Source of the DNA: a virus
Reading direction: 5' to 3' (one strand)
DNA length: 64,000 nucleotides
Virus record (IMG/VR): IMGVR_UViG_3300010412_000005
Location: 1-64,000 of that record
This document shows, in pieces, positions 1 through 64,000 of this stretch. The notes under the pieces are model-generated. The model had not been told where the DNA came from and made no database searches. It saw nothing but the letters and a program-made list of their open reading frames with translations. A program made the position numbers and the translations under genes. The stretch's first letter is position 1. Each line of letters starts with the position of its first letter.

Positions 1-134
1 TCAGAGGCTTGCCAAGGTTTTACAAGCGCCAGGGAATGCGATACCCCAGTTGTGAACGGTTCAGCGATTGCCAAGATGATCAGACGGCAGGCAAAGCCCA
101 CTGCAGCAACCAATCGCAGTGTGAGAGTAACCAT
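1..134 (-). CDS. Small hydrophobic protein, cut by window edge
   Basis: An open frame starts with ATG at 134 and runs off the left end of the window without a stop, giving 44 visible residues. The N-terminus reads as a membrane segment: residues 1-26 are rich in L, V, A, I and F. No strong ribosome-binding site is seen. It lies 28 bases downstream of the next minus-strand gene and on the same strand, so it may be the next gene of that run. Function is unknown. With only 44 residues visible it may also be a chance frame. Confidence 0.35.
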   Translation of the reverse strand, partial: MVTLTLRLVAAVGFACRLIILAIAEPFTTGVSHSLALVKPWQAS

Positions 135-162
135 CTGCACCCACGTCGCCTAGCCCAAATCC

Positions 163-318
163 TCAGCTTTTCTTTTTAGGCCAACAGACGGTGCGCCCAC
201 CTTGGGGACCTTTCTTACGAGTGACAGCGCACGTAAGTGTTTTACCGTCTTTCTTGACCGTGCGGTAGCGAATCGCCCCGCCTTGTCGAGCCATCTTTCG
301 TTCAGCACTTTTCGGCAT
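163..318 (-). CDS. Very basic 51-aa protein
   Basis: This short gene encodes 51 residues, starts MPKSAERKMARQGG and ends WPKKKS. About a third of the residues are K or R, and there are two cysteines. It begins 3 bases after the stop of the upstream minus-strand gene at 322, which supports it being real despite its size. The strong positive charge suggests nucleic-acid binding or a role inside the capsid, but no family is recognised. The alternative frame covering 150-443 on the same strand overlaps two better candidates and was rejected. Confidence 0.6.
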   Translation of the reverse strand: MPKSAERKMARQGGAIRYRTVKKDGKTLTCAVTRKKGPQGGRTVCWPKKKS

Positions 319-321
319 AGG

Positions 322-636
322 TTACATGCATGGGATGCCGTCCATCGGCGGTTCAGGTTTGACCCTGACTTCAAGTCCCTTTTCGCCGTAGACGTGTTTG
401 CGGTTGTCGACGACTCCAAGCTTGATCTTCTGTTCGTGCGCACGGACAGCGTCCGCGTGACCGCCGCGAGGCTTCACGTCACCGCCAAGACAGGCAACGA
501 ACTGATCATGAGCATCGCCGTATTCACCTTCGGCGTGCATGTCTTCAACGGAACCACTCGGATCGCAGCAGCAATCTCGCTGAACAGCGTGGCGTGGCTC
601 AAGGTAGGCTTTTTCTTTCGGGTTGAGATCTTCCAT
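322..636 (-). CDS. Hypothetical 104-aa protein
   Basis: I do not recognise this protein. The start at 636 is preceded by AGGA about seven bases upstream; a GTG at 666, overlapping the stop of the nucleotidyltransferase, would add ten residues. The sequence is mixed charged, with a CCC triplet near residue 23 and several histidines, and has no signal or membrane segment. It sits between the nucleotidyltransferase and the 51-aa basic gene in one tight minus-strand run, so co-transcription is likely. The cysteine and histidine content could mean metal binding, but no CxxC pattern is complete. Confidence 0.55.
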   Translation of the reverse strand: MEDLNPKEKAYLEPRHAVQRDCCCDPSGSVEDMHAEGEYGDAHDQFVACLGGDVKPRGGHADAVRAHEQKIKLGVVDNRKHVYGEKGLEVRVKPEPPMDGIPCM

Positions 637-662
637 AGCTTTGTCCTGTTTCCAAAAGGATC

Positions 663-1160
663 TCACATCCTCTTAATCGTGTCGATCAGGTTGCTTGTCG
701 ATTGTCCAGCAACATGGTCGATGAGTTGAACCTTGGTTCCAGCAGCCTTTGCAGCCGCAAGCTCGTCCTTGTCCAGCGTGCTCATCTTGTAGTCTGCCCC
801 TTTGAACCAATACTCTGGCTGTAGAACCTGGAGAACCTCAGTCACACGCATGTTTGGCCAGATGAAAGCAAACCCAACCGACATGTGCGATGCTACAATG
901 GATCTCCTAAACTCTTCATGCACAACAGGTGTGCGATGTTTCAGCATTCGAAATGACTGGTCTCCGTTGACTGCGACAATGAGCACCATCCTCCAGGGTA
1001 AAGCCCGTTTGCAGCCTTTCAGGAACTCTGAATGCCCATAATGGAACAGTTCAAAGCACCCATTGGTGAGTCCAATACCAGTTCCTTGCCTCCTTAAACC
1101 GCTCACAAACGCCTTGGCTCGATCAAAATCGAACTTTGTCAGCTCAAAATCGTCATGCAT
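663..1160 (-). CDS. Nucleotidyltransferase of RfaE/HldE C-terminal type
   Basis: The protein carries the cytidylyltransferase-fold signature GLTNGCFELFHYGH, including the HxGH nucleotide-binding motif, followed by the block LKHRTPVV and then YWFKGADYK. This order matches the nucleotidyltransferase domain of HldE/RfaE, which activates a sugar phosphate, classically making ADP-heptose from heptose-1-phosphate. It is a stand-alone domain with no kinase half. The start at 1160 is preceded by GGAGG at long spacing; an ATG at 1199 adds 13 residues but has no visible ribosome-binding site. The plus-strand operon begins only about 60 bases away, so the promoters must overlap genes. Its natural partners, GT9 glycosyltransferases, lie 37 kb away at 38698-44726. 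The exact sugar and nucleotide are inferred. Confidence 0.85.
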   Translation of the reverse strand: MHDDFELTKFDFDRAKAFVSGLRRQGTGIGLTNGCFELFHYGHSEFLKGCKRALPWRMVLIVAVNGDQSFRMLKHRTPVVHEEFRRSIVASHMSVGFAFIWPNMRVTEVLQVLQPEYWFKGADYKMSTLDKDELAAAKAAGTKVQLIDHVAGQSTSNLIDTIKRM

Positions 1161-1223
1161 GAACGCGTTATCCCTCCGATATTTTGCGTTGTCAATCATG
1201 GTCTATGCGTCAAGAGTGAATCC

Positions 1224-2354
1224 GTGACACCCGAAACGAAATACGTTCAGGTGAGTGACAAGACTCTATGGCTGCTGCAGTCGCGTAGCATGGTGTTGCC
1301 TGTCTATGTCATGAAAGTTTCCATCGACGGAAACGGAGACGAGTTCTTCTGGTTCATCTGGCCTGCAATGGAGTTCAGGGAGTTTGCATACAGGTGGTTC
1401 ATTGAGGCTATGAAGGCTATCTGTGATGTGCAGGTAGGTAAATACTGGAGATGCCCTGACCCGACCAAGATCTCGGACATGCTCGAAAAAGCAGAGGGTG
1501 TCACTCCTGAGTTCTATTATCGCGATAACCAAAGTGAGGACGACAAAGCCCCAACAAGGGTCACTATCTCTGGTGAAACCGTCGAAATCACACCTGGAAT
1601 CCAGGAGGAATTCATTGATGCGCTGGTCGAGAGGACAGCTCTGACGTCTAAACCGACGATGAAGGTGATCCTCAACGCACTTAACCAAGTGATTCTCGAA
1701 TGGTTGATCGTCAAACGAAAGCCAGTGAACATAGGATTTGCGACAATCGTCCCATTGCCATACCGAGAGAACTGGAAGGCTGCTTTGCTGCGGTTTTTCC
1801 CAAAGGCAGCCAACATATTCAGTCGTAAGGAGGGAGAGATTGAGTCATACGCAGAGGAAGTTGGGTTGATGTCTGCGTTTCTGTCCAAAGAACTTCTGTC
1901 AATCGACAAAGAGCGGAATACATGCGAGTGGAAGCTTGAGATCCACCCGAACAAACTGTTCACTGAGACGTCAAAACAGGCAGAAAACACGAAGATTGGG
2001 CAGTTAAGCGGTGCGAAATACAGCGACAGCATTGCCTATGAAATCGCCAAATCCAGAAAAGTCATCCTCACTCTTTTCCGCTACTACGTGGAAAGGTCGA
2101 TGCGGCCTTTTGCCTCTTTTTCTAAAGTGGCTAATCGTGACGGTAAGGTCTTACTACCATGCACATGGGGTGGTCAGAGCAACCAAAAACGCTTGGAGAG
2201 CGCCCATTCTGATCTTGTCCTCACTGGCACCGTGGACTGGAAAAAACCAAGCATCAAATCGCTTGTTGCGGAAACGGTTAGAGACATGCCAGACGTGTCC
2301 GATGCTCGACAGCAATCTGCTGAGCTGCGGATCGCCAGGGAGGATGATCGGTAA
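1224..2354 (+). CDS. Hypothetical 376-aa protein, first gene of left plus-strand block
   Basis: I do not recognise a family. The GTG at 1224 is preferred because AAGAG lies seven bases upstream. An ATG at 1155 would run into the start of the divergent nucleotidyltransferase. The protein looks soluble, with aromatic-rich stretches near the N-terminus (FFWFIWPAMEF) and a helical middle section. The C-terminus is charged and overlaps a short W/C-rich frame. Being first in a block of virion-type genes, it may be structural, packaging-related or an assembly factor. There is no catalytic motif I can name. Confidence 0.7.
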   Translation: MTPETKYVQVSDKTLWLLQSRSMVLPVYVMKVSIDGNGDEFFWFIWPAMEFREFAYRWFIEAMKAICDVQVGKYWRCPDPTKISDMLEKAEGVTPEFYYRDNQSEDDKAPTRVTISGETVEITPGIQEEFIDALVERTALTSKPTMKVILNALNQVILEWLIVKRKPVNIGFATIVPLPYRENWKAALLRFFPKAANIFSRKEGEIESYAEEVGLMSAFLSKELLSIDKERNTCEWKLEIHPNKLFTETSKQAENTKIGQLSGAKYSDSIAYEIAKSRKVILTLFRYYVERSMRPFASFSKVANRDGKVLLPCTWGGQSNQKRLESAHSDLVLTGTVDWKKPSIKSLVAETVRDMPDVSDARQQSAELRIAREDDR

Positions 2355-2517
2355 CACTGGAGATACTTTTGGTTGTTGGTGTTTCATGCCATTCGCGGCA
2401 CGCTACAAGTGGAAGAACTGCTGGTTGTGGGAAGAAAACATCACACTGTATAACGCATGGAAGGAAGAACTTAATGGAGACAGCGAAGAGTTTCTCGGAG
2501 CCGCCGAAAGACGATGA
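2344..2517 (+). CDS. Possible 57-aa tryptophan/cysteine-rich protein
   Basis: A short frame starts at ATG 2344 directly behind AGGGAGG and ends at 2517, overlapping the previous gene by 11 bases and the next by 44. It fills a stretch of 119 bases that would otherwise be non-coding. The product is rich in W, C and aromatic residues (GCWCFMPFAARYKWKNCWLW). The good Shine-Dalgarno and gap filling favour a gene. The long overlap with the next gene, whose start is well supported, argues for caution. Confidence 0.4.
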   Translation: MIGNTGDTFGCWCFMPFAARYKWKNCWLWEENITLYNAWKEELNGDSEEFLGAAERR

Positions 2518-3010
2518 CATCCTCAGCCCACCGAGCGAGCCGCCAAAGATGGAGGAGATAAACCTCCCTGTCCTAGCCGGTCAGGCACCAGCAAAACTCA
2601 CAAAGGACGAAGCGCTTGTAGCCGCTCAGGAATGCGGCCTTGGTCAGCTTGAGGTTGGGAAATGGGGAAACTATGCGGTTGTAGGGCAGTATTTACAGGA
2701 GCTTGGTGCAATCAAAGTTGCCGCTGGGAAGTTCGCATTCAACAACAAGCAGCGATATGACGTGATGCGAATATGTCGCCGCGCAATGAGGATGACGAAG
2801 GACCCTGAGATGATCGCCAAACTGGCTGAGCAGATCAATAAACTCCTGGATTCCAGCGATTCAACGCTCAAGGAGCTTCTCAAATTCGTGCACACAGGCA
2901 AGATCCAAGAGCCTCAAGATCAACCAAGATTGCAGCTGCCGCCAAGAGGAACTCCAATAGTCGCAGTCCAAGTCAACAACAAGGTAGGCGGAAGAGATGA
3001 CGAAGAGTAG
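2474..3010 (+). CDS. Hypothetical 178-aa protein, possible small-terminase-like
   Basis: The start at 2474 has AAGGAAG eight bases upstream, so longer versions beginning at 2369 are unlikely. An acidic proline-rich N-terminal tail of about 30 residues precedes a helical core and a helix-rich section (residues 100-140). A flexible QP-rich tail follows. The size and helical DNA-binding-like core would suit a small terminase subunit or another packaging factor. No family was recognised, and the large terminase is 5.6 kb away on the other strand, so this role is only a guess. Confidence 0.65.
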   Translation: METAKSFSEPPKDDDILSPPSEPPKMEEINLPVLAGQAPAKLTKDEALVAAQECGLGQLEVGKWGNYAVVGQYLQELGAIKVAAGKFAFNNKQRYDVMRICRRAMRMTKDPEMIAKLAEQINKLLDSSDSTLKELLKFVHTGKIQEPQDQPRLQLPPRGTPIVAVQVNNKVGGRDDEE

Positions 3011-3019
3011 ACTTCGTGT

Positions 3020-3316
3020 ATGAGTTTTTACACGCCTAACGTCACACACCCGCAGATCACCCGCCGCTGGTCTGGCCAAGCGACGGCAGGTGCTGCAGCT
3101 GCTCCGCTTTCAACGTCCAAGAAATACTGCGCCAATGGAGTATGGGTGAAGAATGAGGACTCCACTGAGAACGTCATTGTCTTGGCACCAAGCGAAACAG
3201 CTGGGTTTCTGTTGTCAGCCAACACATCCAGATTTTTCCCAGACGACGACGTCAGTAAGATCTTCATCCAAAGAGCAGGATCAGCAGATGTCACTGTAAG
3301 CTACTGGGGTGGATAG
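3020..3316 (+). CDS. Small beta-rich virion-type protein (98 aa)
   Basis: The protein is 98 residues long and looks like a single beta-sandwich. A flexible A/G-rich N-terminus is followed by alternating beta strands (VWVKNEDSTENVIVL) and the ending VTVSYWGG. Small proteins of this kind are often capsid decoration proteins or fibre-attachment domains. It is the first of six consecutive genes that look like surface structural proteins, with spacing of two to nine bases. Function is inferred from shape and context only. Confidence 0.65.
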   Translation: MSFYTPNVTHPQITRRWSGQATAGAAAAPLSTSKKYCANGVWVKNEDSTENVIVLAPSETAGFLLSANTSRFFPDDDVSKIFIQRAGSADVTVSYWGG

Positions 3317-3318
3317 TT

Positions 3319-3825
3319 ATGAGCAGATTACGGCACAGACGCAGATGGGTGCCGCTGTTGGTTGCTGAAGATGCCTCAGCTGGCGACCCTGGTGATAACG
3401 ACAACGATCCTGGGGTGACTCCTGAGCCGCCTTACGAGCCGCCTCCAGTTCTTGGTCCTCCAGATGATCCAGGTGTGTTGGGTCCAGGTGTCATTGATGA
3501 GTGGGAGCAGTATGCTGACGAAGATCCAATCAATGGGAAGCGACTTGGCTGGTCCTTGGACGATCCGACAATGCAGTGGCTCACTGCATGGGGAGCAAGG
3601 ACAATCAGGCCAGATGTGCTTGGATTTGATGACTTCGAGTCCTACACAGCAGATGTCAATGTGAATGGCCTTTCTGGTGGAGAAGCTTGGGGTGGAGCTT
3701 TCATCGCGAGAAGAGTTCGAGTTCCGCGATCAAACGGATGGACAGATTTCTCAGATGCAACCACAAGCTCTGACATCAATGGTCAGACCAGCGGAGACTG
3801 GAGTGGTGCTTTCATTGCGAGGTAA
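3319..3825 (+). CDS. Structural protein with repeated GxxWxGAFIAR motif (168 aa)
   Basis: Residues 1-12 are very basic and are followed by a proline/aspartate-rich linker (about residues 20-60). The C-terminal half carries a phage-structural motif: DDFESYTADVNVNGLSGG leads into EAWGGAFIAR, and a degenerate second copy reads GQTSGDWSGAFIAR at the very end. The FE-Y/NGL-GG-W-GA pattern is seen in phage and prophage fibre or decoration proteins. It is sandwiched between the small beta protein and three tandem paralogues and is likely translated with them. Confidence 0.65.
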   Translation: MSRLRHRRRWVPLLVAEDASAGDPGDNDNDPGVTPEPPYEPPPVLGPPDDPGVLGPGVIDEWEQYADEDPINGKRLGWSLDDPTMQWLTAWGARTIRPDVLGFDDFESYTADVNVNGLSGGEAWGGAFIARRVRVPRSNGWTDFSDATTSSDINGQTSGDWSGAFIAR

Positions 3826-3827
3826 CA

Positions 3828-4595
3828 ATGGCAAAAGGTGCTAAAATCAAACTACTGACTAAGGGTGTTGAGACTAGACTTCATGGTGCTATATCTGGTT
3901 CTCAAATCTTACGCAGCATCGGAAGCTCATGGAATGAGATCAGAATAGGAATCTGCGGAAGTCTTGTTGGAGATATAGGAATTGCTCCTCCATACGGCAC
4001 AAGGATATGGCTTGGTGTGTGTTCTGGTAACACGAACGCCATTGGAGATACGACTGTAGGACATGCAGTCGGATGGGGTGCCATAGATCCTGCGTTAACA
4101 CCTACACGGTGGGCAACAAATAGGTGGTCAAGAGCAAATTCAGCAGGTGCATCAACTGGATGTTACTACGTCTATACGTCTGGTATATTCGCTTACGGAG
4201 CGAAGTTCATTGGGAGCAATTTATCGCCAGTTGCTGTCACTGGAACTCTTGGTGGAATCTACCTTTTCGGTGATATCAACGATTCGTCATTCGCAAACTA
4301 CATCAGATGCTGCTTGTGGGTTAACATCCAAAAGGGCTCTCCGAACTTTACGTTTACTGAATATGGATATCCACAAATATCAGCTGGGCCGTCAGCTCTA
4401 GTAACAAGAGACCAATTTATTGTTCAGATGACAGCCGCTGCTCCAAGCTTCACAGGGCATACACGTATAGCGACAACACGGACTCTCGCTGTTGATGAAG
4501 GAGCAGATGGAACACTTGATCATGTAAATATCATGTGGTCATGCGAAAAGCCTGCCCTTTACATTGATGCTCTTGTAGTTGCTCAAATCTCATAG
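3828..4595 (+). CDS. Tandem paralogue 1, probable virion surface protein (255 aa)
   Basis: This is the first of three neighbouring genes encoding related proteins. Shared blocks are an N-terminal W..IRIGI segment, a central block (IWLGVCSGNTNAIGDTT followed by HAVGWG), and a C-terminal block (TLAVDEGADGTLDHVNI followed by YIDALVVAQI). The composition is glycine, aromatic and beta rich, with no signal peptide and no membrane helix. It starts two bases after the preceding stop. The duplication pattern, size and position suggest a head fibre, receptor-binding or decoration role. No domain family could be named. Confidence 0.7.
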   Translation: MAKGAKIKLLTKGVETRLHGAISGSQILRSIGSSWNEIRIGICGSLVGDIGIAPPYGTRIWLGVCSGNTNAIGDTTVGHAVGWGAIDPALTPTRWATNRWSRANSAGASTGCYYVYTSGIFAYGAKFIGSNLSPVAVTGTLGGIYLFGDINDSSFANYIRCCLWVNIQKGSPNFTFTEYGYPQISAGPSALVTRDQFIVQMTAAAPSFTGHTRIATTRTLAVDEGADGTLDHVNIMWSCEKPALYIDALVVAQIS

Positions 4596-4598
4596 GTC

Positions 4599-5384
4599 AT
4601 GGATTACCAAGAAGGCAAAATAAGAAGCGTCACAGTTGGTGCTGTGACCAGAAAGCACGCCCACGTTCGCAACTTCCAGCTGATCAGGAAGCTGTCAACC
4701 GACGATTGGAACATCATCAGAATCGGTGTTGCATTCCACATGCAGAACGACACTGAGAGATACCCTCTCATGGGACTTCGATTTTTTCTTGGCCTGTGCT
4801 CTGGAAACACCAACTGCATGGGCGATGCGACTGTAACCCATGCCGTCGGAGCAGGCACGCTGGCGCAGTCTCATGGAGGATACGAAGATTTCAGGATGCA
4901 GAGGATCGTTGGGACCGCAAACACGTTCGACCTGTATATGAACGGAGAGTCAACCGGCGCGATGGTGTTCAAGGGCGATCCATACAATGCGGCAGTTCTG
5001 GCTTCTGGAACTCTGACCGCAACAATCGGTCTTGTTGGAACCCAGGATGGTCGAACTGGGACTCCATATGCCAACTACTTCAGGTGTTTCTTCGTCATTG
5101 AAATGGAAAGAGGATCTCCAAACTGGAACATCAGGGCAGGGTCTTATGCTCTAAACACGTCTCCAGCTCAGTATGCTGTGAACACTGCTGACGTGTTCAA
5201 AGAGCAGATGCTTGCACCAGACACAGGGGCAATATGGGCAGCTCACGCTCCAACAAGCTGGACTACCAGGACGCTTGCTGTAGATGAGGCTGGAGACGGA
5301 ACGCTCGATCACTTGAACTTGGTCTACGATGCTGAATTTCCGTCGATGTATGTTGACCAACTAATGGCAGTAAGGATGGCGTGA
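4599..5384 (+). CDS. Tandem paralogue 2, probable virion surface protein (261 aa)
   Basis: The second copy keeps the family blocks: FFLGLCSGNTNCMGDAT followed by THAVGAG in the middle, and RTLAVDEAGDGTLDHLNL with YVDQLMAVRM at the C-terminus. The regions between blocks differ strongly from copies 1 and 3, as expected if they diversify to bind different targets. It starts three bases after the stop of copy 1. A beta-rich structural protein is inferred. The copies are clearly diverged at the DNA level, so the duplication is not recent. Confidence 0.7.
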   Translation: MDYQEGKIRSVTVGAVTRKHAHVRNFQLIRKLSTDDWNIIRIGVAFHMQNDTERYPLMGLRFFLGLCSGNTNCMGDATVTHAVGAGTLAQSHGGYEDFRMQRIVGTANTFDLYMNGESTGAMVFKGDPYNAAVLASGTLTATIGLVGTQDGRTGTPYANYFRCFFVIEMERGSPNWNIRAGSYALNTSPAQYAVNTADVFKEQMLAPDTGAIWAAHAPTSWTTRTLAVDEAGDGTLDHLNLVYDAEFPSMYVDQLMAVRMA

Positions 5385-5385
5385 T

Positions 5386-6129
5386 ATGTCAGCAAACGTA
5401 AATGATATAACGATCAACTCGATCACCGAAAGGTTGGTCGAGTTAAGCGCTGGTCAGATCTTCGTTCCGCTGAATACAAACACGTGGGACAGACTCAGGG
5501 TAGCTGCTCGTATTTCGATGTGGAATGATCCTGGTGCTGCAGCTTCAACAGGAAGGTTTTTCCTTGGATTGTCCAACGGAAATGCTGCTGGCATGGGTGA
5601 CGCAACTCCAGGACACTGCATAGGGTGGGGCAACTTTGACGTTACTGGCGCGTGGATGGCTATGTCTTCGCGAACTGTATCTGGGACGAGGGTCACATAC
5701 GCTACCTCTGCATTTGCATATCCATGTAAGTTTGTATCTGGAACACCGACTGTAGCCTCTAGCTTTCTTCATTATACAAGGCTCAACGGTAACCTTGCAG
5801 CTCCTACATCTTGGAATCAGTCTTTTGTGACTGTTGAATTCACAAGAGCATCTCCAAACTGGGGTATATCTGGTTGTTGGAACACGAGTGTTTGCGAAAA
5901 CGGAACATCGTATGATGCCAGAATCTTAGCTCAGAACAATATCAGGGGTGTTGCATCATCAAACACAGACTCATTCGCAACATGGGCTGACTACAACAAT
6001 GAGCCACAGGTTACCGTTGCCGTAGATGAAGGAACTGATGGTGTATTGAATCATCTACATCTTTACTGGAATCTATCGAGTCCATACATGAGAGTTCTAG
6101 ATCTCATGGCCTTCGAGATTGCGCCTTGA
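5386..6129 (+). CDS. Tandem paralogue 3, probable virion surface protein (247 aa)
   Basis: The third copy is the shortest. It retains FFLGLSNGNAAGMGDAT followed by GHCIGWG and the C-terminal block VTVAVDEGTDGVLNHLHL, ending in LDLMAFEIAP. The RTLAVDE of copies 1 and 2 is replaced by VTVAVDE. It starts one base after the stop of copy 2, so the three are almost certainly made from one message. The conserved acidic VDE..(A/T)DG segment may be a metal-binding or assembly turn, but this is speculation. Confidence 0.7.
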   Translation: MSANVNDITINSITERLVELSAGQIFVPLNTNTWDRLRVAARISMWNDPGAAASTGRFFLGLSNGNAAGMGDATPGHCIGWGNFDVTGAWMAMSSRTVSGTRVTYATSAFAYPCKFVSGTPTVASSFLHYTRLNGNLAAPTSWNQSFVTVEFTRASPNWGISGCWNTSVCENGTSYDARILAQNNIRGVASSNTDSFATWADYNNEPQVTVAVDEGTDGVLNHLHLYWNLSSPYMRVLDLMAFEIAP

Positions 6130-6136
6130 ACAAAAA

Positions 6137-6667
6137 ATGGCACCCGAACAACATAGCGTTGCCGCCTCAAATGACGACAAACGAGAGATCTTTGCCCAAC
6201 TTCATGAGCACTCCGTCGCAATCGCAAGCTTACAGAGCGGTGTTGAAGGGCTCGCAAGCAGCACGGAAAGCGGCTTCCGAAACATCCAAACTCAGATTGA
6301 GAATCTCACGAATTCGATCAGAGCGCAGCGACCACAATTCGGAGTCATCTCATCAATCCTCATTGCAGCTGCGGCACTCATTGTCTCCTTGGCAGGTTTC
6401 GCTCTCAAAAGCGCGGTGCTTCCTGTCCAGCATGATATCGTCTCGAACAAAGAGCTGAACCAAGTTGTCCATGATACTCAAGACTCAAGGATAAAGATTC
6501 TGGAAGATGCCTATCATGCGATGCTTCGTGAACATGGATCAATGGAGTCGAAGATTGCAGAGAATGCAAAGATCATTGATGAGTTTAACAGGCTGATGCT
6601 TCAGAACTATGTCAGCGGCAGCGTTGGAGCTGCAGCAAGCAAACACCAACACACAACAACTGAATGA
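6137..6667 (+). CDS. Membrane-anchored coiled-coil protein (176 aa)
   Basis: The ATG at 6137 is chosen over an upstream TTG at 6119 that lies inside the previous gene. The protein has a predicted coiled coil (about residues 15-60), then one clear membrane helix (ISSILIAAAALIVSLAGFAL, about residues 72-91). A second helical region of about 70 residues follows, with a short histidine-containing tail. It is followed at a 4-base overlap by two lipoproteins. This arrangement could be part of a lysis, spanin-like or superinfection-exclusion set, but none of the canonical sequence signatures is present. Confidence 0.65.
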   Translation: MAPEQHSVAASNDDKREIFAQLHEHSVAIASLQSGVEGLASSTESGFRNIQTQIENLTNSIRAQRPQFGVISSILIAAAALIVSLAGFALKSAVLPVQHDIVSNKELNQVVHDTQDSRIKILEDAYHAMLREHGSMESKIAENAKIIDEFNRLMLQNYVSGSVGAAASKHQHTTTE

Positions 6668-7137
6668 AGAAATACCTAACAATGATCGGGCTGGCGGCTA
6701 CGCTGGCGTTATTCACCGGCTGCACCACCACTGACCCGGTTACAGGGGAGCGAGTATTCGATCCTGTGAAGACGGATCTGCTCGTAAGCAGCTTGGAAGA
6801 TGGCTTGACCGAAGTGGTCTACTGGACCGCTAAGGCAGATGAGAACACGGCATCTGCGTATCGAATTGCGCATAGCGTTCTGAACACGCTTGTTGTCGAG
6901 GGAGAGACAGTGAACCGAGAGCTGATCAAACAGAGGCTGTCTACTGTGGCAATCGCTGGAATGTCACCTGAAGACTCGAAGGTGTTGATTACTCGGATTA
7001 CGGATATTGTTCTTGGCAAGTGGGACATCATCGCCAATTCGTATATGCGTGTTGGAATTGGCGAGTCACAGGCGGCTAGTATTGCGCTCAACACCTGTAG
7101 AAACGCCATCTTTCGTGGCTTGTTGATGCTCAACTGA
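6664..7137 (+). CDS. Predicted lipoprotein 1 (157 aa)
   Basis: The N-terminus is a textbook lipoprotein signal: MKKY, a hydrophobic stretch and the lipobox LFTGC, with the lipidated cysteine at residue 20. The rest is helical and soluble, so the mature protein should be anchored in a membrane facing the periplasm or surface. The start overlaps the stop of the coiled-coil gene (ATGA) and the stop overlaps the next lipoprotein gene. Phage lipoproteins are typically outer-membrane spanin subunits or superinfection-exclusion factors; which applies here cannot be told. Confidence 0.7.
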   Translation: MKKYLTMIGLAATLALFTGCTTTDPVTGERVFDPVKTDLLVSSLEDGLTEVVYWTAKADENTASAYRIAHSVLNTLVVEGETVNRELIKQRLSTVAIAGMSPEDSKVLITRITDIVLGKWDIIANSYMRVGIGESQAASIALNTCRNAIFRGLLMLN

Positions 7138-7640
7138 TGAAACTTTGGCTGACCATAGCAACAGCCAGCATTGTCCTTCTGGGTGTGAGCTGCACCCAGT
7201 TGGACAATGCATTGCTTGAGCAGCAGGTTAAGGAAGAGATCACCGTCCAAACAAATCTTGTAACCCAGCTTCTTCCCAATGGCCTGCTGTTCACCAATGT
7301 GTTCGTCATGGTGTCGACCAACTACTACACCAACTACGTGACGAACCCAAATGCAGAGGCTGTGGTGAAAGCTACAGACATGATTCCAGTCTACGGAGGG
7401 CTGATCTCTGCAATCGGAACAACCTTGCTTGGGTTGTATCGAGCTGTTAGAAACAAGAAAATTGCAGAAGCGACAGTTATTGCTGTTGATGCTGGACGAA
7501 GAGCTGTTCGTGCTTACGAAAATGGTGGAGCTAAAGTCGATGGGATTTTCAAAGATGCAATGGTGAGGGAGCAACAGGCTCTTGGAATGCAGCCAGACAT
7601 CACCGAAATAGTCAGAAGAAAAACCCAAAAAACGACATGA
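7137..7640 (+). CDS. Predicted lipoprotein 2 with TN-rich segment (167 aa)
   Basis: A second lipoprotein signal is visible: MKLW, a hydrophobic core and the lipobox LLGVSC, with cysteine at residue 19. After a short helical linker comes a threonine/asparagine/tyrosine-rich stretch (STNYYTNYVTNPN). A glycine-containing hydrophobic segment follows (about residues 80-102, VYGGLISAIGTTLLGLYRAV), then a basic helix. The second hydrophobic stretch could insert in a membrane. The gene begins at an ATGA overlap with lipoprotein 1 and shares its operon. Confidence 0.7.
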   Translation: MKLWLTIATASIVLLGVSCTQLDNALLEQQVKEEITVQTNLVTQLLPNGLLFTNVFVMVSTNYYTNYVTNPNAEAVVKATDMIPVYGGLISAIGTTLLGLYRAVRNKKIAEATVIAVDAGRRAVRAYENGGAKVDGIFKDAMVREQQALGMQPDITEIVRRKTQKTT

Positions 7641-7678
7641 CTGTAAGAGAATGGCTTAGAAGAATAAGGAGACGACCA

Positions 7679-8500
7679 ATGCCTATCCAATACCCAGAAC
7701 TGAACATCGAGTTCAACGCCAGCAAGATGACGTTTGGACTGCGATCACAACACTATCAGCTTCTTACGCTGAGCAACGGACAGGACTATGATCCGTCAGT
7801 TGCTACCCCAGTCTTGTATCTGCCAAAGCCGATCCAGGGGTGTCCAATTATCATCCGTAACGTGGATGGATCTGTGCAGCAGAACTGGTGGATTGACGTC
7901 AAGAGGTATGACCGCAAAGACATCAATGGCAGCTATGACTACATGCGGTTCTTCACGCCTTACGGATATATCCAGCTTTGGCCTCATGGAGATGACTGGA
8001 TTCAGCAGGGCGTAATTGCCCAGCAAAACTCTTCAGGTCAGAGCATTGGCTATCAGTTTGTCCTTGGCAAAAGTGTTGCACAGTCCATACCAGCAGATAC
8101 ATGGACTGATGTCGCGTGGAACACTGCCAAAAGCGGACCAACTGGGGTTGCTGCAACATCTGTTCTGAATCCTGAATGGGACGCAGCAACTGGACTCCTT
8201 GATCCGACAGCAAACCTTGGAATTCCTGGAACAAGTATGTTCAGGATCTACGGCACGTTCACTTGGGCAAATCCTGGCGCTCCTGACGTTGTCTTAGAGA
8301 CCAGAGCAGTGAGTTCAAGTGGAACCATCGAATATGGTGGGTGGTCTATGGTGTCGGATGGAACAAATGCACCAGAAAATGACAAGCGAGACACGTTTCC
8401 TGCCGATGTTCGACATAAATGGCAGGTGAAACACAATCACAGCGGTGCATTGAATCTTGCATCAGCATCCATGTTTTACTGGAGTCTGAACGGTTGGTAA
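7679..8500 (+). CDS. Fibre-like virion protein (273 aa)
   Basis: The start at 7679 has AAGGAG seven bases upstream, and an ATG at 7637 would only add a basic tail. The protein is beta-rich and aromatic, without a signal peptide. Its C-terminal half reads like a jelly-roll or trimeric fibre head, with alternating strands ending SMFYWSLNGW. It is the last gene before a terminator and ends the block of surface-protein genes. A head- or tail-fibre role is inferred from composition and context. Confidence 0.6.
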   Translation: MPIQYPELNIEFNASKMTFGLRSQHYQLLTLSNGQDYDPSVATPVLYLPKPIQGCPIIIRNVDGSVQQNWWIDVKRYDRKDINGSYDYMRFFTPYGYIQLWPHGDDWIQQGVIAQQNSSGQSIGYQFVLGKSVAQSIPADTWTDVAWNTAKSGPTGVAATSVLNPEWDAATGLLDPTANLGIPGTSMFRIYGTFTWANPGAPDVVLETRAVSSSGTIEYGGWSMVSDGTNAPENDKRDTFPADVRHKWQVKHNHSGALNLASASMFYWSLNGW

Positions 8501-8522
8501 TCTGCGCTCTCTCATGTTGAGG

Positions 8523-8575
8523 CTGTTTTCGCGAGCATTGGCGTGAGAACAGTGCAACATCAGAGTCTGATGTTG
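8523..8575 (+). other. Two adjacent hairpins downstream of the fibre-like gene
   Basis: The first hairpin pairs 8523-8533 with 8542-8552 (about 11 bp including two G-U pairs, 8-base loop). The second is a perfect 8-bp palindromic stem, 8555-8562 with 8568-8575, loop GAGTC. Neither is followed by a T tract, so they are not classic terminators on their own. They precede the intrinsic terminator at 8594 and may stabilise the 3' end of the message or bind a protein. Confidence 0.55.
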
Positions 8576-8583
8576 GGAGCGCG

Positions 8584-10104
8584 TCACACAGGCAGGAGGG
8601 AGGATTTCACGATCCTCCCTTCTGTTTTTCCCACCCGTGCATTCCACACGTCCTGCAGTAGCATCGCAGGCTCTTCGCCAGATAGGAGGTAGGTCAAGGA
8701 GTCGAATACGTGCCTGAACTTCGATGGTGCTATCGGCTTACTCAGCGTTGAACCTGCACGCAACGCCTTGACCATCTCTATCGTCATCTTGCACTTCGCG
8801 CTGATCATGATCCTATCCTCATGCAGCAGCACCCTGAGCAAGTTGATTCGCTTCTGGATCGAGCCTGGGAACTTTGGAGCTGCCTGAAGGATCACGTTGG
8901 TCTCTGAGTATTTGTAGACCAGATTGGCGTCGTATCCCTCAGCGCCAGCCCTGTAGTTCGTCAGCGCAGCTGAGTCAGACCAATGCCTCCATACTGGCAT
9001 CTTCTTGCACTGCCTGTTCCACAGATCGAAGTGCTCCATAAACTCATCGACAAACTCTGACAGGCCCATATTGTCATCTGTCAGATGGTTCACTTCGTCG
9101 AGAATCCAGTAGATCTTTCCGTTTCCATCTCCAGGATCAATAACCTCAGCTATGTGCGTGCTGTGATACTTGTCACCCAAGTCCCACCCGCTAAACAGTT
9201 GGTTGCAGTTCTCAGTTGGAAGGAGAACTTCCCAGTCGTCCTTGTTGACGAGCGAACAGTCACCGACGACATGGACTTCTTCCCTGAACTGCTCCCCGAA
9301 TAGCGCACCCTTTGACGCTCGCGTCCACCTTCCTTCGATGTAGCGTGCGTATAGATCCTTGTCGTGGGCAAATCTCTGAATCAAAGCCTCTCGTTCCTCA
9401 TCGCTCAGATACGGGTTGTCATGGATCATGACTTCGATCAGGGCGAGCTGCCTTTGCAGCGCTGGAGTCTTTGAGTCTTGGTCTACGCGATCCTCATACC
9501 ACAGCTTGTAGATCCAGGAATCGGGTCCGTCGTCCGCAGGATTAGTGTCGGACAGCCATAGGTGACCCCAAAAGTCCAACCCAGGCATCCGTAACTGATC
9601 CGACGTGATGTCAAAGACCAGTCTGCTCCTAAAGTTCGATAGCTCAGCGAAGTAGAACATGCTGAACCGGGTTCCCTTGGCGATTGATTCGACTTCGTTT
9701 TCATTGTCGATTGAGTGGAGCTGGATCTCGGATTCCCCTCCATACTGGTTAGCCAGACGGATATACATCATGCGCGTCTGAGCGTCCTGCTTCGGACCTA
9801 AAGTCCCATCGCTTTTCCTTGTTGTTATCTTGGTTGTCCTGGCGTCTAGCCATTCTGGCAGAACAAGTTCGATGACATCATTCCACACTCCACCCGCCTT
9901 TGCGTTCTTGACGGTTTTGGCAAACATGCCAATTCTGGCTCGTGGCGTCTCAACCGCATGCCGAATCAGCCTATGAAGATTGCCCCATGTCTTCCCAGAC
10001 ATCTTAGGGCCAGATGCAAGAATGCATCGTCCAGGGCTGTTGTAGATCTCCAGCTGTTTGGGCGAGAGTTCTGGATACCAATATCCCTGTGCGTCAATAG
10101 GCAT
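8584..10104 (-). CDS. terL: Terminase large subunit (506 aa)
   Basis: This is the ATPase/nuclease motor that packages DNA through the portal. A Walker A motif GPKMSGKT is at residues 32-39, preceded by a Q-motif-like glutamine near residue 17. A Walker B-type segment MFYFAEL (about residues 148-155) provides the catalytic glutamate. The C-terminal nuclease part contains FSGWDLGD, typical of the first RNase H-fold aspartate strand. The length is normal for the family. The gene lies on the opposite strand to all neighbouring structural genes, between the terminator at 8594 and the portal operon. Its promoter must lie in or near the 42-base gap to 10147. Confidence 0.93.
   Translation of the reverse strand: MPIDAQGYWYPELSPKQLEIYNSPGRCILASGPKMSGKTWGNLHRLIRHAVETPRARIGMFAKTVKNAKAGGVWNDVIELVLPEWLDARTTKITTRKSDGTLGPKQDAQTRMMYIRLANQYGGESEIQLHSIDNENEVESIAKGTRFSMFYFAELSNFRSRLVFDITSDQLRMPGLDFWGHLWLSDTNPADDGPDSWIYKLWYEDRVDQDSKTPALQRQLALIEVMIHDNPYLSDEEREALIQRFAHDKDLYARYIEGRWTRASKGALFGEQFREEVHVVGDCSLVNKDDWEVLLPTENCNQLFSGWDLGDKYHSTHIAEVIDPGDGNGKIYWILDEVNHLTDDNMGLSEFVDEFMEHFDLWNRQCKKMPVWRHWSDSAALTNYRAGAEGYDANLVYKYSETNVILQAAPKFPGSIQKRINLLRVLLHEDRIMISAKCKMTIEMVKALRAGSTLSKPIAPSKFRHVFDSLTYLLSGEEPAMLLQDVWNARVGKTEGRIVKSSLLPV
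8594..8629 (+). terminator. Intrinsic terminator ending the left plus-strand block
   Basis: A 12-bp stem (8594-8605 with 8612-8623, one G-U pair, loop TTCACG) is followed by TGTTTTT on the plus strand. It ends transcription from the 1224-8500 block. The hairpin overlaps the last codons of the minus-strand terminase gene, so it does double duty as coding sequence. On the minus strand there is no T tract after the stem, so it should not stop terminase transcription. Confidence 0.85.
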
Positions 10105-10146
10105 GGTGCTGTAGACTTCTGTGGCAGATCATAACACTGATGACTT

Positions 10147-10449
10147 ATGCCTACTCAACTTGCTCTCGACAAGACTGATCCTGCCGTAGCTGACATTCTC
10201 GGAATGCTCACCGAAGGCGAGCCGATCAGTATCATGGTCACGGCCATTCCTGGCCCGACCGCAGACCCGGTTGTTGTGCTGGACGTCACTGACATCGAAA
10301 TCGAGGAGATGGAGAATGAGTCGAAAAGCACCCAACGCTCGGATCTTATGCCAGAAACCCAGCTTAAAGAAGGAGGTTTCGACACAGGACCTGTTGCCCC
10401 AACGAAGAAAAACAAGCCGACGCAGCGCCCAAATCAGCCTCACCAATAA
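10147..10449 (+). CDS. Hypothetical 100-aa acidic protein upstream of portal
   Basis: The first gene of the portal operon starts 42 bases from the divergent terminase start. The product is acidic in the middle (DVTDIEIEEMENE) and basic and proline-rich at the end (KKNKPTQRPNQPHQ). It has no recognisable domain. It overlaps the next gene by 134 bases in another frame, so its C-terminal half may be constrained by two products. A small accessory or assembly role is possible. Confidence 0.5.
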   Translation: MPTQLALDKTDPAVADILGMLTEGEPISIMVTAIPGPTADPVVVLDVTDIEIEEMENESKSTQRSDLMPETQLKEGGFDTGPVAPTKKNKPTQRPNQPHQ

Positions 10450-10693
10450 CGGAGACGGAACTTTTGACGTAGACATCAGCGCCAAGAACCTGCGCCTGCT
10501 GACAAAAAAGCAGGGAAAGGTCATTACGCTGCTTGACATAGAAGACATTGCGCTGGTTGAACTAGCAGTTGGTAACATAGCATTCAAACCCAAAGTCATC
10601 GTCAAGATCGAGAGGCGCATAACAGCAGAGGACAGGTTTAAGATCGCACGCGAACAGGTCAGGCAGAGAATTAAGGAGCCCCAATTACTATGA
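10316..10693 (+). CDS. Hypothetical 125-aa protein overlapping portal start
   Basis: The start at 10316 has GGAG just upstream and lies inside the preceding gene. The first about 40 residues are basic and coil-like. The conserved-looking core begins near residue 39 with SLTNNGDGTFDVDIS and continues into helices with a basic C-terminus. The last four bases overlap the portal start (ATGA), so translation is probably coupled. The position just before the portal is often held by small packaging or head-completion proteins. Confidence 0.6.
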   Translation: MSRKAPNARILCQKPSLKKEVSTQDLLPQRRKTSRRSAQISLTNNGDGTFDVDISAKNLRLLTKKQGKVITLLDIEDIALVELAVGNIAFKPKVIVKIERRITAEDRFKIAREQVRQRIKEPQLL

Positions 10694-13050
10694 CAAAAGA
10701 TCTCATCGAGAAGCTGAAGCTCACGCCGAAAGACCTGAAGCCGAAGTTCTCCCAAAAGACTTGGCCTGACGGAATTCGCAAGCTGCGCAATCTTGTCAGG
10801 GATCGTATTCAAGAGGGGCGAGACTTCAATCTGTCTGACTTCAAATACTGGTGGGCAATGGACGTTGCCTACGATGCACCTTTCAGGCAGGTCACTCCAA
10901 CCGTCATGGCGTCGTTCCTTGAGACGCTTACGACTCAGGACTATTCAAGCGAGGAAGTGCTGAGAAAGGCTGAGCAGTGGGGTTTGACCAAGTTCATCAG
11001 AACCATCAAGACTGAGGACAAGGAGCGTAAGGAGCTGGATATCCCTGTGATGTTCAAGGTGGTGCTTCCATTGACCAGATCCTATCTGAACATACGCTGG
11101 AGTAAGCTCTACAACGACCGCGACCTGCACCCGCTGCTGAGTTTCGAGCCGATCAAATACACCGAACTGAACCGCATTCGGTGCGAGATCTTGACGGATC
11201 GAGTCGAATACATGTCGCATCAGTTCGGATACCGCTCGACTCTCAGGCAGTGGATCTTCAACGCTCTTCACTACGGTATCTCCATCATGTTCCCAATCGA
11301 GGACTGGTATATGGAGAACGAGCTTTACATCGACGGTGACGGGCTGGTTCAGAAAAAGCTGTTCAAGGAGGGGCTTCGATACAACATCCCACATCCAAGC
11401 CGGGTGTTTTACGATCAAGCTCACAGGATTGGCACGATCAACAGCGATTCAGGCTGTGAATACGCCGGTTACTGGCGCGTAGCTCGATACCGTGATGTCC
11501 TCTATTCTGGCAAGTATTGGAATACTGAGCGTGTCTCGATCTACAGACATGACCTGATCCGAAACAATCGGATATTCTTCAACACTGTCTACCCGTGCCA
11601 GATGGAATTCCCAACTGACAATGCACTTGCTACGACTGGTGCAGGCATGATGGACAGGGAAAGCGGTGTGGCTTACTACACCACCAGTCATGAAGACAAG
11701 GCTGTTGTGCTGACTGACATCTTCATGAAGTTCTCACCGAAGGAATTCGGGCTTGCTGACTACGACGAGCGCATGTGGTTCAGGTTCGTCATGGCCAACG
11801 ACGACGACTTTCTCTACGTCGCTCCAATCTGCTACACTCCTCCTGTTTACATGGGGTATGACTACCATGAAGAGCGCAATAGGAATGCCAGCCTCACGCT
11901 TGAGATCCTTCCGTTCCAGGATCACATGTCCAATCTGCTCACGCAGACGATCCTGGCAGCCAAAAGCAACCTTGCTAAGGCTGTGTTCGTCAACACGGAT
12001 CTCGTCAATCAGCAGTATCTCGACAAGCTTGAGAACATGGGCGAGAACTTCTATCGCTCGCTGAACTTCATTCCGTATTCGCAGCGTCAGGTGATGCTCA
12101 AGCAGGATGACATTCGTCAGGCGTTCTACCCGGTAAACTTCCCTGTGCTCAATACGGTAGAGCTGACGAGCGCGATCAGGCTGCTGCTCGATGCTCTGGA
12201 GCGCGTGCTGGTATTCTCAGCTCAGGAGGTAGGCGCAGTTGCAAGCCATGAGCAGACAGCGGAGGAAGTTCGGCTGATTGGGACGGCTGTCAGCAACCGT
12301 GTCCAGCTGACCGGCAGCTTCGTTGATGACGCAATCGACGCCTGGAAGCGCCAGCTTTACAAGGCATTGATGGGGTATGGTCACAAGGAAGTCTGGGCTC
12401 AGATGCCGTCAGACCCTCCAGTCAACGATGCAATGCTCAAGAAGCTTGGGTTCACCGTGGACGAACCTGGAGTCCCAGGTCTAAGCAACACACTGGTCAA
12501 GGGTCCGCTTTCTTCGTTGGCACTTGAGGGCTTCTCAAGCCGCAGAGACGGTCAGGATCGAATCAACGACGTCCAGATCGCAGCCGCGATGACCAATGTG
12601 CTGCAATTCGCCATGTCCAATCAGGTTGCCAGCTTGGCAATCGGCGCTGATCAGTTCATCAAGGTTGTCAACGAGATCGCCCGTATTGCTGGCCTGCCTC
12701 GCGACTTCAAGCTCGTGGTCAAGAACCGCGAGAAGATCGCTGAGATCGAAGGTGGGCAGCCGAACCAGCAGGAGCAGATGCAGCAGATTCTCGCTCAGTT
12801 GTCTGAGCAGATCCTCAATAAGGCTGGAGAGCAGTCTATGCAGATTGCCCAGGAAACGGTTGGGCAGGCAATGCAGCCTGTGGCTGAAGCCGTCCAGGGC
12901 AACGCTCAGCAAATCGCTGCCACTCAGCAGGCTATCGAGCCGATGTCTACCAGCATCGAAGAAATTGCCACTCGACTCAATGAGCTGATTCAGATAGCAG
13001 GTATGGCTGATGGACGTGAACCTAATAGAAATCAGCAGCCCACAGCGTAA
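10690..13050 (+). CDS. Portal protein (786 aa)
   Basis: The call rests on size, gene order and content. This is the largest protein immediately upstream of the scaffold and capsid genes. It has a long alpha/beta body, and its C-terminal 130 residues form a glutamine-rich helical barrel-like region (QQEQMQQILAQLSEQILN, about residues 695-712). Portals form the twelve-subunit ring through which DNA enters and leaves. At 786 residues it is large, as in short-tailed phages with extended crown or barrel domains. Tryptophan- and tyrosine-rich central segments fit the stem/wing region. The next gene starts 41 bases before its end. Confidence 0.8.
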   Translation: MTKDLIEKLKLTPKDLKPKFSQKTWPDGIRKLRNLVRDRIQEGRDFNLSDFKYWWAMDVAYDAPFRQVTPTVMASFLETLTTQDYSSEEVLRKAEQWGLTKFIRTIKTEDKERKELDIPVMFKVVLPLTRSYLNIRWSKLYNDRDLHPLLSFEPIKYTELNRIRCEILTDRVEYMSHQFGYRSTLRQWIFNALHYGISIMFPIEDWYMENELYIDGDGLVQKKLFKEGLRYNIPHPSRVFYDQAHRIGTINSDSGCEYAGYWRVARYRDVLYSGKYWNTERVSIYRHDLIRNNRIFFNTVYPCQMEFPTDNALATTGAGMMDRESGVAYYTTSHEDKAVVLTDIFMKFSPKEFGLADYDERMWFRFVMANDDDFLYVAPICYTPPVYMGYDYHEERNRNASLTLEILPFQDHMSNLLTQTILAAKSNLAKAVFVNTDLVNQQYLDKLENMGENFYRSLNFIPYSQRQVMLKQDDIRQAFYPVNFPVLNTVELTSAIRLLLDALERVLVFSAQEVGAVASHEQTAEEVRLIGTAVSNRVQLTGSFVDDAIDAWKRQLYKALMGYGHKEVWAQMPSDPPVNDAMLKKLGFTVDEPGVPGLSNTLVKGPLSSLALEGFSSRRDGQDRINDVQIAAAMTNVLQFAMSNQVASLAIGADQFIKVVNEIARIAGLPRDFKLVVKNREKIAEIEGGQPNQQEQMQQILAQLSEQILNKAGEQSMQIAQETVGQAMQPVAEAVQGNAQQIAATQQAIEPMSTSIEEIATRLNELIQIAGMADGREPNRNQQPTA

Positions 13051-13294
13051 CGAGGTTCGCAAGCTCTTCACAGACAGTAAGTTCGACCTGCTCCTGCGGT
13101 GCATCCAGGCAGAGTGTGATTGGCTCACTTGGAATGCCCAAGTAAACAAGGTCGAGTTCCTCTACAAAGAGGAATTTGACCGTGAAGCTATGGCAGGATT
13201 CAAAAAAGCATCTCGACTTGCTGTTGCACTTGAGGTTCTAAGAGAGTATGCAGACGATAAGAAACAGCTCTGCACACTCTCTATTGAACCATGA
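13010..13294 (+). CDS. Hypothetical 94-aa helical protein between portal and scaffold
   Basis: The start overlaps the end of the portal gene by 41 bases and the stop overlaps the next start (ATGA). The sequence is mostly helical, with a basic middle and an FLYKEEFDREAMAGFKKA stretch. Two cysteines and a tryptophan cluster lie near residues 31-40 (IQAECDWLTW). No family is recognised. The location suggests an assembly or packaging helper translated together with portal and scaffold. Confidence 0.6.
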   Translation: MDVNLIEISSPQRNEVRKLFTDSKFDLLLRCIQAECDWLTWNAQVNKVEFLYKEEFDREAMAGFKKASRLAVALEVLREYADDKKQLCTLSIEP

Positions 13295-15045
13295 GCGACA
13301 GACCAGCTAGTGAAGAAATCCGAGATACTCTCGGAGCACCCACATTATTGGAATCAGCGCGAGAAGCGCAAAGACGCGCCGGTTCGTCTTCGTCAGGTGA
13401 CGGAGATGGATCAGGAGAAGGAGGAGGGGATAACAACCAGTGGAAGGTTAAAAGCCTCAATCCTATGGCTATAGGAGAAGAGGAAGGCGGTAAGAAGAAA
13501 GAGAGGCAAATCACCCAGAAGAACGGGGTTGTTGAGGACGATGATGGAGTTGAGGACGTTAGAGGAGCAGCTTCATTCCTTGGCAAAAAGCTTTTCGGAG
13601 AGCGCTTCTCTGGCCGAGTGAATGAGAAGGGTCAGCAGCAAGAAGGAGAGGGTGGGGATGGAGAAGATGGCAATGAGGGTAATCGCCAAAAGACTGATGA
13701 TGGTGCAGCAGGCGACAAGGGCGGTAAGACAGGGAAAGAAAAGCAGGGTCAGGATGGGACGGATGATTCCTCTGGCAAGAAAGGGGTGCGCGTCACCAAA
13801 ACGCTGAAGTCCAGTCCAAGGCTTACCAGTGAAGATATTGCCAGTGTTGTAAAGGCGACCATTGAAGCGACTCGTCCTGGGTCTGGGACTTCCACAGCTG
13901 CTTCTGGGGATGGAGAAGGTTCTGTGCATGGCTCTGAAGTTGATTCAGTTCTGAAGTCATTGTCTCCCAAAGACAAGAAGAACTTCGAGATCATCTCCAA
14001 GATGTCGGAACTGAACGAGTCCTACAAGGAGTTGCCTCAGCAGTTTATTGACTTCCAAAAGGCCAAGAAGCAATACGCCGACGACTACAAGAAGGAGCAC
14101 GGAGAAACCGTCAACTGGGAGGACGAAGAGCATGCAAACTGGATCGAAGAAAACCAGCCTCAGTTTGATGAAGAAGACTTCGTCGACGCTCGCATTGAGC
14201 TTCGGGCCGATGCTGTGGCGAGTAAGAGGATGGAAAAGCTCCAAGAAAAACTTACCGAAACAGAAAGACGTGCTACTGAGGGAACCCTCAGAGAGCGAAT
14301 GACTGAGACAGCCAAGGCTGAAATCAGTGCATTCACTGAGGCTTTTGTCCCTGAAGCAGAATGGGATCTGACGACAGCAGCAGGCAGGAAGGCTGCAGCC
14401 GAGGAAGACCCTGTGCTTGGTGGGATAGCTTCAAGGTGGGCCGAAGTCATGGAGCAGGCAGCTGAAAAGCTGATCAGGCTGTATGACGGTGGTGGTCTGT
14501 GGAAAGCCAGCATGAATGACCCAGTCGACCGATATCTGGCAACATTGGCCCAGAATTGGGAGAAAGCCCTGGCTGATCAGGACCCAGAATCCACACTGAA
14601 CAAGGACGGCAAGCAGTTCGCAACAAGGGCTGAATTCCGCAAGATGACTCCAGAAGAGCAGGATAAACACTGGATCATCGGGCGTGAGGAAATGCTCTGG
14701 ATTCTGCCTAGGGACATATCTGAGAAGGCAAACATTGAGAAAGATGAGGAGCTTGTGAGGCTTGAGAAGATCGCCAAGGCACGTGGTTGGAGGTTCGACA
14801 AGGAGTCACTTTCGACACAGAAGAAACGCGTTCGTCAGAACCCTGATGGAATCGACGAGGATGGGCAACGTGCGACAAGAAGCGCGTTTTCTGAGCGCCG
14901 TGGCGAAGAGGAGGTTTCATCCCCAAGCTCAACGAACGGATCAAAAGTCACTACCGTTCCGAATAATCGCGCTGCTTCCAACAAGACTTTTTCGACACTG
15001 CTGGTGCAAAAGTTGTTTGGGAGGCAAAGTGGTAGCAGCGAATAA
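13291..15045 (+). CDS. Scaffold-like head assembly protein (584 aa)
   Basis: Residues 1-190 are low-complexity, rich in G, E, D, K and S, with little hydrophobic content. Residues 215-350 are strongly charged helices and a coiled coil (RMEKLQEKLTETERRATEG), and the tail after residue 500 is again disordered and basic. This architecture, and its place directly before the capsid gene, fits a scaffolding protein that fills the prohead and leaves on maturation. It is long for a scaffold; a fused protease or internal-protein function cannot be excluded, but no protease motif is seen. Confidence 0.7.
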   Translation: MSDRPASEEIRDTLGAPTLLESAREAQRRAGSSSSGDGDGSGEGGGDNNQWKVKSLNPMAIGEEEGGKKKERQITQKNGVVEDDDGVEDVRGAASFLGKKLFGERFSGRVNEKGQQQEGEGGDGEDGNEGNRQKTDDGAAGDKGGKTGKEKQGQDGTDDSSGKKGVRVTKTLKSSPRLTSEDIASVVKATIEATRPGSGTSTAASGDGEGSVHGSEVDSVLKSLSPKDKKNFEIISKMSELNESYKELPQQFIDFQKAKKQYADDYKKEHGETVNWEDEEHANWIEENQPQFDEEDFVDARIELRADAVASKRMEKLQEKLTETERRATEGTLRERMTETAKAEISAFTEAFVPEAEWDLTTAAGRKAAAEEDPVLGGIASRWAEVMEQAAEKLIRLYDGGGLWKASMNDPVDRYLATLAQNWEKALADQDPESTLNKDGKQFATRAEFRKMTPEEQDKHWIIGREEMLWILPRDISEKANIEKDEELVRLEKIAKARGWRFDKESLSTQKKRVRQNPDGIDEDGQRATRSAFSERRGEEEVSSPSSTNGSKVTTVPNNRAASNKTFSTLLVQKLFGRQSGSSE

Positions 15046-15083
15046 GACATCAGATCCAATGCCGGTTGTCGCGCTATTAACAC

Positions 15084-16784
15084 ATGCCTAGTAACATTGG
15101 TTCCAACATCTTCAGCACGGTCAATCGCTGCGCACCAGCGATAGGCACGAGCTACGACAGTTGCGGAACCGTGACCCGGTGTAATGTGATCGGGGCGACT
15201 CCGTCCGATCTCGAAAGCATTTTCACCGATGGCACGGACTTCCGAGACATGTCGTCGCTGTTGGCTGTGCAGTTCGAGATGAAGGCTTGCGGAACTCGCA
15301 TCAATGGTCTGTTCGACTTCTTGATGGCCAGCTCTCGCAACTTCAGCGGCTTCATCAACAAGAAACGGATTCGCGGAAGCGAGTCGCTTGTTGAGCCGTT
15401 CATCCTTGGACAGCAGAAGTCCATCATCAACGACGAGTATTGGGCAGTCGTCTCTGGCTCTGGAGACGCGGCTTCCTATCAGGTGCACGTAGTCAACCGC
15501 TACGGCATCGAGCTGGATACCGCGTGGTTCGTGCCTGAAGGCAGAGTGTTCATCTTCTCTCGCACCGCTGGCGGATCTGCTACCCGCACCGCTTGGCGTA
15601 TCGTCTCTTCGGAGGATTCCACCTACGCCGGTCAGGCTACGATTCTTCTCACGCTCACGTCTGAGAACGCTGGTTCCTACATGAGCGCTGCGAAGCTGAC
15701 GTTCCCAACGACTGGCTTCCTGGTGCTCGGCACCAACAACGTCTCCGACTGGGAGCGCTACTGCCATAACCGGCCTGCGCTCAACCCGAACCGCTATGTG
15801 CCGTTCTGGTTCCAGACCAGCCGATGGACGATGTGCACGGACTCGCTCTACGAGGAGTGGTTCAACAAGCTCCTGACGACCAACGAATACTTCCGTCAGT
15901 TCGGTGATGTGAACATCGCTGAGCGTAACCGGCAGTATGCCATGCTGTTCCAGCGCGAGTGGCTGAACAGCTTCTTCTGGAACAAGCCGATCTCGGCCAA
16001 CCAGACGTTGTCTCTCTGGAAGAACCTGGAGAAGATCTACACCTACGGTGGTTCTCCGCTGTATCTTCCGAACGAAACCCGCTGCGTTGGCTTCCGCGCC
16101 AATGCCGTTGGTGTTTACGAGCAACTCTACCAGTGCGGTCAGGTGCTCGATCTGCAGAATCAGCAGCTCAACATCATTGAGTTGCTCGACAAGATCTACG
16201 CGATCCACCGATCTCGCAGCTCTCAGGGTAAGGTTGCCGATTCTATCGACATCTACACGGACTCGTTCACGGCCCATCTGTTCCACCGTGCGATGATCCG
16301 CTACTACAACGCCCAGTATGAGGGTCTCGCTCGGTTCAATATCGAGGTTCAGGACGGCGAGCATGGTGTGCTCGGGTTCCGCTGGAGCAGCTACTACCTG
16401 CTGTTCCCCAAGGGTGTGACGATCAACATCATCACGCACTTCTTCTTCGACGACATTGGCGATGCCGGTGAAGCCGAAGACATGACCAGCACCGCTCGGT
16501 TCCTGTGGATTCTGGACCTTGGTGGTGGAATCTATCCTGGCATCATCGCCTCCAACCGAAAGGTCTTCACGACCGGCAGACTGGAGGATCTGGCCAAGGT
16601 GGACAGCGCGTATGCGTGCGTCATGGAGAATCCTACCCAGGAAGTCTCCCTGAACTCTGTCACCTGGACTGGCGTTGTCGAGTGTCCGCCAGACAACCTG
16701 ATCATTGAGAACTTCCGAGATGTGATCCCCGATCACGACGAGAAGTCTGGTGATTATGGCGATGTCTACACCTACATCGACTAA
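15084..16784 (+). CDS. Major capsid protein (566 aa)
   Basis: This gene follows the scaffold candidate and is followed at once by a strong intrinsic terminator, a common design for the most highly expressed structural gene. The product is a mixed alpha/beta protein without signal or membrane segments, with the length expected for a HK97-fold capsid with extra domains. Codon choice looks more uniform and more C/G-ending than in neighbours, consistent with high expression. That bias also leaves the antisense strand open for 1.9 kb. The assignment is by order and composition; no diagnostic HK97 motif can be read by eye. Confidence 0.75.
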   Translation: MPSNIGSNIFSTVNRCAPAIGTSYDSCGTVTRCNVIGATPSDLESIFTDGTDFRDMSSLLAVQFEMKACGTRINGLFDFLMASSRNFSGFINKKRIRGSESLVEPFILGQQKSIINDEYWAVVSGSGDAASYQVHVVNRYGIELDTAWFVPEGRVFIFSRTAGGSATRTAWRIVSSEDSTYAGQATILLTLTSENAGSYMSAAKLTFPTTGFLVLGTNNVSDWERYCHNRPALNPNRYVPFWFQTSRWTMCTDSLYEEWFNKLLTTNEYFRQFGDVNIAERNRQYAMLFQREWLNSFFWNKPISANQTLSLWKNLEKIYTYGGSPLYLPNETRCVGFRANAVGVYEQLYQCGQVLDLQNQQLNIIELLDKIYAIHRSRSSQGKVADSIDIYTDSFTAHLFHRAMIRYYNAQYEGLARFNIEVQDGEHGVLGFRWSSYYLLFPKGVTINIITHFFFDDIGDAGEAEDMTSTARFLWILDLGGGIYPGIIASNRKVFTTGRLEDLAKVDSAYACVMENPTQEVSLNSVTWTGVVECPPDNLIIENFRDVIPDHDEKSGDYGDVYTYID

Positions 16785-16808
16785 GCCTTACAGGCAGTAG
16801 CCTGCACG

Positions 16809-16842
16809 AAAGGGGCGGGGCTTGATCGCCCTGCCCCTTTTT
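16809..16842 (+). terminator. Strong intrinsic terminator after the capsid gene
   Basis: The stem pairs 16809-16821 with 16828-16840 (13 bp with one G-U pair, loop TTGATC), and the T run 16838-16842 begins in the stem's 3' arm. It is GC-rich and lies 24 bases after the capsid stop. The next gene starts only 17 bases later on the same strand, so the neck and tail genes depend on readthrough or on a promoter inside the capsid gene. Confidence 0.9.
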
Positions 16843-16859
16843 CGTATAGAAGGTCCGTT

Positions 16860-17300
16860 ATGCCAAAGTTCTTCAAAAAAGAAATCCCCTCACGTCCACT
16901 GTATTTGCCCATCGGCAGGCCGATTACCTTCGAGCACTACGATGACGACTACGGATACCTCAAAACTGATGATGGCTACATCATCGACCAACTATTTCAA
17001 TGCATAGCTTCCTCTCAGGGTGGCGTATCAGAGGTAACCGAAGCGGAATACATGGACTGGCTAAAAAAAAAGAGCAGCATGACATTGCCGCAGCTGCGGC
17101 AGAGAGAGTCAATCGGCCCAGGAGGACGAAGAAGAGCCGGGTTCGGTCAGGTTGCAGCGCCTGTGGTCACTGACGAGCGCACCATTATTGGAACGGCTAA
17201 CGATGCACCTATTACGAACGTCGCAACGCCTCAGCGAAGTGAGGGGTTGAAGGTTGAGCGCACGTTCGTGAAACCGCGAATAGGCAAACTCAATGATTGA
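16860..17300 (+). CDS. Hypothetical 146-aa protein after the capsid gene
   Basis: The start has AAGG eight bases upstream. The N-terminal 70 residues look folded (PLYLPIGRPITFEHYDDDYG, then an acidic aromatic segment). The C-terminal half is basic and glycine/arginine-rich, ending RIGKLND. The stop overlaps the next start by eight bases. Its position between capsid and connector suggests a head-completion or decoration protein. No family recognised. Confidence 0.6.
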   Translation: MPKFFKKEIPSRPLYLPIGRPITFEHYDDDYGYLKTDDGYIIDQLFQCIASSQGGVSEVTEAEYMDWLKKKSSMTLPQLRQRESIGPGGRRRAGFGQVAAPVVTDERTIIGTANDAPITNVATPQRSEGLKVERTFVKPRIGKLND

Positions 17301-18174
17301 GCCAGAGTCAGCAATCACTTACACGACGTTCACCGACTTTTGCTCGCGGGTTCGGAAAATTGGTTTTCCTGACGGAGTGGGCGAAACATTGGTAACTGCG
17401 CACACGAACTGGGTCAAAAACGCATTGATCAAGGCGCAGCGATACATCGCGTGCATGCGCAAGATCCAGGTTAGCTTTTACTACAAGGATCAGGTCAATG
17501 ATCACTGTGGTGTGAGCACATTCCAGGGACCGCGTGGGAAGATCAATGCAGTCTATGCGTTCAAGCCTAACGACCCAACAGCATCAGTTGGCAGCGAAGA
17601 TGAGGATGCGCTCTGCAGGAAGTATTTCTACAAAGCCGTAACGCCTCAGCACATCACTAATTGGTCTCGCATAAATGACTGTAGATGGCGAGATCCTTCG
17701 ACTGTGGATTGGCAGACTGGTGCTGAAGTCTGCTATCCATACTACGACTCTGACACTGAGGAAGATGACTGCAAGTGGAAGTATGAAGAGAAGTTCTTCG
17801 CTCGCGGTCAGACAGGCCAGATCTACATGGCTCCTCGATTCCCATGCGGATACATAGTTGCCGTCCACTGGGAGGGAATCAGAAGGAAGTGGGAATCTTC
17901 AGATGCTGTCCCTGATGACGAAGACCTGATTGACTGGGCTGCTTCGTATATGCAAGTCGAGCACATGCTCAGGAACGACCATGACGCTGGAGGCTTGCTT
18001 GCTGCTATGCAGATGTCTGAGCGGACAAAGTTCGCAGACCTGATGTATTGGTGTAATGAGGAGCGAATGATGGCTGCCAAGATGGATGCAACGTCTGGCA
18101 TCGACACCGGCAACCTGCAGGAGATGTTCCAGTCGATTTACCCGCTGCCGACTACTGACGCAGCTAACCCATAA
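17293..18174 (+). CDS. Connector/neck candidate (293 aa)
   Basis: This protein sits where short-tailed phages carry the adaptor between portal and tail (P22 gp4/T7 gp11 position). It is a mixed, aromatic- and cysteine-rich protein. Most cysteines lie in the middle (CRWRDPSTVDW, DDCKWKYEEKF). The C-terminal helices are methionine-rich (MQMSERTKFADLMYWCNEER). It is followed six bases later by the collar fibre gene and then the nozzle gene. The assignment is by order only. Confidence 0.5.
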   Translation: MIEPESAITYTTFTDFCSRVRKIGFPDGVGETLVTAHTNWVKNALIKAQRYIACMRKIQVSFYYKDQVNDHCGVSTFQGPRGKINAVYAFKPNDPTASVGSEDEDALCRKYFYKAVTPQHITNWSRINDCRWRDPSTVDWQTGAEVCYPYYDSDTEEDDCKWKYEEKFFARGQTGQIYMAPRFPCGYIVAVHWEGIRRKWESSDAVPDDEDLIDWAASYMQVEHMLRNDHDAGGLLAAMQMSERTKFADLMYWCNEERMMAAKMDATSGIDTGNLQEMFQSIYPLPTTDAANP

Positions 18175-18180
18175 CGAATC

Positions 18181-18903
18181 ATGCCCTCACCAGTAAGACC
18201 CAACGACCTTTGCTCACTGATTCCTGGAGCGTCTGATCCAGCGTGTCAGTCTGTGAAGTCAGTGTTTCGCGAGATTCCAAATCTAATCTGCGACTTCCTG
18301 TCGTGGATGCTTGATGCAAATGGAAATCTGAGCGACGACTTTATCGCCGACATTGGCGCAACTCTGTCTCCTCCAGGTGCGATCATTGACTATGGCGGCA
18401 TAGCTATTCCTGATGGTTGGCTGCTCTGTAATGGTCAGGCTGTCAGCAGGACAACCTACGCATCCCTGTTTGCTACGATTGGGACCATATGGGGCTCAGG
18501 AGATGGAACAACTACCTTCAATGTTCCTAACCTTCAGAAGCGTTTCACCATTGGATTGTTCACTGGTGTGAACATTGGTGACTTTGGTGGGAGTGCTGAT
18601 GCTGTGGTGTTAAATCATAGTCATGGTTATGGTCGCTTTCAGCTTGGAAACGACAACGTGTGGCTTACTATGGAAAGCTACATAATGCCTGAGACCATGA
18701 AGGCTGGGTTTGTTCGTGGTGATGGTTCAAGCTGGGGAGGAACAACCACACTAACTGAGGGAACAGAGTTTGCTGATGATAACTCGTCTGGACCAAACCG
18801 ACCTGGATTGAAGACCACTATCCCAATCCCTGAAGACAACGCGTCTGGGACTGACCTGAATCTGCCGCCTTACGCTGTAGTCTACAAGATCATCAAGACA
18901 TAA
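18181..18903 (+). CDS. Tail-collar domain fibre protein (240 aa)
   Basis: Residues about 60-120 form a clear phage tail-collar domain: PPGAIIDYGG leads to IPDGWLLCNGQAVSRTTY, and the domain ends in TTTFNVPNLQKRFTIG. This fold occurs in short tail fibres and microcin-type collar proteins. The N-terminal 60 residues probably attach to the tail. The C-terminal half begins with NHSHGYGRFQ, typical of the region after collar domains, and ends LPPYAVVYKIIKT, also typical. The protein is likely a fibre or tip adhesin. It is directly coupled (TAATG) to the nozzle gene. Confidence 0.88.
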   Translation: MPSPVRPNDLCSLIPGASDPACQSVKSVFREIPNLICDFLSWMLDANGNLSDDFIADIGATLSPPGAIIDYGGIAIPDGWLLCNGQAVSRTTYASLFATIGTIWGSGDGTTTFNVPNLQKRFTIGLFTGVNIGDFGGSADAVVLNHSHGYGRFQLGNDNVWLTMESYIMPETMKAGFVRGDGSSWGGTTTLTEGTEFADDNSSGPNRPGLKTTIPIPEDNASGTDLNLPPYAVVYKIIKT

Positions 18904-21278
18904 TGTCATTCAGACCTGTCACGATCAGGAACCTTGGCGGGTTCTTTGATACTCGGGCGATGCCTGATGAAGTTGGCATCTCCAACTACACTCTTTTACT
19001 CAACAGCAGCATGCGGAGCAGAGGAAAGCGGTGCAGGCGTGGCGGGTGGAAGCGGTTGTTCGATGGAGTAAATGACAACTACAACAACGAGGATCTTCAC
19101 GATCAGCTTCTTGGGCTTCAGTTCTACTACACAAATCTGAGCGCAGTTATCACGACTCAAGAGACTGTTGGTTATCAGTATCCATATTGGATTCCTGGTG
19201 TTACAAACCCAACATCATTTGACGACACGTTCTACGGAACGCAGCCTCAGTATTGGCCAGACCTAATTAACAACGGATACACATTTTTCGATTCTGAGGC
19301 AGAAGGATGGGCGTTTGACAATGAGTTTGTAGGATACCCATACACGCCTTGCGTTGATGGAGTAACTCCGTATTACCCTGGAACGACCTGCCAAAACAGC
19401 TACGCAGACATCTACTGGAGAGAGCTGATTGGTGGAGAATCGTATCCTGGTTACTCATACGGAACACCAGTTCCTGTAGTAACACCAGCCAGGACGTATC
19501 TATACAGCTACTGTGATACCTATCCCTATGTTAGAGATGGGTGCAATGAAGCTGTGACAATGCTCAACAGCATTGGTCAGTTCGACGGAAATCGGGTTTT
19601 GGTAGCCGCAACAAAGAGTCGTATCTATGCGCTGAACTTCGCGACTGGAAACTGGAAGATCGTTGCTGACGGACTTGGAACTGACGAGGGATCTCAACCG
19701 TGCGACACATGCTCGCCTGAAAGATGGATGAGCGCTGTGGTTCAAAACGTCATGGTGCTGACAAACGGAGTTAATACTCCGATGACTTTCAACCCAATAG
19801 ACAGCCCTACGACTTGCGCATTGTGGAGAGCTGAAGTCATTGCAGACATGGACACTCTGAACATCTCGTCTGCTGGCTGTGTTGGGAGCTGGAAAGGGTT
19901 TTCCTTCATTGGAGACGTCGTCCAAGACGGCGTGCGCTACAGGAATCGCATACTGTGGAGTGACTACAATGACCCATACACTTGGGTTCCTGCAGACGAC
20001 AACATCGCAGGGTTTCAGGATCTTGGTAATGACGAGATCATTCTCCAGATCCAACCGCTCAACGACTTCTGCTTCATCTACACAGATCGTTCTATCTATC
20101 GGCTCGCATTGATCGCTACCGATCCTGCGGCTCCCACGTTCGCGTTCGAGGAGATCTATCGCGGAGACGAATCGCTGAAATACAAGTATGCATTCGTCAA
20201 TACTGGCGCGGCTCACATCTTCTGGTCAGAGAACCGAGTCCTGCAAATGACCAGCTTCGACAAGCGCCCTGTTGAACCAGACTGGTTTAGGGCTGTGTCA
20301 AATACTGTGTTCGATGGAATGAGCACTGAGGAGATCGCGTTCGATGGTCTGAACGAAGAGCAGTGCGATCATTTCATCGGAGGATACAACCCTGAGTTCA
20401 AGGAAGTCTGGTTCTCTTGGCCGACTGGTAGCAACACCTGCCCAAATATGTCGCTGGTGTTCAATCTAACGCGCGCTGAGGAAGGTGCAGACTTGGTCGA
20501 CCAAGGATTCACAGCATTCCACTGGTATGACGGGCGCAAGCAGCTGTCTGTCTTTGAGTGGTGGGAGGACATGCAGGTATGCACACGCACTCAGTCTCTT
20601 GATGAGATGGTTAAGGAAGGTCTGCCATACCAAACAACCAGTGATCCCTTCGACAACCCGGTCGCTTCAACATGGAATGCAGCTGATGATTGGGATGCTG
20701 AATCAGATACTGACTCACTGTGCAGGCGCATGGAAGAGTTCTGGATCAATGTGATCTGCAGTGACTGCAACACTGAGAGTCGTTTCGTGATGGCTCACGC
20801 CGACGACAAAGCGCTGAAAGAATACGCAGACAAGACATACTATCGACAGGAACTCGATGGCTCCCTCTACGTTCTCAACGGATACGACACTGTCATACGT
20901 TCTGGACAGTGGGACTTCAAAGACTCGAAAGAAAAACGGATACGTGAGCTTTGGGTTCAGTTCTTGGCTGAAGAGCAGACTGTGCCAAATCTCCTGTATG
21001 GATACATCGGAATCGCACCGTCACCTAATTGCATCACGTGGAAGCAGATCAGGTCTTATGACGACTGCGAGACAGTCACTGAAGGCATTCCGTTGGCGTG
21101 TCCCACTTCGAAAACAGCCGAAGAGCACGAAGAGGATTACACTTTTGCGAACAACCCAACGCACTTCCAGACTCTACTGCGCAGTCGCTACCTTGCATGG
21201 AAGCTGAAGGTGACTGGAACTGGTGGAGGCGTATGCTTCTCCCAGGTGACTCTGGACGTTGAACAAACTCAGAAGTAA
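18903..21278 (+). CDS. Tail nozzle protein (T7 gp12/P22 gp10 type) (791 aa)
   Basis: The opening TIRNLGGFFDTRAMPDEVG and the following NYTLLLNSSMRSRGK pattern match the start of podoviral tail-tube B/nozzle proteins, which list the non-redundant strands of a beta-propeller. The core has repeated propeller-like blades with aromatic-glycine turns (GNRVLVAATKSRIYALNF, then NDFCFIYTDRSIYRL). Length fits the family. The protein would form the hexameric distal nozzle that opens for DNA ejection. Cysteines are unusually frequent for a nozzle protein. The start overlaps the fibre stop. Confidence 0.78.
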   Translation: MSFRPVTIRNLGGFFDTRAMPDEVGISNYTLLLNSSMRSRGKRCRRGGWKRLFDGVNDNYNNEDLHDQLLGLQFYYTNLSAVITTQETVGYQYPYWIPGVTNPTSFDDTFYGTQPQYWPDLINNGYTFFDSEAEGWAFDNEFVGYPYTPCVDGVTPYYPGTTCQNSYADIYWRELIGGESYPGYSYGTPVPVVTPARTYLYSYCDTYPYVRDGCNEAVTMLNSIGQFDGNRVLVAATKSRIYALNFATGNWKIVADGLGTDEGSQPCDTCSPERWMSAVVQNVMVLTNGVNTPMTFNPIDSPTTCALWRAEVIADMDTLNISSAGCVGSWKGFSFIGDVVQDGVRYRNRILWSDYNDPYTWVPADDNIAGFQDLGNDEIILQIQPLNDFCFIYTDRSIYRLALIATDPAAPTFAFEEIYRGDESLKYKYAFVNTGAAHIFWSENRVLQMTSFDKRPVEPDWFRAVSNTVFDGMSTEEIAFDGLNEEQCDHFIGGYNPEFKEVWFSWPTGSNTCPNMSLVFNLTRAEEGADLVDQGFTAFHWYDGRKQLSVFEWWEDMQVCTRTQSLDEMVKEGLPYQTTSDPFDNPVASTWNAADDWDAESDTDSLCRRMEEFWINVICSDCNTESRFVMAHADDKALKEYADKTYYRQELDGSLYVLNGYDTVIRSGQWDFKDSKEKRIRELWVQFLAEEQTVPNLLYGYIGIAPSPNCITWKQIRSYDDCETVTEGIPLACPTSKTAEEHEEDYTFANNPTHFQTLLRSRYLAWKLKVTGTGGGVCFSQVTLDVEQTQK

Positions 21279-21490
21279 TGCCGATCAATGTTCAAGTAAC
21301 TAGGCTTGGTCGCGTCAGACAGCGCGTGCGCACTGATCTCTGGCCTGATCCTCCTATGTTGCCTGACTCGATCTGCGAGCGGTTCCCTGAACTGCGAAAG
21401 TTCAACGAGGATATGAAGCTCTGGTCAGAACGCGTGAAGAACGCTTGGGAGTTTGAACCAGAAACAACAACAGAAGTTTGTCCAGACTAG
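21278..21490 (+). CDS. Hypothetical 70-aa basic protein
   Basis: It starts within the stop of the nozzle gene (TAATG) and encodes 70 residues. The first 20 residues are basic (RLGRVRQRVRTD). They are followed by a proline-rich turn and a helical segment that ends in an acidic tail (EFEPETTTEVCPD). No family is recognised. It may be a small tail or ejection accessory. Confidence 0.6.
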   Translation: MPINVQVTRLGRVRQRVRTDLWPDPPMLPDSICERFPELRKFNEDMKLWSERVKNAWEFEPETTTEVCPD

Positions 21491-21576
21491 ACAAGTTTCA
21501 CTATTGAATCATTCGACGCTCCAGATCTTGTTGGCTTGCAGGTAGTTCTTGCAAGTAGGGCATGTGAAGGAGCATC

Positions 21577-21795
21577 GTGCAACTAACTGTAGAAGCCATG
21601 ATGAAATATACCTCCAAAGGAATTGGGATGGGAACCGGCACGAATCCATCAAAGACTCGCGACTTCAGTCCTAAGTTCGGTGGATCTGAACAGGGCACGA
21701 GCCGCAAGGCCAAAGGCAACGACGCCAAGTATGCCATCCCTGGACGCCCTTGGTCTCGCAGTGGTCAGGAAACTGACATGCGGGGCTTTAGGTAA
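21577..21795 (+). CDS. Hypothetical 72-aa glycine-rich basic protein
   Basis: The GTG at 21577 is chosen because AAGGAG lies four bases upstream; an ATG seven codons later has none. The product is glycine-, serine- and lysine-rich with little hydrophobic content (KTRDFSPKFGGSEQG, then SRKAKGNDAKY). It is probably disordered, as in small internal virion proteins. It precedes a 14-codon frame and the ejection genes. Confidence 0.6.
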   Translation: MQLTVEAMMKYTSKGIGMGTGTNPSKTRDFSPKFGGSEQGTSRKAKGNDAKYAIPGRPWSRSGQETDMRGFR

Positions 21796-21821
21796 ACCAC
21801 AACCTCAACCCAGGAGTCCCC

Positions 21822-21866
21822 ATGCCAAAGAAAGGCTGCAAAAAAGGCGGCAAGAAGATGAAGTAG
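21822..21866 (+). CDS. Tiny 14-aa lysine-rich peptide
   Basis: The whole product is MPKKGCKKGGKKMK: eight lysines, three glycines and one cysteine. It has its own Shine-Dalgarno (AGGAG five bases upstream), and its TAG is followed at once by GGAGG for the next gene. Good signals on both sides make a chance frame unlikely. Such minute basic peptides could be packaged with DNA, bind nucleic acid, or act only as a translational coupler for the next gene. Confidence 0.6.
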   Translation: MPKKGCKKGGKKMK

Positions 21867-21878
21867 GAGGATGAGACT

Positions 21879-22841
21879 ATGAGCTTTGGAATGCTCAACG
21901 CTGCTTTTGGTTCTGACAAACCGAACCTTGGAATGGTTACGGTTGTCAAGAACAAGGAGATCCAAAAGCTTATCGACGAGGGAACCAGTCAGGCTGGGGC
22001 TACCCAAAAGGCAACAGCTGCAGGCGTAGAAGACTGGCGATCTCAGTGGCAGTCTCAATACCTGCCCACGATTCAGCGTCAAATGGGACAGGAGTCTGCT
22101 CTTCTTGATACCCTATACGGAGGCGGATTTGAGCAGAAGCTCGCTCAGCTACGGCAGGGTGAAGCGACTGCTCAAAACCGCGCTCTTGAGCAAACTCTTG
22201 GCAGGCTAAGGTCTGGGCAGGATTTGCAGCGTGCTCGCCTTGGTATCGGCGGAAGGAACACCCAGCAGGACATCATGGAAGCTCGCCTGATGAACGATCA
22301 GGCTACCAGAGTTGCGTTGCAGCAGGCGGCACAGGAGCGAGCTGACTTTGGCAATTTGTGGCAGCAGCAGTTGGCTGGCATGGGACAACGTCAGGCAATG
22401 CAGGAGAAGCTTTCGACGATGCCTTTGCGCGAGGGGCAGATCATGGCCCAGGCGTATGCTACTCCTTTGCAGCTTGCTGAGCAGGTTCGGCAGATGGATG
22501 AAGCCAATAAGTTCCGCAGCCTCTATCGTAAGCGTGATGCGCTTGAGCGCCTGTCCGACATGGAACAGGTTGGAATGCAGCAACTCGGTCAGCTTACTGA
22601 GATGGCTGGCAACGTAGCATCAGTGGCTGGTGCATTCTGCTGGGTTGCTCGTGAGGTTTACGGTGACGAACGGTGGTTGCTGTTCCGTCATTGGATGCTC
22701 ACCCAGGCTTGCGACGGGTTCTTCTATTGGTATGCAATGCTCGGTGAGAAGATCGCCAGAGTCATTCATGGCGATGAGTATTTGAAGAGCTACATCCGTA
22801 ACTGGATGAACACGAAGATCCGCAATGGCAATCGCAGGTAA
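21879..22841 (+). CDS. Internal virion (ejection) protein candidate (320 aa)
   Basis: A strong Shine-Dalgarno (GGAGGATGAGACT) precedes the start. Residues 1-240 are low-hydrophobicity, glutamine-rich helices (QSQYLPTIQRQMGQESALL, LAQLRQGEATAQNRALEQ). The last about 65 residues form a distinct compact domain beginning at about 254: CWVAREVYGDERWLLFRHWM, then a Y-rich stretch. A C-terminal CW/CFxA..YG...R.FR box of this kind occurs in phage internal proteins and bacterial secreted proteins. It is placed between the tail genes and the giant protein, the normal site of ejection proteins. Confidence 0.7.
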   Translation: MSFGMLNAAFGSDKPNLGMVTVVKNKEIQKLIDEGTSQAGATQKATAAGVEDWRSQWQSQYLPTIQRQMGQESALLDTLYGGGFEQKLAQLRQGEATAQNRALEQTLGRLRSGQDLQRARLGIGGRNTQQDIMEARLMNDQATRVALQQAAQERADFGNLWQQQLAGMGQRQAMQEKLSTMPLREGQIMAQAYATPLQLAEQVRQMDEANKFRSLYRKRDALERLSDMEQVGMQQLGQLTEMAGNVASVAGAFCWVAREVYGDERWLLFRHWMLTQACDGFFYWYAMLGEKIARVIHGDEYLKSYIRNWMNTKIRNGNRR

Positions 22842-24057
22842 GCCAATCTACGCAGGCGACGTCAATACACTCGCTCAGCTTGATCTGCAGCGATCTATTG
22901 CACAGTCAAAAGCAACTCAGGAAGGCATTGCTGGTGCCAGTCGTGGAGTTGGAAATCTCCTCAGCCAAAAGCAGCAGGAGCAGTATGGAAAGCTCAAGGG
23001 TCGAGAGCTTGACATCCAGGAAGGTCAGCAAGAGCGAGAAGACAAGGAGCGCATGGAGCGCTACACGTTCGAGTCTGCTCAGCGTGCTGCTCAAGAAGGT
23101 TTGCTGGATGCTGACCAGCTCGAAAACATTGCCCCAAGCTTCAAAGATCCAACCCGTCAGGCAATCATAAAGGAAGAAGCAAATAGGCTTCGTGGGCTTG
23201 AAGAGACGATGGATGAGGAAGGTCCTCAGATTGCCAACAGACTGAACCAGTTCACTGGATACGAGCAAAGAACCCTGCAGAGAGCGCGTGAAGATTTGGC
23301 GAAAGCTGAGCAGGGATGGAAAGTCCCTGGAGTCGGCTGGGGTCCTGGGTCACAGGCTAACATTGAGGATGCTCAGAACCGCGTAGCGATGGCTGAGGCT
23401 GCAATCGCAGCCAAGGAAGCTCAGATCTACGAGGCGTATCCACAGTATGCAAACAGACTTCAGCTTGGCGAAGGTGGATACACCTATCTTCCTCGAAGCG
23501 GTAAAAGAAGGGGCATGGGATCTCAGGCTGATGTTCTTCCTCCAGCTGGTGGAGCTGCACAGGGTATAATGGTTGCCCCTCAAGAGCCTGTTGTTGGTGC
23601 GGATATCCTTCCAGAGGACCAGGGTTATGCTCCTCCTACTGGTCAACCAAGCGCAATGGCTCCTGATGTTCTTCCTGCTGCTGAATTTCCAAGGTCTGCG
23701 CGAGGAACAACTATGCCTCGGTCAGCTCCTCCGACAGGACCAGTTGCTGGCAGGGGTTCACGCAGAGCAATAGGGCCAATCCTTGGAACGCCTACAGGGC
23801 GAAATCCTCGTGGTGCGTATCGCCCATCTGCAGTTCAACAAGTCCAGCCGACGACTGAGACAGCAACAACTCCTAGCCAGGAAACGCCTAGCCAAGGACT
23901 ATTACCTGCTAACATCTCAGACCGGCTCGATCAGGAGACACTTAACGAGTTCTACTCGCGAATGGCTCAATTCCAGAGACAAGGTATGTCTTTAGATGAG
24001 GCAAGACGCCGCGCCGGTCTGTGGCTAAAGCAACAGATTGACGCGGAGGTTTTCTAA
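22825..24057 (+). CDS. Internal virion protein candidate, proline-rich (410 aa)
   Basis: It starts 17 bases before the previous stop. Residues 1-160 are helical and charged (LSQKQQEQYGKLKGRELDIQ). A short segment follows (WKVPGVGWGPGSQANIEDA), and residues 220-350 are a disordered, A/P/G-rich linker. The last about 50 residues are helical. There is no signal peptide. It is positioned and built like an ejected internal protein. Its stop overlaps the start of the giant gene (TAATG), so the two are translationally coupled. Confidence 0.65.
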   Translation: MAIAGKPIYAGDVNTLAQLDLQRSIAQSKATQEGIAGASRGVGNLLSQKQQEQYGKLKGRELDIQEGQQEREDKERMERYTFESAQRAAQEGLLDADQLENIAPSFKDPTRQAIIKEEANRLRGLEETMDEEGPQIANRLNQFTGYEQRTLQRAREDLAKAEQGWKVPGVGWGPGSQANIEDAQNRVAMAEAAIAAKEAQIYEAYPQYANRLQLGEGGYTYLPRSGKRRGMGSQADVLPPAGGAAQGIMVAPQEPVVGADILPEDQGYAPPTGQPSAMAPDVLPAAEFPRSARGTTMPRSAPPTGPVAGRGSRRAIGPILGTPTGRNPRGAYRPSAVQQVQPTTETATTPSQETPSQGLLPANISDRLDQETLNEFYSRMAQFQRQGMSLDEARRRAGLWLKQQIDAEVF

Positions 24058-27000
24058 TGCCTGAGTCATACGATCCCTTCTCTGATCTCCAAGATCCAAA
24101 TGTAGCCGTATCTGAACCTCCGTTGCCTCCTGCCCCAGGCAGGCCAGCCGCGCCTCAAGAGCAGCAATTCGACAGAAAGCAATTTGTCGTTGATGTCCTT
24201 GAGGACATTGAGCGGTCGCCTGAGTATCAGGCATACAAGCGCAACAGAAAGGAGGCAGCGCTAAAGGAGGAGCTGCGCCAACAGCGTCAAAGGACGGCAG
24301 ACTTTGGCGAGTCTGTTCTTGGCAACCTCCTACACCTTAAAAGCGGTGACCTTCAGCTTGCCAAGATAGGCGCGATCTTCAGCGGTTGGGCCAACAGGAA
24401 GCTTGGAATGCCAGAGGCTGCTGCGGTAGCAGACCGCAAGGCAGATGAATATCGACAAGAGCAAAAGGAGATTCGGTCTGCTATCGACGGTCTGAATATG
24501 GGTGCTGTTGCAAGGACAGCAGGTCAGTTCGGAGAGTCGTTCATTGTTTCTTCTCCAACGCTGGTGGTTCCAGGAACAGCTGCTACCGCTGCTGCGCGTG
24601 CTGGGTTAGGTGTGGCTGGAGCGAGCATGGTTGGGCTCGGAGCTGGCGCTGGTGTCGGCGGTGGGATCTCTGGCATCTCTGTCTATGACGATGCTCGCGA
24701 TCAATACATCGCTCAGGGATTCTCAGAAGAAGAAGCCAGCGAGATGGCCAAGTATCCAGGCTGGGTGTCTGGTATTGGAACAGCAGCTATCACTGCGTTG
24801 TTCGGACGCACTGGTGTTGAACGCAGCGCATTCCTCAAGCTTCCGAAGGACAAGGTAATTGGAGTTCTGCGTCAGGTTTTCAATCAGGCTGGACTCGAAG
24901 GTCTTGAGGAAGGTGCTGATGAAATCTACCAAAAGATCACCGGCTACCTCACCTACCATCCTGACATGCCTGTTGAACAGGCAATATCGGAGGTTGGAGC
25001 AGCGTTTGGACTTGGTATGGCAATGGGCGGCGGCGTTGAGATCCTTGGTCAGATCGTCAACATGTCCCCTCCTGAGATCAAAGCTCTCAATGAGAGGGAG
25101 TTCCCACGTCCACAAGAAAGGCCAAAGACACGAAAGGAAGCTGAAGGCTCCCCAATTCTTCCAGCGTCTACTCCGAAGCAGGGACAGACCAAGCCTACAG
25201 TCAAATCTGTTCAGTCCAATGAAGAGGCTGCTCGCCAGCTGTGGGGAGCAATGAAGCCTGAAGAAAGGCTGAAGGTCATTGGTCCTCAAGGTGCAGCTGC
25301 TCCACTACCTCTTGAGGCAATCAACTGGGAAGATCTGACTGAGGAAGAGCAGCTCAAGGTCTACGACCAGTTCAATCTGAGCGTTGAACCAGTTGGAGGC
25401 AGGATACCCGCAACGGCTCCTGCGATGCCAACAGCTGAAGATCTTGCTGAAAACGAGAGACTAACCAAGGCCATGAGAATGTCCTTGATTGGGTCTCCTG
25501 AGCATGAAGCTGCTTGGGCAGCTAAGGAACAGCTCAAAGCCAAATACGGTGGGCATGATCTCACCAAGATTGGGACAGAGGTTCCAGTGGCTGAAGCTGC
25601 CGCACCAGCTGAACCAACTGCTCCTGGAGATCAAGCTTGGGCTACGAGGCTATCTCCAAGCGACAGCTTGGCAGTCAGGAGTGCTGAACCTATTGATCCA
25701 ACCACAATAACCAGCGTCACCAAAGATACGAACGACGCTGGTCAGACTGTGTATGCGATCATATACGACAACGGAAAATACATTGGATACGATGACAATC
25801 CAGCGTGGGAGCTTCATCCGTTATTTGGAAAGAAGATAACTCCTGCAGCTCCTGCAGCTCCTGCTGAGCCTGGAGCACTGGCTAACCATGCTGATCAAGT
25901 CACCGTTCCTCAAGGCATCCCTGCTTCTGAGAATACTGCCTACAGATCTCTTGAGACCAATCCCCAGATTACTGTCGAAGAGTTTGCTGGCATGGATAAC
26001 GAGCAACGCGCCAACCATGCTCGGTCGATTGGTCTAAATGCTACAGGTCTGTCCTACGCTGTAGGTCACAATGCAACCGTTACCGAGAATGATATCCTTC
26101 TCCTCAAGACTGCATACGATCAGGCTCGCGCAAGAGGCCAACAGCTTGCTGATGAATCTTCGAAGAGGACGCTGACAGACGCTGAGCTGAACGAGTTGTC
26201 TCAGCTTGGTCAGGTTGAGAACGCGATGGCTGAGGCCATTGGTGCTGCCACTGATACAGGCAGCGCTGGGTTCACACTGCGCAAGCTGCCGAATTACAGG
26301 CCGAACTTCAGGGGTCTGATCAATGAGCCGAAGAGGCAGTCAAACCAGCCAGAGGTTAAGGCAGCCAAGAACCGGGCAGTCACTGAGGTAACTGCACAGA
26401 CATCCGATATCCCCACCACTCTTGCCACAAACCTCCCAGACGACCAGGAGCAGCTCGCTCGCGAGCAGGTGTTCAAAGGACTGAAGCCTGCCGAGTTCAG
26501 CCCAGCCCAGGCAAAGATCTACAAGGGCAGAGACAGGGCTAATTACGACAAGCGCGTGCTTGAGCTTAGGGCTCTTGCCTTCATCGCACCTACCCTGGCG
26601 CGTGGTGAGACTCTTGTGTTCCCTGACACCGCTACGCTTGGGAAGATCAAGAAGAACCATCCTGGCATATACAGACTCTTACAGGATGAGATTTCTAGGC
26701 TTACGACTCCTCCAAGGGCAGACACTCCGTCCCAGGAGGCGGCTGCATCGACTCCCACTCAAGACCTTCCGAAGAACGAGGATCAGTCTAACCCTCTCAG
26801 CTTGAAGGAGATGAGCAAGTCTGCTGTTGAGCATTTCATCTCAACGCTCAACCTTCTGAAGCAGGCTGCAGAGTCAAAGGTCAGATCAGCTAAGCACGTC
26901 AAGAAGCAGAAGAGCGTCCTGGCGAAGCAAGGGAAGACCTTGAAGGAGTTCAAAAAGGTCCAAGCCCTGCACGCTGAAGCACTCCAAGAGGTATCCAGAA

Positions 27001-30000
27001 TCGAAAAGCGGGTTGCCGGTTTGAGGAGCCAGCTCGCAGAAGCCGCCGCTGTTGCGCCTACGGCTGAGAATGCGCGGTCTATCCTGACCACCCTGGTGTC
27101 CAGGACCCAAAACAAGTTACGGCTCGCCAGAATCAATTCTCAGCGTTTGCAGGAGCAGCACGATTCCCTGATCGCTCAGGCTCAGGCAGCACTTGATGCA
27201 GTCCCAGTCGGTCCAGCAAGCCCAACCACCCTGGCTAAGATCGCTGATCTCAGGGCAAGAGCTGAGACTCTTGGCAAAAAGAAGATGGCTCAGGTCAAGA
27301 CCGTTGAGAGCCTTCAGGCAGAGATCAAGGAATACCAGCGCCAGATCGAGGACATCAAGAGGATGCCCAAGGATGCGCCCATTGATCGCGAAGCTATCAG
27401 ATCTCAGATCAAAGACCTTGAGGCTCGACGTCAACGTGTATCAGAAAAAATTCCAGGCAGGGCTGAGGCGATGGATACCCTGCGTAAAAGGTTGGTAGAC
27501 TTGGAGTTGCAGTATCGCAAGGCGTTCTTGGAAGAGGTAGATGAGCGATCTGGTGGCAAAGTCTCCGAGTTCATGCAGAAGCGAGAGGCTGCTGGTGCTG
27601 AATACAGAGGAACATCATGGGCCATTGCAAACATCAGGGCCGCATTGGCGACATACGGATACCAGTTCGATGTCCAGCCATACGTGAGGAAGTTCGTAGA
27701 AAGGGAAGTCACTGATCCTGTCACTGGTCAAAAGGCAGTCATTAAGGAATACACCAGACGTATCGGTGGGACAGTAGGGGCGGTAATTGCTCAGAGACTA
27801 AGGGCTGGCGATGTTGAGGTTGCGGAACAGTTTGAGGCTAATGACTTTCTGACTATCAGACCAGTTCCAAACTTCTTCGTAAGAGAAGGTGAGGAGATCA
27901 ACTGGCCAGAAGCCGCCAAGTCTTTCCTGACGCTGATCGAGAAACCAACAGAAGCCCAGAAGAAATCTGCTGAAGGCGTTACGAGTTCAGACTCATTCGT
28001 TGCGTGGTTTAAGGAGAACATCGTTCCAGCCGTCATGGGGATTCAGGAGCGTTTGTCGAAGGCTGAAGCTGCTTTGACTGAACTGCAAAACAGCGTGTCT
28101 GACTTCGGGCTGACCAAGCAGTCGACGTGGTCCTATGATGCGAAGTCGAACGAATTCAAGTGGGGCATTGACTCGTTCCTGGCACCAGATCCGAACTACG
28201 TGGTCTGGATGTCTGAGATCAACTCACGAAGCCCTCTCGGTTCTGACCCTTCCAGCACCGTTGTAATCCCTCCTGGAGCAGGGCAGAGCTTGCCGCTTGA
28301 GCCAGACTTCGAAGGTGAACAGGTCAAGATTCCGCATGTTCACCCTGGAGATCGCCCTCAAACCAAAGAGGGTATGTTCAACCCTGGCAAAGGAGACGTC
28401 ACGTGGCAGATCGCATACTACACCCAGGATGATGATGGCAGGATGGGTGACACGATTGTGGTCTTGCAGCGCAGCCATCATAGGGTGTTTCACATCGTCA
28501 CGATTAAGGATGGTGTTGTCGTTGAAGATGTTAGGGCTCCTCAAGACAAGACAACTGGACGGACAAACTACAAGACAGCTGTCCAGGCTGCTCAGTCAAA
28601 ACTCAAGGGTAAGATTCAGTCTGCGTTCTGGACAGCTGAGCGAGGTTTCCAGATCCCAACTGTCTACAGCCTGTCTCCTCTCACTGATGGAACAGTTCCT
28701 TCAAACGTGAGTGGGCAGGGAAGCGTTCTTTGGACTCCTGCCGTAGAGCTGGACAGTATCGAGGATGCTCTCTATCGAGCTGCTGCAGCTGGTGAACTCC
28801 GACCAGGGATGAGCAAGGATGCCATCTCTAAGGCAGTAACCAAGGCTGTTGCTGGCATAAGCCCTTGGCACTATAGCGCTTACAAAAAGAGCTTCCAGGC
28901 TCAGCGCTATTGGAGATCTCAAGCCGAGAACATCATTCGCAACGCTACACAAGACGCGATCATGGCGACACAGATCGCCAGTTCTGGTCGAAAGCCAAAC
29001 ACTGAAGTTCTCGCACGGGCATTTGGAATCGCAAACCCAACATTCACGCCGAAGAAGATGCCTAAGCTTGAACTGGCTCAAGCTGAATACATCAGAAGGG
29101 CTCTGAGTGTTCCACGTGGAACAACGGACTTCCAGGAGACAGTCGAAGTTGAATCGACGTTTGAAGTCAAATACCCGCGCACGACGCAAACCAGAGAGAA
29201 CGGTTCTCGCGTTGTGTCAATCGAGCTGGATCATCCGACAGCACCAGCCGTTTTGGGGACTCCGTATTTCAGAAGGACTACGCCGCTGGTAGCCAAGCAG
29301 GAAGACTCAATCATCATTACCAAAGATGGCAGAGCATACGGATGGTTCGTGTTTACTGAAGCCACCACAGCTGCTGAGAAGAACAACATCTTCGCAACAA
29401 TCGACGGAAATCCATCTGCCACTGCATACACTGAGACAGTCACTAAGCGTGCACCGCGCATGAAAATGGACCCCGCTGACAGGGTGGAGCACGCTGAGGA
29501 TTATCTGCAATCTCGTGTTGTTCAACGACTTGAGCAGCCAACGAACAATCCTACCACCCAGCAGCTTGCAGCTGAAGCCGCAGCTACGGTCGACAAGCTT
29601 AGAGAAACGAAGACTGGCAGAGATATTCTGCAGAACTTCCTTGAGGATGCGCGTGATGTCCGACTTGGCAGAAGCCGGTTCGTCAACAACATGCTGCGGC
29701 TCTTCAACACTGCTTCATTCAGTGAGCAATACGCCGTTCAGGTTGATGACAGCACAGTCGAGCGATACGTGGATGTCTCCATTCCAAACGTGATGGAGAA
29801 GACCAGGGTTCTGGTCGAAGCAAACACCACCAACGAAGAGGCGTATGCTGCTGCTGTTTCCCAGTTGGTAGACCAGATGTCGATGGCTGTGTCTCCACAG
29901 ATGCTCAGGATATTCGGAGTCAGTGGAGCTACCTACAGCGAGATGTCCTACGAGCCAAACCTGGACGGCTACGTCAGGCTCAAGAAGGGCATGGAGGCTC

Positions 30001-33000
30001 CTGAGAACCGCGTTCGAATCAAGGAGCTGAACGACATTGCTGACCTGGGCAAGAACCACCCAAGCTACAAGCTGGTCAAGGGCAGGTTCACGATGGGTGT
30101 TGGGTATGAGCGCATGGCTGAATTGCTTGCGGAGGTTGGGCTTAACCCAAGCCTGCTGACAAAGCCGAAGCCGGGTCAGAACGTGCAGCTTGAGTTCGTT
30201 GGGGACGATGGCGTGACCAAGATCATGCACACCATCGCGACTCCGAAGACCAATGAGCGTGTGCTGCGTAGGAAGACGAAGGCTGGCAAGGTTGTCGAGA
30301 CGAAGATTCCGTTCGAGTCTGTGGTGGTTGGAAAAATGTTCGACTACTACGTCGAACGCATCCAGCAGATCTACAAGCGCATCCAGGATCATCAGGTAGC
30401 CAGGGCAAACATGAAGGCTCTGGTTGCAAGAAGGCTGTTCGCTGAGGCTTTCAGGCTTCCAATCATCGAAGGTCCGTTTAAGGGTGTTCTCCTTCAGGCC
30501 AAGAACCAGCAGAGGAATCCAAGACATCAGATGCTTGGGCGAGCCAAGGCTGTCATCGGGGCAGAGCAGGCTGCTGCTGGAAAGAAAGCTGAGGAGGAAT
30601 ACCTGCCTGAAATTGATACGAGCGGCTTCTACGAGTATCGACTCGTCAGCAATAAGATCTGGACGAAGGCCAAGTTCGAGACCGACGAAAACGTCAAGTT
30701 CCAGGCGTCATTCATTCCGCTCGGAACTGTTTTGCTTCAGGTTGAAAGCGAAGGCGAGTTCCACAATCGTCAGACAGTCAGCACCAACGCAATGGAGGCT
30801 GAGGAGGTTGAGCTTGAGCGAAAGAAAGGCGAGACTGACGAGGAATATGAAGAGCGAGTTGAGATGGCAAAGCTCAAGTCTCGCTTTGATGTTAAGGCTG
30901 TAGAAGCTTTCTTGGCTGTAGAGAAACAGCCTAAGACAGGACGACACTTTGCACGCATAGTCATTCGCGGTGGAACTAAAGCAAAGCCTGAATGGGAAAC
31001 TATCTACCGCGTAGACCTTCAGAAGCTTCAGAATAGCGGACTTGCAAAACCATTTACCAAAGAAGAAACCAAGAGTGGGAAGACTGATGGCTGGTATATC
31101 AACAGGCATGCAGTCAACAACTCTGCATGGTGGGAAGTCGCTAAGCCTGATAGGCGTGACTATCTGAGTCCTGAAGACTTTGCAAACTACTATCCACACA
31201 AGCTCGGGCTTCTTCCTGGAGATGTGCTTGCACAGGCTCGGTGGGTTTCGATGGTGTCTGAAGGAAGTGATGCAGAGAGAATCATCAATGAGCGCGTCAG
31301 TGGATTGAGCAGCACATCGGTAGGGACGTTCAATCAGAAGATCACTGAAGCTGCACCAGATACATTCTCTGCTACCCGTTTCAACATGGAAGATGTTGAG
31401 GGTGGAAACTTGATGGATTGGCTTGAGGAGAATCTAAGCAAGTCAGCCAAAGGTATAGAGATCCTCAAGCGTATTCACTCCATTGACCCTCTTGCTGAGT
31501 TGACACCTGAAGGTAGAGATCCTTGGCAAATCGTCAGGGATGAGATCCTTGTCATAAACGGAATTCCTATTGGCAAGGATGCTACTAAGACTCAGGAACA
31601 GCTTGCTCTTGCTGACAAGATTGAGAAATCTCTGAATCGGGTTCATGAGTCTCGCGTGTCTGGTGGTGTTCAATTCCGTGGCGGTGGTCGCAGGACACGC
31701 ATAAGCGATGTCAATCCAGACGTCATCAACAAGCCTGCTATAGGCAAGGCTGCAATTCGCGAGCTGATCAACACTGAGAACAACGGATTAAGCCCAAGAG
31801 CGAAGCGGCTTGCCAACCTGATGCTCGATGTGCTTCCTGATACGATCCTTGAAGATCTTACGTTTGTGATCACTCCTGGATACGAGATCGGCAACGACGC
31901 GACAGTCGAATACACCGGGTCATTTAGCCATGCTTGGAGAATCGCAAGGTTCGTCAGCACATCTGGAAGTGTTCACACAGCTGCTGAGGAACTCGCGCAT
32001 GCTGCTGCCATGTTCCTTCCTGCTGAGCACAAGGGAGCCGTTGAGGAATATCGGCAAATTGAGATACGTCAGGCTCTTGAGAACCCAACCACTCCTGAGA
32101 TCGTAAAGACTTTCCTGAAGGACATGGAGGCTAACGGTGGTGCGTTCACCAGTGAAGACTTCATGCACCGCAGGGGTAATCAATACCTGCTGCCTTACTA
32201 CCACCTGATCAACACAGATGAGTTCTTTGCCCATAACATGGTTGCTGCCACTGATCGTAAAGGCAGGACAAACCTGCAGAAGGCAGTTGATAAAGCAAAG
32301 AGCATCATCTCTGGGTTCCTGAAGGGAATCAAAAAGGCGATGCGCATGATGAACGCGCAGCGCGATTCTTACTTCGACGAACTGATCGCCAAGTTCGAAG
32401 CCGGTGACTTTGAGGTTACAGCCAACGGTGGGTTCTTGCATGAGATCAATAAGGACGTAGACATGGGCGCTGTTGCCGTCGCGTGGACTGCTGGTCAGGT
32501 CAAGCGCCAAGCAGAGACTATCCCAGTTTCTACTGCGGGTGGTCCTGCTTTGGCGTTTACCAAGGCGCAGCGAGGGACTGTAATCGCGGCTGGAAATGTA
32601 GAACCATATACCATCCTTTCCGCCCTTACTGCCAAAAGAGAGGCACAAGGAAGAAAGCTCAGCGCAAAGGCAAAGCAGATCTGTCTGATCGACAACTTCC
32701 AAGAAGTGATCGAAACCGTCCGTAATGTGTTCAAGGTTCCGATTGGACAGTTCAAAGACACGATCACCAATCTTCCAGCTGTATGGCTGAAGGAACAAAC
32801 AATCTTAGCTGCAAGCTCGTCCGTGAACTTCATACGCGAGCGAATGAACAAGGTTAAGAAAGCCAGGGATACATGGATGGCTAAGCTAACGTCTCCTAAG
32901 TTCATTCAGGACATGAGGAAGTTTGCTAAGCTGAAGATCGAGGTTCTTGGCCAAGAGGCAATCGCTGCAAGACTCGAAGAGCGCATTAAATCTCATCTTG

Positions 33001-36000
33001 CTTTGCTGCGTGCGCGTCTTGCAGATCCGAATCTTGATCCCAACAGCCCATTGGCAGCCAATGCAGCTCGCGAAATAGATCTTTATGAATCATATATGAC
33101 CTACTCTATGGGCATCGCCCAGAAGGTAGAGCAGATGATCACAGCATTGTCGCTGACTGAGCAGGGCAACGAGCTGCTGCAGAATCCTTGGGGAAATCTT
33201 GATCCTCGCGCAGTAACGAAAGCATATAAAGACACTGCTCCTCCTCCAGAACAGCTTCAGGTTGGCAATGCAATCATAGAGGCAGCTGCATACTTCATAG
33301 CAACTGAACCAGCTATAAGGCAGTTGATGGCAGCTGCTGTGTATCAGGCTGACCCTGAAGTAGCAAACTTGACTGATCAGTTGACGATGGACATGACCAA
33401 CATGATGGACGAGTTGGTCAAAGCTCCAGCTGGGTTACGTGCAGTCGGCAAGGGCGACGACTTGGTTAACAAGTTCATGCGTCTGATCAGAGCCACGCAG
33501 AAGTCGACTGCTGCCGAGACGAAGGCAAAGACTGTTATGCGAGCGCAGCAGATTAAGCTTCGTAAAGTGATCAACAGGGCTCAGATGCTTGATGAAGCAT
33601 ACGAGTTCTACCAGGAGCTGATGGCAGATCCTGATTGGATCGCATACGAAGGTGAGATTGCCGATCTTGCTGGTGCTCTTCACATTCCAGAGAACTGGAA
33701 ACATGTCGGTAGCGATCCTGTGTCAGGCATTGTGAAGATGCCGCTTCCGATGACTGCTCCGAAGGTAACGACCAGTGGAACTGAGAACGCATACCATGTT
33801 GTAAAACTGCACGACAACTTGGCCAGATGGGAGGCTGAGCGCGTAAAGGTTCAGGAGTCCATTGATCAGATGACTCAGTGGCTAGTAAACAATGGCAACG
33901 ATGAAACTCTTGATGCCAAGTATTTCAAGTCGATGATTAAGTATGGGCAGATGCTGCTCGACTCATCCTTGGTAAACGACATACAAGGCAATCACCAGGG
34001 TGGGTTCAACTTCATCAACGCGATCTTCAATAAGTGGACCGCAATGTGGGAAGGTATTGCTCGTTCGGCTCCAGTGCGTGCAATTCAGAATTCGCGTATT
34101 GCTGTCAGAGCGTGGAGCGATTCGATGTTGCTCATGAACAAGTGGTATCAGAAGTGGGGTGATCGGATTGCAACACTTCTGCATAAAGCCACAGACTCTC
34201 ACAGCGACATCGTTGATATCAGTGACAGAAACAAGTCTGTCTACGACTGGTTCAATGAGGTAGGCAGAGAATTGTTCCACCTTGCCAACGAGGGATACGA
34301 TCCGAAAGCAGGAGATACTCTTCCTGATGCTCAAATAGAGATCACGCAGGACGATATCAACTGCCTAAAGGAAATGGTTACTGCAGCAGACGAGGCATAC
34401 GAGATTGATGTCACGCGAGGGCGAGAAGTAATTCCTTCAAGGACCGTAACTGACGAGTTCATTCCTGGAATGCCGTATCAACGTCGTGCTATGAAGCTTG
34501 TTCAATACATGCTTCCACGCACGTTCAACAAAGCTGCAATGGACTTTACTAAGAAGTGGCTCATTGAGCATGCTGGTTACGACGCTGATCGTAATAACTA
34601 CAGTTTCAGGGATATGGCTGGAGCTACTGAGCTTCTCGATCAGCACTGGTATCTGTTGAAGGCGTTCCTCAGCGACAGAGACCTTGGTTTCACTGACAAG
34701 AAGAGCCCACTGGAAGTAGGTGCATACCCGGCATTGCTTGAAAAGATCAGAAATGAAGAGATAACCAACGTAGAAGACTTCCTGGCTGCGCTCGATACGT
34801 TCAGCATCACTGAAGAAAACTTCGATGCACGACAGCAGTTCTGGAAGGACTTCTTCCATCTGCAGAAGGGAATCTACAATAAGGCTGTTACTGACAAATC
34901 GTCAGAGACGGATTCACAGCGTAAAGGGGTTTACATTCCATTCGAGCAGGAGAACTCATTCACGCGTGGTCGCGGTCAAAGGATCGCGCCGTATGCATGG
35001 TATAATCACGGATTCCACAGCACGGCACAGACAATGTCGTTCATGCTGAATGGATCTTCCCACTATCTGAACTGGGTAAGCAGATCAGTAGAGGACTCTA
35101 TCCTTGTATTGAAGGACATGCAGGACGATTACCAGAAACGCATTGATGCGTTGGAAGGAAAGAGAGAGCCGAGTAAGGAGACAAGGAAGCGTAGGCTGAT
35201 TGAGGAAACCAAAGCGAATCGTCAGGCGATGCGCCTGAACGAGGAGCGAATTAAGCTTGAGGATATCGACAGCACTATCAAAGCGCTAAGAGACTTCAGA
35301 ACTGAACTTCAGAAGGTATTCGCCTCTGAAGGTAAGCTGCTTGAAGAAGAGACGCTGCAGTGGAACAGGTTCTTTGGCCTGTATATGGGTGGTGCTATCT
35401 CAAGCTTCCGCACTGGCATTCAGAACATGCTGCAGTCAGCAATCGGTTACTCGTCTTGGAGGTTGCAGCGTCTGCGTGGTGGAATCTTCAGTGTGTGGCC
35501 ACAGCATGCGTTTAGGCTGACCTGGGATCTTGCACAGATGGCACCATACTCAGCTATCCGTGCAATCTACGATGCTGCTCCATTCATTGGGAAGGTGCAT
35601 TACATCAAAGCTCTCAAGGAAATGGGCATGCTGTTCAGCGTGTCGAACTATCAGAAGTATGGTCTGGCTAACATCCCTCGTCAGGTAACGCTCACGTTGA
35701 ATGAGTTGTTCTCTGACATGGTTCAAGACCTTGCTGATGGAGCGTGGAAGCGAGGAAGGATTTACAGAGAACTCGCAGAGCGCGGACTTAACAACCCGTT
35801 CAACACGCGCTACCACCTTGAGTCGGTTGCGGAGTCGTTCACAAGCCTTGGAAGGATTACATACAAGGAGACTGACAAGCCTGTTGCTGCAGAAGGTCCT
35901 GTTGATTGGGTGTGGAAACAGATGTGGAACGTGCTCAAGACTACCGGCAAGGGTATGCTTGGAGCTGTTGATATCGGCATGGCGCTTACGATAAGGCCAT

Positions 36001-37541
36001 TCCTTCCTCGCGCTGGTGACATGATGGCTAATCAGGTTGCAGCTGAGACAGTGTTCTCAGCTATGCACGCAGTAGAAAGCAGCCTTCGGCACAACTACCT
36101 GAGAGCTAAGGATCGTGGTGCTGATCCTCGCATCGTTGGAACAATTCTTCCAACTGATGTGCTGCCGCGTTGGTTCAGGCTTCCGCGCAACAATCTGTCG
36201 GCGCTGTCTGATCTGAAGAACTGGTTCCAAGGTGCTGCCGTTGATCTCAAGGGCGCAATCAATGACTTCTATGATCGCCTTGATGCTGCCGGTGATGATC
36301 CGAAAGCTCTTGGTGAGGTTCGGTTCCTTGATCATGAGCAGATCTGGAATCTTGCTCAGCAGCATCTTGAGGATGTTAACGTGGCAACGCCCGCCAACCG
36401 TCCAGCCATCGCAAAACGGAACACGATCAACCGTATTCTGTTCGCACTCAAAGGATGGAGATGGAACATGTTCAGCAAGATCATGGACATGATGGGTGGT
36501 GCCATGATGAAGCATGAGAGCGTGGCGCTAAGAGCATGGGAGAAGTTTGGAAATATGTATTACATCCTATCCGCAGCAGCCATCGGTGGTCTCGCTGGGT
36601 ATTGGTTGTTGGAGACGCTGACAAGGGCGATCTACCTTGCGCTATTCGGAGAGATCCGAAGCGTCAGAAAGCTTGAGGATGTGTCTGCTAAGCCAACCGA
36701 AGTTGCTGTCGGAATGGCATCCATCGTTCCGTTCCTCGATACCGCTGTGAACCTCACGTTCAACACGCAGCCTTCCAAGGCAAGATTCAGTCCTGGAAGT
36801 CTGGTCGACAGCATGATGCTTCAGGTCATGAACTACGTTGCTGGTGCATACAACAGCAAGGATCTGACTTACGGTGTCGACCGCGCTGTCGTGACGTTAC
36901 AGCCGACAATCGGCAAGCTTGTGATGAACAGGATGCCGGGTGCTACCGGCAAGATCGAGAACTGGAATGCCAGCAGGCTCCTGATCAGGCATGGCGAAGA
37001 TTCGTGGCTCAGGGAGTCAAGGTTCGGTGGTCAGATGTCTGGAATGTTCGTGACTCCATACACGCCAATCGCTGACCGCATGGTGAACGCAGCCATGCAG
37101 AACGATATCGGAAGGGTCCAGGAAGAATACATGGACGGCGTGACTCAGATGGTGATGAACGAGAACATCCCATACGAGGAAGCCCAGCGTCGTATGCGTC
37201 AGATGTTCACCAGTCGCAATCCATACGACCGCGCATACAAGCGCAGGCTGACATCTATGGAAAGGGCTCAGGTCCTCAACAAGATGGACATGGACGACAG
37301 GGACAGAGTCCAAGCTGTTGAGCGCAAGTTTGAAGCAGCAGCCAACGCCATCGGCGCGAACGTGAACTTCGAAAAGCAGGAGCGTCTGTTCAAGGCTGGA
37401 AAGACAGCAGTATCGCGGTTGCAGGCCATTCGAAAGCAGAGACGTGCAATGCTCATGAGCAACTCTGCAGCTCGCAGGGCGAGCATAAACATCATGGATC
37501 GCAGTCGTGGACTGTTGACTCGTGGACGAGTCTTACTATGA
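24057..37541 (+). CDS. Giant internal virion protein (4,494 aa)
   Basis: One uninterrupted frame of 13.5 kb encodes a 4,494-residue protein, more than a fifth of the window. Visible parts, with approximate residues: a proline-rich tail (1-45); glycine-rich hydrophobic stretches at 160-210, 237-252 and 315-335 that could insert in a membrane; A/P-rich linkers near 600; a long coiled coil at 920-1165; a degenerate zincin-like EELAHA site at 2644-2649; charged helices at 3685-3760; a hydrophobic segment at 4167-4200; and a basic tail from 4440. The order resembles large polyvalent phage proteins ejected into the cell. I see no DxDGD or HExxH motif, and no clear T7-like RNA polymerase motif. It is the last gene of the structural block. 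Its enzymatic functions, if any, are unknown. Confidence 0.85.
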   Translation: MPESYDPFSDLQDPNVAVSEPPLPPAPGRPAAPQEQQFDRKQFVVDVLEDIERSPEYQAYKRNRKEAALKEELRQQRQRTADFGESVLGNLLHLKSGDLQLAKIGAIFSGWANRKLGMPEAAAVADRKADEYRQEQKEIRSAIDGLNMGAVARTAGQFGESFIVSSPTLVVPGTAATAAARAGLGVAGASMVGLGAGAGVGGGISGISVYDDARDQYIAQGFSEEEASEMAKYPGWVSGIGTAAITALFGRTGVERSAFLKLPKDKVIGVLRQVFNQAGLEGLEEGADEIYQKITGYLTYHPDMPVEQAISEVGAAFGLGMAMGGGVEILGQIVNMSPPEIKALNEREFPRPQERPKTRKEAEGSPILPASTPKQGQTKPTVKSVQSNEEAARQLWGAMKPEERLKVIGPQGAAAPLPLEAINWEDLTEEEQLKVYDQFNLSVEPVGGRIPATAPAMPTAEDLAENERLTKAMRMSLIGSPEHEAAWAAKEQLKAKYGGHDLTKIGTEVPVAEAAAPAEPTAPGDQAWATRLSPSDSLAVRSAEPIDPTTITSVTKDTNDAGQTVYAIIYDNGKYIGYDDNPAWELHPLFGKKITPAAPAAPAEPGALANHADQVTVPQGIPASENTAYRSLETNPQITVEEFAGMDNEQRANHARSIGLNATGLSYAVGHNATVTENDILLLKTAYDQARARGQQLADESSKRTLTDAELNELSQLGQVENAMAEAIGAATDTGSAGFTLRKLPNYRPNFRGLINEPKRQSNQPEVKAAKNRAVTEVTAQTSDIPTTLATNLPDDQEQLAREQVFKGLKPAEFSPAQAKIYKGRDRANYDKRVLELRALAFIAPTLARGETLVFPDTATLGKIKKNHPGIYRLLQDEISRLTTPPRADTPSQEAAASTPTQDLPKNEDQSNPLSLKEMSKSAVEHFISTLNLLKQAAESKVRSAKHVKKQKSVLAKQGKTLKEFKKVQALHAEALQEVSRIEKRVAGLRSQLAEAAAVAPTAENARSILTTLVSRTQNKLRLARINSQRLQEQHDSLIAQAQAALDAVPVGPASPTTLAKIADLRARAETLGKKKMAQVKTVESLQAEIKEYQRQIEDIKRMPKDAPIDREAIRSQIKDLEARRQRVSEKIPGRAEAMDTLRKRLVDLELQYRKAFLEEVDERSGGKVSEFMQKREAAGAEYRGTSWAIANIRAALATYGYQFDVQPYVRKFVEREVTDPVTGQKAVIKEYTRRIGGTVGAVIAQRLRAGDVEVAEQFEANDFLTIRPVPNFFVREGEEINWPEAAKSFLTLIEKPTEAQKKSAEGVTSSDSFVAWFKENIVPAVMGIQERLSKAEAALTELQNSVSDFGLTKQSTWSYDAKSNEFKWGIDSFLAPDPNYVVWMSEINSRSPLGSDPSSTVVIPPGAGQSLPLEPDFEGEQVKIPHVHPGDRPQTKEGMFNPGKGDVTWQIAYYTQDDDGRMGDTIVVLQRSHHRVFHIVTIKDGVVVEDVRAPQDKTTGRTNYKTAVQAAQSKLKGKIQSAFWTAERGFQIPTVYSLSPLTDGTVPSNVSGQGSVLWTPAVELDSIEDALYRAAAAGELRPGMSKDAISKAVTKAVAGISPWHYSAYKKSFQAQRYWRSQAENIIRNATQDAIMATQIASSGRKPNTEVLARAFGIANPTFTPKKMPKLELAQAEYIRRALSVPRGTTDFQETVEVESTFEVKYPRTTQTRENGSRVVSIELDHPTAPAVLGTPYFRRTTPLVAKQEDSIIITKDGRAYGWFVFTEATTAAEKNNIFATIDGNPSATAYTETVTKRAPRMKMDPADRVEHAEDYLQSRVVQRLEQPTNNPTTQQLAAEAAATVDKLRETKTGRDILQNFLEDARDVRLGRSRFVNNMLRLFNTASFSEQYAVQVDDSTVERYVDVSIPNVMEKTRVLVEANTTNEEAYAAAVSQLVDQMSMAVSPQMLRIFGVSGATYSEMSYEPNLDGYVRLKKGMEAPENRVRIKELNDIADLGKNHPSYKLVKGRFTMGVGYERMAELLAEVGLNPSLLTKPKPGQNVQLEFVGDDGVTKIMHTIATPKTNERVLRRKTKAGKVVETKIPFESVVVGKMFDYYVERIQQIYKRIQDHQVARANMKALVARRLFAEAFRLPIIEGPFKGVLLQAKNQQRNPRHQMLGRAKAVIGAEQAAAGKKAEEEYLPEIDTSGFYEYRLVSNKIWTKAKFETDENVKFQASFIPLGTVLLQVESEGEFHNRQTVSTNAMEAEEVELERKKGETDEEYEERVEMAKLKSRFDVKAVEAFLAVEKQPKTGRHFARIVIRGGTKAKPEWETIYRVDLQKLQNSGLAKPFTKEETKSGKTDGWYINRHAVNNSAWWEVAKPDRRDYLSPEDFANYYPHKLGLLPGDVLAQARWVSMVSEGSDAERIINERVSGLSSTSVGTFNQKITEAAPDTFSATRFNMEDVEGGNLMDWLEENLSKSAKGIEILKRIHSIDPLAELTPEGRDPWQIVRDEILVINGIPIGKDATKTQEQLALADKIEKSLNRVHESRVSGGVQFRGGGRRTRISDVNPDVINKPAIGKAAIRELINTENNGLSPRAKRLANLMLDVLPDTILEDLTFVITPGYEIGNDATVEYTGSFSHAWRIARFVSTSGSVHTAAEELAHAAAMFLPAEHKGAVEEYRQIEIRQALENPTTPEIVKTFLKDMEANGGAFTSEDFMHRRGNQYLLPYYHLINTDEFFAHNMVAATDRKGRTNLQKAVDKAKSIISGFLKGIKKAMRMMNAQRDSYFDELIAKFEAGDFEVTANGGFLHEINKDVDMGAVAVAWTAGQVKRQAETIPVSTAGGPALAFTKAQRGTVIAAGNVEPYTILSALTAKREAQGRKLSAKAKQICLIDNFQEVIETVRNVFKVPIGQFKDTITNLPAVWLKEQTILAASSSVNFIRERMNKVKKARDTWMAKLTSPKFIQDMRKFAKLKIEVLGQEAIAARLEERIKSHLALLRARLADPNLDPNSPLAANAAREIDLYESYMTYSMGIAQKVEQMITALSLTEQGNELLQNPWGNLDPRAVTKAYKDTAPPPEQLQVGNAIIEAAAYFIATEPAIRQLMAAAVYQADPEVANLTDQLTMDMTNMMDELVKAPAGLRAVGKGDDLVNKFMRLIRATQKSTAAETKAKTVMRAQQIKLRKVINRAQMLDEAYEFYQELMADPDWIAYEGEIADLAGALHIPENWKHVGSDPVSGIVKMPLPMTAPKVTTSGTENAYHVVKLHDNLARWEAERVKVQESIDQMTQWLVNNGNDETLDAKYFKSMIKYGQMLLDSSLVNDIQGNHQGGFNFINAIFNKWTAMWEGIARSAPVRAIQNSRIAVRAWSDSMLLMNKWYQKWGDRIATLLHKATDSHSDIVDISDRNKSVYDWFNEVGRELFHLANEGYDPKAGDTLPDAQIEITQDDINCLKEMVTAADEAYEIDVTRGREVIPSRTVTDEFIPGMPYQRRAMKLVQYMLPRTFNKAAMDFTKKWLIEHAGYDADRNNYSFRDMAGATELLDQHWYLLKAFLSDRDLGFTDKKSPLEVGAYPALLEKIRNEEITNVEDFLAALDTFSITEENFDARQQFWKDFFHLQKGIYNKAVTDKSSETDSQRKGVYIPFEQENSFTRGRGQRIAPYAWYNHGFHSTAQTMSFMLNGSSHYLNWVSRSVEDSILVLKDMQDDYQKRIDALEGKREPSKETRKRRLIEETKANRQAMRLNEERIKLEDIDSTIKALRDFRTELQKVFASEGKLLEEETLQWNRFFGLYMGGAISSFRTGIQNMLQSAIGYSSWRLQRLRGGIFSVWPQHAFRLTWDLAQMAPYSAIRAIYDAAPFIGKVHYIKALKEMGMLFSVSNYQKYGLANIPRQVTLTLNELFSDMVQDLADGAWKRGRIYRELAERGLNNPFNTRYHLESVAESFTSLGRITYKETDKPVAAEGPVDWVWKQMWNVLKTTGKGMLGAVDIGMALTIRPFLPRAGDMMANQVAAETVFSAMHAVESSLRHNYLRAKDRGADPRIVGTILPTDVLPRWFRLPRNNLSALSDLKNWFQGAAVDLKGAINDFYDRLDAAGDDPKALGEVRFLDHEQIWNLAQQHLEDVNVATPANRPAIAKRNTINRILFALKGWRWNMFSKIMDMMGGAMMKHESVALRAWEKFGNMYYILSAAAIGGLAGYWLLETLTRAIYLALFGEIRSVRKLEDVSAKPTEVAVGMASIVPFLDTAVNLTFNTQPSKARFSPGSLVDSMMLQVMNYVAGAYNSKDLTYGVDRAVVTLQPTIGKLVMNRMPGATGKIENWNASRLLIRHGEDSWLRESRFGGQMSGMFVTPYTPIADRMVNAAMQNDIGRVQEEYMDGVTQMVMNENIPYEEAQRRMRQMFTSRNPYDRAYKRRLTSMERAQVLNKMDMDDRDRVQAVERKFEAAANAIGANVNFEKQERLFKAGKTAVSRLQAIRKQRRAMLMSNSAARRASINIMDRSRGLLTRGRVLL
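25840..25866 (+). repeat. Three tandem 9-base units encoding an A/P linker
   Basis: CTCCTGCAG occurs twice in a row, followed by CTCCTGCTG, inside the giant gene. It encodes a short PAAPAAPAEP linker. The length is a multiple of three, so copy-number change would keep the frame and vary the linker length. Confidence 0.8.
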
Positions 37542-37548
37542 TGCGCAC

Positions 37549-38316
37549 ATGACCTACGCTGTAGCTATTGGCGCTGCTGGTTACCCTCACTTCGTTGAGT
37601 TGAACATCTGCCTTGTCAGGGACGTCCTTGGCAAGGACACACCTGTCGTTGTGTGTGACGACTACTCACAGGATAGCCCACAGATTGAGCGAGTAGCAGC
37701 GAAGCGAGATTGTTTCTACATGCGCAATGACGTTCCCCTTGGCCACTTTCAAGGGGATGTCCAGGCGTTTATACATGCCCTATCACTTGCTGAGGTAGAG
37801 AAGCGAGACATTGCTTTGAAGCTTAGCCAACGCTGCTCGATCTGCAGTCCAGATGTGAAGGCTATCGTTGAAGCAGCGTTCCTAGCAGACGATAAGATCT
37901 CAGTTGTATGCCCAGGAAGACCTGACCCTCGAAGAATCAGGAAGGGTCACGAACAGTTTGCTCGCTTCCCAATCCTCACCGACATCGTATTCATGAAGGC
38001 GAACTCAGTATCGCCAGAGTTCATCAAAGAAGCGTATCTCCAGCAGGTAAGGAACGGTAAGGCTTACCACGATTGCTTCGTTGAGGTTTTCTTTTGGAAC
38101 CTGAAGGAGAAGCAGATGCCGAACCGCGTCCACCTTTGCCCCGCTTTGACCGACCATCGCGGTGGGCAGCCGCCGCTTTACTTGCGCCGTTATCAGAACA
38201 CGCAGCTTGACTACCAGCGCTACGGCGACCGATATGGGATACATCCAGTCGCTTGGGAACTGGAGGAGCGGGTGAAGCTGACGAAGCGCTACGATCCACG
38301 TCCGAAGGCGTTTTGA
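37549..38316 (+). CDS. Glycosyltransferase-like protein (255 aa)
   Basis: The ATG at 37549 is used; a GTG at 37522 would overlap the giant gene by 20 bases. The N-terminal half looks like a GT-A-type nucleotide-sugar fold: AVAIGAAGYPHFVELN, then VVVCDDYSQDSPQ as the nucleotide-binding/DxD-like edge, and DIALKLSQRCSI. The C-terminal half is basic and aromatic. It is the only cassette gene on the plus strand, and its last 293 bases are antisense to the cupin gene's 3' end. The GT assignment is by pattern and neighbourhood; the donor sugar is unknown. Confidence 0.6.
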   Translation: MTYAVAIGAAGYPHFVELNICLVRDVLGKDTPVVVCDDYSQDSPQIERVAAKRDCFYMRNDVPLGHFQGDVQAFIHALSLAEVEKRDIALKLSQRCSICSPDVKAIVEAAFLADDKISVVCPGRPDPRRIRKGHEQFARFPILTDIVFMKANSVSPEFIKEAYLQQVRNGKAYHDCFVEVFFWNLKEKQMPNRVHLCPALTDHRGGQPPLYLRRYQNTQLDYQRYGDRYGIHPVAWELEERVKLTKRYDPRPKAF

Positions 38317-38701
38317 TTCCAACAGCTTTCAGGTATTTCTGGAATGCTTCTCTGCACAGCCACTTCGTTTTGCTTGATCTGATCACATCATCATCGCTGT
38401 GAGGAGTGCTGGTCTCGACGATGACGTTCGAGGAATCAACACCTATGAACGAGTGCCAAGTCTTGCGAGGAATAGTTACGCAATCAGATGGAACAAGCAG
38501 CGTGCATTCGTTGCCTATGACAAGGATCACCCGGCCACTCATAACTGTGAACGTCTCGGTCTTCTTCGGGTGCTTGTGGTAGCTGCACTGCCATGCCTTG
38601 TTGAGGATGAGAATCTTGCCGCAGTATAGAGAGTTGTTCTCAAGCCACAGCTCTTGACCCCAGTCTTTGTGGTGTATTTCCCAGGTGCGTTTCTTGATCA
38701 T
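38024..38701 (-). CDS. Cupin protein with antisense-encoded tail (225 aa)
   Basis: Residues 1-125 are a clear single-domain cupin of the type II phosphomannose-isomerase kind: WGQELWLENNSLYCGK, then the metal site YHKHPKKTETF...SG, and IPRKTWHSF near 80. Such proteins isomerise or guide sugar phosphates in nucleotide-sugar pathways. From about residue 130 the sequence turns S/A/P/R/K-rich and low-complexity, because this part is read antisense through the last 293 bases of the plus-strand glycosyltransferase. The true cupin domain ends at about 38320. The tail may be an accidental extension after loss of a stop. Confidence 0.72.
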   Translation of the reverse strand: MIKKRTWEIHHKDWGQELWLENNSLYCGKILILNKAWQCSYHKHPKKTETFTVMSGRVILVIGNECTLLVPSDCVTIPRKTWHSFIGVDSSNVIVETSTPHSDDDVIRSSKTKWLCREAFQKYLKAVGIKTPSDVDRSASSASPAPPVPKRLDVSHIGRRSAGSQAACSDNGASKAAAAHRDGRSKRGKGGRGSASASPSGSKRKPQRSNRGKPYRSLPAGDTLL

Positions 38702-40218
38702 AGGACCATCTTTCTCATTTCATCTACGGCGTTTATTACTTGGTCGATTGTGACTGCACGCATACACTCACCGTTGCTCTTGGTGAATGTCGTTCCTCGT
38801 TCTCTATGCCTCGCTCCAATCTCGGGGAAAAGATCCTCATCAGCCTGAAGTGTCACGCACCATCCAGAGCTTAGGATGAACTCTGGATATGTGACTCCGA
38901 ATATGGCAATGGATGGGAGCTTTTGAGACATGGCTAGATGAAGTGGAAAGCTGTCCAGACCTATGAACATGTCTGACTCTGCCATGATTGCCGCGCTTTG
39001 GTGAATGTCAGTGCGTCCTCTGTAGTCTAATGAAGCTGAGATTGGAAACGTGTTGTGACTTCCAAGGACAATCACCGCCCATCCGTTCTGCTTCAAGTAA
39101 TTCGACACTGCAGCAAATCCACTCATGCTCCAGTTCTTTCCAGCCCATGTGGTTGGACCTGGGGCTATGACTGCTCTTGGCCTGTGAACCTGGGCCAGTT
39201 GTTGCTTAGCCCATTCAGTGCTCTCCTCATTTACAGGCATGTCCAGAGAATAGTCAGTCACCTTCACATCAGCCACTTCAGCGTAGCTGTCGATGATGTG
39301 CTTCATCGGCCTGTTCTCATACGCCATGTTCAGGTCAATGATCAGTGAGTCTGCACCTGGACGCAGGCTTTTCGTAGCTGTGTGAACCAGAGGATTGTTC
39401 GCAAACAGAGCTGGGAACTGCGTGATGATGTATATTGGAGACAGGGGCTTATCCTTCTTCAACTGCTTGATGATTGGAGTTGTCAGAAGAACGTCTCCAA
39501 TAGCCGCATCGCGCTTGATGACGATTGGGTAGTTGAACTTGCGCACCTTCAGATAATGCGCCCATACCCTACAGAGTGTCAGGTGGTTTTTCTCCTGAAA
39601 GAACCGAACGCGAGATACATGACGGGCAGTTGTGTTTGGCCAATGAAGAACCCTGATGCCAACTCTGTGTATGCTGTATCCTTTTTCCCTGCACCGCAAA
39701 CTCAGATCAGAGTCCTCTCCGTAGGCAAACTCCAGGTAGTTGCTAAAAAGACCCAGCCTCTTGATAACTTCGGTCCTGCACATGAGGCAGGAGCCTTCAA
39801 GGTATTCGAATGCTCCTGGCTTTCCGTGAAAGTGCGGCGTGATCTCTGAGCAGTTTCCGAAAGGTCCACTAAGAGCAGCCTTTGGATCAGTCTTAAATGG
39901 TTGCTCAAGCTGTCCCAGCCAATGGGGTGGAACGGCGGTGTCGTTGTTGAGCAGGACGAAATAGGGAGTGTCGCATAGTGAGAACGCATACTTGTGTGGA
40001 ATTTGGAATCCGTAGTTCTCAGGATTGTTGACTATCGTAACTGAACCTGCTGGAAGCTTCTTCTGCACAGACTCGAATAGATTGAGAGTCCTATCTGTGC
40101 TTCCGTTGTTCGTTAGGATGAGATTGTAATCCCTGCTGTGCGCTATGACTGACTCAAGGCACCGCTTGGTTACGTCCACCTTATTGAAGGCAACAATGCT
40201 GACAGTGTATCGCGCCAT
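38698..40218 (-). CDS. Fused GT2-GT9 glycosyltransferase (506 aa)
   Basis: Residues 1-230 are a GT2 (GT-A) domain: TVSIVAFNKVDVTKRCLESV, ILTNNGSTDRTL, the DxD site LLNNDTAV, and EFAYGEDSDLSLRCREKGY. Residues 235-506 are a GT9, heptosyltransferase-type GT-B domain: VIKRDAAIGDVLLTTPIIKQL, PGPTTWAGKNWSMSGFAAV, FIGLDSFPLHLAMSQ. One chain therefore holds two transferases that could add consecutive sugars to an LPS or virion glycan. The gene overlaps the cupin start by 4 bases. The exact donors are not predictable. Confidence 0.9.
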   Translation of the reverse strand: MARYTVSIVAFNKVDVTKRCLESVIAHSRDYNLILTNNGSTDRTLNLFESVQKKLPAGSVTIVNNPENYGFQIPHKYAFSLCDTPYFVLLNNDTAVPPHWLGQLEQPFKTDPKAALSGPFGNCSEITPHFHGKPGAFEYLEGSCLMCRTEVIKRLGLFSNYLEFAYGEDSDLSLRCREKGYSIHRVGIRVLHWPNTTARHVSRVRFFQEKNHLTLCRVWAHYLKVRKFNYPIVIKRDAAIGDVLLTTPIIKQLKKDKPLSPIYIITQFPALFANNPLVHTATKSLRPGADSLIIDLNMAYENRPMKHIIDSYAEVADVKVTDYSLDMPVNEESTEWAKQQLAQVHRPRAVIAPGPTTWAGKNWSMSGFAAVSNYLKQNGWAVIVLGSHNTFPISASLDYRGRTDIHQSAAIMAESDMFIGLDSFPLHLAMSQKLPSIAIFGVTYPEFILSSGWCVTLQADEDLFPEIGARHRERGTTFTKSNGECMRAVTIDQVINAVDEMRKMVL

Positions 40219-40219
40219 A

Positions 40220-40981
40220 TCACAGCGACCCTCGTTCTCTCAGCCACTGATGTGCGAAAGTTGGGTGGTATCCTTTATAGGATTGAAGCTTGTCGCACCA
40301 GTCGCCAACTTCCCACCAGTCATGCCTGTTCTGTTGTTCAAATTCAATGAACCTTTTGTCTGCCTTGCCAAACCAGAGCATGTTGTTCTCCCTGTTCTTC
40401 CTGTAGAACGCCTGATAATCGCGGAGGAATCCGTAGTGAAAGATGCGAAGCTCAGGGTGCCTCTCTGCACGTTCTCTTATAGGAGGTTCGCCATCGTGAT
40501 ACGGTTCATCTGATGGCATGAACAGCTCTGACGGACCCATTCGAGCAACGTATCTGCCAACGCAATGGCCATCAGGTATCAGCGTCCACGCATCTCTTAC
40601 GAAGTTGAGTCTCTCAAACCATGCGCATGCTTTGCGTTCTGCAATATCCAAGACTCGCTTGTGGCATTCCTCGCTGTCATCGAGAACCTCGTCTGCATCT
40701 AGCCACAGTTGCATTGGATGCTTCAGCAGCTTACGAGCTTCGTTGATCGCATTCACAAACCAACGTGGCTCACCGACAGGATACGTCCAAGGGACCTGGA
40801 CAACCTTGATCCTTGGCCATTCAATCGACAGTGCAGCCAGTCTGGATTGAGTGTCGTCTGTGCTTTCAGCATGACAGATGACTATCTCATCGCATACAGG
40901 GACTAAAGACCGCACGCACTCTTCGATGCAGATATCGAAGGTGGTAGCGTTTCTGACGAATGTGTAGCCAGAGATCTTCAC
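40220..40981 (-). CDS. GT2 glycosyltransferase, paralogue A (253 aa)
   Basis: The N-terminal part shows the GT2 pattern: MKISGYTFVRNATTFDICI, VPVCDEIVICHAESTDDTQS, with the acidic LWLDADEVLDD as DxD. Length and blocks match the neighbouring paralogue at 40978-41739. The C-terminal region contains FHYGFLRDYQAF and WWEVGDW, shared with relatives that lack membrane segments. It is cytoplasmic and co-transcribed with the cassette. The linkage and donor are unknown. Confidence 0.87.
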   Translation of the reverse strand: MKISGYTFVRNATTFDICIEECVRSLVPVCDEIVICHAESTDDTQSRLAALSIEWPRIKVVQVPWTYPVGEPRWFVNAINEARKLLKHPMQLWLDADEVLDDSEECHKRVLDIAERKACAWFERLNFVRDAWTLIPDGHCVGRYVARMGPSELFMPSDEPYHDGEPPIRERAERHPELRIFHYGFLRDYQAFYRKNRENNMLWFGKADKRFIEFEQQNRHDWWEVGDWCDKLQSYKGYHPTFAHQWLRERGSL

Positions 40982-41739
40982 AGTGCTCCGCGTTCTTTGA
41001 GCCAGTCGTGGGCAATAAGGGGATACCTGCCGTCATGGGTAAGGCACCGATCCTTCCAAGGAACGTAGTGCCAGTATTCCTTACCCTCGTTGACAGCCTT
41101 TTCGATTGTTCTGTCCCATGTTCCGAAGAACATGTTCTGCACGTCCTTGACCTTCTCAACCATCACCGATTGCTTGCGCATGAATCCAAGATGGTAGATG
41201 ACGAACGAAGGATGGTTTCTGCCCATACGGCGCATGTCGCATTCTCCGTTCGGTTGCGGTTCATCGGCTGGCATGAAGAGTTTCGTAGGCCCAAGTCTGG
41301 CAACTTTGTGACCGCATACAACGTCATGAGGAATGATTGTGCGGACGTTTCTGATGAAGTTGACTCGGTAAAACCATCCACACCAACCATTCTCTGCCCA
41401 TCTTCGCATGACTTCATAGGTCATCTTGTCGTCGTTGAGGACTTCGTCGGCATCCAGGTAGAACTGACAGTCATACTTCAGGTGCGCACGAACCCTGTTC
41501 ATCCACTTGATGATACAGTAAGGATCGTTGACTGGGTTCGGCCAAGGTAGGTTGATGACTCGTAATTGAGGAACCTGAGATTTGAGACTTTCGAGAAAGT
41601 CACGCGTTCCATCATCAGAGTCGGAGTCGCAAGCCACGATCTCATCGCATACAGGAGCCATTGATCGGATCGCCAGATCCACGCAATAGTCATGCTTGAT
41701 GACGTTCCTTGCACATACATAGCCAGAGATGTTTTTCAT
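40978..41739 (-). CDS. GT2 glycosyltransferase, paralogue B (253 aa)
   Basis: The start at 41739 overlaps the stop of the upstream gene (ATGA); an in-frame ATG at 41757 would only add six residues. Key blocks are MKNISGYVCARNVIKHDYCV, PVCDEIVACDSDSDDGT and FYLDADEVLNDDK, giving the DxD. Paralogue A shares the same 253-residue length, block order and the ending W(L)(R/K)ERG(S/A)L. Tandem duplication followed by divergence of substrate binding is likely. It ends 4 bases into paralogue A. Confidence 0.87.
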   Translation of the reverse strand: MKNISGYVCARNVIKHDYCVDLAIRSMAPVCDEIVACDSDSDDGTRDFLESLKSQVPQLRVINLPWPNPVNDPYCIIKWMNRVRAHLKYDCQFYLDADEVLNDDKMTYEVMRRWAENGWCGWFYRVNFIRNVRTIIPHDVVCGHKVARLGPTKLFMPADEPQPNGECDMRRMGRNHPSFVIYHLGFMRKQSVMVEKVKDVQNMFFGTWDRTIEKAVNEGKEYWHYVPWKDRCLTHDGRYPLIAHDWLKERGAL

Positions 41740-41987
41740 TTGAGTCTCTTCATCCAATCTTCAGCTGCACCAGCTTTAATAAGGAACTCCTTCAGAACAT
41801 TGATGACATCCTCGCGACGTGCATTGGACACGTAGTTCATCGTTCCTTGCTTGTCCTTGTCGTCGTTAAACCCGAAGGTGAACAACACAAATCCAAACCC
41901 ATCAGGAATAGTTGCCTCGATCTGCTGAGCGGCATCTTGGAGGTATTGCTTATATCCGTCTGGTAATGGCTGGGGATCACTTGTCAT
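41736..41987 (-). CDS. Hypothetical 83-aa protein inside the sugar cassette
   Basis: The protein is compact: GFGFVLFTFGFNDDKDK, TMNYVSNARREDVINVLKEF. The aromatic-glycine strand followed by an SNARRED helix resembles a small phage protein often annotated as unknown. It is not obviously sugar-related but is stop/start coupled to the genes on both sides, so it shares their expression. Confidence 0.65.
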   Translation of the reverse strand: MTSDPQPLPDGYKQYLQDAAQQIEATIPDGFGFVLFTFGFNDDKDKQGTMNYVSNARREDVINVLKEFLIKAGAAEDWMKRLK

Positions 41988-42543
41988 GTCTAACCTTGAG
42001 AACTGCCAGCATTGTTCCTTCTATGTGCATGACGTCATACTCGGGCGGCAGTTCTTTTAAGACCCGAGTAGGACCATCCTCGCACTTACTCTCCACGTCA
42101 TGCCACATGATCGTCAGGTCACGTGTCTTGGCGTAGTCCAAAGCTTTCATGGTATCCACTCTGACATAGTCATACTGATGGTTTGCGTCGATGAACACGA
42201 AGCCAATGCCATCTGGATACGGAAAGATCCTGCTGTCGATGCTGTATGTTCTGACGTTAGGAAGATGCTTTGCCTTAACCGCTACGCGAGCAGCAGCGTC
42301 CTCGCATGTTAGGGTTGGCATGTTCTTATTGTCTTCCCAGTCAACCGCATGGACAATCCTGTCTGGAAATCGAAGAGCAAAGTTCAGCGTTGTGTGACCT
42401 ACGTTGGCTCCAATTTCGAGGATGTCACCTTTGCACTCACCAGCAAGTTGGAGGAGAATCTGCGTCTCTCCAGGTCCTGTGTAGTGCGGTGGAGCTGGTA
42501 GTGGTTTCTCAAACCAACCTGGGTTCTGTGGAATCGTTCGCAT
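41977..42543 (-). CDS. Class I SAM-dependent methyltransferase (188 aa)
   Basis: The SAM-binding motif ILEIGANVGHTTLNFA lies at about residues 42-57. Then come AVDWEDNKN for motif II and FVFIDANHQYDYVRVDT for the acidic motif, and HDVESK follows. This resembles the Methyltransf_24 family, commonly found in surface polysaccharide loci. A C-terminal extension is absent. It overlaps the neighbouring genes by 11 and 35 bases. Likely target: a hydroxyl or carboxyl on the phage-coded glycan. Confidence 0.83.
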   Translation of the reverse strand: MRTIPQNPGWFEKPLPAPPHYTGPGETQILLQLAGECKGDILEIGANVGHTTLNFALRFPDRIVHAVDWEDNKNMPTLTCEDAAARVAVKAKHLPNVRTYSIDSRIFPYPDGIGFVFIDANHQYDYVRVDTMKALDYAKTRDLTIMWHDVESKCEDGPTRVLKELPPEYDVMHIEGTMLAVLKVRHDK

Positions 42544-43312
42544 CTTGCATCAATAAGTTAAAGAATTGCTGGTTTCTTTTACGGCAATCATCGAGCAAAA
42601 GTCTAGGAGCTACATTAAGGACAGCGCTACCAGTCTGCTCAACGTAGTTCTCTTTGTTTGCATACACTCCATGCCAAGGAAGACCTGCGAAGAATCTGCT
42701 CATCCACGCATTCATTACAATGACTGGCTTTTGTATGAGCATGCTCCAATACGCACCGTGATATGAGTTGGTTAGGACCACATGCCCCTTGCTCAAGAAG
42801 TCGATGATCAGCTTCATGTCATCGGTCTCGAAGTTGGACATTCTTGGGTGCGGAAGATCGAGCGGAAAGTCATCGTGGTAATACATCACGTATGCCTCAT
42901 TCGGTCTCGGTCTATGGATCAGAAACTCAGAATGCATGCATGAAGCGCACGGAACGTAGTGGAATGGATTGGTCCTATCCCTGAGTCCAACGATATCAAA
43001 CTCTTTAAGCCACTCATGCCAATGACCATGACACATGTGGTGGTAATTACTCCCAACACCCCACATGACAACCTTACAGTCAGGGTTCAACTCCTTAGCC
43101 TCATGCAACGCCTTTCTCATTGCGTCATCTACCTGCGTATGAAGCATCCCTCCACCGCCGAAGATCAACATGTCGATAGGAACGCGCTGCTTCCACTTGA
43201 AGATGTCAAAGCTTTGGCACTCGTGCTTCGACCAATCGAAGTAGTGGAATGGATTACATAGTATATCCCCTACGTTCGATGTGTCATGGAAATGGACGAA
43301 GGCAATCTTCAT
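42509..43312 (-). CDS. Polysaccharide pyruvyl-transferase family protein (267 aa)
   Basis: The start IAFVHFHDTSNVGDILCNP is the opening glycine-rich segment of this family. The hallmark GGGG follows (MLIFGGGGMLH), then VVMWGVGSNYHH. The histidine loop HVVLTNSYHGAYWSML matches the conserved S/N-(S)-RHG or SYHG signature. Such enzymes attach ketal pyruvate to sugars, adding negative charge. The length is slightly short but complete. It overlaps the upstream methyltransferase by 4 bases. Confidence 0.85.
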   Translation of the reverse strand: MKIAFVHFHDTSNVGDILCNPFHYFDWSKHECQSFDIFKWKQRVPIDMLIFGGGGMLHTQVDDAMRKALHEAKELNPDCKVVMWGVGSNYHHMCHGHWHEWLKEFDIVGLRDRTNPFHYVPCASCMHSEFLIHRPRPNEAYVMYYHDDFPLDLPHPRMSNFETDDMKLIIDFLSKGHVVLTNSYHGAYWSMLIQKPVIVMNAWMSRFFAGLPWHGVYANKENYVEQTGSAVLNVAPRLLLDDCRKRNQQFFNLLMQDANDSTEPRLV

Positions 43313-43989
43313 TTAGTTGTTCGATACAACTTTGCGAAGTCCCACTCTTTCTGGATACCGATGCCAAATCGTTGAGGAGGCATCACATGCGTATTGTCTT
43401 GAAGCCCAGCATCAATGAAGTGTTGGTTCCAATCGGAGTGTGGAAGCGTGGTCAGATGAGGCTCGTTGCCTGCTCGTGGACCTGTCTGTCCTGGGTTGAT
43501 CAGCAAGATGTGAAGCAAACCACCTGGAGCCATGATGCGATTCAGTTCCCTGCATGCATTAGGAACGTCCTTTAACGGAATCATTGTCATGACTCCGATG
43601 CAGTAGACAAAGTCGAACGAGTTATCATCGAATGGAAGCTTGGCTCTGAGATCTCCAAAAGGAATCTTCAGGTCGAAGTGCTCAAGTCCAAGCCGTCTCG
43701 CTGCCTCAGAAAACTCGCAACCCATGATGCGGAATCCATGCTTATGGAAGTCCACCATCATGTTCCCAGGCCCACAGCTAACATCGCATATCCTGGGATT
43801 GGAAGGCAGCAAGCTGTCCTTAACAAGGGCTGACACATACTGGCGAAGGCTGTGCGCATCCCTATCAATGCGTCTTCGGCCAACCCTGTTTGGTGCCATC
43901 CAATACTTCTCTCCGAAGTCCTCTGGGTTGTATCCATTCTGGATAATCTCAGGTGTCTTCTTACGCTCTGGTAAAGATTGAACTATCAT
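43309..43989 (-). CDS. Class I SAM-dependent methyltransferase (226 aa)
   Basis: The motif I RICDVSCGPGNMMVDFHKHG lies at about residues 64-83, with the acidic motif GCEFSEAARR and DFVYCIGVMTMIPLKDVPN, typical of the Methyltransf_11 family. NACRELNRIMAPGG matches the common motif V/VI region. It is the second methyltransferase of the cassette and likely acts on a sugar or nucleotide-sugar. It overlaps its neighbours by 4 bases on each side. Confidence 0.86.
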   Translation of the reverse strand: MIVQSLPERKKTPEIIQNGYNPEDFGEKYWMAPNRVGRRRIDRDAHSLRQYVSALVKDSLLPSNPRICDVSCGPGNMMVDFHKHGFRIMGCEFSEAARRLGLEHFDLKIPFGDLRAKLPFDDNSFDFVYCIGVMTMIPLKDVPNACRELNRIMAPGGLLHILLINPGQTGPRAGNEPHLTTLPHSDWNQHFIDAGLQDNTHVMPPQRFGIGIQKEWDFAKLYRTTK

Positions 43990-44726
43990 AGGCGATCAGT
44001 GTGCGGCATTGGGACTCGTCCGTCTATTCCAACCCATAGATTTGGCCTTCTCCAGACCGTGTTTCCGATTTTGCGGCTGCTCTCAAGAATTGTGTTCTGC
44101 TTCAGCCCCTCTGCAATGGCGCGGCAGACGGATTGATTGCCAATGAACAGCTTCGCCCCGGCTATGAGTCTTGCAGCGTCAATGAGCTGAGGAGTCTCAG
44201 CGTATGGGATTGGACCGCATTCCTCTTGGAAGTTGTCGTATTCGTCCAGCCTACCTATGAAGACAGCCACGTTCTTGTAGCGCTCATAGATCCTCTTCCA
44301 GCTGAACATTGGGTTCCTATATCGAGGGGTCCGATTGATTATGACCGGCCTGCCTGGAACCTCTGCCTTGTGATCGACGGTCAACCAAGGATGGTTAGAC
44401 TCATCAGGAACCTGGATTAACTCTGCATGATACTGGCACAAATTCTTCCAGCGCTTGAAGTTGTTGATCAGATAGTTGCGGTATGGATCGAAGTCAACAT
44501 CCCATCTTTGGCTTGGCTTCTGGATGTAGCAGTCTTCGATGTATGGCTGGACCCGTATCAAAGACGCAACGCTCTCACCCCATTCATCAGTAAATGGGTG
44601 GAGGGTTCCCTGCTTCCTTCCTAGGACGAACGTGAACTTCTCGTGACCCCTTTTCTTAGCCAGAGTTCTGGCAGCAGGAAGGCTGTAAAGAACATCCCCT
44701 GCATCTCCTGAGTGGATGAACGTCAT
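43986..44726 (-). CDS. GT9-like glycosyltransferase (246 aa)
   Basis: The opening FIHSGDAGDVLYSLPAARTL is the GT9/heptosyltransferase N-terminal signature, and the C-terminal part has GAKLFIGNQSVCRAIAEGL, the donor-site motif. At 246 residues it is shorter than classic heptosyltransferases (about 320-350), mostly in the linker. It is the first gene of the minus-strand sugar run and is immediately preceded by the 94-aa gene. The donor may be the ADP-sugar made with the 663-1160 nucleotidyltransferase, but this is an inference. Confidence 0.78.
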   Translation of the reverse strand: MTFIHSGDAGDVLYSLPAARTLAKKRGHEKFTFVLGRKQGTLHPFTDEWGESVASLIRVQPYIEDCYIQKPSQRWDVDFDPYRNYLINNFKRWKNLCQYHAELIQVPDESNHPWLTVDHKAEVPGRPVIINRTPRYRNPMFSWKRIYERYKNVAVFIGRLDEYDNFQEECGPIPYAETPQLIDAARLIAGAKLFIGNQSVCRAIAEGLKQNTILESSRKIGNTVWRRPNLWVGIDGRVPMPHTDRL

Positions 44727-44729
44727 TGA

Positions 44730-45014
44730 TCAAGCTCCGAAGCTATATTCAATTCCATACTTTTTCTTCAGGTCTGTCGCCTTGATCTTTGCCCATTCCC
44801 AAGCAGAGGACGAGTGGATGAAGTGCTCAGTCTTGCGTTTCTGGTGGAGGACTGGCTTGCCGTAGTGCACCCTCCCCTGGCACACCGCTGGTTCCTTCCA
44901 TCGGAATACCCAAGCTTGCCCGTCTCTTGTTTCCCTTCCTGGCACCTTTACGAAAGATATTCTTGCGTTGAACCTTCTTTTTCGGGGCTTCTTGTTTGGA
45001 TTCTGGTCGCTCAT
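44730..45014 (-). CDS. Hypothetical 94-aa basic protein
   Basis: The product is basic at the N-terminus (KKPRKRRFNARIS) and then shows a protein-like core (WVFRWKEPAVCQGRVHYG, then HFIHSSSAWEWAKIKATDL). The ATG has no Shine-Dalgarno, and the first 188 bases overlap the end of the next gene upstream in the +1 frame. It may therefore be made by reinitiation or by frameshifting from the longer gene. Function unknown. Confidence 0.5.
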   Translation of the reverse strand: MSDQNPNKKPRKRRFNARISFVKVPGRETRDGQAWVFRWKEPAVCQGRVHYGKPVLHQKRKTEHFIHSSSAWEWAKIKATDLKKKYGIEYSFGA

Positions 45015-45603
45015 TTTGGGGTTGTGGGTTTGGAGTTGGTTCGACAGCTACCTGATTCGGTTCGCTGTTCCGAAGCGCTTCTGGGTGTGTCGGTCTGCCG
45101 TGCATCTCTCTGGCATTTGGCCCAGCAAAGACGGCTGGCTTCAGCAGATCTGGGTTAACGTCATCGCCCTTGGTCGGGCGTGGACGCAGGTCGATAGACT
45201 CAGAGTCCACCCCAAAGGCAGGCTTGGCAGCGCTTGGAGCAGGACTAGGGGCAGGGCGTGGCGCTGTCCTGGGCGTAGGAGGCGTTTGGGGTTGGGGTGG
45301 TGTCTTGGCACCCGACAAACTCCTGACGGCTCCTTGGGGCATCTTAGGCTCAGGAATGGCCTGTTGCTCCTCAGCCTTGGATTTGGGCCTGATCCTCCCC
45401 TTACCGATATACATGCACTCGTAGTCATTCGCCTTGAACGTGAACGACATTGTGCCTGGAACGCTGCTTGGGGTTCTACCCCAGCACAGCAGCTCGCTGC
45501 CTTGGGTTGATATTACGATGCCAGTGGTTCCAATGTCTTGGCCCTTAACTACTTGCACGCAATCGTTTGGCTCGATGATGATAGCGCCGTCGATCTCTTT
45601 CAT
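44827..45603 (-). CDS. KOW/SH3-like protein with proline-rich tail (258 aa)
   Basis: Residues 10-65 look like a small beta barrel (VQVVKGQDIGTTGIVI, LLCWGRTPSSVPG), as in KOW or SH3-like domains. From about residue 75 the chain is disordered, rich in P, A, Q and R, with the last 60 residues strongly basic. The start overlaps the stop of the integrase gene by 4 bases. The last part overlaps the 94-aa gene. A nucleic-acid or ribosome-associated role would suit the domain, but it is not shown. Confidence 0.6.
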   Translation of the reverse strand: MKEIDGAIIIEPNDCVQVVKGQDIGTTGIVISTQGSELLCWGRTPSSVPGTMSFTFKANDYECMYIGKGRIRPKSKAEEQQAIPEPKMPQGAVRSLSGAKTPPQPQTPPTPRTAPRPAPSPAPSAAKPAFGVDSESIDLRPRPTKGDDVNPDLLKPAVFAGPNAREMHGRPTHPEALRNSEPNQVAVEPTPNPQPQNERPESKQEAPKKKVQRKNIFRKGARKGNKRRASLGIPMEGTSGVPGEGALRQASPPPETQD

Positions 45604-46592
45604 AGGTTCTTTCTGAGTGTGAGCATTGCTGTCTTTGCTGAAGCCGCTGTCGGCACAAAGTAATGGTCGAGTGTCTGCCTATCCTTGATCCCAACGATTG
45701 AGCGAACCGCTTCGCTGTCTGCTCCGTTCGTTATCAGTCTGGTAATCAACGTCCTACGGAATGTGTGGAACGTCTTGTCGACGATCTTGCACTTCTTGCG
45801 GAGCCATCGGTTGAACTCAAGGACTGCCTGATACCCTCCGCGCTTGTCGCTGGTCATTGCCTGGAGGACAGGGCAGAGATACCCACTGTCGTCTGGAGGG
45901 TTGAACTTTAGGTAGACTAGCAGCTTGGCCAAGTCAGACCCAGACAACCAAGGTATGCACACAGACATTCCACTGCGCTTGGTCTTACGTGGGACCAGCG
46001 TGATGACCTGCTCTTGCCAGTCAATGTTCTCGTAGCGCAGGTTGGCAACATCAACCATCCGAAGTCCTGTGTTCCAGCCGACAATCGCTGCGTAGTTCCA
46101 GATCGTGCCCTTCGATTTCTTGACGATCAGATCGTATTCATCCTCAGTGAACGTCTCTCTCTTGAGGGGCTTAGATCCAATGCGAACCCTGACGTCATCC
46201 CAAGGGTTCCCATCTATTGAGCCCATCTGTAACAACCACGCAAAGAACTGCTTAACGTGTATTCGGTAGCTGTCTATGGTGTTGGGAGACAGGGCTCTAT
46301 CTTTGAGAGCCTCTATCCAAGTCTCAAGCAGCTTCGCTGTGATGGTCTGTGTGTCTAGCAAGTCGGTGAATGCGATGAAGTCTGTTAGAGCTTTGCGGTC
46401 TTGCCTGATGGTTTCGTAGGTCAGCTTTCTCTTGGCTCGTGTCTCCAGATATTGCTCAGCTGCCTGAATGATGGCCTGCTGATTCAGGTTCACCTTGGCC
46501 GATGGGCTTCGCTTTTCGAGGGCGACCGATAGTCTTGGGAGCTTTTCCGCTTTCTTCGTAGTCGGATCTGATTCTAATTTGTTGGGTGACAT
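45600..46592 (-). CDS. int: Tyrosine recombinase (integrase) (330 aa)
   Basis: The protein has an N-terminal SAM-like DNA-binding domain (about residues 40-125: LTYETIRQDRKALTDFIAF) and a catalytic domain. The catalytic residues are R178 (NTGLRMVDV), K near 202 (RKTKR), H276 and R279 (FHTFRRT), and the nucleophile Y311 (LDHYFVP). The position equivalent to the third histidine/tryptophan (nine residues before Y311) is I302. The start at ATG 46592 is favoured over a TTG at 46616. The gene overlaps the HTH gene by 137 bases. It would insert or excise the phage DNA, implying a temperate lifestyle. Confidence 0.88.
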   Translation of the reverse strand: MSPNKLESDPTTKKAEKLPRLSVALEKRSPSAKVNLNQQAIIQAAEQYLETRAKRKLTYETIRQDRKALTDFIAFTDLLDTQTITAKLLETWIEALKDRALSPNTIDSYRIHVKQFFAWLLQMGSIDGNPWDDVRVRIGSKPLKRETFTEDEYDLIVKKSKGTIWNYAAIVGWNTGLRMVDVANLRYENIDWQEQVITLVPRKTKRSGMSVCIPWLSGSDLAKLLVYLKFNPPDDSGYLCPVLQAMTSDKRGGYQAVLEFNRWLRKKCKIVDKTFHTFRRTLITRLITNGADSEAVRSIVGIKDRQTLDHYFVPTAASAKTAMLTLRKNL

Positions 46593-46896
46593 AACCTTGT
46601 GTAAGGCCACGCCCAATAGTCTTCAGTCCATCTCGACTCCAGGCGCGGCGTAGATAGAACAGTTTCTTGCGCGGTCGGAGAAGGTCCAACCCGCAACCAT
46701 CAGCAAATCTGAGAGCGTCACCAACAGCCACGTGCTCCCAGGTTGGCTGCAGCGCAATCCAGTTGGTGACCTGATACGATAGCCCAGCGTCCTTAGCTAT
46801 CTCGCGGAGTGACTTAGCCTTGGCCTTTCTGCGTGCACAGAGTCTGGCTATGCAGGGTGGAATTTGGTCGAGATGTTGAAGCAGGTTGCTCTTCAT
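46456..46896 (-). CDS. HTH-type DNA-binding protein (146 aa)
   Basis: Residues 25-60 resemble a helix-turn-helix: KSLREIAKDAGLSYQVTNWI. They are followed by a helical domain with WEHVAVGDALRFADGCG. The rest is basic and becomes low-complexity where it overlaps the integrase start (KTIGRPRKAKPIGQ, with an AT-hook-like GRPRK). A regulator or an excisionase-like partner of the integrase fits the position. The start overlaps the stop of the loader gene (ATGA). Confidence 0.65.
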   Translation of the reverse strand: MKSNLLQHLDQIPPCIARLCARRKAKAKSLREIAKDAGLSYQVTNWIALQPTWEHVAVGDALRFADGCGLDLLRPRKKLFYLRRAWSRDGLKTIGRGLTQGYVTQQIRIRSDYEESGKAPKTIGRPRKAKPIGQGEPESAGHHSGS

Positions 46897-47666
46897 AGAT
46901 CCGCGTTATGCGGAACAACATGAGGCAATTCTGTCTCCTGTGTCAACTGCCTATCTACCAGCACCGGCTTACAGATGAGGTTGAGTCTCTCGACTATAGG
47001 AATTCCGATTGAAGGAGTGAACATGGCAGCCAGCTCATTGCCATCACAGTTGCTCGTCACAACTAGGCCAAGCTTCTGCTCGTGTCTCAGCTTGATGAAG
47101 TTGAATACCTCTTCCTCGATCCTCCTTCCCTCGCCCCTGAACTTTCCAAGATCATCGAGAAGGAAGAATGGAACCATTGCATCATTCTCATACCAATCCC
47201 ATAGCGTCTTGTTCGCTATGTTTCTCTCAATCATAGCGCGGAATGAGCGAGGATCGTAGCACCTGACTTCGTTGCCAAGCTTGAGCTGGTTGATTGCCAT
47301 CTGGTATGCCATGCGGCTTTTGCAGCACTGCGGTGGACCATAGAAGATCACGCCTCTTTGACCTTTAACCCAGTCTCCGTGCGTCTTCCAGATGTTCTGA
47401 GGAAACCGTTCCTCTTCGCTGTCTTGGTAGATTGGAGGAACCCAGGTCTTCAGTCGTTTATCGAACTGCGTCTCTGGTCTTCCCCTGGTCTGCTCAGCTT
47501 TGTGCCTGAAGTATTCGACAGTCGATGGTCCGAGTTGACCGTCGCACTTTGGGCAAACAATCCTGAGCATGATTCCACTATCTCGATAGAAGTCCAATCC
47601 GTGCTTATCCACTTTGACACAGCGCTCTTGTCCGCAAACTGAGCAGTTGTATCTGAAGTCAACCAT
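46893..47666 (-). CDS. DnaC/IstB-type ATPase with zinc N-terminus (257 aa)
   Basis: The start at 47666 is chosen because it directly follows AAGAAGAG; the 44-residue extension before it is an HP-rich shadow of the preceding gene. Residues 8-41 form a zinc-ribbon (C8xxC11, C38xxC41). The AAA+ core has Walker A-like GPPQCCKS at 110-117, where the last glycine is replaced by cysteine, and Walker B FFLLDDLG near 162-169. This family loads the replicative helicase. It should be a replication protein. Confidence 0.8.
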   Translation of the reverse strand: MVDFRYNCSVCGQERCVKVDKHGLDFYRDSGIMLRIVCPKCDGQLGPSTVEYFRHKAEQTRGRPETQFDKRLKTWVPPIYQDSEEERFPQNIWKTHGDWVKGQRGVIFYGPPQCCKSRMAYQMAINQLKLGNEVRCYDPRSFRAMIERNIANKTLWDWYENDAMVPFFLLDDLGKFRGEGRRIEEEVFNFIKLRHEQKLGLVVTSNCDGNELAAMFTPSIGIPIVERLNLICKPVLVDRQLTQETELPHVVPHNADL

Positions 47667-47700
47667 CTCTTCTTGGTAAACTGTTTGGACATCTATCTGC

Positions 47701-47991
47701 TCACAGGCATGGTGCGTCAAATGGGGCTGGTGGTGTAAGTGTCGGGTCCTTGGGTGGTGTGGCATCGAAGAACTCCTCATGTAGTCGTTCAAGCTCAAGT
47801 ATCTGAGAGCGTTTATCAGGAGGAAGGAGATCTATCAGGATCTTCTTCTGATTCCTCAGATTCTTGATTTCCTTGAATTGATCTATCGTCTGGTTCACGT
47901 AGAAGTTTACCTTCGCTTGCAGCCTTCCGTTCTCCTTCTTTAACGAAAGGATCTTCTCCTTCAAACTGATCAAGATTTCGTCGTTCGACAT
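47701..47991 (-). CDS. Coiled-coil protein (96 aa)
   Basis: Residues 1-55 are a heptad-rich coiled coil (MSNDEILISLKEKILSLKKE, then FYVNQTIDQFKEIKNLRNQ), followed by a proline-rich tail (TPPKDPTLTPPAP). The start overlaps the preceding 137-aa gene by 176 bases in another frame. AAGG sits a few bases upstream. It may mediate oligomerisation of a replication factor. Function unknown. Confidence 0.55.
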   Translation of the reverse strand: MSNDEILISLKEKILSLKKENGRLQAKVNFYVNQTIDQFKEIKNLRNQKKILIDLLPPDKRSQILELERLHEEFFDATPPKDPTLTPPAPFDAPCL

Positions 47992-48229
47992 TTCGCCTTA
48001 GTCCTTTTTCTTTCGCCATCATCATGGCGATACATTTCCTGACTTCTCTCTGCCACTTGCGGTGCTTCTCTGATTTAGGATCTTCGTTATACAGATTGTT
48101 CAGAAGCGCACGTGCATCGGCTGGGATCATGTCCCAGTGCATGGCACAGAACAAACCGTTGTCGTCAATCGCCTCAGATCCGCACGCGAACGCTTGGCAC
48201 TCTTTCTTTCCGTTATTCGTTTTGGTCAT
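47816..48229 (-). CDS. Small zinc-like/charged protein (137 aa)
   Basis: The N-terminal 45 residues contain a C/H cluster (CQAFACGSEAIDD, FCAMHWDMIP) that could bind a metal. Residues 45-80 are helical and basic. The last 55 residues are charged and low-complexity (ESEESEEDPDRSPSS) and overlap the 96-aa coiled-coil gene. The C/H-W pattern resembles small phage proteins of unknown role (often described as CxxxC..FCxxHWxxIP). Confidence 0.55.
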   Translation of the reverse strand: MTKTNNGKKECQAFACGSEAIDDNGLFCAMHWDMIPADARALLNNLYNEDPKSEKHRKWQREVRKCIAMMMAKEKGLRRNVERRNLDQFEGEDPFVKEGERKAASEGKLLREPDDRSIQGNQESEESEEDPDRSPSS

Positions 48230-48644
48230 ATACTCTGTTTAATGGACCGAACCCCTTACTGATGTCAAACGTATCACCCAGAAGAATCATTTTGTTTTGT
48301 ATCTCATCTCGTATTTCTTCTGGTAGCATTTCCATTAGCTCTTTCAGCTTTGTCTTCCAGTCATCTCCTGGGTTGTTCTGAAGCTCATCAACCTTCTTAA
48401 TCAGGTCGTTAACATCTGGAACCTTTGGAGTGAGAATGGCCTCACGATCTTCATCGCTCAGTTCCTCGGTCTTCACTTCACAGCCAGTGACTTCAGCAAG
48501 CCACTGCGGAATACCCTCAGCCACTTTCTTTGCCATGAGCATAGCAACAGCTCGCTCAGCATTTGTCATATTCTCTTCATCAGTGCGCTGATGGCATGCA
48601 ATGCATCCGTCTATGTCTTCGATCCTGAAGCTTAACGTAACCAT
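48213..48644 (-). CDS. Hypothetical 143-aa helical protein
   Basis: The product begins with a short beta segment and a CIACHQR motif near residue 14. It continues as acidic helices (DVNDLIKKVDELQNN, LKELMEMLPEEIRDE). No family is recognised. It overlaps neighbours by 13-17 bases on both sides, a sign of one polycistronic early message. Confidence 0.6.
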   Translation of the reverse strand: MVTLSFRIEDIDGCIACHQRTDEENMTNAERAVAMLMAKKVAEGIPQWLAEVTGCEVKTEELSDEDREAILTPKVPDVNDLIKKVDELQNNPGDDWKTKLKELMEMLPEEIRDEIQNKMILLGDTFDISKGFGPLNRVYDQNE

Positions 48645-49138
48645 GTTGTTTTTCCTTTCTGTGTGGTTTGTTTGTTGTCAACCTGAGACTCAAGTGAGTT
48701 CAGGTAGCTTCCCCGGTTAAACCACGTTGCCGGGTAAGGTATCTTGTCTTTATCAACCCTACGCGTAATAACGTAGGCTGCATATACCTGGACAGCTTTT
48801 AGAAGCCATGCCGCTTTGTCTTGCGTTCGAACTGGTATAGCTGCGTCGGACATAGCTTTGCGAATAGCTTTGTATGCAGCATGCCTGTCCCTTCGTCTTG
48901 GATATGCGTTGTAGATATCTGCGACAGCATTCTCAACGAGTTCATCCTTTCGTTTCTTTGGTTGTCCAAAGATGTGGTTGGCAATCTCTTCAGATGAACG
49001 CGATACTGCAGCAGTGGCCATGTCATAGCGCAGAACAACAGCAGTTTCTGAGATTCTGATGCTTGTATCCTTTGCTGGGCATGCTGCGACTACCTGCCTG
49101 ATGCATTCAATCGCCTTGATGAAATCGCTTCGCCTCAT
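48632..49138 (-). CDS. Replication-associated protein (168 aa)
   Basis: The C-terminal half contains IPYPATWFNRGSYLNSL, the motif IP(H/Y)P(S/A)TWxN seen at the end of many phage replisome-organiser and helicase-associated proteins. A basic segment precedes it (AYPRRRDRHAAYKAIRKAM). The N-terminal half is a helical region with the basic stretch FGQPKKRKDE. The location beside the DnaC-like loader supports a role in replication initiation. It starts at a 4-base overlap with the 288-aa gene. Confidence 0.7.
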   Translation of the reverse strand: MRRSDFIKAIECIRQVVAACPAKDTSIRISETAVVLRYDMATAAVSRSSEEIANHIFGQPKKRKDELVENAVADIYNAYPRRRDRHAAYKAIRKAMSDAAIPVRTQDKAAWLLKAVQVYAAYVITRRVDKDKIPYPATWFNRGSYLNSLESQVDNKQTTQKGKTTWLR

Positions 49139-50001
49139 AACGGCAACCTCCTGTCAAGAAGTGATCTTTTGCAGAAGTATATGTGTTGGTTTTCTCTGCT
49201 GCGTGCCAGTAAAGAGTGAGCGAACTGATCGTGACTGGTGCTAACCTCGATGATTGTGTTCTTGTTGCCTTGAATGACAGTTCCGCTTGACGAAATCCAA
49301 CATCTATTCTTTAGACGTTGGAAGTTGTTCGATGACAATGCACACGCTCTTCTTGTATGCCCTGTGTCGTTCCATAGTATAACCTGCTGTCTGCGTGCAT
49401 TCATCTTTTCCATGCTGTGACCATTCCAGCTTTTCTCACCAAGCCAGTAAGATCGCATCCAGTCTCCAATTATTGCCTGCGTAGTTGTGAACCAACTTCG
49501 GATTCTGACTACGTTCATACATGTAACAGAGACTTCGTAAAATGGAGGATACTTCCTCATCTCGTCCCTGCCTTTACTACAGCACGATGTCGCAGGGAAT
49601 ACCCTGATATGCACATGTATGTAGCAATCGGACACAGCCTCGAACTCGTCCTTCTTTTTGTGATGCTCACTTGCAAGTGTGGACTCTACTGAATTGTGAC
49701 CAAGCTGGAATGCGCGCTGGTTGAGTGCATAAGCTGTCACAGCAACAGATCCATCTCCGCACGGAAACACAGAAACAGCTGCTGGTGCAACCCACAGAGC
49801 CAATGGTGTTGGCCATGCTGCAATCAAAGTGATGGACTGACTGAAGACAGCGCGGTCGAACTTCAAGCTCGCATCCCTTGAGAACCAGTCTATCGCTGAC
49901 TGAGTTGTTTCATCGTATATTTTTGTCAGCGGTTCCTTCTGATCTACGATTCCTTTGAGCATTCCTTTTGCGTCAGGTGGATACGCCTTTTGTAGAAACA
50001 T
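49135..50001 (-). CDS. Hypothetical 288-aa protein
   Basis: I do not recognise this protein. It has no obvious domain motif but reads as a genuine fold: a hydrophobic region near residues 55-80 (SQSITLIAAWPTPLALWVAP) and cysteines spread through the middle. The C-terminal half is basic. It is open for 867 bases, lies on the operon strand and overlaps the next gene by 4 bases. It follows the HNH gene after a 47-base gap. A membrane contact or a nucleic-acid role is possible, without evidence. Confidence 0.55.
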   Translation of the reverse strand: MFLQKAYPPDAKGMLKGIVDQKEPLTKIYDETTQSAIDWFSRDASLKFDRAVFSQSITLIAAWPTPLALWVAPAAVSVFPCGDGSVAVTAYALNQRAFQLGHNSVESTLASEHHKKKDEFEAVSDCYIHVHIRVFPATSCCSKGRDEMRKYPPFYEVSVTCMNVVRIRSWFTTTQAIIGDWMRSYWLGEKSWNGHSMEKMNARRQQVILWNDTGHTRRACALSSNNFQRLKNRCWISSSGTVIQGNKNTIIEVSTSHDQFAHSLLARSRENQHIYFCKRSLLDRRLPL

Positions 50002-50048
50002 ATAACTCCACTCTCATTCCTTGTAATGACGGACGTTGCCGTCAGGGT

Positions 50049-50507
50049 TTATTGTTTTTCGCGAACGATCTGACTCACTCGCGCTTGTGTTATTCCGAAC
50101 TTGTTTGCAAGTTGCTTCTGCAGAGCTTGCCCGTTGGCATATAGCCTGCGGATCTCGTCACGCTGTTTGTCTGTTATCTTTGCATTCGAATTGTTTTCTC
50201 CATGCCCAATAGGAGGACGAATTGGAACTCCTTTGGAGATTGCATCCTTGATGTTGTCTCTGTTTGTTCCGAGCCAAAGGTGATCTGGATTGATGCACCT
50301 TTTAACGTCGCATGTGTGGCATACAAACATGCCATCTGGAATCGCACCCTTCCATACTCTGTAAGCCACCCTGCTTGCTGCCATTGTCACAGTGCAGACT
50401 GCAATGCATCCATATCCCTTGCCATAAGATGGACCTGTGAAGATCCAACATCCATTGTCGTCAATCCGATACCGTTTGAGATGCGTCAACGCCCGTTGTT
50501 GGATCAT
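50049..50507 (-). CDS. HNH endonuclease with C-terminal HTH (152 aa)
   Basis: The start at 50507 is used because longer versions overlap the DUF1064 gene almost fully. The HNH_3-type core is clear: WKGAIPDGMFVCHTCD, CINPDHLWLGTNRDNI. It is followed by NNSNAKITDKQRDEIRRLY and a helix-turn-helix (LANKFGITQARVSQI). This layout is that of free-standing homing endonucleases in phages. It cuts DNA at a specific site and is mobile by conversion. It sits in the recombination operon and overlaps the next gene by 47 bases. Confidence 0.87.
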   Translation of the reverse strand: MIQQRALTHLKRYRIDDNGCWIFTGPSYGKGYGCIAVCTVTMAASRVAYRVWKGAIPDGMFVCHTCDVKRCINPDHLWLGTNRDNIKDAISKGVPIRPPIGHGENNSNAKITDKQRDEIRRLYANGQALQKQLANKFGITQARVSQIVREKQ

Positions 50508-50892
50508 GGATGACAGTCTCGGTCCAACTTCCTTTGATCCTTTGAGCCATAACCCAACGAAACGTCGGGTATGCCTTGGCAGCTGCCCTGAGTTTAACCT
50601 TTGCGTCGTCATAGATGTATTCACCTTTCACTTCCCAAAAGGTATTCACATCCCCAACGAAGAAGTCGCATTTATACCACGCCTTACCTTCACCAACTCT
50701 TAGGTTGATATCCTGACAGTGGATGTATTTGTAACCCCTTGCTTTGAGGATTTCATACCACTCCTGCTCAGCCTTTGTCATCTCGACAGGCTGATGCTCC
50801 ACACGCTTAACGTGTGGCTCTGGCGGTGGAAGCTGCCCAAGCTGGGCAAGGGCTTGCCGTTGATACTTCTCTGGTAGATCAGAGATCTTCAC
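50461..50892 (-). CDS. DUF1064-type PD-(D/E)XK nuclease (143 aa)
   Basis: The core matches the DUF1064 pattern: VEMTKAEQEWYEILKARGY, then KCDFFVGD and the catalytic FWEVKGEYIYDDAKVKLRAA, giving the D...ExK active site. AYPTFRWV is the usual following strand. Small nucleases of this family occur in phage recombination or host-DNA processing loci. It starts 14 bases before the DUF2800 stop. The substrate is unknown; Holliday-junction or structure-specific cutting is one possibility. Confidence 0.8.
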   Translation of the reverse strand: MKISDLPEKYQRQALAQLGQLPPPEPHVKRVEHQPVEMTKAEQEWYEILKARGYKYIHCQDINLRVGEGKAWYKCDFFVGDVNTFWEVKGEYIYDDAKVKLRAAAKAYPTFRWVMAQRIKGSWTETVIHDPTTGVDASQTVSD

Positions 50893-52039
50893 GAATCGGC
50901 CTCACCCGCTTCTGAGGTTCTTTGACAACCAGATTCGGTTCGATCTGTTCACGCCATGCCTTGAGCGCAGCTGCTTTGTTGCACTCAGCCGCATCCATGA
51001 AACGTGACACCCATACCTCCCTAATCTTTCCTATTGGAACTGTCAGAAGCGATGCGAACTCCTTGCCATCGCTGAAGTATTCCTTCACCAACTTGAATAG
51101 ATCGTTCGGGTGGTTGACCGTGTGACCTGATGGATGGTCATAGATCTCATATTCCTTGATCTCTCCACGTGCAACGCGCTCCTTGAATAGGTCCCTCACC
51201 TTCGTGCAGACCTGCTCGATCTGCGTGAGCTTTGGATATAGCGCAAGAAGCTGCTCATTGCTGAGAGAGTTGCATAGTGAGAACTCATGCTGCAGCACAA
51301 GCCCAAACGATTGACGTTGTGGGCACACCGCTGACACAGGACAGTATGTGCAGTGATCTCCTGGTATGCGTGGCTGGTTTGCGTCGTCTGCTTTCCACAG
51401 CGCACGCAGCAGTTGATTGCGTATGGAAAGGCAGTCGTCGACAGTCATCCTGACTATGATGGCGCGTGAGCTAACAAGAGGTTGGAAGATCGCACCGTAA
51501 AGCTTTTCGAACTTCAATCCATTGAGCTTCTCATCGAACGCCATCAGCGTAAGGTATGTCTGCAGCTGCCAGTTCTTTGTGGCAACAGGAACAGGCTTTG
51601 GTCCGCGCTTGTAGTCTTCACAATACCACGTGCCTTGTCCGTCAGTTCCGAAGTAGTCTGGCTCACCAGACATCACGAACTGGTCCTTGTGCTTCATCCA
51701 TAGACGCATGCGCACCCAGTTCTTGTTGATCTTGTCAGGACCACCAAACAGATCCTGAACTGTCATGTCGTGCATCAGTGTGCACTTCTCCGCTACGAAC
51801 TCCTCGATCTCACCAAGCCCAATCTCAACAGGCTTGCCGTCGATCATGCATTCGATGGCATCGTGAGTCTCGGTGCCGCTTTTCGCGATGGGGCTTTCTT
51901 CTTCTTGCGAGTGCTCCCACGTTTTTTTGGCGTAGAGGTAGCCTGGGCAGGCGATGATTCGGTGGGCTTCGCTTGCGCTTGGGAGCCCTCTGCGCTCATC
52001 GGTCTGATCCTGTTCTGCGGTCTGATTGATTTGAGCCAT
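50879..52039 (-). CDS. DUF2800/RecB-type PD-(D/E)XK exonuclease (386 aa)
   Basis: The N-terminal SASEAHRIIACPGY is the DUF2800 signature. The nuclease core is SGEPDYFGT, then WYCEDYKRG (D...ExK) and QLQTYLTLMAF. The Fe-S-like CTYCPVSAVC follows (about residues 235-244), probably completed by the early C31. This is Cas4/RecB-like and likely works as the exonuclease partner of RecT, resecting DNA ends. It lies two genes downstream of recT. Its first 196 bases overlap the zinc-knuckle gene in another frame. Confidence 0.85.
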   Translation of the reverse strand: MAQINQTAEQDQTDERRGLPSASEAHRIIACPGYLYAKKTWEHSQEEESPIAKSGTETHDAIECMIDGKPVEIGLGEIEEFVAEKCTLMHDMTVQDLFGGPDKINKNWVRMRLWMKHKDQFVMSGEPDYFGTDGQGTWYCEDYKRGPKPVPVATKNWQLQTYLTLMAFDEKLNGLKFEKLYGAIFQPLVSSRAIIVRMTVDDCLSIRNQLLRALWKADDANQPRIPGDHCTYCPVSAVCPQRQSFGLVLQHEFSLCNSLSNEQLLALYPKLTQIEQVCTKVRDLFKERVARGEIKEYEIYDHPSGHTVNHPNDLFKLVKEYFSDGKEFASLLTVPIGKIREVWVSRFMDAAECNKAAALKAWREQIEPNLVVKEPQKRVRPIREDL

Positions 52040-52311
52040 GACATTATCTCCACTGTGCTTGGCGGTTCTCTCCTGTTAAGCAGCTGGATCAGCCTCTGCA
52101 GTTTGCGTAGATCTGCTCCAACTTTTGATTGCTTGCCGGTTCCCCAGCACTCATCGCATGTATCCTCAGTAAGAGCAGCCCCGCCAATACCCTCCATATA
52201 TGTGGAGGAACTAGCGTAGATCTTGTTTCCTGATCCACCGCATTGAGGACAAACGTCCCAGGTCTGGATGCTCCTTAGAGAGAGCATCCTCTCATAGACT
52301 TCATCTGTCAT
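51844..52311 (-). CDS. DnaJ-like zinc-knuckle protein (155 aa)
   Basis: Residues 20-60 carry two CxxCxGxG-type repeats (CPQCGGSG and CDECWGTG) as in the DnaJ zinc domain, which here probably binds one zinc. A helical part follows (LRKLQRLIQLLNRRE). The last 60 residues are disordered and basic (TPKKRGSTRKKKKAPSRK) and overlap the exonuclease start. It begins 9 bases after the RecT stop. Probably a small DNA- or protein-binding accessory. Confidence 0.68.
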   Translation of the reverse strand: MTDEVYERMLSLRSIQTWDVCPQCGGSGNKIYASSSTYMEGIGGAALTEDTCDECWGTGKQSKVGADLRKLQRLIQLLNRREPPSTVEIMSWLKSIRPQNRIRPMSAEGSQAQAKPTESSPAQATSTPKKRGSTRKKKKAPSRKAAPRLTMPSNA

Positions 52312-52320
52312 GTTACCTCC

Positions 52321-53235
52321 TTATTCTTCAGGGAACATTTCGTCTGATCCGCCGTCTGGTGCAGGATTCGACGAAGGAGGCTCTGCCCCTGGAGGGGCAT
52401 CGTTGGGGTCTGGCTCCTCTTGCAGTTGTCGTCTGGCTCTTTTCTTCGGAGCCGGTGCTGCAGGTGGTGTGGTCTGCTCTTTCGTGAGATCGCTCTCCCC
52501 TGGCTCAGGAGTCTCAACACTTGCAGGGATGTCGATTGCTCCCTCGATCTCGGCTGCTCTGCTGACAACCTCACGCACGTCAGGCGACAGGTCAGCAGTC
52601 TTAGCCAGCTGTTTGAGTGCTGTCTTGGCCCACATTGCTTCAGGCCATTGGACCCAAGGGCTGGATGCGGACGATGCACCACGCGCCGACTTCTTGACTC
52701 TCTCGACGTAGTCAGCATCAACCCACACGAAATCCTCGCCGTCCTCACTGTTCTTTTTGTAGGACACGTAGGCTACGGCACCGATCATCTTGCCGCGATC
52801 ACCGCCAATGCGCGGCTTGTGAACCATGTGCCTGTTCGAGCCAAAGCTGATATCAAACTCATCATTCGCACAGACAGTGGCTGCATACACGTTGGTAACG
52901 GTTGCGCTACGGCGCATCATCTTCAGGTAACCCTGGTATCCGATCATCAACTGGCACTCGTAGTTGGGACCATTGCGGAACGGAATCAGGTAGGCTTCAC
53001 CTGTGATTGAATCAGGGACAAGGCGGATCTGTGCGAGATCCATCATGCATTGCATCAGGCTGTCCTGAGTGCAGCGATACAGCAGTGGGTTCTTGCGCAT
53101 GGCTGTCAGCGCCACACGAACGAAGAAGTCTGCTGGTATTTGAGAGCCAAGGGCTTTCGAAAGTTCACCCTTCTGCCGGTCAAGCAGAGCGATGATGTCC
53201 TTGGGTTTGGTAGTGGTAACTGCGGTTGTCGTCAT
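52321..53235 (-). CDS. recT: RecT-family single-strand annealing protein (304 aa)
   Basis: The core carries RecT motifs: ALTAMRKNPLLYRCTQDSLM, LAQIRLVPDSITGEAYLIPF, CQLMIGYQGYLKMMRRS and KTALKQLAKTADLSP. RecT coats single-stranded DNA and anneals homologous strands. The C-terminal 80 residues are a flexible, proline/acidic-rich tail, often used for contacting SSB. The operon order recT-zinc protein-DUF2800 nuclease gives a complete annealase/exonuclease pair. Confidence 0.93.
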   Translation of the reverse strand: MTTTAVTTTKPKDIIALLDRQKGELSKALGSQIPADFFVRVALTAMRKNPLLYRCTQDSLMQCMMDLAQIRLVPDSITGEAYLIPFRNGPNYECQLMIGYQGYLKMMRRSATVTNVYAATVCANDEFDISFGSNRHMVHKPRIGGDRGKMIGAVAYVSYKKNSEDGEDFVWVDADYVERVKKSARGASSASSPWVQWPEAMWAKTALKQLAKTADLSPDVREVVSRAAEIEGAIDIPASVETPEPGESDLTKEQTTPPAAPAPKKRARRQLQEEPDPNDAPPGAEPPSSNPAPDGGSDEMFPEE

Positions 53236-53268
53236 AGGTGTTTGTTCTGACTCCAGGTTTTCTGTTTG

Positions 53269-53586
53269 TCAAGCAGCGCCATCACTGGATTTCTGACGCT
53301 CTTGTTTGCATTGTTTTGCAAATTCTGTGGCCATCGTAAACAGGGGATCAACCTTCTGTTTTCCTGCGAATGTGTTTCCAAGTGCTACGTCTTCATGGAA
53401 CCACATCAACCATACATCAGCATCGTTTGGCATTCGATTCCACTGCTTGTAGAACTTACCAATACGAAGGCCGAGTAAGTAGTATAACATGCATACGTTC
53501 TCGTCAGACATGCCATCGCCAACAAGTCCCAATACCTTCAGCAGTATCTCAGGACTAGATAGTTCAGTTGTGTTCTGGGTGGTCAT
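53269..53586 (-). CDS. Hypothetical 105-aa protein
   Basis: The product starts with a helical N-terminus (SSPEILLKVLGLVGDGMSDE). It contains VCMLYYLLGLRIGKFYKQW, which is amphipathic rather than a membrane span. No family is recognised. Its start overlaps the 146-aa gene stop by 23 bases and it lies 33 bases from recT. Confidence 0.55.
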   Translation of the reverse strand: MTTQNTTELSSPEILLKVLGLVGDGMSDENVCMLYYLLGLRIGKFYKQWNRMPNDADVWLMWFHEDVALGNTFAGKQKVDPLFTMATEFAKQCKQERQKSSDGAA

Positions 53587-54004
53587 GATCCTTTATGGCT
53601 GTGTCGTCATTGGAGGCGAATACAACTCCGACTTCATTAAGGTTAATAGTCTTGCCTACCTTCTTTCCTGTTTTCTTAGCTATCACTTCAGAAAACTTCT
53701 TCATGACTACTTGCTTGCAGTCGTCGCAGTCATCAACGAAGTGAGCATGCAGACAGTTGCCTTGCTCAGTGTAGTGAACATGAAGTTCATCACCTTTGTC
53801 TACCAAACTCTGGCACACGTAGACTGCAAATGATTCATCCTCGATGTTATGAGCAAGCAAAGAGATCTTGCACGCGAACTCAGCTGGATACTTATCCGCT
53901 TTCTCTCCAAGCTTTTCCTTAATCCTTGCCATGTCTTCGTCAGATGGTTTCTTTACTGCGAAGACAACATAGTATTTGTGCGGTTTAGTTTTTACTTCCT
54001 TCAT
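53564..54004 (-). CDS. Hypothetical 146-aa protein
   Basis: The protein looks like a compact alpha/beta fold: KYYVVFAVKKPSDEDMARIK, then an internal C/H-rich segment (NCLHAHFVDDCDDCKQVVM) that may bind a metal. The end is basic, then acidic (NDDTAIKDHDHPEHN). No family is recognised. The start overlaps the neighbouring gene by 20 bases. Confidence 0.55.
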   Translation of the reverse strand: MKEVKTKPHKYYVVFAVKKPSDEDMARIKEKLGEKADKYPAEFACKISLLAHNIEDESFAVYVCQSLVDKGDELHVHYTEQGNCLHAHFVDDCDDCKQVVMKKFSEVIAKKTGKKVGKTINLNEVGVVFASNDDTAIKDHDHPEHN

Positions 54005-54350
54005 CTGTTGGTCTTTCTCTTCCGAGTATTTCGTCCATTTTGTCTTCAGGTATGTAGATAACCTTGCCTCGGAAATCAGGGTTTATCTTTTCGTTAGCAG
54101 CAAGCGTGAGCATCACGCCTCGTGTGTCGCTGTAGAAAGCAGTGTGTCCTGCTTGAATCATCTTCCAATGCTTAACGCAAAGGCCGCGCCTAAACATGTG
54201 CTGACTCGCATCAGCTATCTGACCGGGCGCTATGATGTGATCTCTGAATGAGGATGTCTCCCCTGTTGGTTCAGCGCATATCAGACACACGTGAATCAGC
54301 ATGTCTGGTGTGGGCATCTTTGGTGTTGATTCGGGTATGTTACGAGCCAT
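53985..54350 (-). CDS. Zinc-binding-like 121-aa protein
   Basis: The ATG at 54350 is chosen; the version starting at 54422 would overlap the upstream gene, and its first 24 residues look non-native. A CxxC..H pattern is present: CLICAEPTGETSSFRDH, then GLCVKHWKM. This could bind one zinc. The rest is alpha/beta. No family is recognised, and the weak ribosome-binding site leaves the start uncertain. Confidence 0.55.
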   Translation of the reverse strand: MARNIPESTPKMPTPDMLIHVCLICAEPTGETSSFRDHIIAPGQIADASQHMFRRGLCVKHWKMIQAGHTAFYSDTRGVMLTLAANEKINPDFRGKVIYIPEDKMDEILGRERPTDEGSKN

Positions 54351-54381
54351 CTGCCCGTCATACGCCCACACAATGCGTGTG

Positions 54382-54630
54382 TCAATCTGGTGTGTCAGGA
54401 TTATCAAGAGTCGACGTCTCACCGAAGTCGACGATCTTGGTTCCCTTGTCTGCGAGCCTCATTACAACGAAGCACTCAGCTTGTGCATCTAGCTTTTTCT
54501 GGATTGCTCTTGCCTGTCGTGCAGCATCCACATAGTTCTGCGCCTTGACTGCAATCTCCCACGTCACAATGAACTCTTCATCTGGATGCCCGTTTCTTTT
54601 GAATCGTTCTCCGTTGAGGTAGTCGATCAT
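54382..54630 (-). CDS. Hypothetical 82-aa protein
   Basis: The product is alpha/beta, with a helical region rich in alanine and glutamine (YVDAARQARAIQKKLDAQ). A strand follows (CFVVMRLADKGTKIVDFG). No family is recognised. It overlaps the next gene by 4 bases and ends 31 bases before the 121-aa gene. Confidence 0.5.
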   Translation of the reverse strand: MIDYLNGERFKRNGHPDEEFIVTWEIAVKAQNYVDAARQARAIQKKLDAQAECFVVMRLADKGTKIVDFGETSTLDNPDTPD

Positions 54631-55133
54631 ACCTTAAACTGATTAGATCCTGGTGGATTGCCCATGCGTTTCTTGATCGCATCTGGAATGCTAGATGAAT
54701 CAACTGGCACCTTTTTGATGTTAATGAATGGAGGAGGATCTTCTCTCAGCTTATCGAAGAAGTCCTTGATTGAACACCAGTCATACTCAGTGAAGTGAGC
54801 AGTTGTCTTCCACCTGCTACACCAGTTGGCTACGACGTCGATTGCTTTCTTGATAGCATCATCACGCGAAGCCTCCGATCTCTTCATCACGTTGTTAGAC
54901 GCCAACCTCATGTCTTTACTGTCGAATACGTTGTAATCTAAGTATAGCCGTATTCTCCAGTGCATAGTGTAGTTGGTGTCATCCTCAACCAGTATTGCTG
55001 TGATATTGGCAACAGGTCTTTTGTCAGGTCTGTCGCTAAGCTCAAGAAACCACATGCCTCCCATCTTGTAGCTCGCCTTCAGTTTGACACCTGCGAATAC
55101 CATCGTGTCTCGTTGTCTTTTTGCATCAGCCAT
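54627..55133 (-). CDS. Hypothetical 168-aa protein
   Basis: The protein has a beta-rich start (MGGMWFLELSDR, then ANITAILVEDDTNYTMHW) and a helical, basic C-terminus. YLDYNVFDSKDMRLA lies in the middle. It is a soluble, presumably cytoplasmic protein. No family is recognised. It overlaps its neighbours by 4 and 8 bases, as in the rest of the operon. Confidence 0.55.
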   Translation of the reverse strand: MADAKRQRDTMVFAGVKLKASYKMGGMWFLELSDRPDKRPVANITAILVEDDTNYTMHWRIRLYLDYNVFDSKDMRLASNNVMKRSEASRDDAIKKAIDVVANWCSRWKTTAHFTEYDWCSIKDFFDKLREDPPPFINIKKVPVDSSSIPDAIKKRMGNPPGSNQFKV

Positions 55134-55818
55134 TAGGTCTATCTTTCTTTTCTGCCGCTTGGTTTATTACTTGTTCTGAGTGCTGCTTGTATAGCTGGCA
55201 GATCTTGACGGCAGTATCTACCTTGCACTCCATACTTATGCGTATGCTTCCACCTTTGCATACAACTGTGATGTGCTCTCCGTTGGGTAGCCGGTCGTAG
55301 AACATGTATCTACCCATTGAGGATGTAGTTGTCGTAATTCCGCATTCAGCTTTCAATAGATCAATCTCTTGAAGTGAAGCGCGGTGATTGCTTTCAGCTG
55401 ACAGCATGCGCGTAACGCAGTTGTCAAACTGCTGCAGATACTCAGGCAGGAACCGTTTACGAATTGCATCTGCGATTCGTATTATAGGCTTCATCCTGCT
55501 TGATGTTATGCTCCTTGGAACATCACTGATGTCTGGAGCAAATCCAACTTCGAGTTCTTCAGACGTTGGATACTCTCCATATATCCTAACATGTGTCGGC
55601 TTGTTCTCCATCACCAGGATGCAGATAACCGGGTTGACTCCTTTGATCGCAGCGTTGAGCTGGATCTTGCACGCTATAGGATAGTGATACTCATGATAGC
55701 GTGGATTGATTGGCAGCACTGTGCCGTTAATGATTGGTGCAAGGTCTTTGCACAGTTGCTGTGTTGCTTCTATTAGTATTGTAGCTTTTGATCTCCTTTC
55801 ATCGAGTGACTCATTCAT
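55126..55818 (-). CDS. Hypothetical 230-aa protein
   Basis: This larger protein has a mixed fold. Its N-terminus shows IINGTVLPINPRYHEYHY and helical segments (RIADAIRKRFLPEYLQQF). It contains no signal, membrane helix or catalytic motif that I can name. It is the largest unknown in the early region and overlaps both neighbours by 4-8 bases. Confidence 0.6.
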   Translation of the reverse strand: MNESLDERRSKATILIEATQQLCKDLAPIINGTVLPINPRYHEYHYPIACKIQLNAAIKGVNPVICILVMENKPTHVRIYGEYPTSEELEVGFAPDISDVPRSITSSRMKPIIRIADAIRKRFLPEYLQQFDNCVTRMLSAESNHRASLQEIDLLKAECGITTTTSSMGRYMFYDRLPNGEHITVVCKGGSIRISMECKVDTAVKICQLYKQHSEQVINQAAEKKDRPNG

Positions 55819-56078
55819 GCAAACTTCTTTCCAAGTGTTCGCTTGAGCTTTGGCATGATTTGTCCAGCGCAGTTTCTGACCACAAGCTCAGCGGTTTTGC
55901 TTTCGCCATCACGATACGACTTCCTCTTTATCTCCGCTTTCTTCAAGCGATAGTTAACCTGACTCTCAGACAGGTTCGTTCGTGCAGATATAGCTCTGCT
56001 ATGCCATCCAATGTCACCAAGGAATGCGCAGAACAGGTCGTTATCATCCATGAACGTGATCTTGGTCTTCTTCATCAT
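55815..56078 (-). CDS. Helix-turn-helix protein (87 aa)
   Basis: Residues 22-55 form an HTH: DIGWHSRAISARTNLSESQV, then NYRLKKAEIKRKSYRDG. It is followed by a basic C-terminus (PKLKRTLGKKFA). It may be a small transcriptional regulator of the early operon or a DNA-binding accessory. The start overlaps the stop of the 58-aa gene in the same message (CTATGATG). Confidence 0.65.
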   Translation of the reverse strand: MMKKTKITFMDDNDLFCAFLGDIGWHSRAISARTNLSESQVNYRLKKAEIKRKSYRDGESKTAELVVRNCAGQIMPKLKRTLGKKFA

Positions 56079-56251
56079 AGCGTCTTGCCTTTCGATGGTG
56101 CTGCGTTCACGACTGCACGAATGGCAGCCTCTGCTCCACGCTCGACACGATCAAGTGTCGCCTTGCTAACCTGTGTCCAGGTATGAGCACGCGTTTGCTT
56201 GGCGTATTCGAGCACTCGCTTCTTAACTGCAGCTCGATTGATTAGGCTCAT
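56075..56251 (-). CDS. Small basic helical protein (58 aa), histone-fold-like
   Basis: The product is 58 residues (MSLINRAAVKKRVLEYAKQT...), ending SKGKTL. Two amphipathic helices are separated by TWTQVSKATLDRVE. The first helix with AVKKRVLEYAK and the repeated A/V/L spacing resembles small histone-fold or DNA-binding proteins found in phages. It overlaps both neighbours (4 bases at each end) in perfect operon style, so it is likely real despite its size. Confidence 0.6.
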   Translation of the reverse strand: MSLINRAAVKKRVLEYAKQTRAHTWTQVSKATLDRVERGAEAAIRAVVNAAPSKGKTL

Positions 56252-56508
56252 CGACTCCTCATTCGGTTGGCCAGCGTCATTCCCCTGGTGAGAACGTGCA
56301 GGTTCATGCCACAGCTGGGACAGAAGTTCGCAATGACAGTCTGTTCAGGCTCGTCACCCTGAACAATCTCTTTGCTTCTCCTTCCACCGCCACGCGTTGT
56401 CATGCCTCCATGCACGCGTGACGTGTGCATAGCTAGAGCCTGCTTGGCTGACTTGATGTTGGTCTTGTGGAACTTCTTACCGCATTTACCGCATGTAGTT
56501 GTTGTCAT
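56248..56508 (-). CDS. Two-zinc-finger protein (86 aa)
   Basis: The protein has CGKCGKKF...(about 20 residues) HTSRVH at the N-terminus, which is a C2H2-like finger. A second site, CPSCGMNLHVL, sits in the last 25 residues. The middle is G/R-rich. It likely binds nucleic acid. It lies 55 bases from the 307-aa gene. Confidence 0.7.
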   Translation of the reverse strand: MTTTTCGKCGKKFHKTNIKSAKQALAMHTSRVHGGMTTRGGGRRSKEIVQGDEPEQTVIANFCPSCGMNLHVLTRGMTLANRMRSR

Positions 56509-56563
56509 TGTTTTCCTTGTGATTGCTCGGGTTCGTTGAGATCAGAGTTGAGCAGGCTCTGGT

Positions 56564-57487
56564 CTAATCGGATTCGATGTCGTCGTTGATGAACTGGCGA
56601 GACGGGCGAATGGTAATCATCTTGTCGATCTCACCCTTGAGATCAGAGAACTGAGATGCCATGCGCTCTCTCATTCCGTCATCACCACGCATCATTTCAC
56701 TGAACGCTTTGGGATCGTCCACGTCTGACATGACAGACTCAGCCTTCTTAACAAGCTCTGCCAAGTCTTTATCATTCATGATGTTCCTTGCATTGAACGT
56801 CTCAAGGAACTCTCTGATGTTTTCAATAGTCGAAGACTTGAAGGTCTTCGCTTTCTCGCCTGGAGCGACGGTCAGTCGCTCGACAGCATGGTCGATGAGT
56901 TTGGAGAATGACATGCGTAGTGTCACAAGGATCTTCTCCTGCGCATCCAACCATATCTGCTCACTCTTCTTCTTGGCTGCGAGGTAGAGTTCTTTCGGAA
57001 GATTCTCAGGCACGCCAAACGAGACGGGTAGCCATGTGAACCCGAACTTAACCTCCATGATGTTCGCCTCTGGATAATCACCAGGGCTGTAGTAAGGACC
57101 AAGCTCCTGTCTGTCCAAGTATTCGATGGACTTGATGTCAGCGCACAGGTCAGGAACCATCACAGACTTTAGCGTCTGCTGGTCCTGTGTGATGCGTGAG
57201 TTGATGGAGTCATACTCGTTGAGTTTGACCATGAAAATGCCAACCTTGAAGAAGGATGGCATTGACCTGCTTTGGACCCAGGCTTTCGTCTCGTTCTGGA
57301 ACTGAACGATGCGGTCGTATTGCTTCGATGTAGTCAACCGCACAGTCTTTCGCAGGCGTTTGGCATTGACCTTGTCACGGTCTGCCTCCTCCTGTGATAC
57401 CTTGACTGTCTTGCGGTTTGACCAGCGCTGCACACTGAAGTTCAGAGCGCAGCAATCCTTGAATAGTTCTACACTGAGTTGCTTCAT
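56564..57487 (-). CDS. Hypothetical 307-aa protein, DUF3150-like
   Basis: The chain starts with a beta segment (LFKDCCALNFSVQRW) and then has long charged helices (RLRKTVRLTTSKQYDRIVQF). It continues with KFGFTWLPVSFGVPENLPKE and an extended helical C-terminus. The pattern resembles DUF3150-type phage proteins that neighbour AAA+ ATPases. That name is tentative. It overlaps the next gene by 4 bases. Confidence 0.6.
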   Translation of the reverse strand: MKQLSVELFKDCCALNFSVQRWSNRKTVKVSQEEADRDKVNAKRLRKTVRLTTSKQYDRIVQFQNETKAWVQSRSMPSFFKVGIFMVKLNEYDSINSRITQDQQTLKSVMVPDLCADIKSIEYLDRQELGPYYSPGDYPEANIMEVKFGFTWLPVSFGVPENLPKELYLAAKKKSEQIWLDAQEKILVTLRMSFSKLIDHAVERLTVAPGEKAKTFKSSTIENIREFLETFNARNIMNDKDLAELVKKAESVMSDVDDPKAFSEMMRGDDGMRERMASQFSDLKGEIDKMITIRPSRQFINDDIESD

Positions 57488-57747
57488 TCTTGCCTTGTTG
57501 ATTCGGCACGTTGCCGAGAGGTTATGTCTAAGACCCAGCCCATAGCCTTTATGACAGTCTCAAATGGAGCGTCACCAGGACCAGTAAGCCGCATCACTAC
57601 TCTATTCTTCTTATCGAACTGATACACTGTGTTTGATCGTGGAACACCGTAGACACCCATGTCTTTGAGAATACTGATCAACCCTTGCGTCCATGTGATC
57701 GCTCGATCCATTCCTTCTGGTGTGTTGATGTTCCATTCCTTCATCAT
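57484..57747 (-). CDS. Hypothetical 87-aa protein
   Basis: The start at 57747 has GAGGAAGG about 8 bases upstream and overlaps the preceding stop (TATGATG). The product is helical: TPEGMDRAITWTQGLISILK, then YQFDKKNRVVMRLTGPGDAP. It has no recognised family. It is stop/start coupled on both sides. Confidence 0.6.
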   Translation of the reverse strand: MMKEWNINTPEGMDRAITWTQGLISILKDMGVYGVPRSNTVYQFDKKNRVVMRLTGPGDAPFETVIKAMGWVLDITSRQRAESTRQE

Positions 57748-58136
57748 ATAGTTCCTTCCTCTCCGAATGTTGGGCATGGATCTGCATCAGCCCGATGCCA
57801 TAGATGCAGACAGTTCTTGGCGATGTTCACATGCACCCGTGCCTTTGGCCAGATGCTGATCGCCATACGTTCGTCTCCAATGAAGACGCGTTTGATCTCC
57901 TTCATCTCTTGATAGGATGGGAGTCTGTCCTTGTGGCTCACCGATACGTGAATCCATTCCTGGCCATCGCAATACTCAATGAACTCCTCGTTGTCAGGGA
58001 TGGTGATGATAACTCGGAGCGGCAGTGTCTTGTGTTCAAAGACCTTGCCTCGTGGACCCCAGTCTCCGAGTTGTTTCCAATACTGCCGCATCTCTGGTGG
58101 TTGCGGCAGGAAACTCTCGACGCTCGTGTATATCAT
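57744..58136 (-). CDS. Phage protein of DUF7694-like pattern (130 aa)
   Basis: The conserved run GQEWIHVSVSHKDRLPSYQE, then MKEIKRVFIGDERMAISIW and VHVNIAKNCLHLWH, matches a small family of phage proteins of unknown function. In these, a W-H-x-S/S strand pair precedes a helical region and ends with HLWH. It is likely a small alpha/beta enzyme-like or binding domain. It overlaps the following gene by 4 bases. Confidence 0.65.
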   Translation of the reverse strand: MIYTSVESFLPQPPEMRQYWKQLGDWGPRGKVFEHKTLPLRVIITIPDNEEFIEYCDGQEWIHVSVSHKDRLPSYQEMKEIKRVFIGDERMAISIWPKARVHVNIAKNCLHLWHRADADPCPTFGEEGTI

Positions 58137-58339
58137 GCGCGGAGTTTCTGCTTCTGCTTCTGGCTGCGGTTGCCTTGCTTCTGCCTGCGAACAGGACCAC
58201 CCATTCCTTTGCTGATCTCAGCAAGCAACTGCTCAGCCGTTGCGTGGTTTGCACCGCTGATCTTGTCAGTGGTAAACTTCATGCTGCCATCTGCCAGCAT
58301 TTCGAACTCGATCTCGTCGTATTGTCCTTCGTCTTGCAT
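58133..58339 (-). CDS. DUF2997-like protein (68 aa)
   Basis: Residues 1-45 match a DUF2997-like pattern: EIEFEMLADGSMKFTTDK, ATAEQLLAEISKGM. The last 20 residues are basic (QKQGNRSQKQKQKLRA). In cyanobacteria such genes often travel with the AAA+ (Ycf46) and Ycf35-like genes. Here it is immediately next to both, which is the main support. Confidence 0.6.
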   Translation of the reverse strand: MQDEGQYDEIEFEMLADGSMKFTTDKISGANHATAEQLLAEISKGMGGPVRRQKQGNRSQKQKQKLRA

Positions 58340-58347
58340 GTTATTCC

Positions 58348-58779
58348 TTAGTGTTTACCCCAGCAGAACCCAGTGAAACCGCCTTTGTCTTCCTGCTTTC
58401 CAAACTGCGAACCGAAGCCAGTGCCGATTCGCTTACGCAGTTTGCCTTTGCCAGTCTTCTGGTCATAAGAGAACTCCCAACCAGGAAGACTGGTGACCCT
58501 CTTCTTCATCATCTCCCAGATGTAGCTACGCTTGATCTCTCTCATCATAGCTTCATCACCCTGGTCTCGATACCACCGAAGGGAGTTAGGAACTCTCCTC
58601 CTGTCATACGTTATCACGCCAGTCCTCTGGTTGTAATTAACTCCATCGCCATAGACTGACTTGTTGACGTGATCGACAGACACGCTTCGCCAGCCATCTT
58701 TCTCAAGAGATCTGGCAAGTATGTCTAGGTCGAGTGCTAACATGTTCAGCTCATTGAGCTGCACCGTATCACATGGCAT
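58348..58779 (-). CDS. Ycf35/DUF1257-like protein (143 aa)
   Basis: The protein begins MPCDTVQLNELNMLALDLDI, an opening of many phage proteins of this set. It continues with an alpha/beta fold (SLEKDGWRSVSVDH, then GVITYDRRRV) and a basic end with GKLRKRIGTGFGSQFG. It is placed between the AAA+ ATPase and the DUF2997-like gene, an order found with Ycf46/Ycf35 partners. Role unknown; perhaps a substrate adaptor for the ATPase. Confidence 0.6.
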   Translation of the reverse strand: MPCDTVQLNELNMLALDLDILARSLEKDGWRSVSVDHVNKSVYGDGVNYNQRTGVITYDRRRVPNSLRWYRDQGDEAMMREIKRSYIWEMMKKRVTSLPGWEFSYDQKTGKGKLRKRIGTGFGSQFGKQEDKGGFTGFCWGKH

Positions 58780-58784
58780 AACTG

Positions 58785-60437
58785 TTACTCCTTGCTGGAT
58801 GGTTTAGTGAAACCGAATAGAGTTCCAGCCGCCTCCATCACGGTTTGTTTAGCCTGAGAACTACTGTTCCCAGGATATTGGTAAGGACCCTCGTATGATG
58901 CGCTGATGTAGTTGCCGTGCGCAGACTTGCGAAGTGATTCTATCCTGTCACGCGCAGAGATGGCAACAGGCACAACAAACGAACTCGCTTGCTTGAGCGA
59001 GCACCCTAGATTGTAAGCATTGAAGCAGCACTGCTTTATTTCAGCACCAGTCCAGCGCTCGTCAATGAACCCAAGCTCCTGCTCAGGGATCTCGTATTGC
59101 TTGCGGTAGATGTCCCAGATCATCTGCCGCTCATCATCATCAGGAAGGTCGAAGAAGAATGTGCCGAGACCGAAGCGGCGTCTCAACTCAGGAGGAAGAG
59201 CAGTAATCGAGTTACAGGTTGCAATGAAGATGATGTTTGATCTCGCCATAGAAAGGATGACTTGCAATCCGTAACGCAAGCGTGCCTCAGACTCGCCAAC
59301 GTAGCTCGCTTTCATGCCTGCGAAGTCAAGCTGTGCTGTCAGGATGCCAGCCTCGTTGCCGGTAGCCTTGGCCATCGCTGACTTGGCTGCACCTGGAGGA
59401 CCAATAAAGATCATGCCGGTCACGTCGTTGTCCTGCATCCAACTGAGCAGATACCCAGTCAGTGATGTCGTGACACCGCTCATGTCTGTGCCGGTGCCAG
59501 CAAAGTGTTTCTCGATCTCGTCGATAAAGACCACAAGCCTTGGCCTACGCTTACCATTGATCAGCAGCTTCATGAATGTCTTGATGTTGCTGCAACCTCC
59601 GATGGTAGAGAATGTCTCTGCACCTGCGAACACAGACAGGCCAGGGGTTCGGTTCAGCTCCATGATCTTCTGGCTACGCAGCAATCCCATCTCAACCTTT
59701 CCCTTGCGTATGCTGAGACTGAACACCTGCTCGACACCGAACGCATTCAAGCCAGTAAGCGTGTCGACAATGGAGTCAACGTCCTCCAACTTAGGAGTAT
59801 TGTCTGCGCCTGCATGAGCGTCTTGCCACGTGGATTCCGCAATCTCGGCAATCTCATCGTCGGTAGGTAGCGTCTGCCTCAGCGTGAGAACATCGCTCTT
59901 GAGTTCTCTTGGTAACTGGAATGAATTGCCCATCATGATGAGCATGCACGAGCGAGCCTTGAACAGATCTCTCAGGTTCCAGATTGCTTGTTTGATACCC
60001 TCATTCTCCATGAACCAATGAGCGTTATACATCACGAACGTGGTGTTCTTTGGAGCAACAGTAAGGAAGTCCAGGCATGCACCAGGAGCTTGAGTTGCTG
60101 ACTTGACGTTGTTGTCGAACGCAAGAACCTCACCTTTATTGTTCATGTCAGGTGGTTGGATCTCCTGCCCAGTATAGGCGACAAGCATCTGACACAGCAG
60201 CTGCCTGCCAGTGCTGCCCTTGATGCTAAGACATGACAGACCGTTGCACAGGTCCCACTTGAACAGAACAGGAGCATCGCTGATTGTCTCATACAATCTG
60301 GCGATGTTCATCAGACTGTCGCGTGGATCTGGAGTCTCAAGTGCCACAATAGGAACACCGCAGTTGCGTGCATACCTAAGTGTGATCATCCACTGGGACT
60401 GTTTCTTTTTACTTTCCTTCGGTTTCGCTTTGACCAT
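58785..60437 (-). CDS. AAA+ ATPase with permuted core (550 aa)
   Basis: This is an AAA+ ATPase of the Ycf46/FtsH-like phage type. Its motif order is unusual: the Walker B/DEIEK segment FIDEIEKHF (304-312), with SGVTTSLTGYLLSWMQD, comes before Walker A IFIGPPGAAKSAMAKATG (343-360). Then follow SYVGESEARLRYGL, the sensor strand IIFIATCN near 400, the arginine fingers LPPELRRRFG and FFFDLPDDDERQMIWDIYR. The Walker A glycine before K352 is alanine. The N-terminal 300 residues are a separate alpha/beta module. It likely remodels a protein or DNA complex; the target is unknown. Confidence 0.87.
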   Translation of the reverse strand: MVKAKPKESKKKQSQWMITLRYARNCGVPIVALETPDPRDSLMNIARLYETISDAPVLFKWDLCNGLSCLSIKGSTGRQLLCQMLVAYTGQEIQPPDMNNKGEVLAFDNNVKSATQAPGACLDFLTVAPKNTTFVMYNAHWFMENEGIKQAIWNLRDLFKARSCMLIMMGNSFQLPRELKSDVLTLRQTLPTDDEIAEIAESTWQDAHAGADNTPKLEDVDSIVDTLTGLNAFGVEQVFSLSIRKGKVEMGLLRSQKIMELNRTPGLSVFAGAETFSTIGGCSNIKTFMKLLINGKRRPRLVVFIDEIEKHFAGTGTDMSGVTTSLTGYLLSWMQDNDVTGMIFIGPPGAAKSAMAKATGNEAGILTAQLDFAGMKASYVGESEARLRYGLQVILSMARSNIIFIATCNSITALPPELRRRFGLGTFFFDLPDDDERQMIWDIYRKQYEIPEQELGFIDERWTGAEIKQCCFNAYNLGCSLKQASSFVVPVAISARDRIESLRKSAHGNYISASYEGPYQYPGNSSSQAKQTVMEAAGTLFGFTKPSSKE

Positions 60438-60657
60438 GTTGTTTTCCTTTTTCTTCGTCGGGTTGTTGTTGTTCGATCTGCTCAGCGACGAACCTAAGCA
60501 GCTTCGGCAGCATGAACACGACTTGAGGGTCGTAAGTGGTCACGCTAAATCCACTTCCTTTGGAGCCATCAATGACTATCAGTAAGGTTCCACGCGCACG
60601 TTGATCCATGAAGATCTGCGTGCATTCAGGATCATATTTTCCAGGTCCTAGTGCCAT
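60409..60657 (-). CDS. Hypothetical 82-aa protein
   Basis: The product has a beta-strand-rich middle (GTLLIVIDGSKGSGFSVTTY) and a charged C-terminus (EKGKQHGQSETEGK). It has no recognised family. It overlaps the ATPase start by 29 bases and ends the short run before the 169-aa gene. Confidence 0.55.
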   Translation of the reverse strand: MALGPGKYDPECTQIFMDQRARGTLLIVIDGSKGSGFSVTTYDPQVVFMLPKLLRFVAEQIEQQQPDEEKGKQHGQSETEGK

Positions 60658-60660
60658 AGC

Positions 60661-61170
60661 TTAATCCAGTTGCCAATCCGCCTTGGCTTGCGTTTCGTTA
60701 GGGTAAAAGACTTCGGCAATGATGTTGCCGGGTATGTCTTTGATACCAATGATCAGTCCGCTGATGCCAAACTTGCCAATGAATCTGGCAAATCCACTGC
60801 CGTATAGTGTGGCATAGCGGTCCTGTGTTTTGAGATGAACACCGATAGTTGCTTCATCTCCCCAGTCATCTTGTGTCTCAGGCACACGCTGGCCTGGATC
60901 TTCAAGATAAATGCTTTTCCATTGCTCGAAGCCGATAACTGTCAGCCCATCGGGTGCTGACAACACGTTTCTTGCTTCGTATGAGTATCCGATGCTGTTG
61001 AAGTAGCTGTTCATCAGCCGTGCACACTCCTCTGCCTTCTCTCGTGACATGATACATGGAGATGGCATTCCACTATTACCGTCGACACAAGCGAACGGTC
61101 GAACCTTACCGGGTGGATCTCCAACCTGATGGAGATACCACTTGTCGTTGGCTTTAATTGGATTGCTCAT
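60661..61170 (-). CDS. Hypothetical 169-aa protein
   Basis: The start at 61170 is used because it overlaps the upstream stop (ATGA). It has a proline- and cysteine-containing N-terminus (VGDPPGKVRPFACVDG) and a helix with CARLMNSYFNSIGYSYEARN. The C-terminus has LIIGIKDIPGNIIAEVFYPN. It is a soluble alpha/beta protein with no recognised family. Confidence 0.6.
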   Translation of the reverse strand: MSNPIKANDKWYLHQVGDPPGKVRPFACVDGNSGMPSPCIMSREKAEECARLMNSYFNSIGYSYEARNVLSAPDGLTVIGFEQWKSIYLEDPGQRVPETQDDWGDEATIGVHLKTQDRYATLYGSGFARFIGKFGISGLIIGIKDIPGNIIAEVFYPNETQAKADWQLD

Positions 61171-61961
61171 GTGTATTTCACATTGATTGCACTGTTGAGA
61201 CACTTACGACAGAACTTCTCACCAAGAGGTTCCTTGATGAGATCAGCCATTGTGTATTCGTCGTCTAGCGGAGTGCTTCGCCATGTCTTGAGATACTCAA
61301 TCAGATATGAAGGCATGTGCAGCAAGCCTATAACCCTGAACTGCAGCAGCCATAGCATGATAAGCTCCCATCCCCAGAAGCAGTATTCACGGAAGTCGTT
61401 GTGCTTCCTGTAGAATCTGCCATCTGTGATAACGTCATCGCTTGCAAGCGATTGGTATGTATCCATCCAGCAGTAGTCTGCTTTCTGTCCTTTGATGACT
61501 TTGCGTGCGTCACCAACGTGGATGTGAATCTTCTTCATCTCTGGTCGACGTTCGTGCATGCGTGCGAACAACCTGATCACATCCGTGTTGATCTCAGCAA
61601 CGTGAACCTCCTTGACGTCTTTCTTGCGTGCGCAGCGCAATGGGAAGTAGCCAAGGCCAAGGCCAGCAGTCCATACGACACCGTTGGCTCGCTTAATTGA
61701 CAACTCGGATGCCTGCACTTCCATAGCGGTAAGAGACATCCATAGTTGCCCGTCTACTTTGAGCTGTGGAATCGCACCTGGAACGGATGCTCTGAAGTTC
61801 TTGTTGAAGTAATCATCGCATCGCATCGGTGGTTTTGTAGCCAGCGTGATCGTTGCTGTGCCTTCCGTCATCTCACGTTTCACATCCAAGAAGTCGAGTG
61901 CCTTCTTCCAGAATGCATCCGTGAATGGATTGCCTACCGGCGTGTTTCTTCTGGTGCCCAT
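61167..61961 (-). CDS. SAM-binding (methyltransferase-like) protein (264 aa)
   Basis: The start at 61961 has AAAGG about 8 bases upstream. Residues about 90-150 are a class I SAM fold: VVWTAGLGLGYFPLRCARKK, then VHVAEINTDVIRLFARMHER, with HIHVGDARKVI as the acidic motif. This resembles spermidine-synthase-like or small-molecule methyltransferases. The C-terminal third is hydrophobic and aromatic but not clearly membrane-spanning. Substrate unknown. Confidence 0.72.
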   Translation of the reverse strand: MGTRRNTPVGNPFTDAFWKKALDFLDVKREMTEGTATITLATKPPMRCDDYFNKNFRASVPGAIPQLKVDGQLWMSLTAMEVQASELSIKRANGVVWTAGLGLGYFPLRCARKKDVKEVHVAEINTDVIRLFARMHERRPEMKKIHIHVGDARKVIKGQKADYCWMDTYQSLASDDVITDGRFYRKHNDFREYCFWGWELIMLWLLQFRVIGLLHMPSYLIEYLKTWRSTPLDDEYTMADLIKEPLGEKFCRKCLNSAINVKYT

Positions 61962-62188
61962 TGCAGATACCTTTCGCATTCAGCTTTGTTGAATCCATCG
62001 ACATAACCAACGCCATCCCACCGTATGCTGACACCAGGATCACTGCCTATTGAGTAGTGCTCGATCACAGTGCCAACTGTGTTGGCTGGAACACCTGCCC
62101 AGCTCACGATGGTTTGGACTCGGTCACCTATTTTAATTGTGGTGATGTCCATGATGGTCATGGTGGTCTGGCTTGGAACAGTGACCAC
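61934..62188 (-). CDS. Small SH3-like protein (84 aa)
   Basis: The GTG at 62188 is used because AAGGAG lies seven bases upstream. The product is a small beta-barrel: KIGDRVQTIVSWAGVPANTV, then GTVIEHYSIGSDPGVSIRW. It resembles SH3/DUF4314-like domains. It overlaps the His-rich gene by 56 bases and the methyltransferase-like gene by 28 bases. Confidence 0.65.
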   Translation of the reverse strand: MVTVPSQTTMTIMDITTIKIGDRVQTIVSWAGVPANTVGTVIEHYSIGSDPGVSIRWDGVGYVDGFNKAECERYLQWAPEETRR

Positions 62189-62429
62189 CTGGGATCTCCT
62201 TTTCCAACTCTTTCACAACAGGATCGTCGTGTCCTTGCACTACGCTTTGCATGGTAGATCTGAGCATTCTCAGCTCCTGCGTAGACTCAGCAAGGTAGTT
62301 AGTGATTCCATGAACATGATCATGAAGCATGCGGCGTGTCCTCCGCTGCTCAGTAATCAGTTGTCCAATGCCTGCTGCTATTAACGCAAGAAAGGTTAAC
62401 AGCCCGATGATAGATATGAGTTCAAACAT
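62133..62429 (-). CDS. Membrane protein with His-rich tail (98 aa)
   Basis: The start at 62429 has AAGGA seven bases upstream. A single membrane helix lies at residues 2-24 (FELISIIGLLTFLALIAAGI). It is followed by a coiled-coil-like region and a histidine-rich C-terminus (CSKPDHHDHHGHHHN) likely to bind metal. The stop of the upstream gene overlaps this start. Orientation and role are unknown. Confidence 0.68.
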   Translation of the reverse strand: MFELISIIGLLTFLALIAAGIGQLITEQRRTRRMLHDHVHGITNYLAESTQELRMLRSTMQSVVQGHDDPVVKELEKEIPGGHCSKPDHHDHHGHHHN

Positions 62430-62748
62430 ACTTAGTTCCTTTTTCATAGCAGAGTGAGTCGAGCACACTCAGGAACTCTGCCCTTTTCCTTGGGTGTGCC
62501 ATGATGTCAACGAGCAAGCGAAATACCTGCTCGTTCTCTGGGTCTTTGTTGCCTGCGCGTATGAATCGAGCATTCCAAAACAGAAGATCGAATCCATCAC
62601 ACACAGCTATCCATACTCCCTTGTTGGTTGTTGTTGTTTTCTTTTCAAGGACTACACGCTGAGCATGAATGTCCCAAGTTACCTTGAGCCATCCCTTGAT
62701 TAGCTTCTTGTCCTTGCCAGTGGCTTTAACTAACGCGTATGTATCCAT
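62422..62748 (-). CDS. Hypothetical 108-aa protein
   Basis: The protein is alpha/beta: KLIKGWLKVTWDIHAQRVVL, then CDGFDLLFWNARFIRAG. There is no membrane or metal motif. No family is recognised. It overlaps both neighbours by 8-23 bases. Confidence 0.55.
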   Translation of the reverse strand: MDTYALVKATGKDKKLIKGWLKVTWDIHAQRVVLEKKTTTTNKGVWIAVCDGFDLLFWNARFIRAGNKDPENEQVFRLLVDIMAHPRKRAEFLSVLDSLCYEKGTKYV

Positions 62749-62938
62749 GCGATAGCTCCTCTACCTTCTTGCAGATGTCATCGTATTCCATGTCCATCCA
62801 TACGCAGTCATCAAGAAACGTGTCGATGCGTGGGGTCTTAATGCGCTTGCGCTGCATCGCTTTCCGATACTGCTGCAGATAGGCTAGAACTACGTGAACA
62901 TTGCCTTCAGGCGAACCTCGCTTGATAGTTATGCTCAT
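62726..62938 (-). CDS. Hypothetical 70-aa protein
   Basis: The product starts MSITIKRGSPEGNVHVVLAY and has a basic helix with YLQQYRKAMQRKRIKTPR. It is presumably a small cytoplasmic helper. No family is recognised. It overlaps the next gene by 4 bases. Confidence 0.5.
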   Translation of the reverse strand: MSITIKRGSPEGNVHVVLAYLQQYRKAMQRKRIKTPRIDTFLDDCVWMDMEYDDICKKVEELSHGYIRVS

Positions 62939-63135
62939 CGTTTACGGCGCTGCATATTCCAGATCACCAGACTTTTGCCATGCGAGCTGAACTGTGCGTG
63001 TTCCATAGGAACCAGCGACTTGATAACTGGATGTCTCCAGTAGTCAGGTTGCTTACGCCTGTTCGACTTGTGACGCGGGTCAGTGTGTCTGGTTTGCTGG
63101 CCTTTCCTCCTGAACTGTGTGAAGACGCCACTCAT
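62935..63135 (-). CDS. Hypothetical 66-aa basic protein
   Basis: The product is strongly basic (FRRKGQQTRHTDPRHKSNRR, ending WNMQRRKR) and has no hydrophobic core. It may bind nucleic acid. It overlaps both neighbours by 4 bases, a good sign that it is translated. Confidence 0.5.
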   Translation of the reverse strand: MSGVFTQFRRKGQQTRHTDPRHKSNRRKQPDYWRHPVIKSLVPMEHAQFSSHGKSLVIWNMQRRKR

Positions 63136-63380
63136 CGCAGTGCGGCGTCAAGTTTTCGGATCTCGTCTGCTGACAATCTGGCAATTCTGCCAGTGTTGAC
63201 AGCCCTCATAATAGCTCGTGCGCAACGCGCATAAGCCTCGTGGTTTGCCTGTTCACGGGTGCTGCCGAAGCCGGTGATACCGTTCGTCAGCCTGCACATG
63301 AACACGGTGTTGTTCTTCACAAGTCTAGTCTCTTGGATCTTGACGTGTGAAGCCTCTGCCTTTGCTTGACGTGTTGTCAT
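63132..63380 (-). CDS. Hypothetical 82-aa helical protein
   Basis: The protein has a strand pair (NNTVFMCRLTNGITGFGST) followed by alanine/arginine-rich helices (EAYARCARAIMRAVNTG). It ends with DEIRKLDAAL. It may be a small DNA-binding protein. No family recognised. The next upstream gene on this strand lies 59 bases away. Confidence 0.55.
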   Translation of the reverse strand: MTTRQAKAEASHVKIQETRLVKNNTVFMCRLTNGITGFGSTREQANHEAYARCARAIMRAVNTGRIARLSADEIRKLDAALR

Positions 63381-63439
63381 TGCTTACCTTGTCTACAGAG
63401 CCCCAACTCTGTGTTGTTCTACCTCCTTGAAAACTTGCT

Positions 63440-63718
63440 CTACACTTTGAACCTGCGCTGAACCAACTGATACTGAATGTCAGTGAGTTGTTTCATCACT
63501 CCTTCTGCCTTGATCTTTTCAATCTCATCATTCGGAAGCTTCCTCGTCTTGCCTTCACTGGTGAATCCGAACATCTGTGTGCACGCTGAGCAAAAAGACA
63601 AACAGTTCTCGTCGATTTGAAACTTCGCATTCTTGTTGCATACAGGCAGCTGACTGATGACCGTCATCTTGTTGCCGCAGTGCGGACATTCATGTGGGTG
63701 AATAAGGTGTGTTCTCAT
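63440..63718 (-). CDS. Zinc-ribbon-like protein (92 aa)
   Basis: The N-terminus has HPHECPHCGNKMTVI and a later FCSACTQMFGFT, giving two CxxC pairs about 30 residues apart, as in a zinc ribbon. The rest is basic helices. It probably binds nucleic acid. The stop of the next, partial gene overlaps its start (TATGA). Confidence 0.68.
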   Translation of the reverse strand: MRTHLIHPHECPHCGNKMTVISQLPVCNKNAKFQIDENCLSFCSACTQMFGFTSEGKTRKLPNDEIEKIKAEGVMKQLTDIQYQLVQRRFKV

Positions 63719-64000
63719 AGTTCTTGTAGGTCGAATTCATATTCCAATCCTTTCTCTAGGCACATGCGAAGATCTAAGTTTGGAATCACGTGATAGTCGA
63801 TGTCGTCGATGCTAACTCCGTCATCCAGAAGATATTCAACTGCTTTGCTAAGTCTGTATGGCTCAGCGACAGCAACTCTTCCAGTCTCACCTTCATACCT
63901 TGCTTTCCAAAAGCGCTTCTGGTGAAGCAGTGTGCAATCATTTGCAGTGTCTGACGTGATGATGATTACATTGGTGATCTGAGGATTGACGTGTAGATGC
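63715..64000 (-). CDS. Partial gene at right edge (about 94 visible aa)
   Basis: An open frame on the minus strand continues past 64000 and ends at 63715, overlapping the zinc-ribbon start by 4 bases. The visible part has TNVIIITSDTANDCTLLHQK and KARYEGETGRVAVAEPYRLS. It ends LEKGLEYEFDLQEL. No family is recognised. It shows that the early operon continues to the right. Confidence 0.6.
   Translation of the reverse strand, partial: HLHVNPQITNVIIITSDTANDCTLLHQKRFWKARYEGETGRVAVAEPYRLSKAVEYLLDDGVSIDDIDYHVIPNLDLRMCLEKGLEYEFDLQEL

Follow-up and report, generated by a model that had tools for sequence, protein, structure and literature searches.

The stretch of DNA analysed here (the window) comprises positions 1 to 64,000 of the virus record IMGVR_UViG_3300010412_000005, which is 76,545 bases long in all. 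Its plus strand carries, at 24057..37541, a giant gene encoding 4,494 amino acids with two cysteines (aa 2876 and 3436). The frame opens with ATG and runs for 13.5 kb with zero internal stops in the ORF listing and the translation. A second contig (L003, IMGVR 3300015263_000389) carries this frame as well, differing at 14 nt and 3 aa, and the giant frame is therefore unlikely to be an assembly accident; its preliminary description as a single 4,494-residue protein is borne out. The same description placed it above N4-type virion RNA polymerases (vRNAPs) in length, correctly, as the eight vRNAPs measured span 3,342-3,632 aa. The size is not a record, since BcepIL02 gp70 has 4,667 aa, DC1 gp67 has 4,650 aa, the relative L066 has 4,833 aa, and BS-TP4 gp3 has 5,391 aa by its coordinates. 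In the record as a whole, window positions 1-144 form a 144-base direct repeat with the record end (76402-76545, the end of L002). The second contig spans the join of the record ends but lacks window positions 145-213; given the end repeat and the contig crossing the join, a complete or circularly permuted genome is probable.

The giant gene lies at the end of a run of structural genes. These include a terminase large subunit (8584..10104, minus strand; phrog_979, E 2.8e-12), a portal candidate on the plus strand (10690..13050, 786 aa) that is assigned by position and size only and has no convincing family match, and a plus-strand virion structural protein (18903..21278, 791 aa; phrog_3287, E 2.6e-22). 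Two ejection-protein candidates were said to precede the giant, and ORFs of the right kind do stand at that place on the plus strand: candidate A (21879..22841, 320 aa, two cysteines) and candidate B (22825..24057, 410 aa, zero cysteine), which overlaps the giant by 1 nt (TAATG). In all nine loci examined that have upstream DNA (the window and eight relatives; L072 lacks upstream DNA and L046 is not among them), candidates A and B precede the giant in that order and the three close the structural genes; the 1-nt overlap between the candidate B stop and the giant start occurs in seven of the nine. Across the nine loci, candidate A measures 306-336 aa and candidate B 410-728 aa; the candidate B profile has two members only, so the longer versions are equated with it by position. 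On the 3′ side of the giant, the window and L062 each have one more ORF in the same orientation before the gene direction reverses.

Further along the window are a tyrosine integrase (45600-46616, E 1.1e-13), a DnaC-like helicase loader (46893-47798, E 2.3e-8), a PD-(D/E)XK nuclease (50879-52039, E 2.5e-10) and RecT (52321-53235, E 7e-38). This set is temperate-like, and phage DC1 has comparable integrase, RecT and DnaC-like genes, yet the scan of bacterial genomes found no relative. The integrase, RecT and loader distinguish the genome from that of N4, and the 14 distinct proteins scanned from it included no recognisable DNA or RNA polymerase.

Against the 50,697 phage records of INPHARED, megablast of window 1-25000 found no similar phage, and tblastn gave no match for the portal candidate, for the C-terminal half of L042 or for the giant, searched as aa 1-2999 and aa 3001-4494; the terminase gave one weak match. 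A family set was assembled from IMG/VR by terminase bait, region retrieval and two alignment-based scans, leaving out the near-identical L003 copy. The terminase bait yielded 38 loci, one of them the near-identical contig, and aa 2000-4494, searched in 19 records, matched eight, that contig included. The set holds 11 complete giants of 3,160-4,833 aa, besides partial ones: the window giant (4,494 aa), L062 (4,189), L063 (G006; 3,724), L065 (G009; 3,828), G003 (3,574), G004 (3,589), G005 (3,475), L066 (4,833), L072 (4,414), L079 (3,160) and L080 (3,160). Two pairs do not count as independent members: G004 and G005 share 93% identity along most of their length, and in the alignments L079 appears near-identical to L080. 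Scanning bacterial genomes by pattern with the C-terminal alignment returned nine pattern matches and no relative. Two further giant frames in relatives, L049:10803-20000 (G007, at least 3,066 aa) and L037:4802-10945 (at least 2,047 aa), are without blastp similarity to the window giant and are perhaps fibres.

The window giant is depleted of cysteine: 48 would be expected from positional base composition, and 2 are observed in 4,494 residues. Thirty-seven other window ORFs of our choosing contain 191 cysteines in 11,608 residues (1.65%), and relative to these the scarcity in the giant has a binomial P of 1.2e-29. The trait runs through the family, with zero cysteine in nine of the 11 complete giants and five in 42,440 residues overall, contributed by the window giant (2) and L062 (3); the four partial giants counted have none (G007end and G017e were left out). 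Other ORFs of the relatives, 21 of them picked by us, contain 138 in 9,043 residues. Candidate B is cysteine-free in eight of eight cases and candidate A in six of the eight counted.

Several delivered or presumed virion proteins of other phages are alike in this respect. Cysteine is absent from the vRNAPs of all eight N4-like phages (0 in 27,865 residues), from N4 gp51 and gp52, from T7 gp15 and gp16 (gp14 was left out), from PA11 gp035 and the StenR_269 giant, and from four of four Bcep22-type giants, BcepIL02 and DC1 among them (0 in 15,528 residues). P1 is a contractile-tailed phage. Its DarB, which is related by blastp to the middle of the BcepIL02 giant, has nine cysteines; three of these lie within aligned blocks, where BcepIL02 has V, G and A instead. 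The BS-TP4 giant is a counter-example, with four cysteines in a 4,819-residue fragment, and the absence of cysteine is not exclusive to giants, as a 584-aa scaffold candidate in the window also has none. In the available part of PMC3915230, the lack of cysteine in the vRNAP is explained by the hindrance that disulfides would pose to passage through the tail. Large cysteine-free proteins of StenR_269 and Zobellviridae have been published, as excerpts of PMC10747016 attest, and they share with the window giant their position and zero or near-zero cysteine; StenR_269 and PA11 differ from it in having no convincing N-terminal similarity.

Blastp among the relatives delimits three conserved parts of the giant, aa 29-341, about aa 2544-2730 and aa 3077-4443. 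The first is a Gly-rich N-terminal domain (24141..25079, plus strand), defined by blastp and hhalign, in which E281, E284, E285 and D288 are invariant in 11 aligned family members. Gly-rich hydrophobic stretches had been reported for the protein; they are present at aa 182-209 and 313-334 but are moderate, with a Kyte-Doolittle 19-residue mean of at most 1.45. This is the maximum for the giant's N-terminus, relatives reach up to 1.83, and transmembrane helices in the window protein are not clear-cut.

Compared by hhalign, 12 family N-termini and eight vRNAP N-termini match at 95.2% (score 75.6; reversed, 2.8%), and the match was reproduced at 95.4% with separately made alignments. Shuffling the columns 200 times gave scores of at most 29.6 and at most 2.4%. 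The family N-termini match four Bcep22-type N-termini at 94.7% (reversed, 0.2%), the N4 group matches the Bcep22-type N-termini at 97.3% (reversed, 0.1%), and all 48 decoy pairs stayed at or below 0.9%. The link consists of profile-profile scores only, drawn from shallow, Gly-rich alignments, and it varies with the input: four family subsets and the window alone gave 43, 79, 2.4, 72 and 16.5% against N4, the 2.4% coming from a subset of two relatives. Those of these matches that exceed 16% all span N4 profile positions 312-413. With N4 the alignment covers window residues 92-447, and with BcepIL02 it covers 128-335; the invariant columns agree in part, the window having E281, E284, E285 and D288 and N4 having E388, E391, E392 and Q395. 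In hmmsearch against 1,195 phage ORFs, the family N-terminal profile recovered the window alone, and none of the 11 giants was recovered by the N4 or the Bcep22-type N-terminal profile; the N-terminal profile gave no rows in a PDB search by sequence.

The domain also has limits among cysteine-free proteins. As single sequences, T7 gp16 gave no match to the N-terminal profile, PA11 gp035 matched at no more than 0.3%, and the StenR_269 giant at no more than 5.2% (reversed, 1.6%); since these lack a convincing match, generality of the domain is not implied. The BS-TP4 giant showed no N-terminal match, but its N-terminus was cut off in the residues read. For N4, the N-terminal domain in isolation inserts into membrane nanodiscs (PMC12633501, in part), and the portions of Iyer et al. 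2017 (PMC5512222) at hand describe the N-terminal region as involved in injection; searches with that region and with the polymerase domain are described there as finding only the T7-type polymerase module of related phages and prophages. Literature searches among open-licence papers listed none on an N-terminus shared by N4, DarB and Bcep22 or on cysteine loss in Bcep22-type giants.

The resemblance to N4 gp50 and the other Schitoviridae vRNAPs may go beyond this domain (95%) and the lack, or near lack, of cysteine. In both systems the giant stands behind two smaller ejection proteins (candidates in the window, Cys-free in N4), a zincin-like block follows the middle (a weak match of 23%, motifs superimposed), and a large helical region forms the C-terminus, as excerpts of PMC12633501 describe for N4 and a poor model indicates for the window. 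Unlike a vRNAP, the window giant is longer, has no recognised polymerase domain and has an unmatched C-terminus. When the window structural proteins were compared with single N4 proteins by hhalign, the best value listed was 3.7%; terminase against terminase reached no more than 0.4%, which shows the test to be underpowered, and we do not read it as evidence of unrelatedness to N4.

Size class, cysteine scarcity, position and an N-terminal domain like that of N4 might indicate a very divergent virion RNA polymerase, as available parts of PMC10747016 argued for the large cysteine-free protein of StenR_269, and the absence of any other recognised RNA polymerase among the 14 distinct proteins scanned fits such an enzyme. 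The N4-type polymerase profile, however, scored 0.3% on the window middle (reversed, 0.1%; a single sequence, with no positive control) and no more than 0.4% on another eight segments, taken from relatives (single sequences, of limited power). We give a hidden polymerase a very slim chance.

Between the N-terminal domain and the second conserved part lies a variable middle (aa 342-2092, about 1,750 aa; 25080..30332, plus strand) in which Pfam and PHROGs recognise no family. It resembles even the closest relative, L062, weakly and at about aa 1708-1946 alone (E 1e-3), and jackhmmer of the middle against the relatives gave no rows. For the whole giant, Pfam and PHROGs returned nothing below E 0.05 (best E 0.072 and 0.26), and a PDB search by sequence gave five rows, all at E 0.25 or worse. 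The earlier statement that no catalytic domain is recognised thus holds for these searches of the window giant itself, but not once its relatives are brought in, through which a zincin-like block is recognised.

That block (aa 2544-2730; 31686..32246, plus strand) carries the motifs EELAH (aa 2644-2648) and NTDEFFA (aa 2719-2725). The motif reads EE[LI]AH in 10 of 11 aligned members and HEIAH in one (L065), and a DEF[FY]A-type motif follows it, by pattern, in 12 of 15 sequences. The block matches the N4 C1 metallopeptidase weakly (23.3%, E 8.8e-4; reversed, E 0.47) in an alignment that superimposes the window EELAH on the N4 HELVH, the window lacking the first His; with this histidine lost, the domain in the window may be altered or without activity. 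Against the Bcep22-type MPTase, cut around HExxH, the block scored 0.2%. N4 C1 matches the Bcep22-type C-terminal alignment at 68.9% but this 300-residue MPTase cut at only 1.0%.

The intact HExxH of L065 would suit a protein made in the infected cell as an enzyme or surface protein and absent from the virion. Against such an intracellular role stand the place of the gene at the end of the structural genes, its 1-nt coupling to candidate B, the scarcity of cysteine common to it and, in relatives, to candidates A and B, and its N-terminal link to giants reported in virions; no close match to an intracellular enzyme, which the preliminary description named as evidence against a virion role, was found. 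We hold an intracellular protein to be very unlikely. JC1 gp69, for its part, was detected in purified virions by mass spectrometry; it has 4,515 aa and lies at the end of the morphogenesis module (PMC9144972, parts available).

Giants of some relatives contain additional domains. A domain matching ART-PolyVal is present in four of the six members of A1 and in two of five proteins scanned besides, with scores printed as 29.4, 26.1, 23.2 and 23.3 bits, all below the curated cut-off of 31.2. In L043, L044 (G003) and L066 it sits between the two motifs of the block. The L066 giant (L066:6101-20602) also contains DUF7178 at aa 2120-2286 (39.1 bits, E 9.5e-10, above the cut-off), and the L043 giant contains phrog_14016 at aa 1324-1418 (E 2.4e-8). 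The window giant has neither an ART-PolyVal-like domain nor DUF7178.

Structure prediction in pieces had also been proposed, and AlphaFold2 was run on two segments; many helices were predicted, but both models are poor. For aa 1690-2885 the mean pLDDT was 54.7, with much of aa 1690-2540 below 50; small folds are better predicted, with a block pLDDT of 81-92 around aa 1880-1939 and of 68-89 at about aa 2280-2369. VIA-align on this poor model gave a best Z of 5.2, to the helicase Hel308, which lies in the range that the tool calls a common arrangement, and we draw nothing from it. No zincin or ADP-ribosyltransferase was seen among the 50 VIA-align matches listed, which for so poor a model excludes nothing.

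The conserved C-terminal region (aa 3077-4443; 33285..37385, plus strand) has its TPxNRP and GWxxN signatures near aa 4111-4137, followed by a hydrophobic segment (aa 4167-4188). About 1,150 aa of C-terminal sequence with the TPxNRP and GW signature are common to 14 sequences. The second AlphaFold2 segment, aa 3290-4445, was modelled almost entirely as helix at a mean pLDDT of 55.3. The C-terminal profile gave three PDB rows by sequence, at E 0.089 or worse, and the region did not match N4 C2 or the Bcep22-type C-termini.

A middle with no recognised domain, much of it (aa 1690-2540) below a pLDDT of 50, together with conservation mainly of the ends, is consistent with a purely mechanical ejection protein like T7 gp16, which is likewise cysteine-free; the giant would then form a DNA channel or motor part, its middle made up of linkers and helices. 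At 4,494 aa, however, it is over three times as long as T7 gp16 (1,318 aa), which has no match to the N-terminal profile, the middle contains better-predicted small folds, and relatives carry an inserted ADP-ribosyltransferase-like domain. With this domain present in some relatives, delivery of a cargo is more probable than a channel alone, and we consider the mechanical reading unlikely.

The Bcep22-type (Lessievirus) giants BcepIL02 gp70, DC1 gp67 and JC1 gp69 offer a second comparison. They have 4,515-4,667 aa, stand at the end of the structural genes, contain no cysteine (BcepIL02, DC1) and share a similar N-terminal domain (94.7%). The window giant differs in lacking, by blastp, the DarB-like methylase-helicase and in its unmatched C-terminus. 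We rejected a DarB-like identity for it, as P1 DarB finds BcepIL02, DC1 and, weakly, BS-TP4 by blastp and not the window giant; L062, L066 and L072 also gave no match (E limit 0.1). In the Bacteroides phage BS-TP4 (PQ571277, L105), the 5,391-aa frame lies at 1511-17686, beside the portal. The C-terminal part of its product matches the BcepIL02 giant (21.8%, E 5e-26). With the polyvalent proteins of Iyer et al. 2017 (PMC5512222), the window giant shares its nature as a very large product of a virion locus and its zincin-like block, and its relatives share the ART-PolyVal-like domain; the window giant differs in showing none of the catalogued domains by Pfam, whereas polyvalent proteins combine several disparate ones in one polypeptide.

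We therefore favour, with a probability of roughly 0.78, a virion-packaged ejection protein of a podovirus-type phage whose ends serve as delivery chassis and whose middle serves as cargo bay. The earlier suggestion of a giant ejected protein agrees with the gene order, the near-zero cysteine and the N-terminal domain like that of N4 vRNAPs and Bcep22-type giants; it may channel DNA, counter host defence or bring in enzymes, as was proposed. The data establish the N-terminal similarity, the loss of cysteine, the gene order and the conservation; as to packaging, ejection, membrane docking and cargo function, we infer a sequence in which the giant would be stored in the phage head and would cross the tail and cell envelope as a largely unfolded, cysteine-poor chain. 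Its N-terminal domain would dock it at the inner membrane or within it, and both terminal regions would act as delivery chassis. The middle would be a fast-evolving cargo bay that varies between phages, the cargo being an RNA polymerase in N4, a methylase-helicase in Bcep22-type phages and perhaps an ADP-ribosyltransferase-like domain in several relatives. By analogy with T4 Alt, which modifies host proteins (PMC5512222, in part), an ADP-ribosyltransferase cargo modifying host proteins is plausible in those relatives. The zincin-like domain, with its degenerate HExxH in the window, may have served, or may still serve, in processing.

We see even odds for a wider reading. Giant ejected proteins in three or more podovirus lineages, among them the N4-like, the Bcep22-like and the uncultured one described here, would have an N-terminal "injection leader" in common, and this leader would bring exchangeable cargo of hundreds of kilodaltons into Gram-negative cells, be it polymerase, methylase-helicase, ADP-ribosyltransferase or other, with cysteine purged from the cargo. 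Giants of such size and the cysteine trait are already known. As far as our literature searches reach, the uncultured family, the fact that a polymerase is unrecognisable in it and an N-terminal domain common to three kinds of giants are new. According to the available text of PMC12633501, it is still an open question in N4 how a protein of several thousand residues passes a tail channel of ~35 angstrom. If the wider reading is true, a delivery domain common to differing cargo would provide a general system that can be tested with the domain and a reporter; it would suggest that not every large cysteine-free late protein is an RNA polymerase, contrary to the assumption in PMC10747016 (seen in excerpt); and long, late and cysteine-free would be a simple screen for injected effectors in uncultured phages.

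Two groups of ORFs elsewhere in the window were noted by eye. The three ORFs after the giant (37522-40981) look glycosyltransferase-like, and similar-looking ORFs occupy the same place in L062. At 3828-6129, three consecutive ORFs of 247-261 aa look alike and are perhaps duplicated virion or fibre proteins.

Follow-up and report, generated by a model that had tools for sequence, protein, structure and literature searches.

Can an AAA+ ATPase keep its active site when the Walker B part of its core is encoded ahead of the Walker A part? Elsewhere in AAA+ proteins the canonical motif order, with Walker A in front, is the rule. The question arose from one gene in a 64,000-base stretch of viral DNA (the window; bases 1–64000 of a 76,545-base virus record). 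At 58785–60437 on the minus strand, exactly where the original prediction had placed it, the window carries an open frame of 550 amino acids (P0001), recognized as a Ycf46-like AAA+ ATPase by the Pfam AAA domain, its AlphaFold model and its relatives. The motif order in this protein had been read as a circular permutation within the core, possibly common to a family of phage proteins.

We located the motifs in the translated frame, all coordinates referring to the minus strand. The Walker B motif FIDEIEK (residues 304–310, 59508–59528) lies ahead of the Walker A motif GPPGAAKS (346–353, 59379–59402). Sensor 1 (strand IFIATCNS, 59208–59234) and the arginine-finger region RRR (419–421, 59175–59183) follow in normal order, and FDLP (429–432) comes after both the ATCN of sensor 1 and RRR, all as originally described. 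A YVG resembling pore loop 1 (379–381, 59295–59303; family consensus LVG) was recognized; its role is presumed from AAA unfoldases. The alpha0/GG segment (274–296, 59550–59618), with G281 in 111/111 proteins, has kept its normal place, and the C-terminal lid WTGAEI...CC...VVPV...ISASYEGPY (462–520, 58878–59054) is common to the canonical relatives. Pfam AAA matched P0001 with 52 bits (cut-off 21.2), in separate stretches. A second DExx motif past Walker A, which the original prediction had named as the possible true Walker B, was searched for in P0001 and found to be absent; the next strand is that of sensor 1.

The swapped order was found in many other proteins. Relatives were gathered from IMG/VR by alignment-based searches, which brought many, whereas a single-sequence search of viral contigs brought none. 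In 111 distinct proteins from viruses or metagenome bins, Walker B lies 41–53 residues ahead of Walker A, and not one of them has the canonical succession of Walker A, Walker B and sensor 1. In 96 distinct relatives of canonical order, Walker B lies 57–70 residues behind Walker A, the position that had been stated for standard proteins. The isolated phage Tunturi_3 (PP885686, finished genome, product “ATPase”) also has the permuted order, at 34–36% identity. Together, these proteins bear out the expectation of a family-wide rearrangement. Among the best 80 matches listed from GTDB species genomes, seven loci were permuted (L136–L142), all from metagenome bins, and the remaining loci in which both motifs could be placed were canonical. 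With respect to a prophage origin of these bin loci, we searched four of the bins and found no terminase close to the ATPase gene.

A few relatives had unusual gene structures. In L071 (5980–7941, on a contig shared with L127) the permuted ATPase has 653 amino acids, and an intein-like insert divides sensor 1 (ATC / CN); the insert gave 26.7 bits with Pfam Intein_splicing, under the cut-off of 35.8. The ATPase match of L069, like that of L077, is divided between two reading frames, perhaps by a frameshift or a sequencing error.

All four elements of the active site, Walker A, Walker B, sensor 1 and the arginine finger, are in place. The residues D306, E307, K310, N409 and R421 (111/111), and G346, G349 and K352 (112/112), are invariant in every aligned protein without a gap there, and R420 is kept in 97. 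The reported change of a Walker A glycine to alanine is present as A351. At this position, just before the Walker A lysine, permuted proteins have glycine (54), alanine (48) or serine (9–10 of the 111–112), while canonical relatives have glycine in 95/96 and alanine in 1/96. Because the residue varies between the three across the permuted group, alanine is no sign of a dead enzyme; 351 is a relaxed position in this group and not a mark of lost activity.

Alignment to the canonical relatives defined what had moved. One block, beta3-alpha3 (residues 297–338, 59424–59549), now stands ahead of the P-loop block and has changed places with beta1-alpha1-beta2-alpha2 (residues 339–398, 59244–59423); both blocks are supported by alignments, the AlphaFold model and residue couplings. 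Alpha0 with its GG motif before them, and beta4, beta5 and the lid after them, are unmoved. The proposal of a circular permutation was thus right in that the core is rearranged, on which the block-swap test, Pfam, the tree, AlphaFold and the couplings agree, but it does not extend to the whole domain, where the old ends would be joined and new ends created. By its alignment, the rearrangement is a transposition of two adjacent inner blocks, equal to a circular permutation of the beta1-alpha3 part only.

For the block-swap test, a profile from 53 canonical proteins was compared with 57 permuted proteins. In their native form all 57 matched in four out-of-order pieces each, with a mean best score of 104 bits. 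When the blocks were swapped back in silico, at cut points that we set by hand, each of the 57 gave one collinear match, with a mean of 322 bits. On the native core of 263–264 residues, Pfam AAA scored 54.5 bits over profile positions 1–62, and on the same core swapped back 75.1 bits over positions 1–124. The PHROGs family phrog_8638 matched the permuted proteins P0001, L006 and P0002 in four stretches, with no collinear full-length match for P0001, and P0003, L081 and L111 in a single stretch. No PHROGs family seen here therefore captures the swapped order.

The AlphaFold2 model of P0001, computed from an alignment of the permuted family only, had a pLDDT of 91.4 and a pTM of 0.86, with strands at residues 301–305, 340–345, 366–370, 402–408 and 426–428. 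Its active tier superposed on p97 D2 with Z 16.9 and an rmsd of 2.6 over 200 residues, a length that can be reached without the beta3-alpha3 block. The whole model superposed on p97 D1+D2 with Z 18.1 and an rmsd of 6.5 over 407 residues. We judged the strand order from residue couplings in the 111 permuted sequences (effective number 90) and not from the model coordinates. The normal AAA+ sheet has the order 5-1-4-3-2. When the ten possible strand pairs were ranked by coupling strength, the canonical neighbours 5-1, 4-3, 1-4 and 3-2 took the first four places, an outcome with a chance of 1 in 210 if pairs are exchangeable and one that held at three regularisation settings. Among 30 subsamples of 80%, 7 put all four of these pairs at the top, 22 put three of them there and 1 put two. 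The pairs at the cut ends, 300–399 and 301–398, had coupling ranks 6 and 7 of 18,145. The couplings back, but do not prove, a normal 5-1-4-3-2 sheet with changed connections. The original prediction had asked whether the FIDEIEK strand sits beside the P-loop strand. The couplings fit a normal sheet, but since beta4 lies between the two in such a sheet, the Walker B strand would not be directly beside the P-loop strand.

The N-terminal domain (residues 15–262, 59652–60395) matched the N-domain of the canonical relatives (hhalign E 2.9e-42), and this in turn matched the AAA core (hhalign 91%, E 1.3e-7). When the permuted N-domain was compared directly with the AAA core, hhalign gave no significant match, and the connection runs via the canonical N-domain. 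Together with the p97 D1 alignment, the profile comparison points to a tier that is AAA-like but degenerate, lacking Walker A and keeping the normal order.

Three other explanations of the core have to be weighed. An assembly or gene-calling artefact has a negligible probability, and we consider it ruled out: the order recurs in 111 distinct proteins from many samples, with one open frame each, and in the finished genome of a phage isolate. The protein could also be a degenerate ATPase, or one that only binds nucleotide, its motif order being disrupted and the last Walker A glycine lost (A351 in P0001; alanine in 48 and serine in 9 of 111 permuted relatives). This is very improbable, given that K352, D306, E307, N409 and R421 are invariant in >110 sequences, whether glycine, alanine or serine precedes the lysine. 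The intein-like insert of L071, too, falls within sensor 1, and inteins tend to favour such sites in active proteins. Marginally less probable again is a strand exchange at the level of the ring, in which each protomer's sheet is completed by beta3-alpha3 from an adjacent subunit and nothing is rearranged within the chain. Couplings cannot tell intrachain from interchain contacts, but the whole core is predicted with confidence in the monomer model, and the cut ends 300 and 399 are still coupled, which is what an old junction preserved inside one fold should give. We consider it very likely that P0001 has a classic-AAA-type, Ycf46-like architecture, whose core blocks were exchanged by a single rearrangement.

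With regard to its origin, the swap seems to have arisen once. We built a quick maximum-likelihood tree from 115 proteins, with the permuted ones entered in unrolled form (no bootstrap, unrooted, long branches). In it, the permuted group formed one side of a branch with an SH-aLRT of 96, so that one origin suffices. Since canonical order is the rule elsewhere, the permuted order would be the derived one, and a single event is sufficient. The adjoining canonical clade in this unrooted, long-branched tree included L111 and the planctomycete loci L143–L145. No protein with a duplicated P-loop or DEIEK motif, as an intermediate might have, was found among the permuted or Ycf46-like proteins.

The ATPase gene heads an operon: five genes follow it on the same strand, each spaced from or overlapping the last by a few bases. 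A DUF1257 (Ycf35)-like gene (58348–58779, 143 aa) starts 5 nt past the ATPase gene. Then come a DUF2997-like gene (58133–58339, 68 aa), a DUF7694 gene (57744–58136, Pfam 80.6 bits), a small gene with no family assigned (57484–57777), and a DUF3150-like gene (56564–57487, 307 aa), the most constant partner. The training set for the partner profiles came from loci like this one; with the window excluded, they gave E-values of 3e-10 for the DUF1257-like, 6.9e-19 for the DUF2997-like and 1.9e-71 for the DUF3150-like gene. Direct matches to the Pfam models PF06868, PF11211 and PF11348, respectively, were absent from the three window genes, and the names come from related groups. The group of the DUF1257-like gene matched a group with Pfam DUF1257 hits (hhalign 94.9%, E 4.5e-8), the positionally equivalent group in relatives reached 63 bits for DUF2997, and the relative L006 scored 25.3 for DUF3150 (cut-off 24.9). 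The AlphaFold model of the DUF3150-like protein is mostly helical (pLDDT 90.4), and no convincing relative was found in the PDB: the top Foldseek match had E 0.075, and the highest Z, 9.0, covered a helical bundle. The DUF3150-like gene of Tunturi_3 (L002 12678–13637, ORF96; profile E 3.3e-89) is labelled as an HNH endonuclease, possibly a misannotation.

With these profiles, trained on such loci, we detected the DUF3150-, DUF2997- and DUF1257-like genes in 104, 100 and 86 of the 109 permuted loci and in 34, 49 and 47 of the 84 canonical loci, respectively. The commonest order was ATPase-DUF1257-DUF2997-DUF3150, and the full set was also present in Tunturi_3 and in the bacterial loci L143–L145. 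The latter (Planctomyces sp. bin, Rhodopirellula solitaria and Neorhodopirellula pilleata) carry a canonical ATPase with the three partner genes on bacterial contigs, and a search with the phrog_2 terminase in the R. solitaria and N. pilleata genomes gave no match. In cyanobacteria, the DUF2997 and Ycf35 (DUF1257) genes adjoin the ferredoxin gene fed7 (PMC4284462).

The ATPase strand of the window also bears genes for an integrase (45600–46616), an exonuclease (50879–52039) and a RecT-like annealing protein (52321–53235), all by PHROGs, from which the virus may be temperate. A terminase-like gene is distant (8584–10104). This setting suggests that the ATPase gene belongs to an early or recombination region. 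Elsewhere in the window, a single ORF of 4494 amino acids (24057–37541) had no Pfam match at E 0.01, and three neighbouring ORFs (38698–41757) had weak glycosyltransferase matches.

The shared strand and region with RecT and exonuclease genes, and a weak similarity of the AAA part to the IetA defence ATPases, would fit a counter-defence or host-takeover system instead of a general remodeller for phage replication or assembly. We consider such a role unlikely, though less so than the alternatives for the core. The IetA match (24.3 bits) is far under the NCBIfam cut-off of 510, no partner matches any PADLOC model, and the same module was found on bacterial contigs.

Our preferred reading of P0001 is an active Ycf46-like classic-AAA ATPase of two tiers, the N-terminal one AAA-like but degenerate and the second one active. 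The Walker B block (beta3-alpha3) and the block with Walker A and pore loop 1 (beta1-alpha1-beta2-alpha2) would have been exchanged in the gene, probably once, in the ancestor of a large phage group. The chain would still fold to the usual sheet, but alpha3 would now connect to beta1 and alpha2 to beta4. Going by the family, subunits would form a ring and hydrolyse ATP via K352, D306/E307 and N409 together with arginines of the neighbouring subunit, and the pore loops would pull on or remodel protein substrates. The co-transcribed DUF1257-, DUF2997- and DUF3150-like proteins are its probable partners, acting as adaptors or regulators. For protein remodelling together with these three as the mechanism, we see about even chances.

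The closest known systems are the canonical Ycf46-like ATPases of phages and bacteria (phrog_8638; L081, L111, L143–L145 and RHph_I4 QIG76105.1). They have in common with P0001 the N-domain, the alpha0 GG, all AAA motifs, the WTGAEI lid and often the same DUF1257/DUF2997/DUF3150 neighbours, but their Walker A block precedes the Walker B block. Ycf46 of cyanobacteria and plastids (slr0374) is a relative by name in the annotations of similar phage models, and its role is not transferable; its loss lowers the activity of the EcaB carbonic anhydrase (PMC7496141). The AAA domains of p97/Cdc48, Vps4 and spastin resemble the fold of the active tier (Z about 16–17, rmsd near 3), and D1 and D2 of p97 are covered by both tiers of P0001; these proteins differ in their canonical order, differently specialised tiers and low sequence identity. 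A precedent for reordered motifs in P-loop NTPases is given by the circularly permuted GTPases YjeQ/YlqF and cpRAS (PMC2430557), which have a GTPase fold and a whole-domain permutation, not a swap of two inner blocks. Our literature search, in open-licence papers only, found no published permuted AAA+ protein.

We think it likely, if with somewhat less confidence than for the architecture, that this is an undescribed natural swap, now fixed, between the Walker A block and the Walker B block of an active AAA+ core, with a single origin in a large phage group. The altered alpha3-beta1 and alpha2-beta4 links may alter the way in which hydrolysis is transmitted into movement between subunits. Annotation profiles presuppose one motif order, which is regarded as invariable in AAA+ proteins, so PHROGs and Pfam split up or misinterpret the permuted group. 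As a natural rearrangement in which no catalytic residue is lost, the swap would reveal the connections in the chain that the motor can do without. Canonical and swapped proteins with the same partner genes would form a matched pair for studying how the nucleotide state is signalled to the pore and to the neighbouring subunit. The swap also marks a conserved module, with DUF1257, DUF2997 and DUF3150, in phages and on bacterial contigs.
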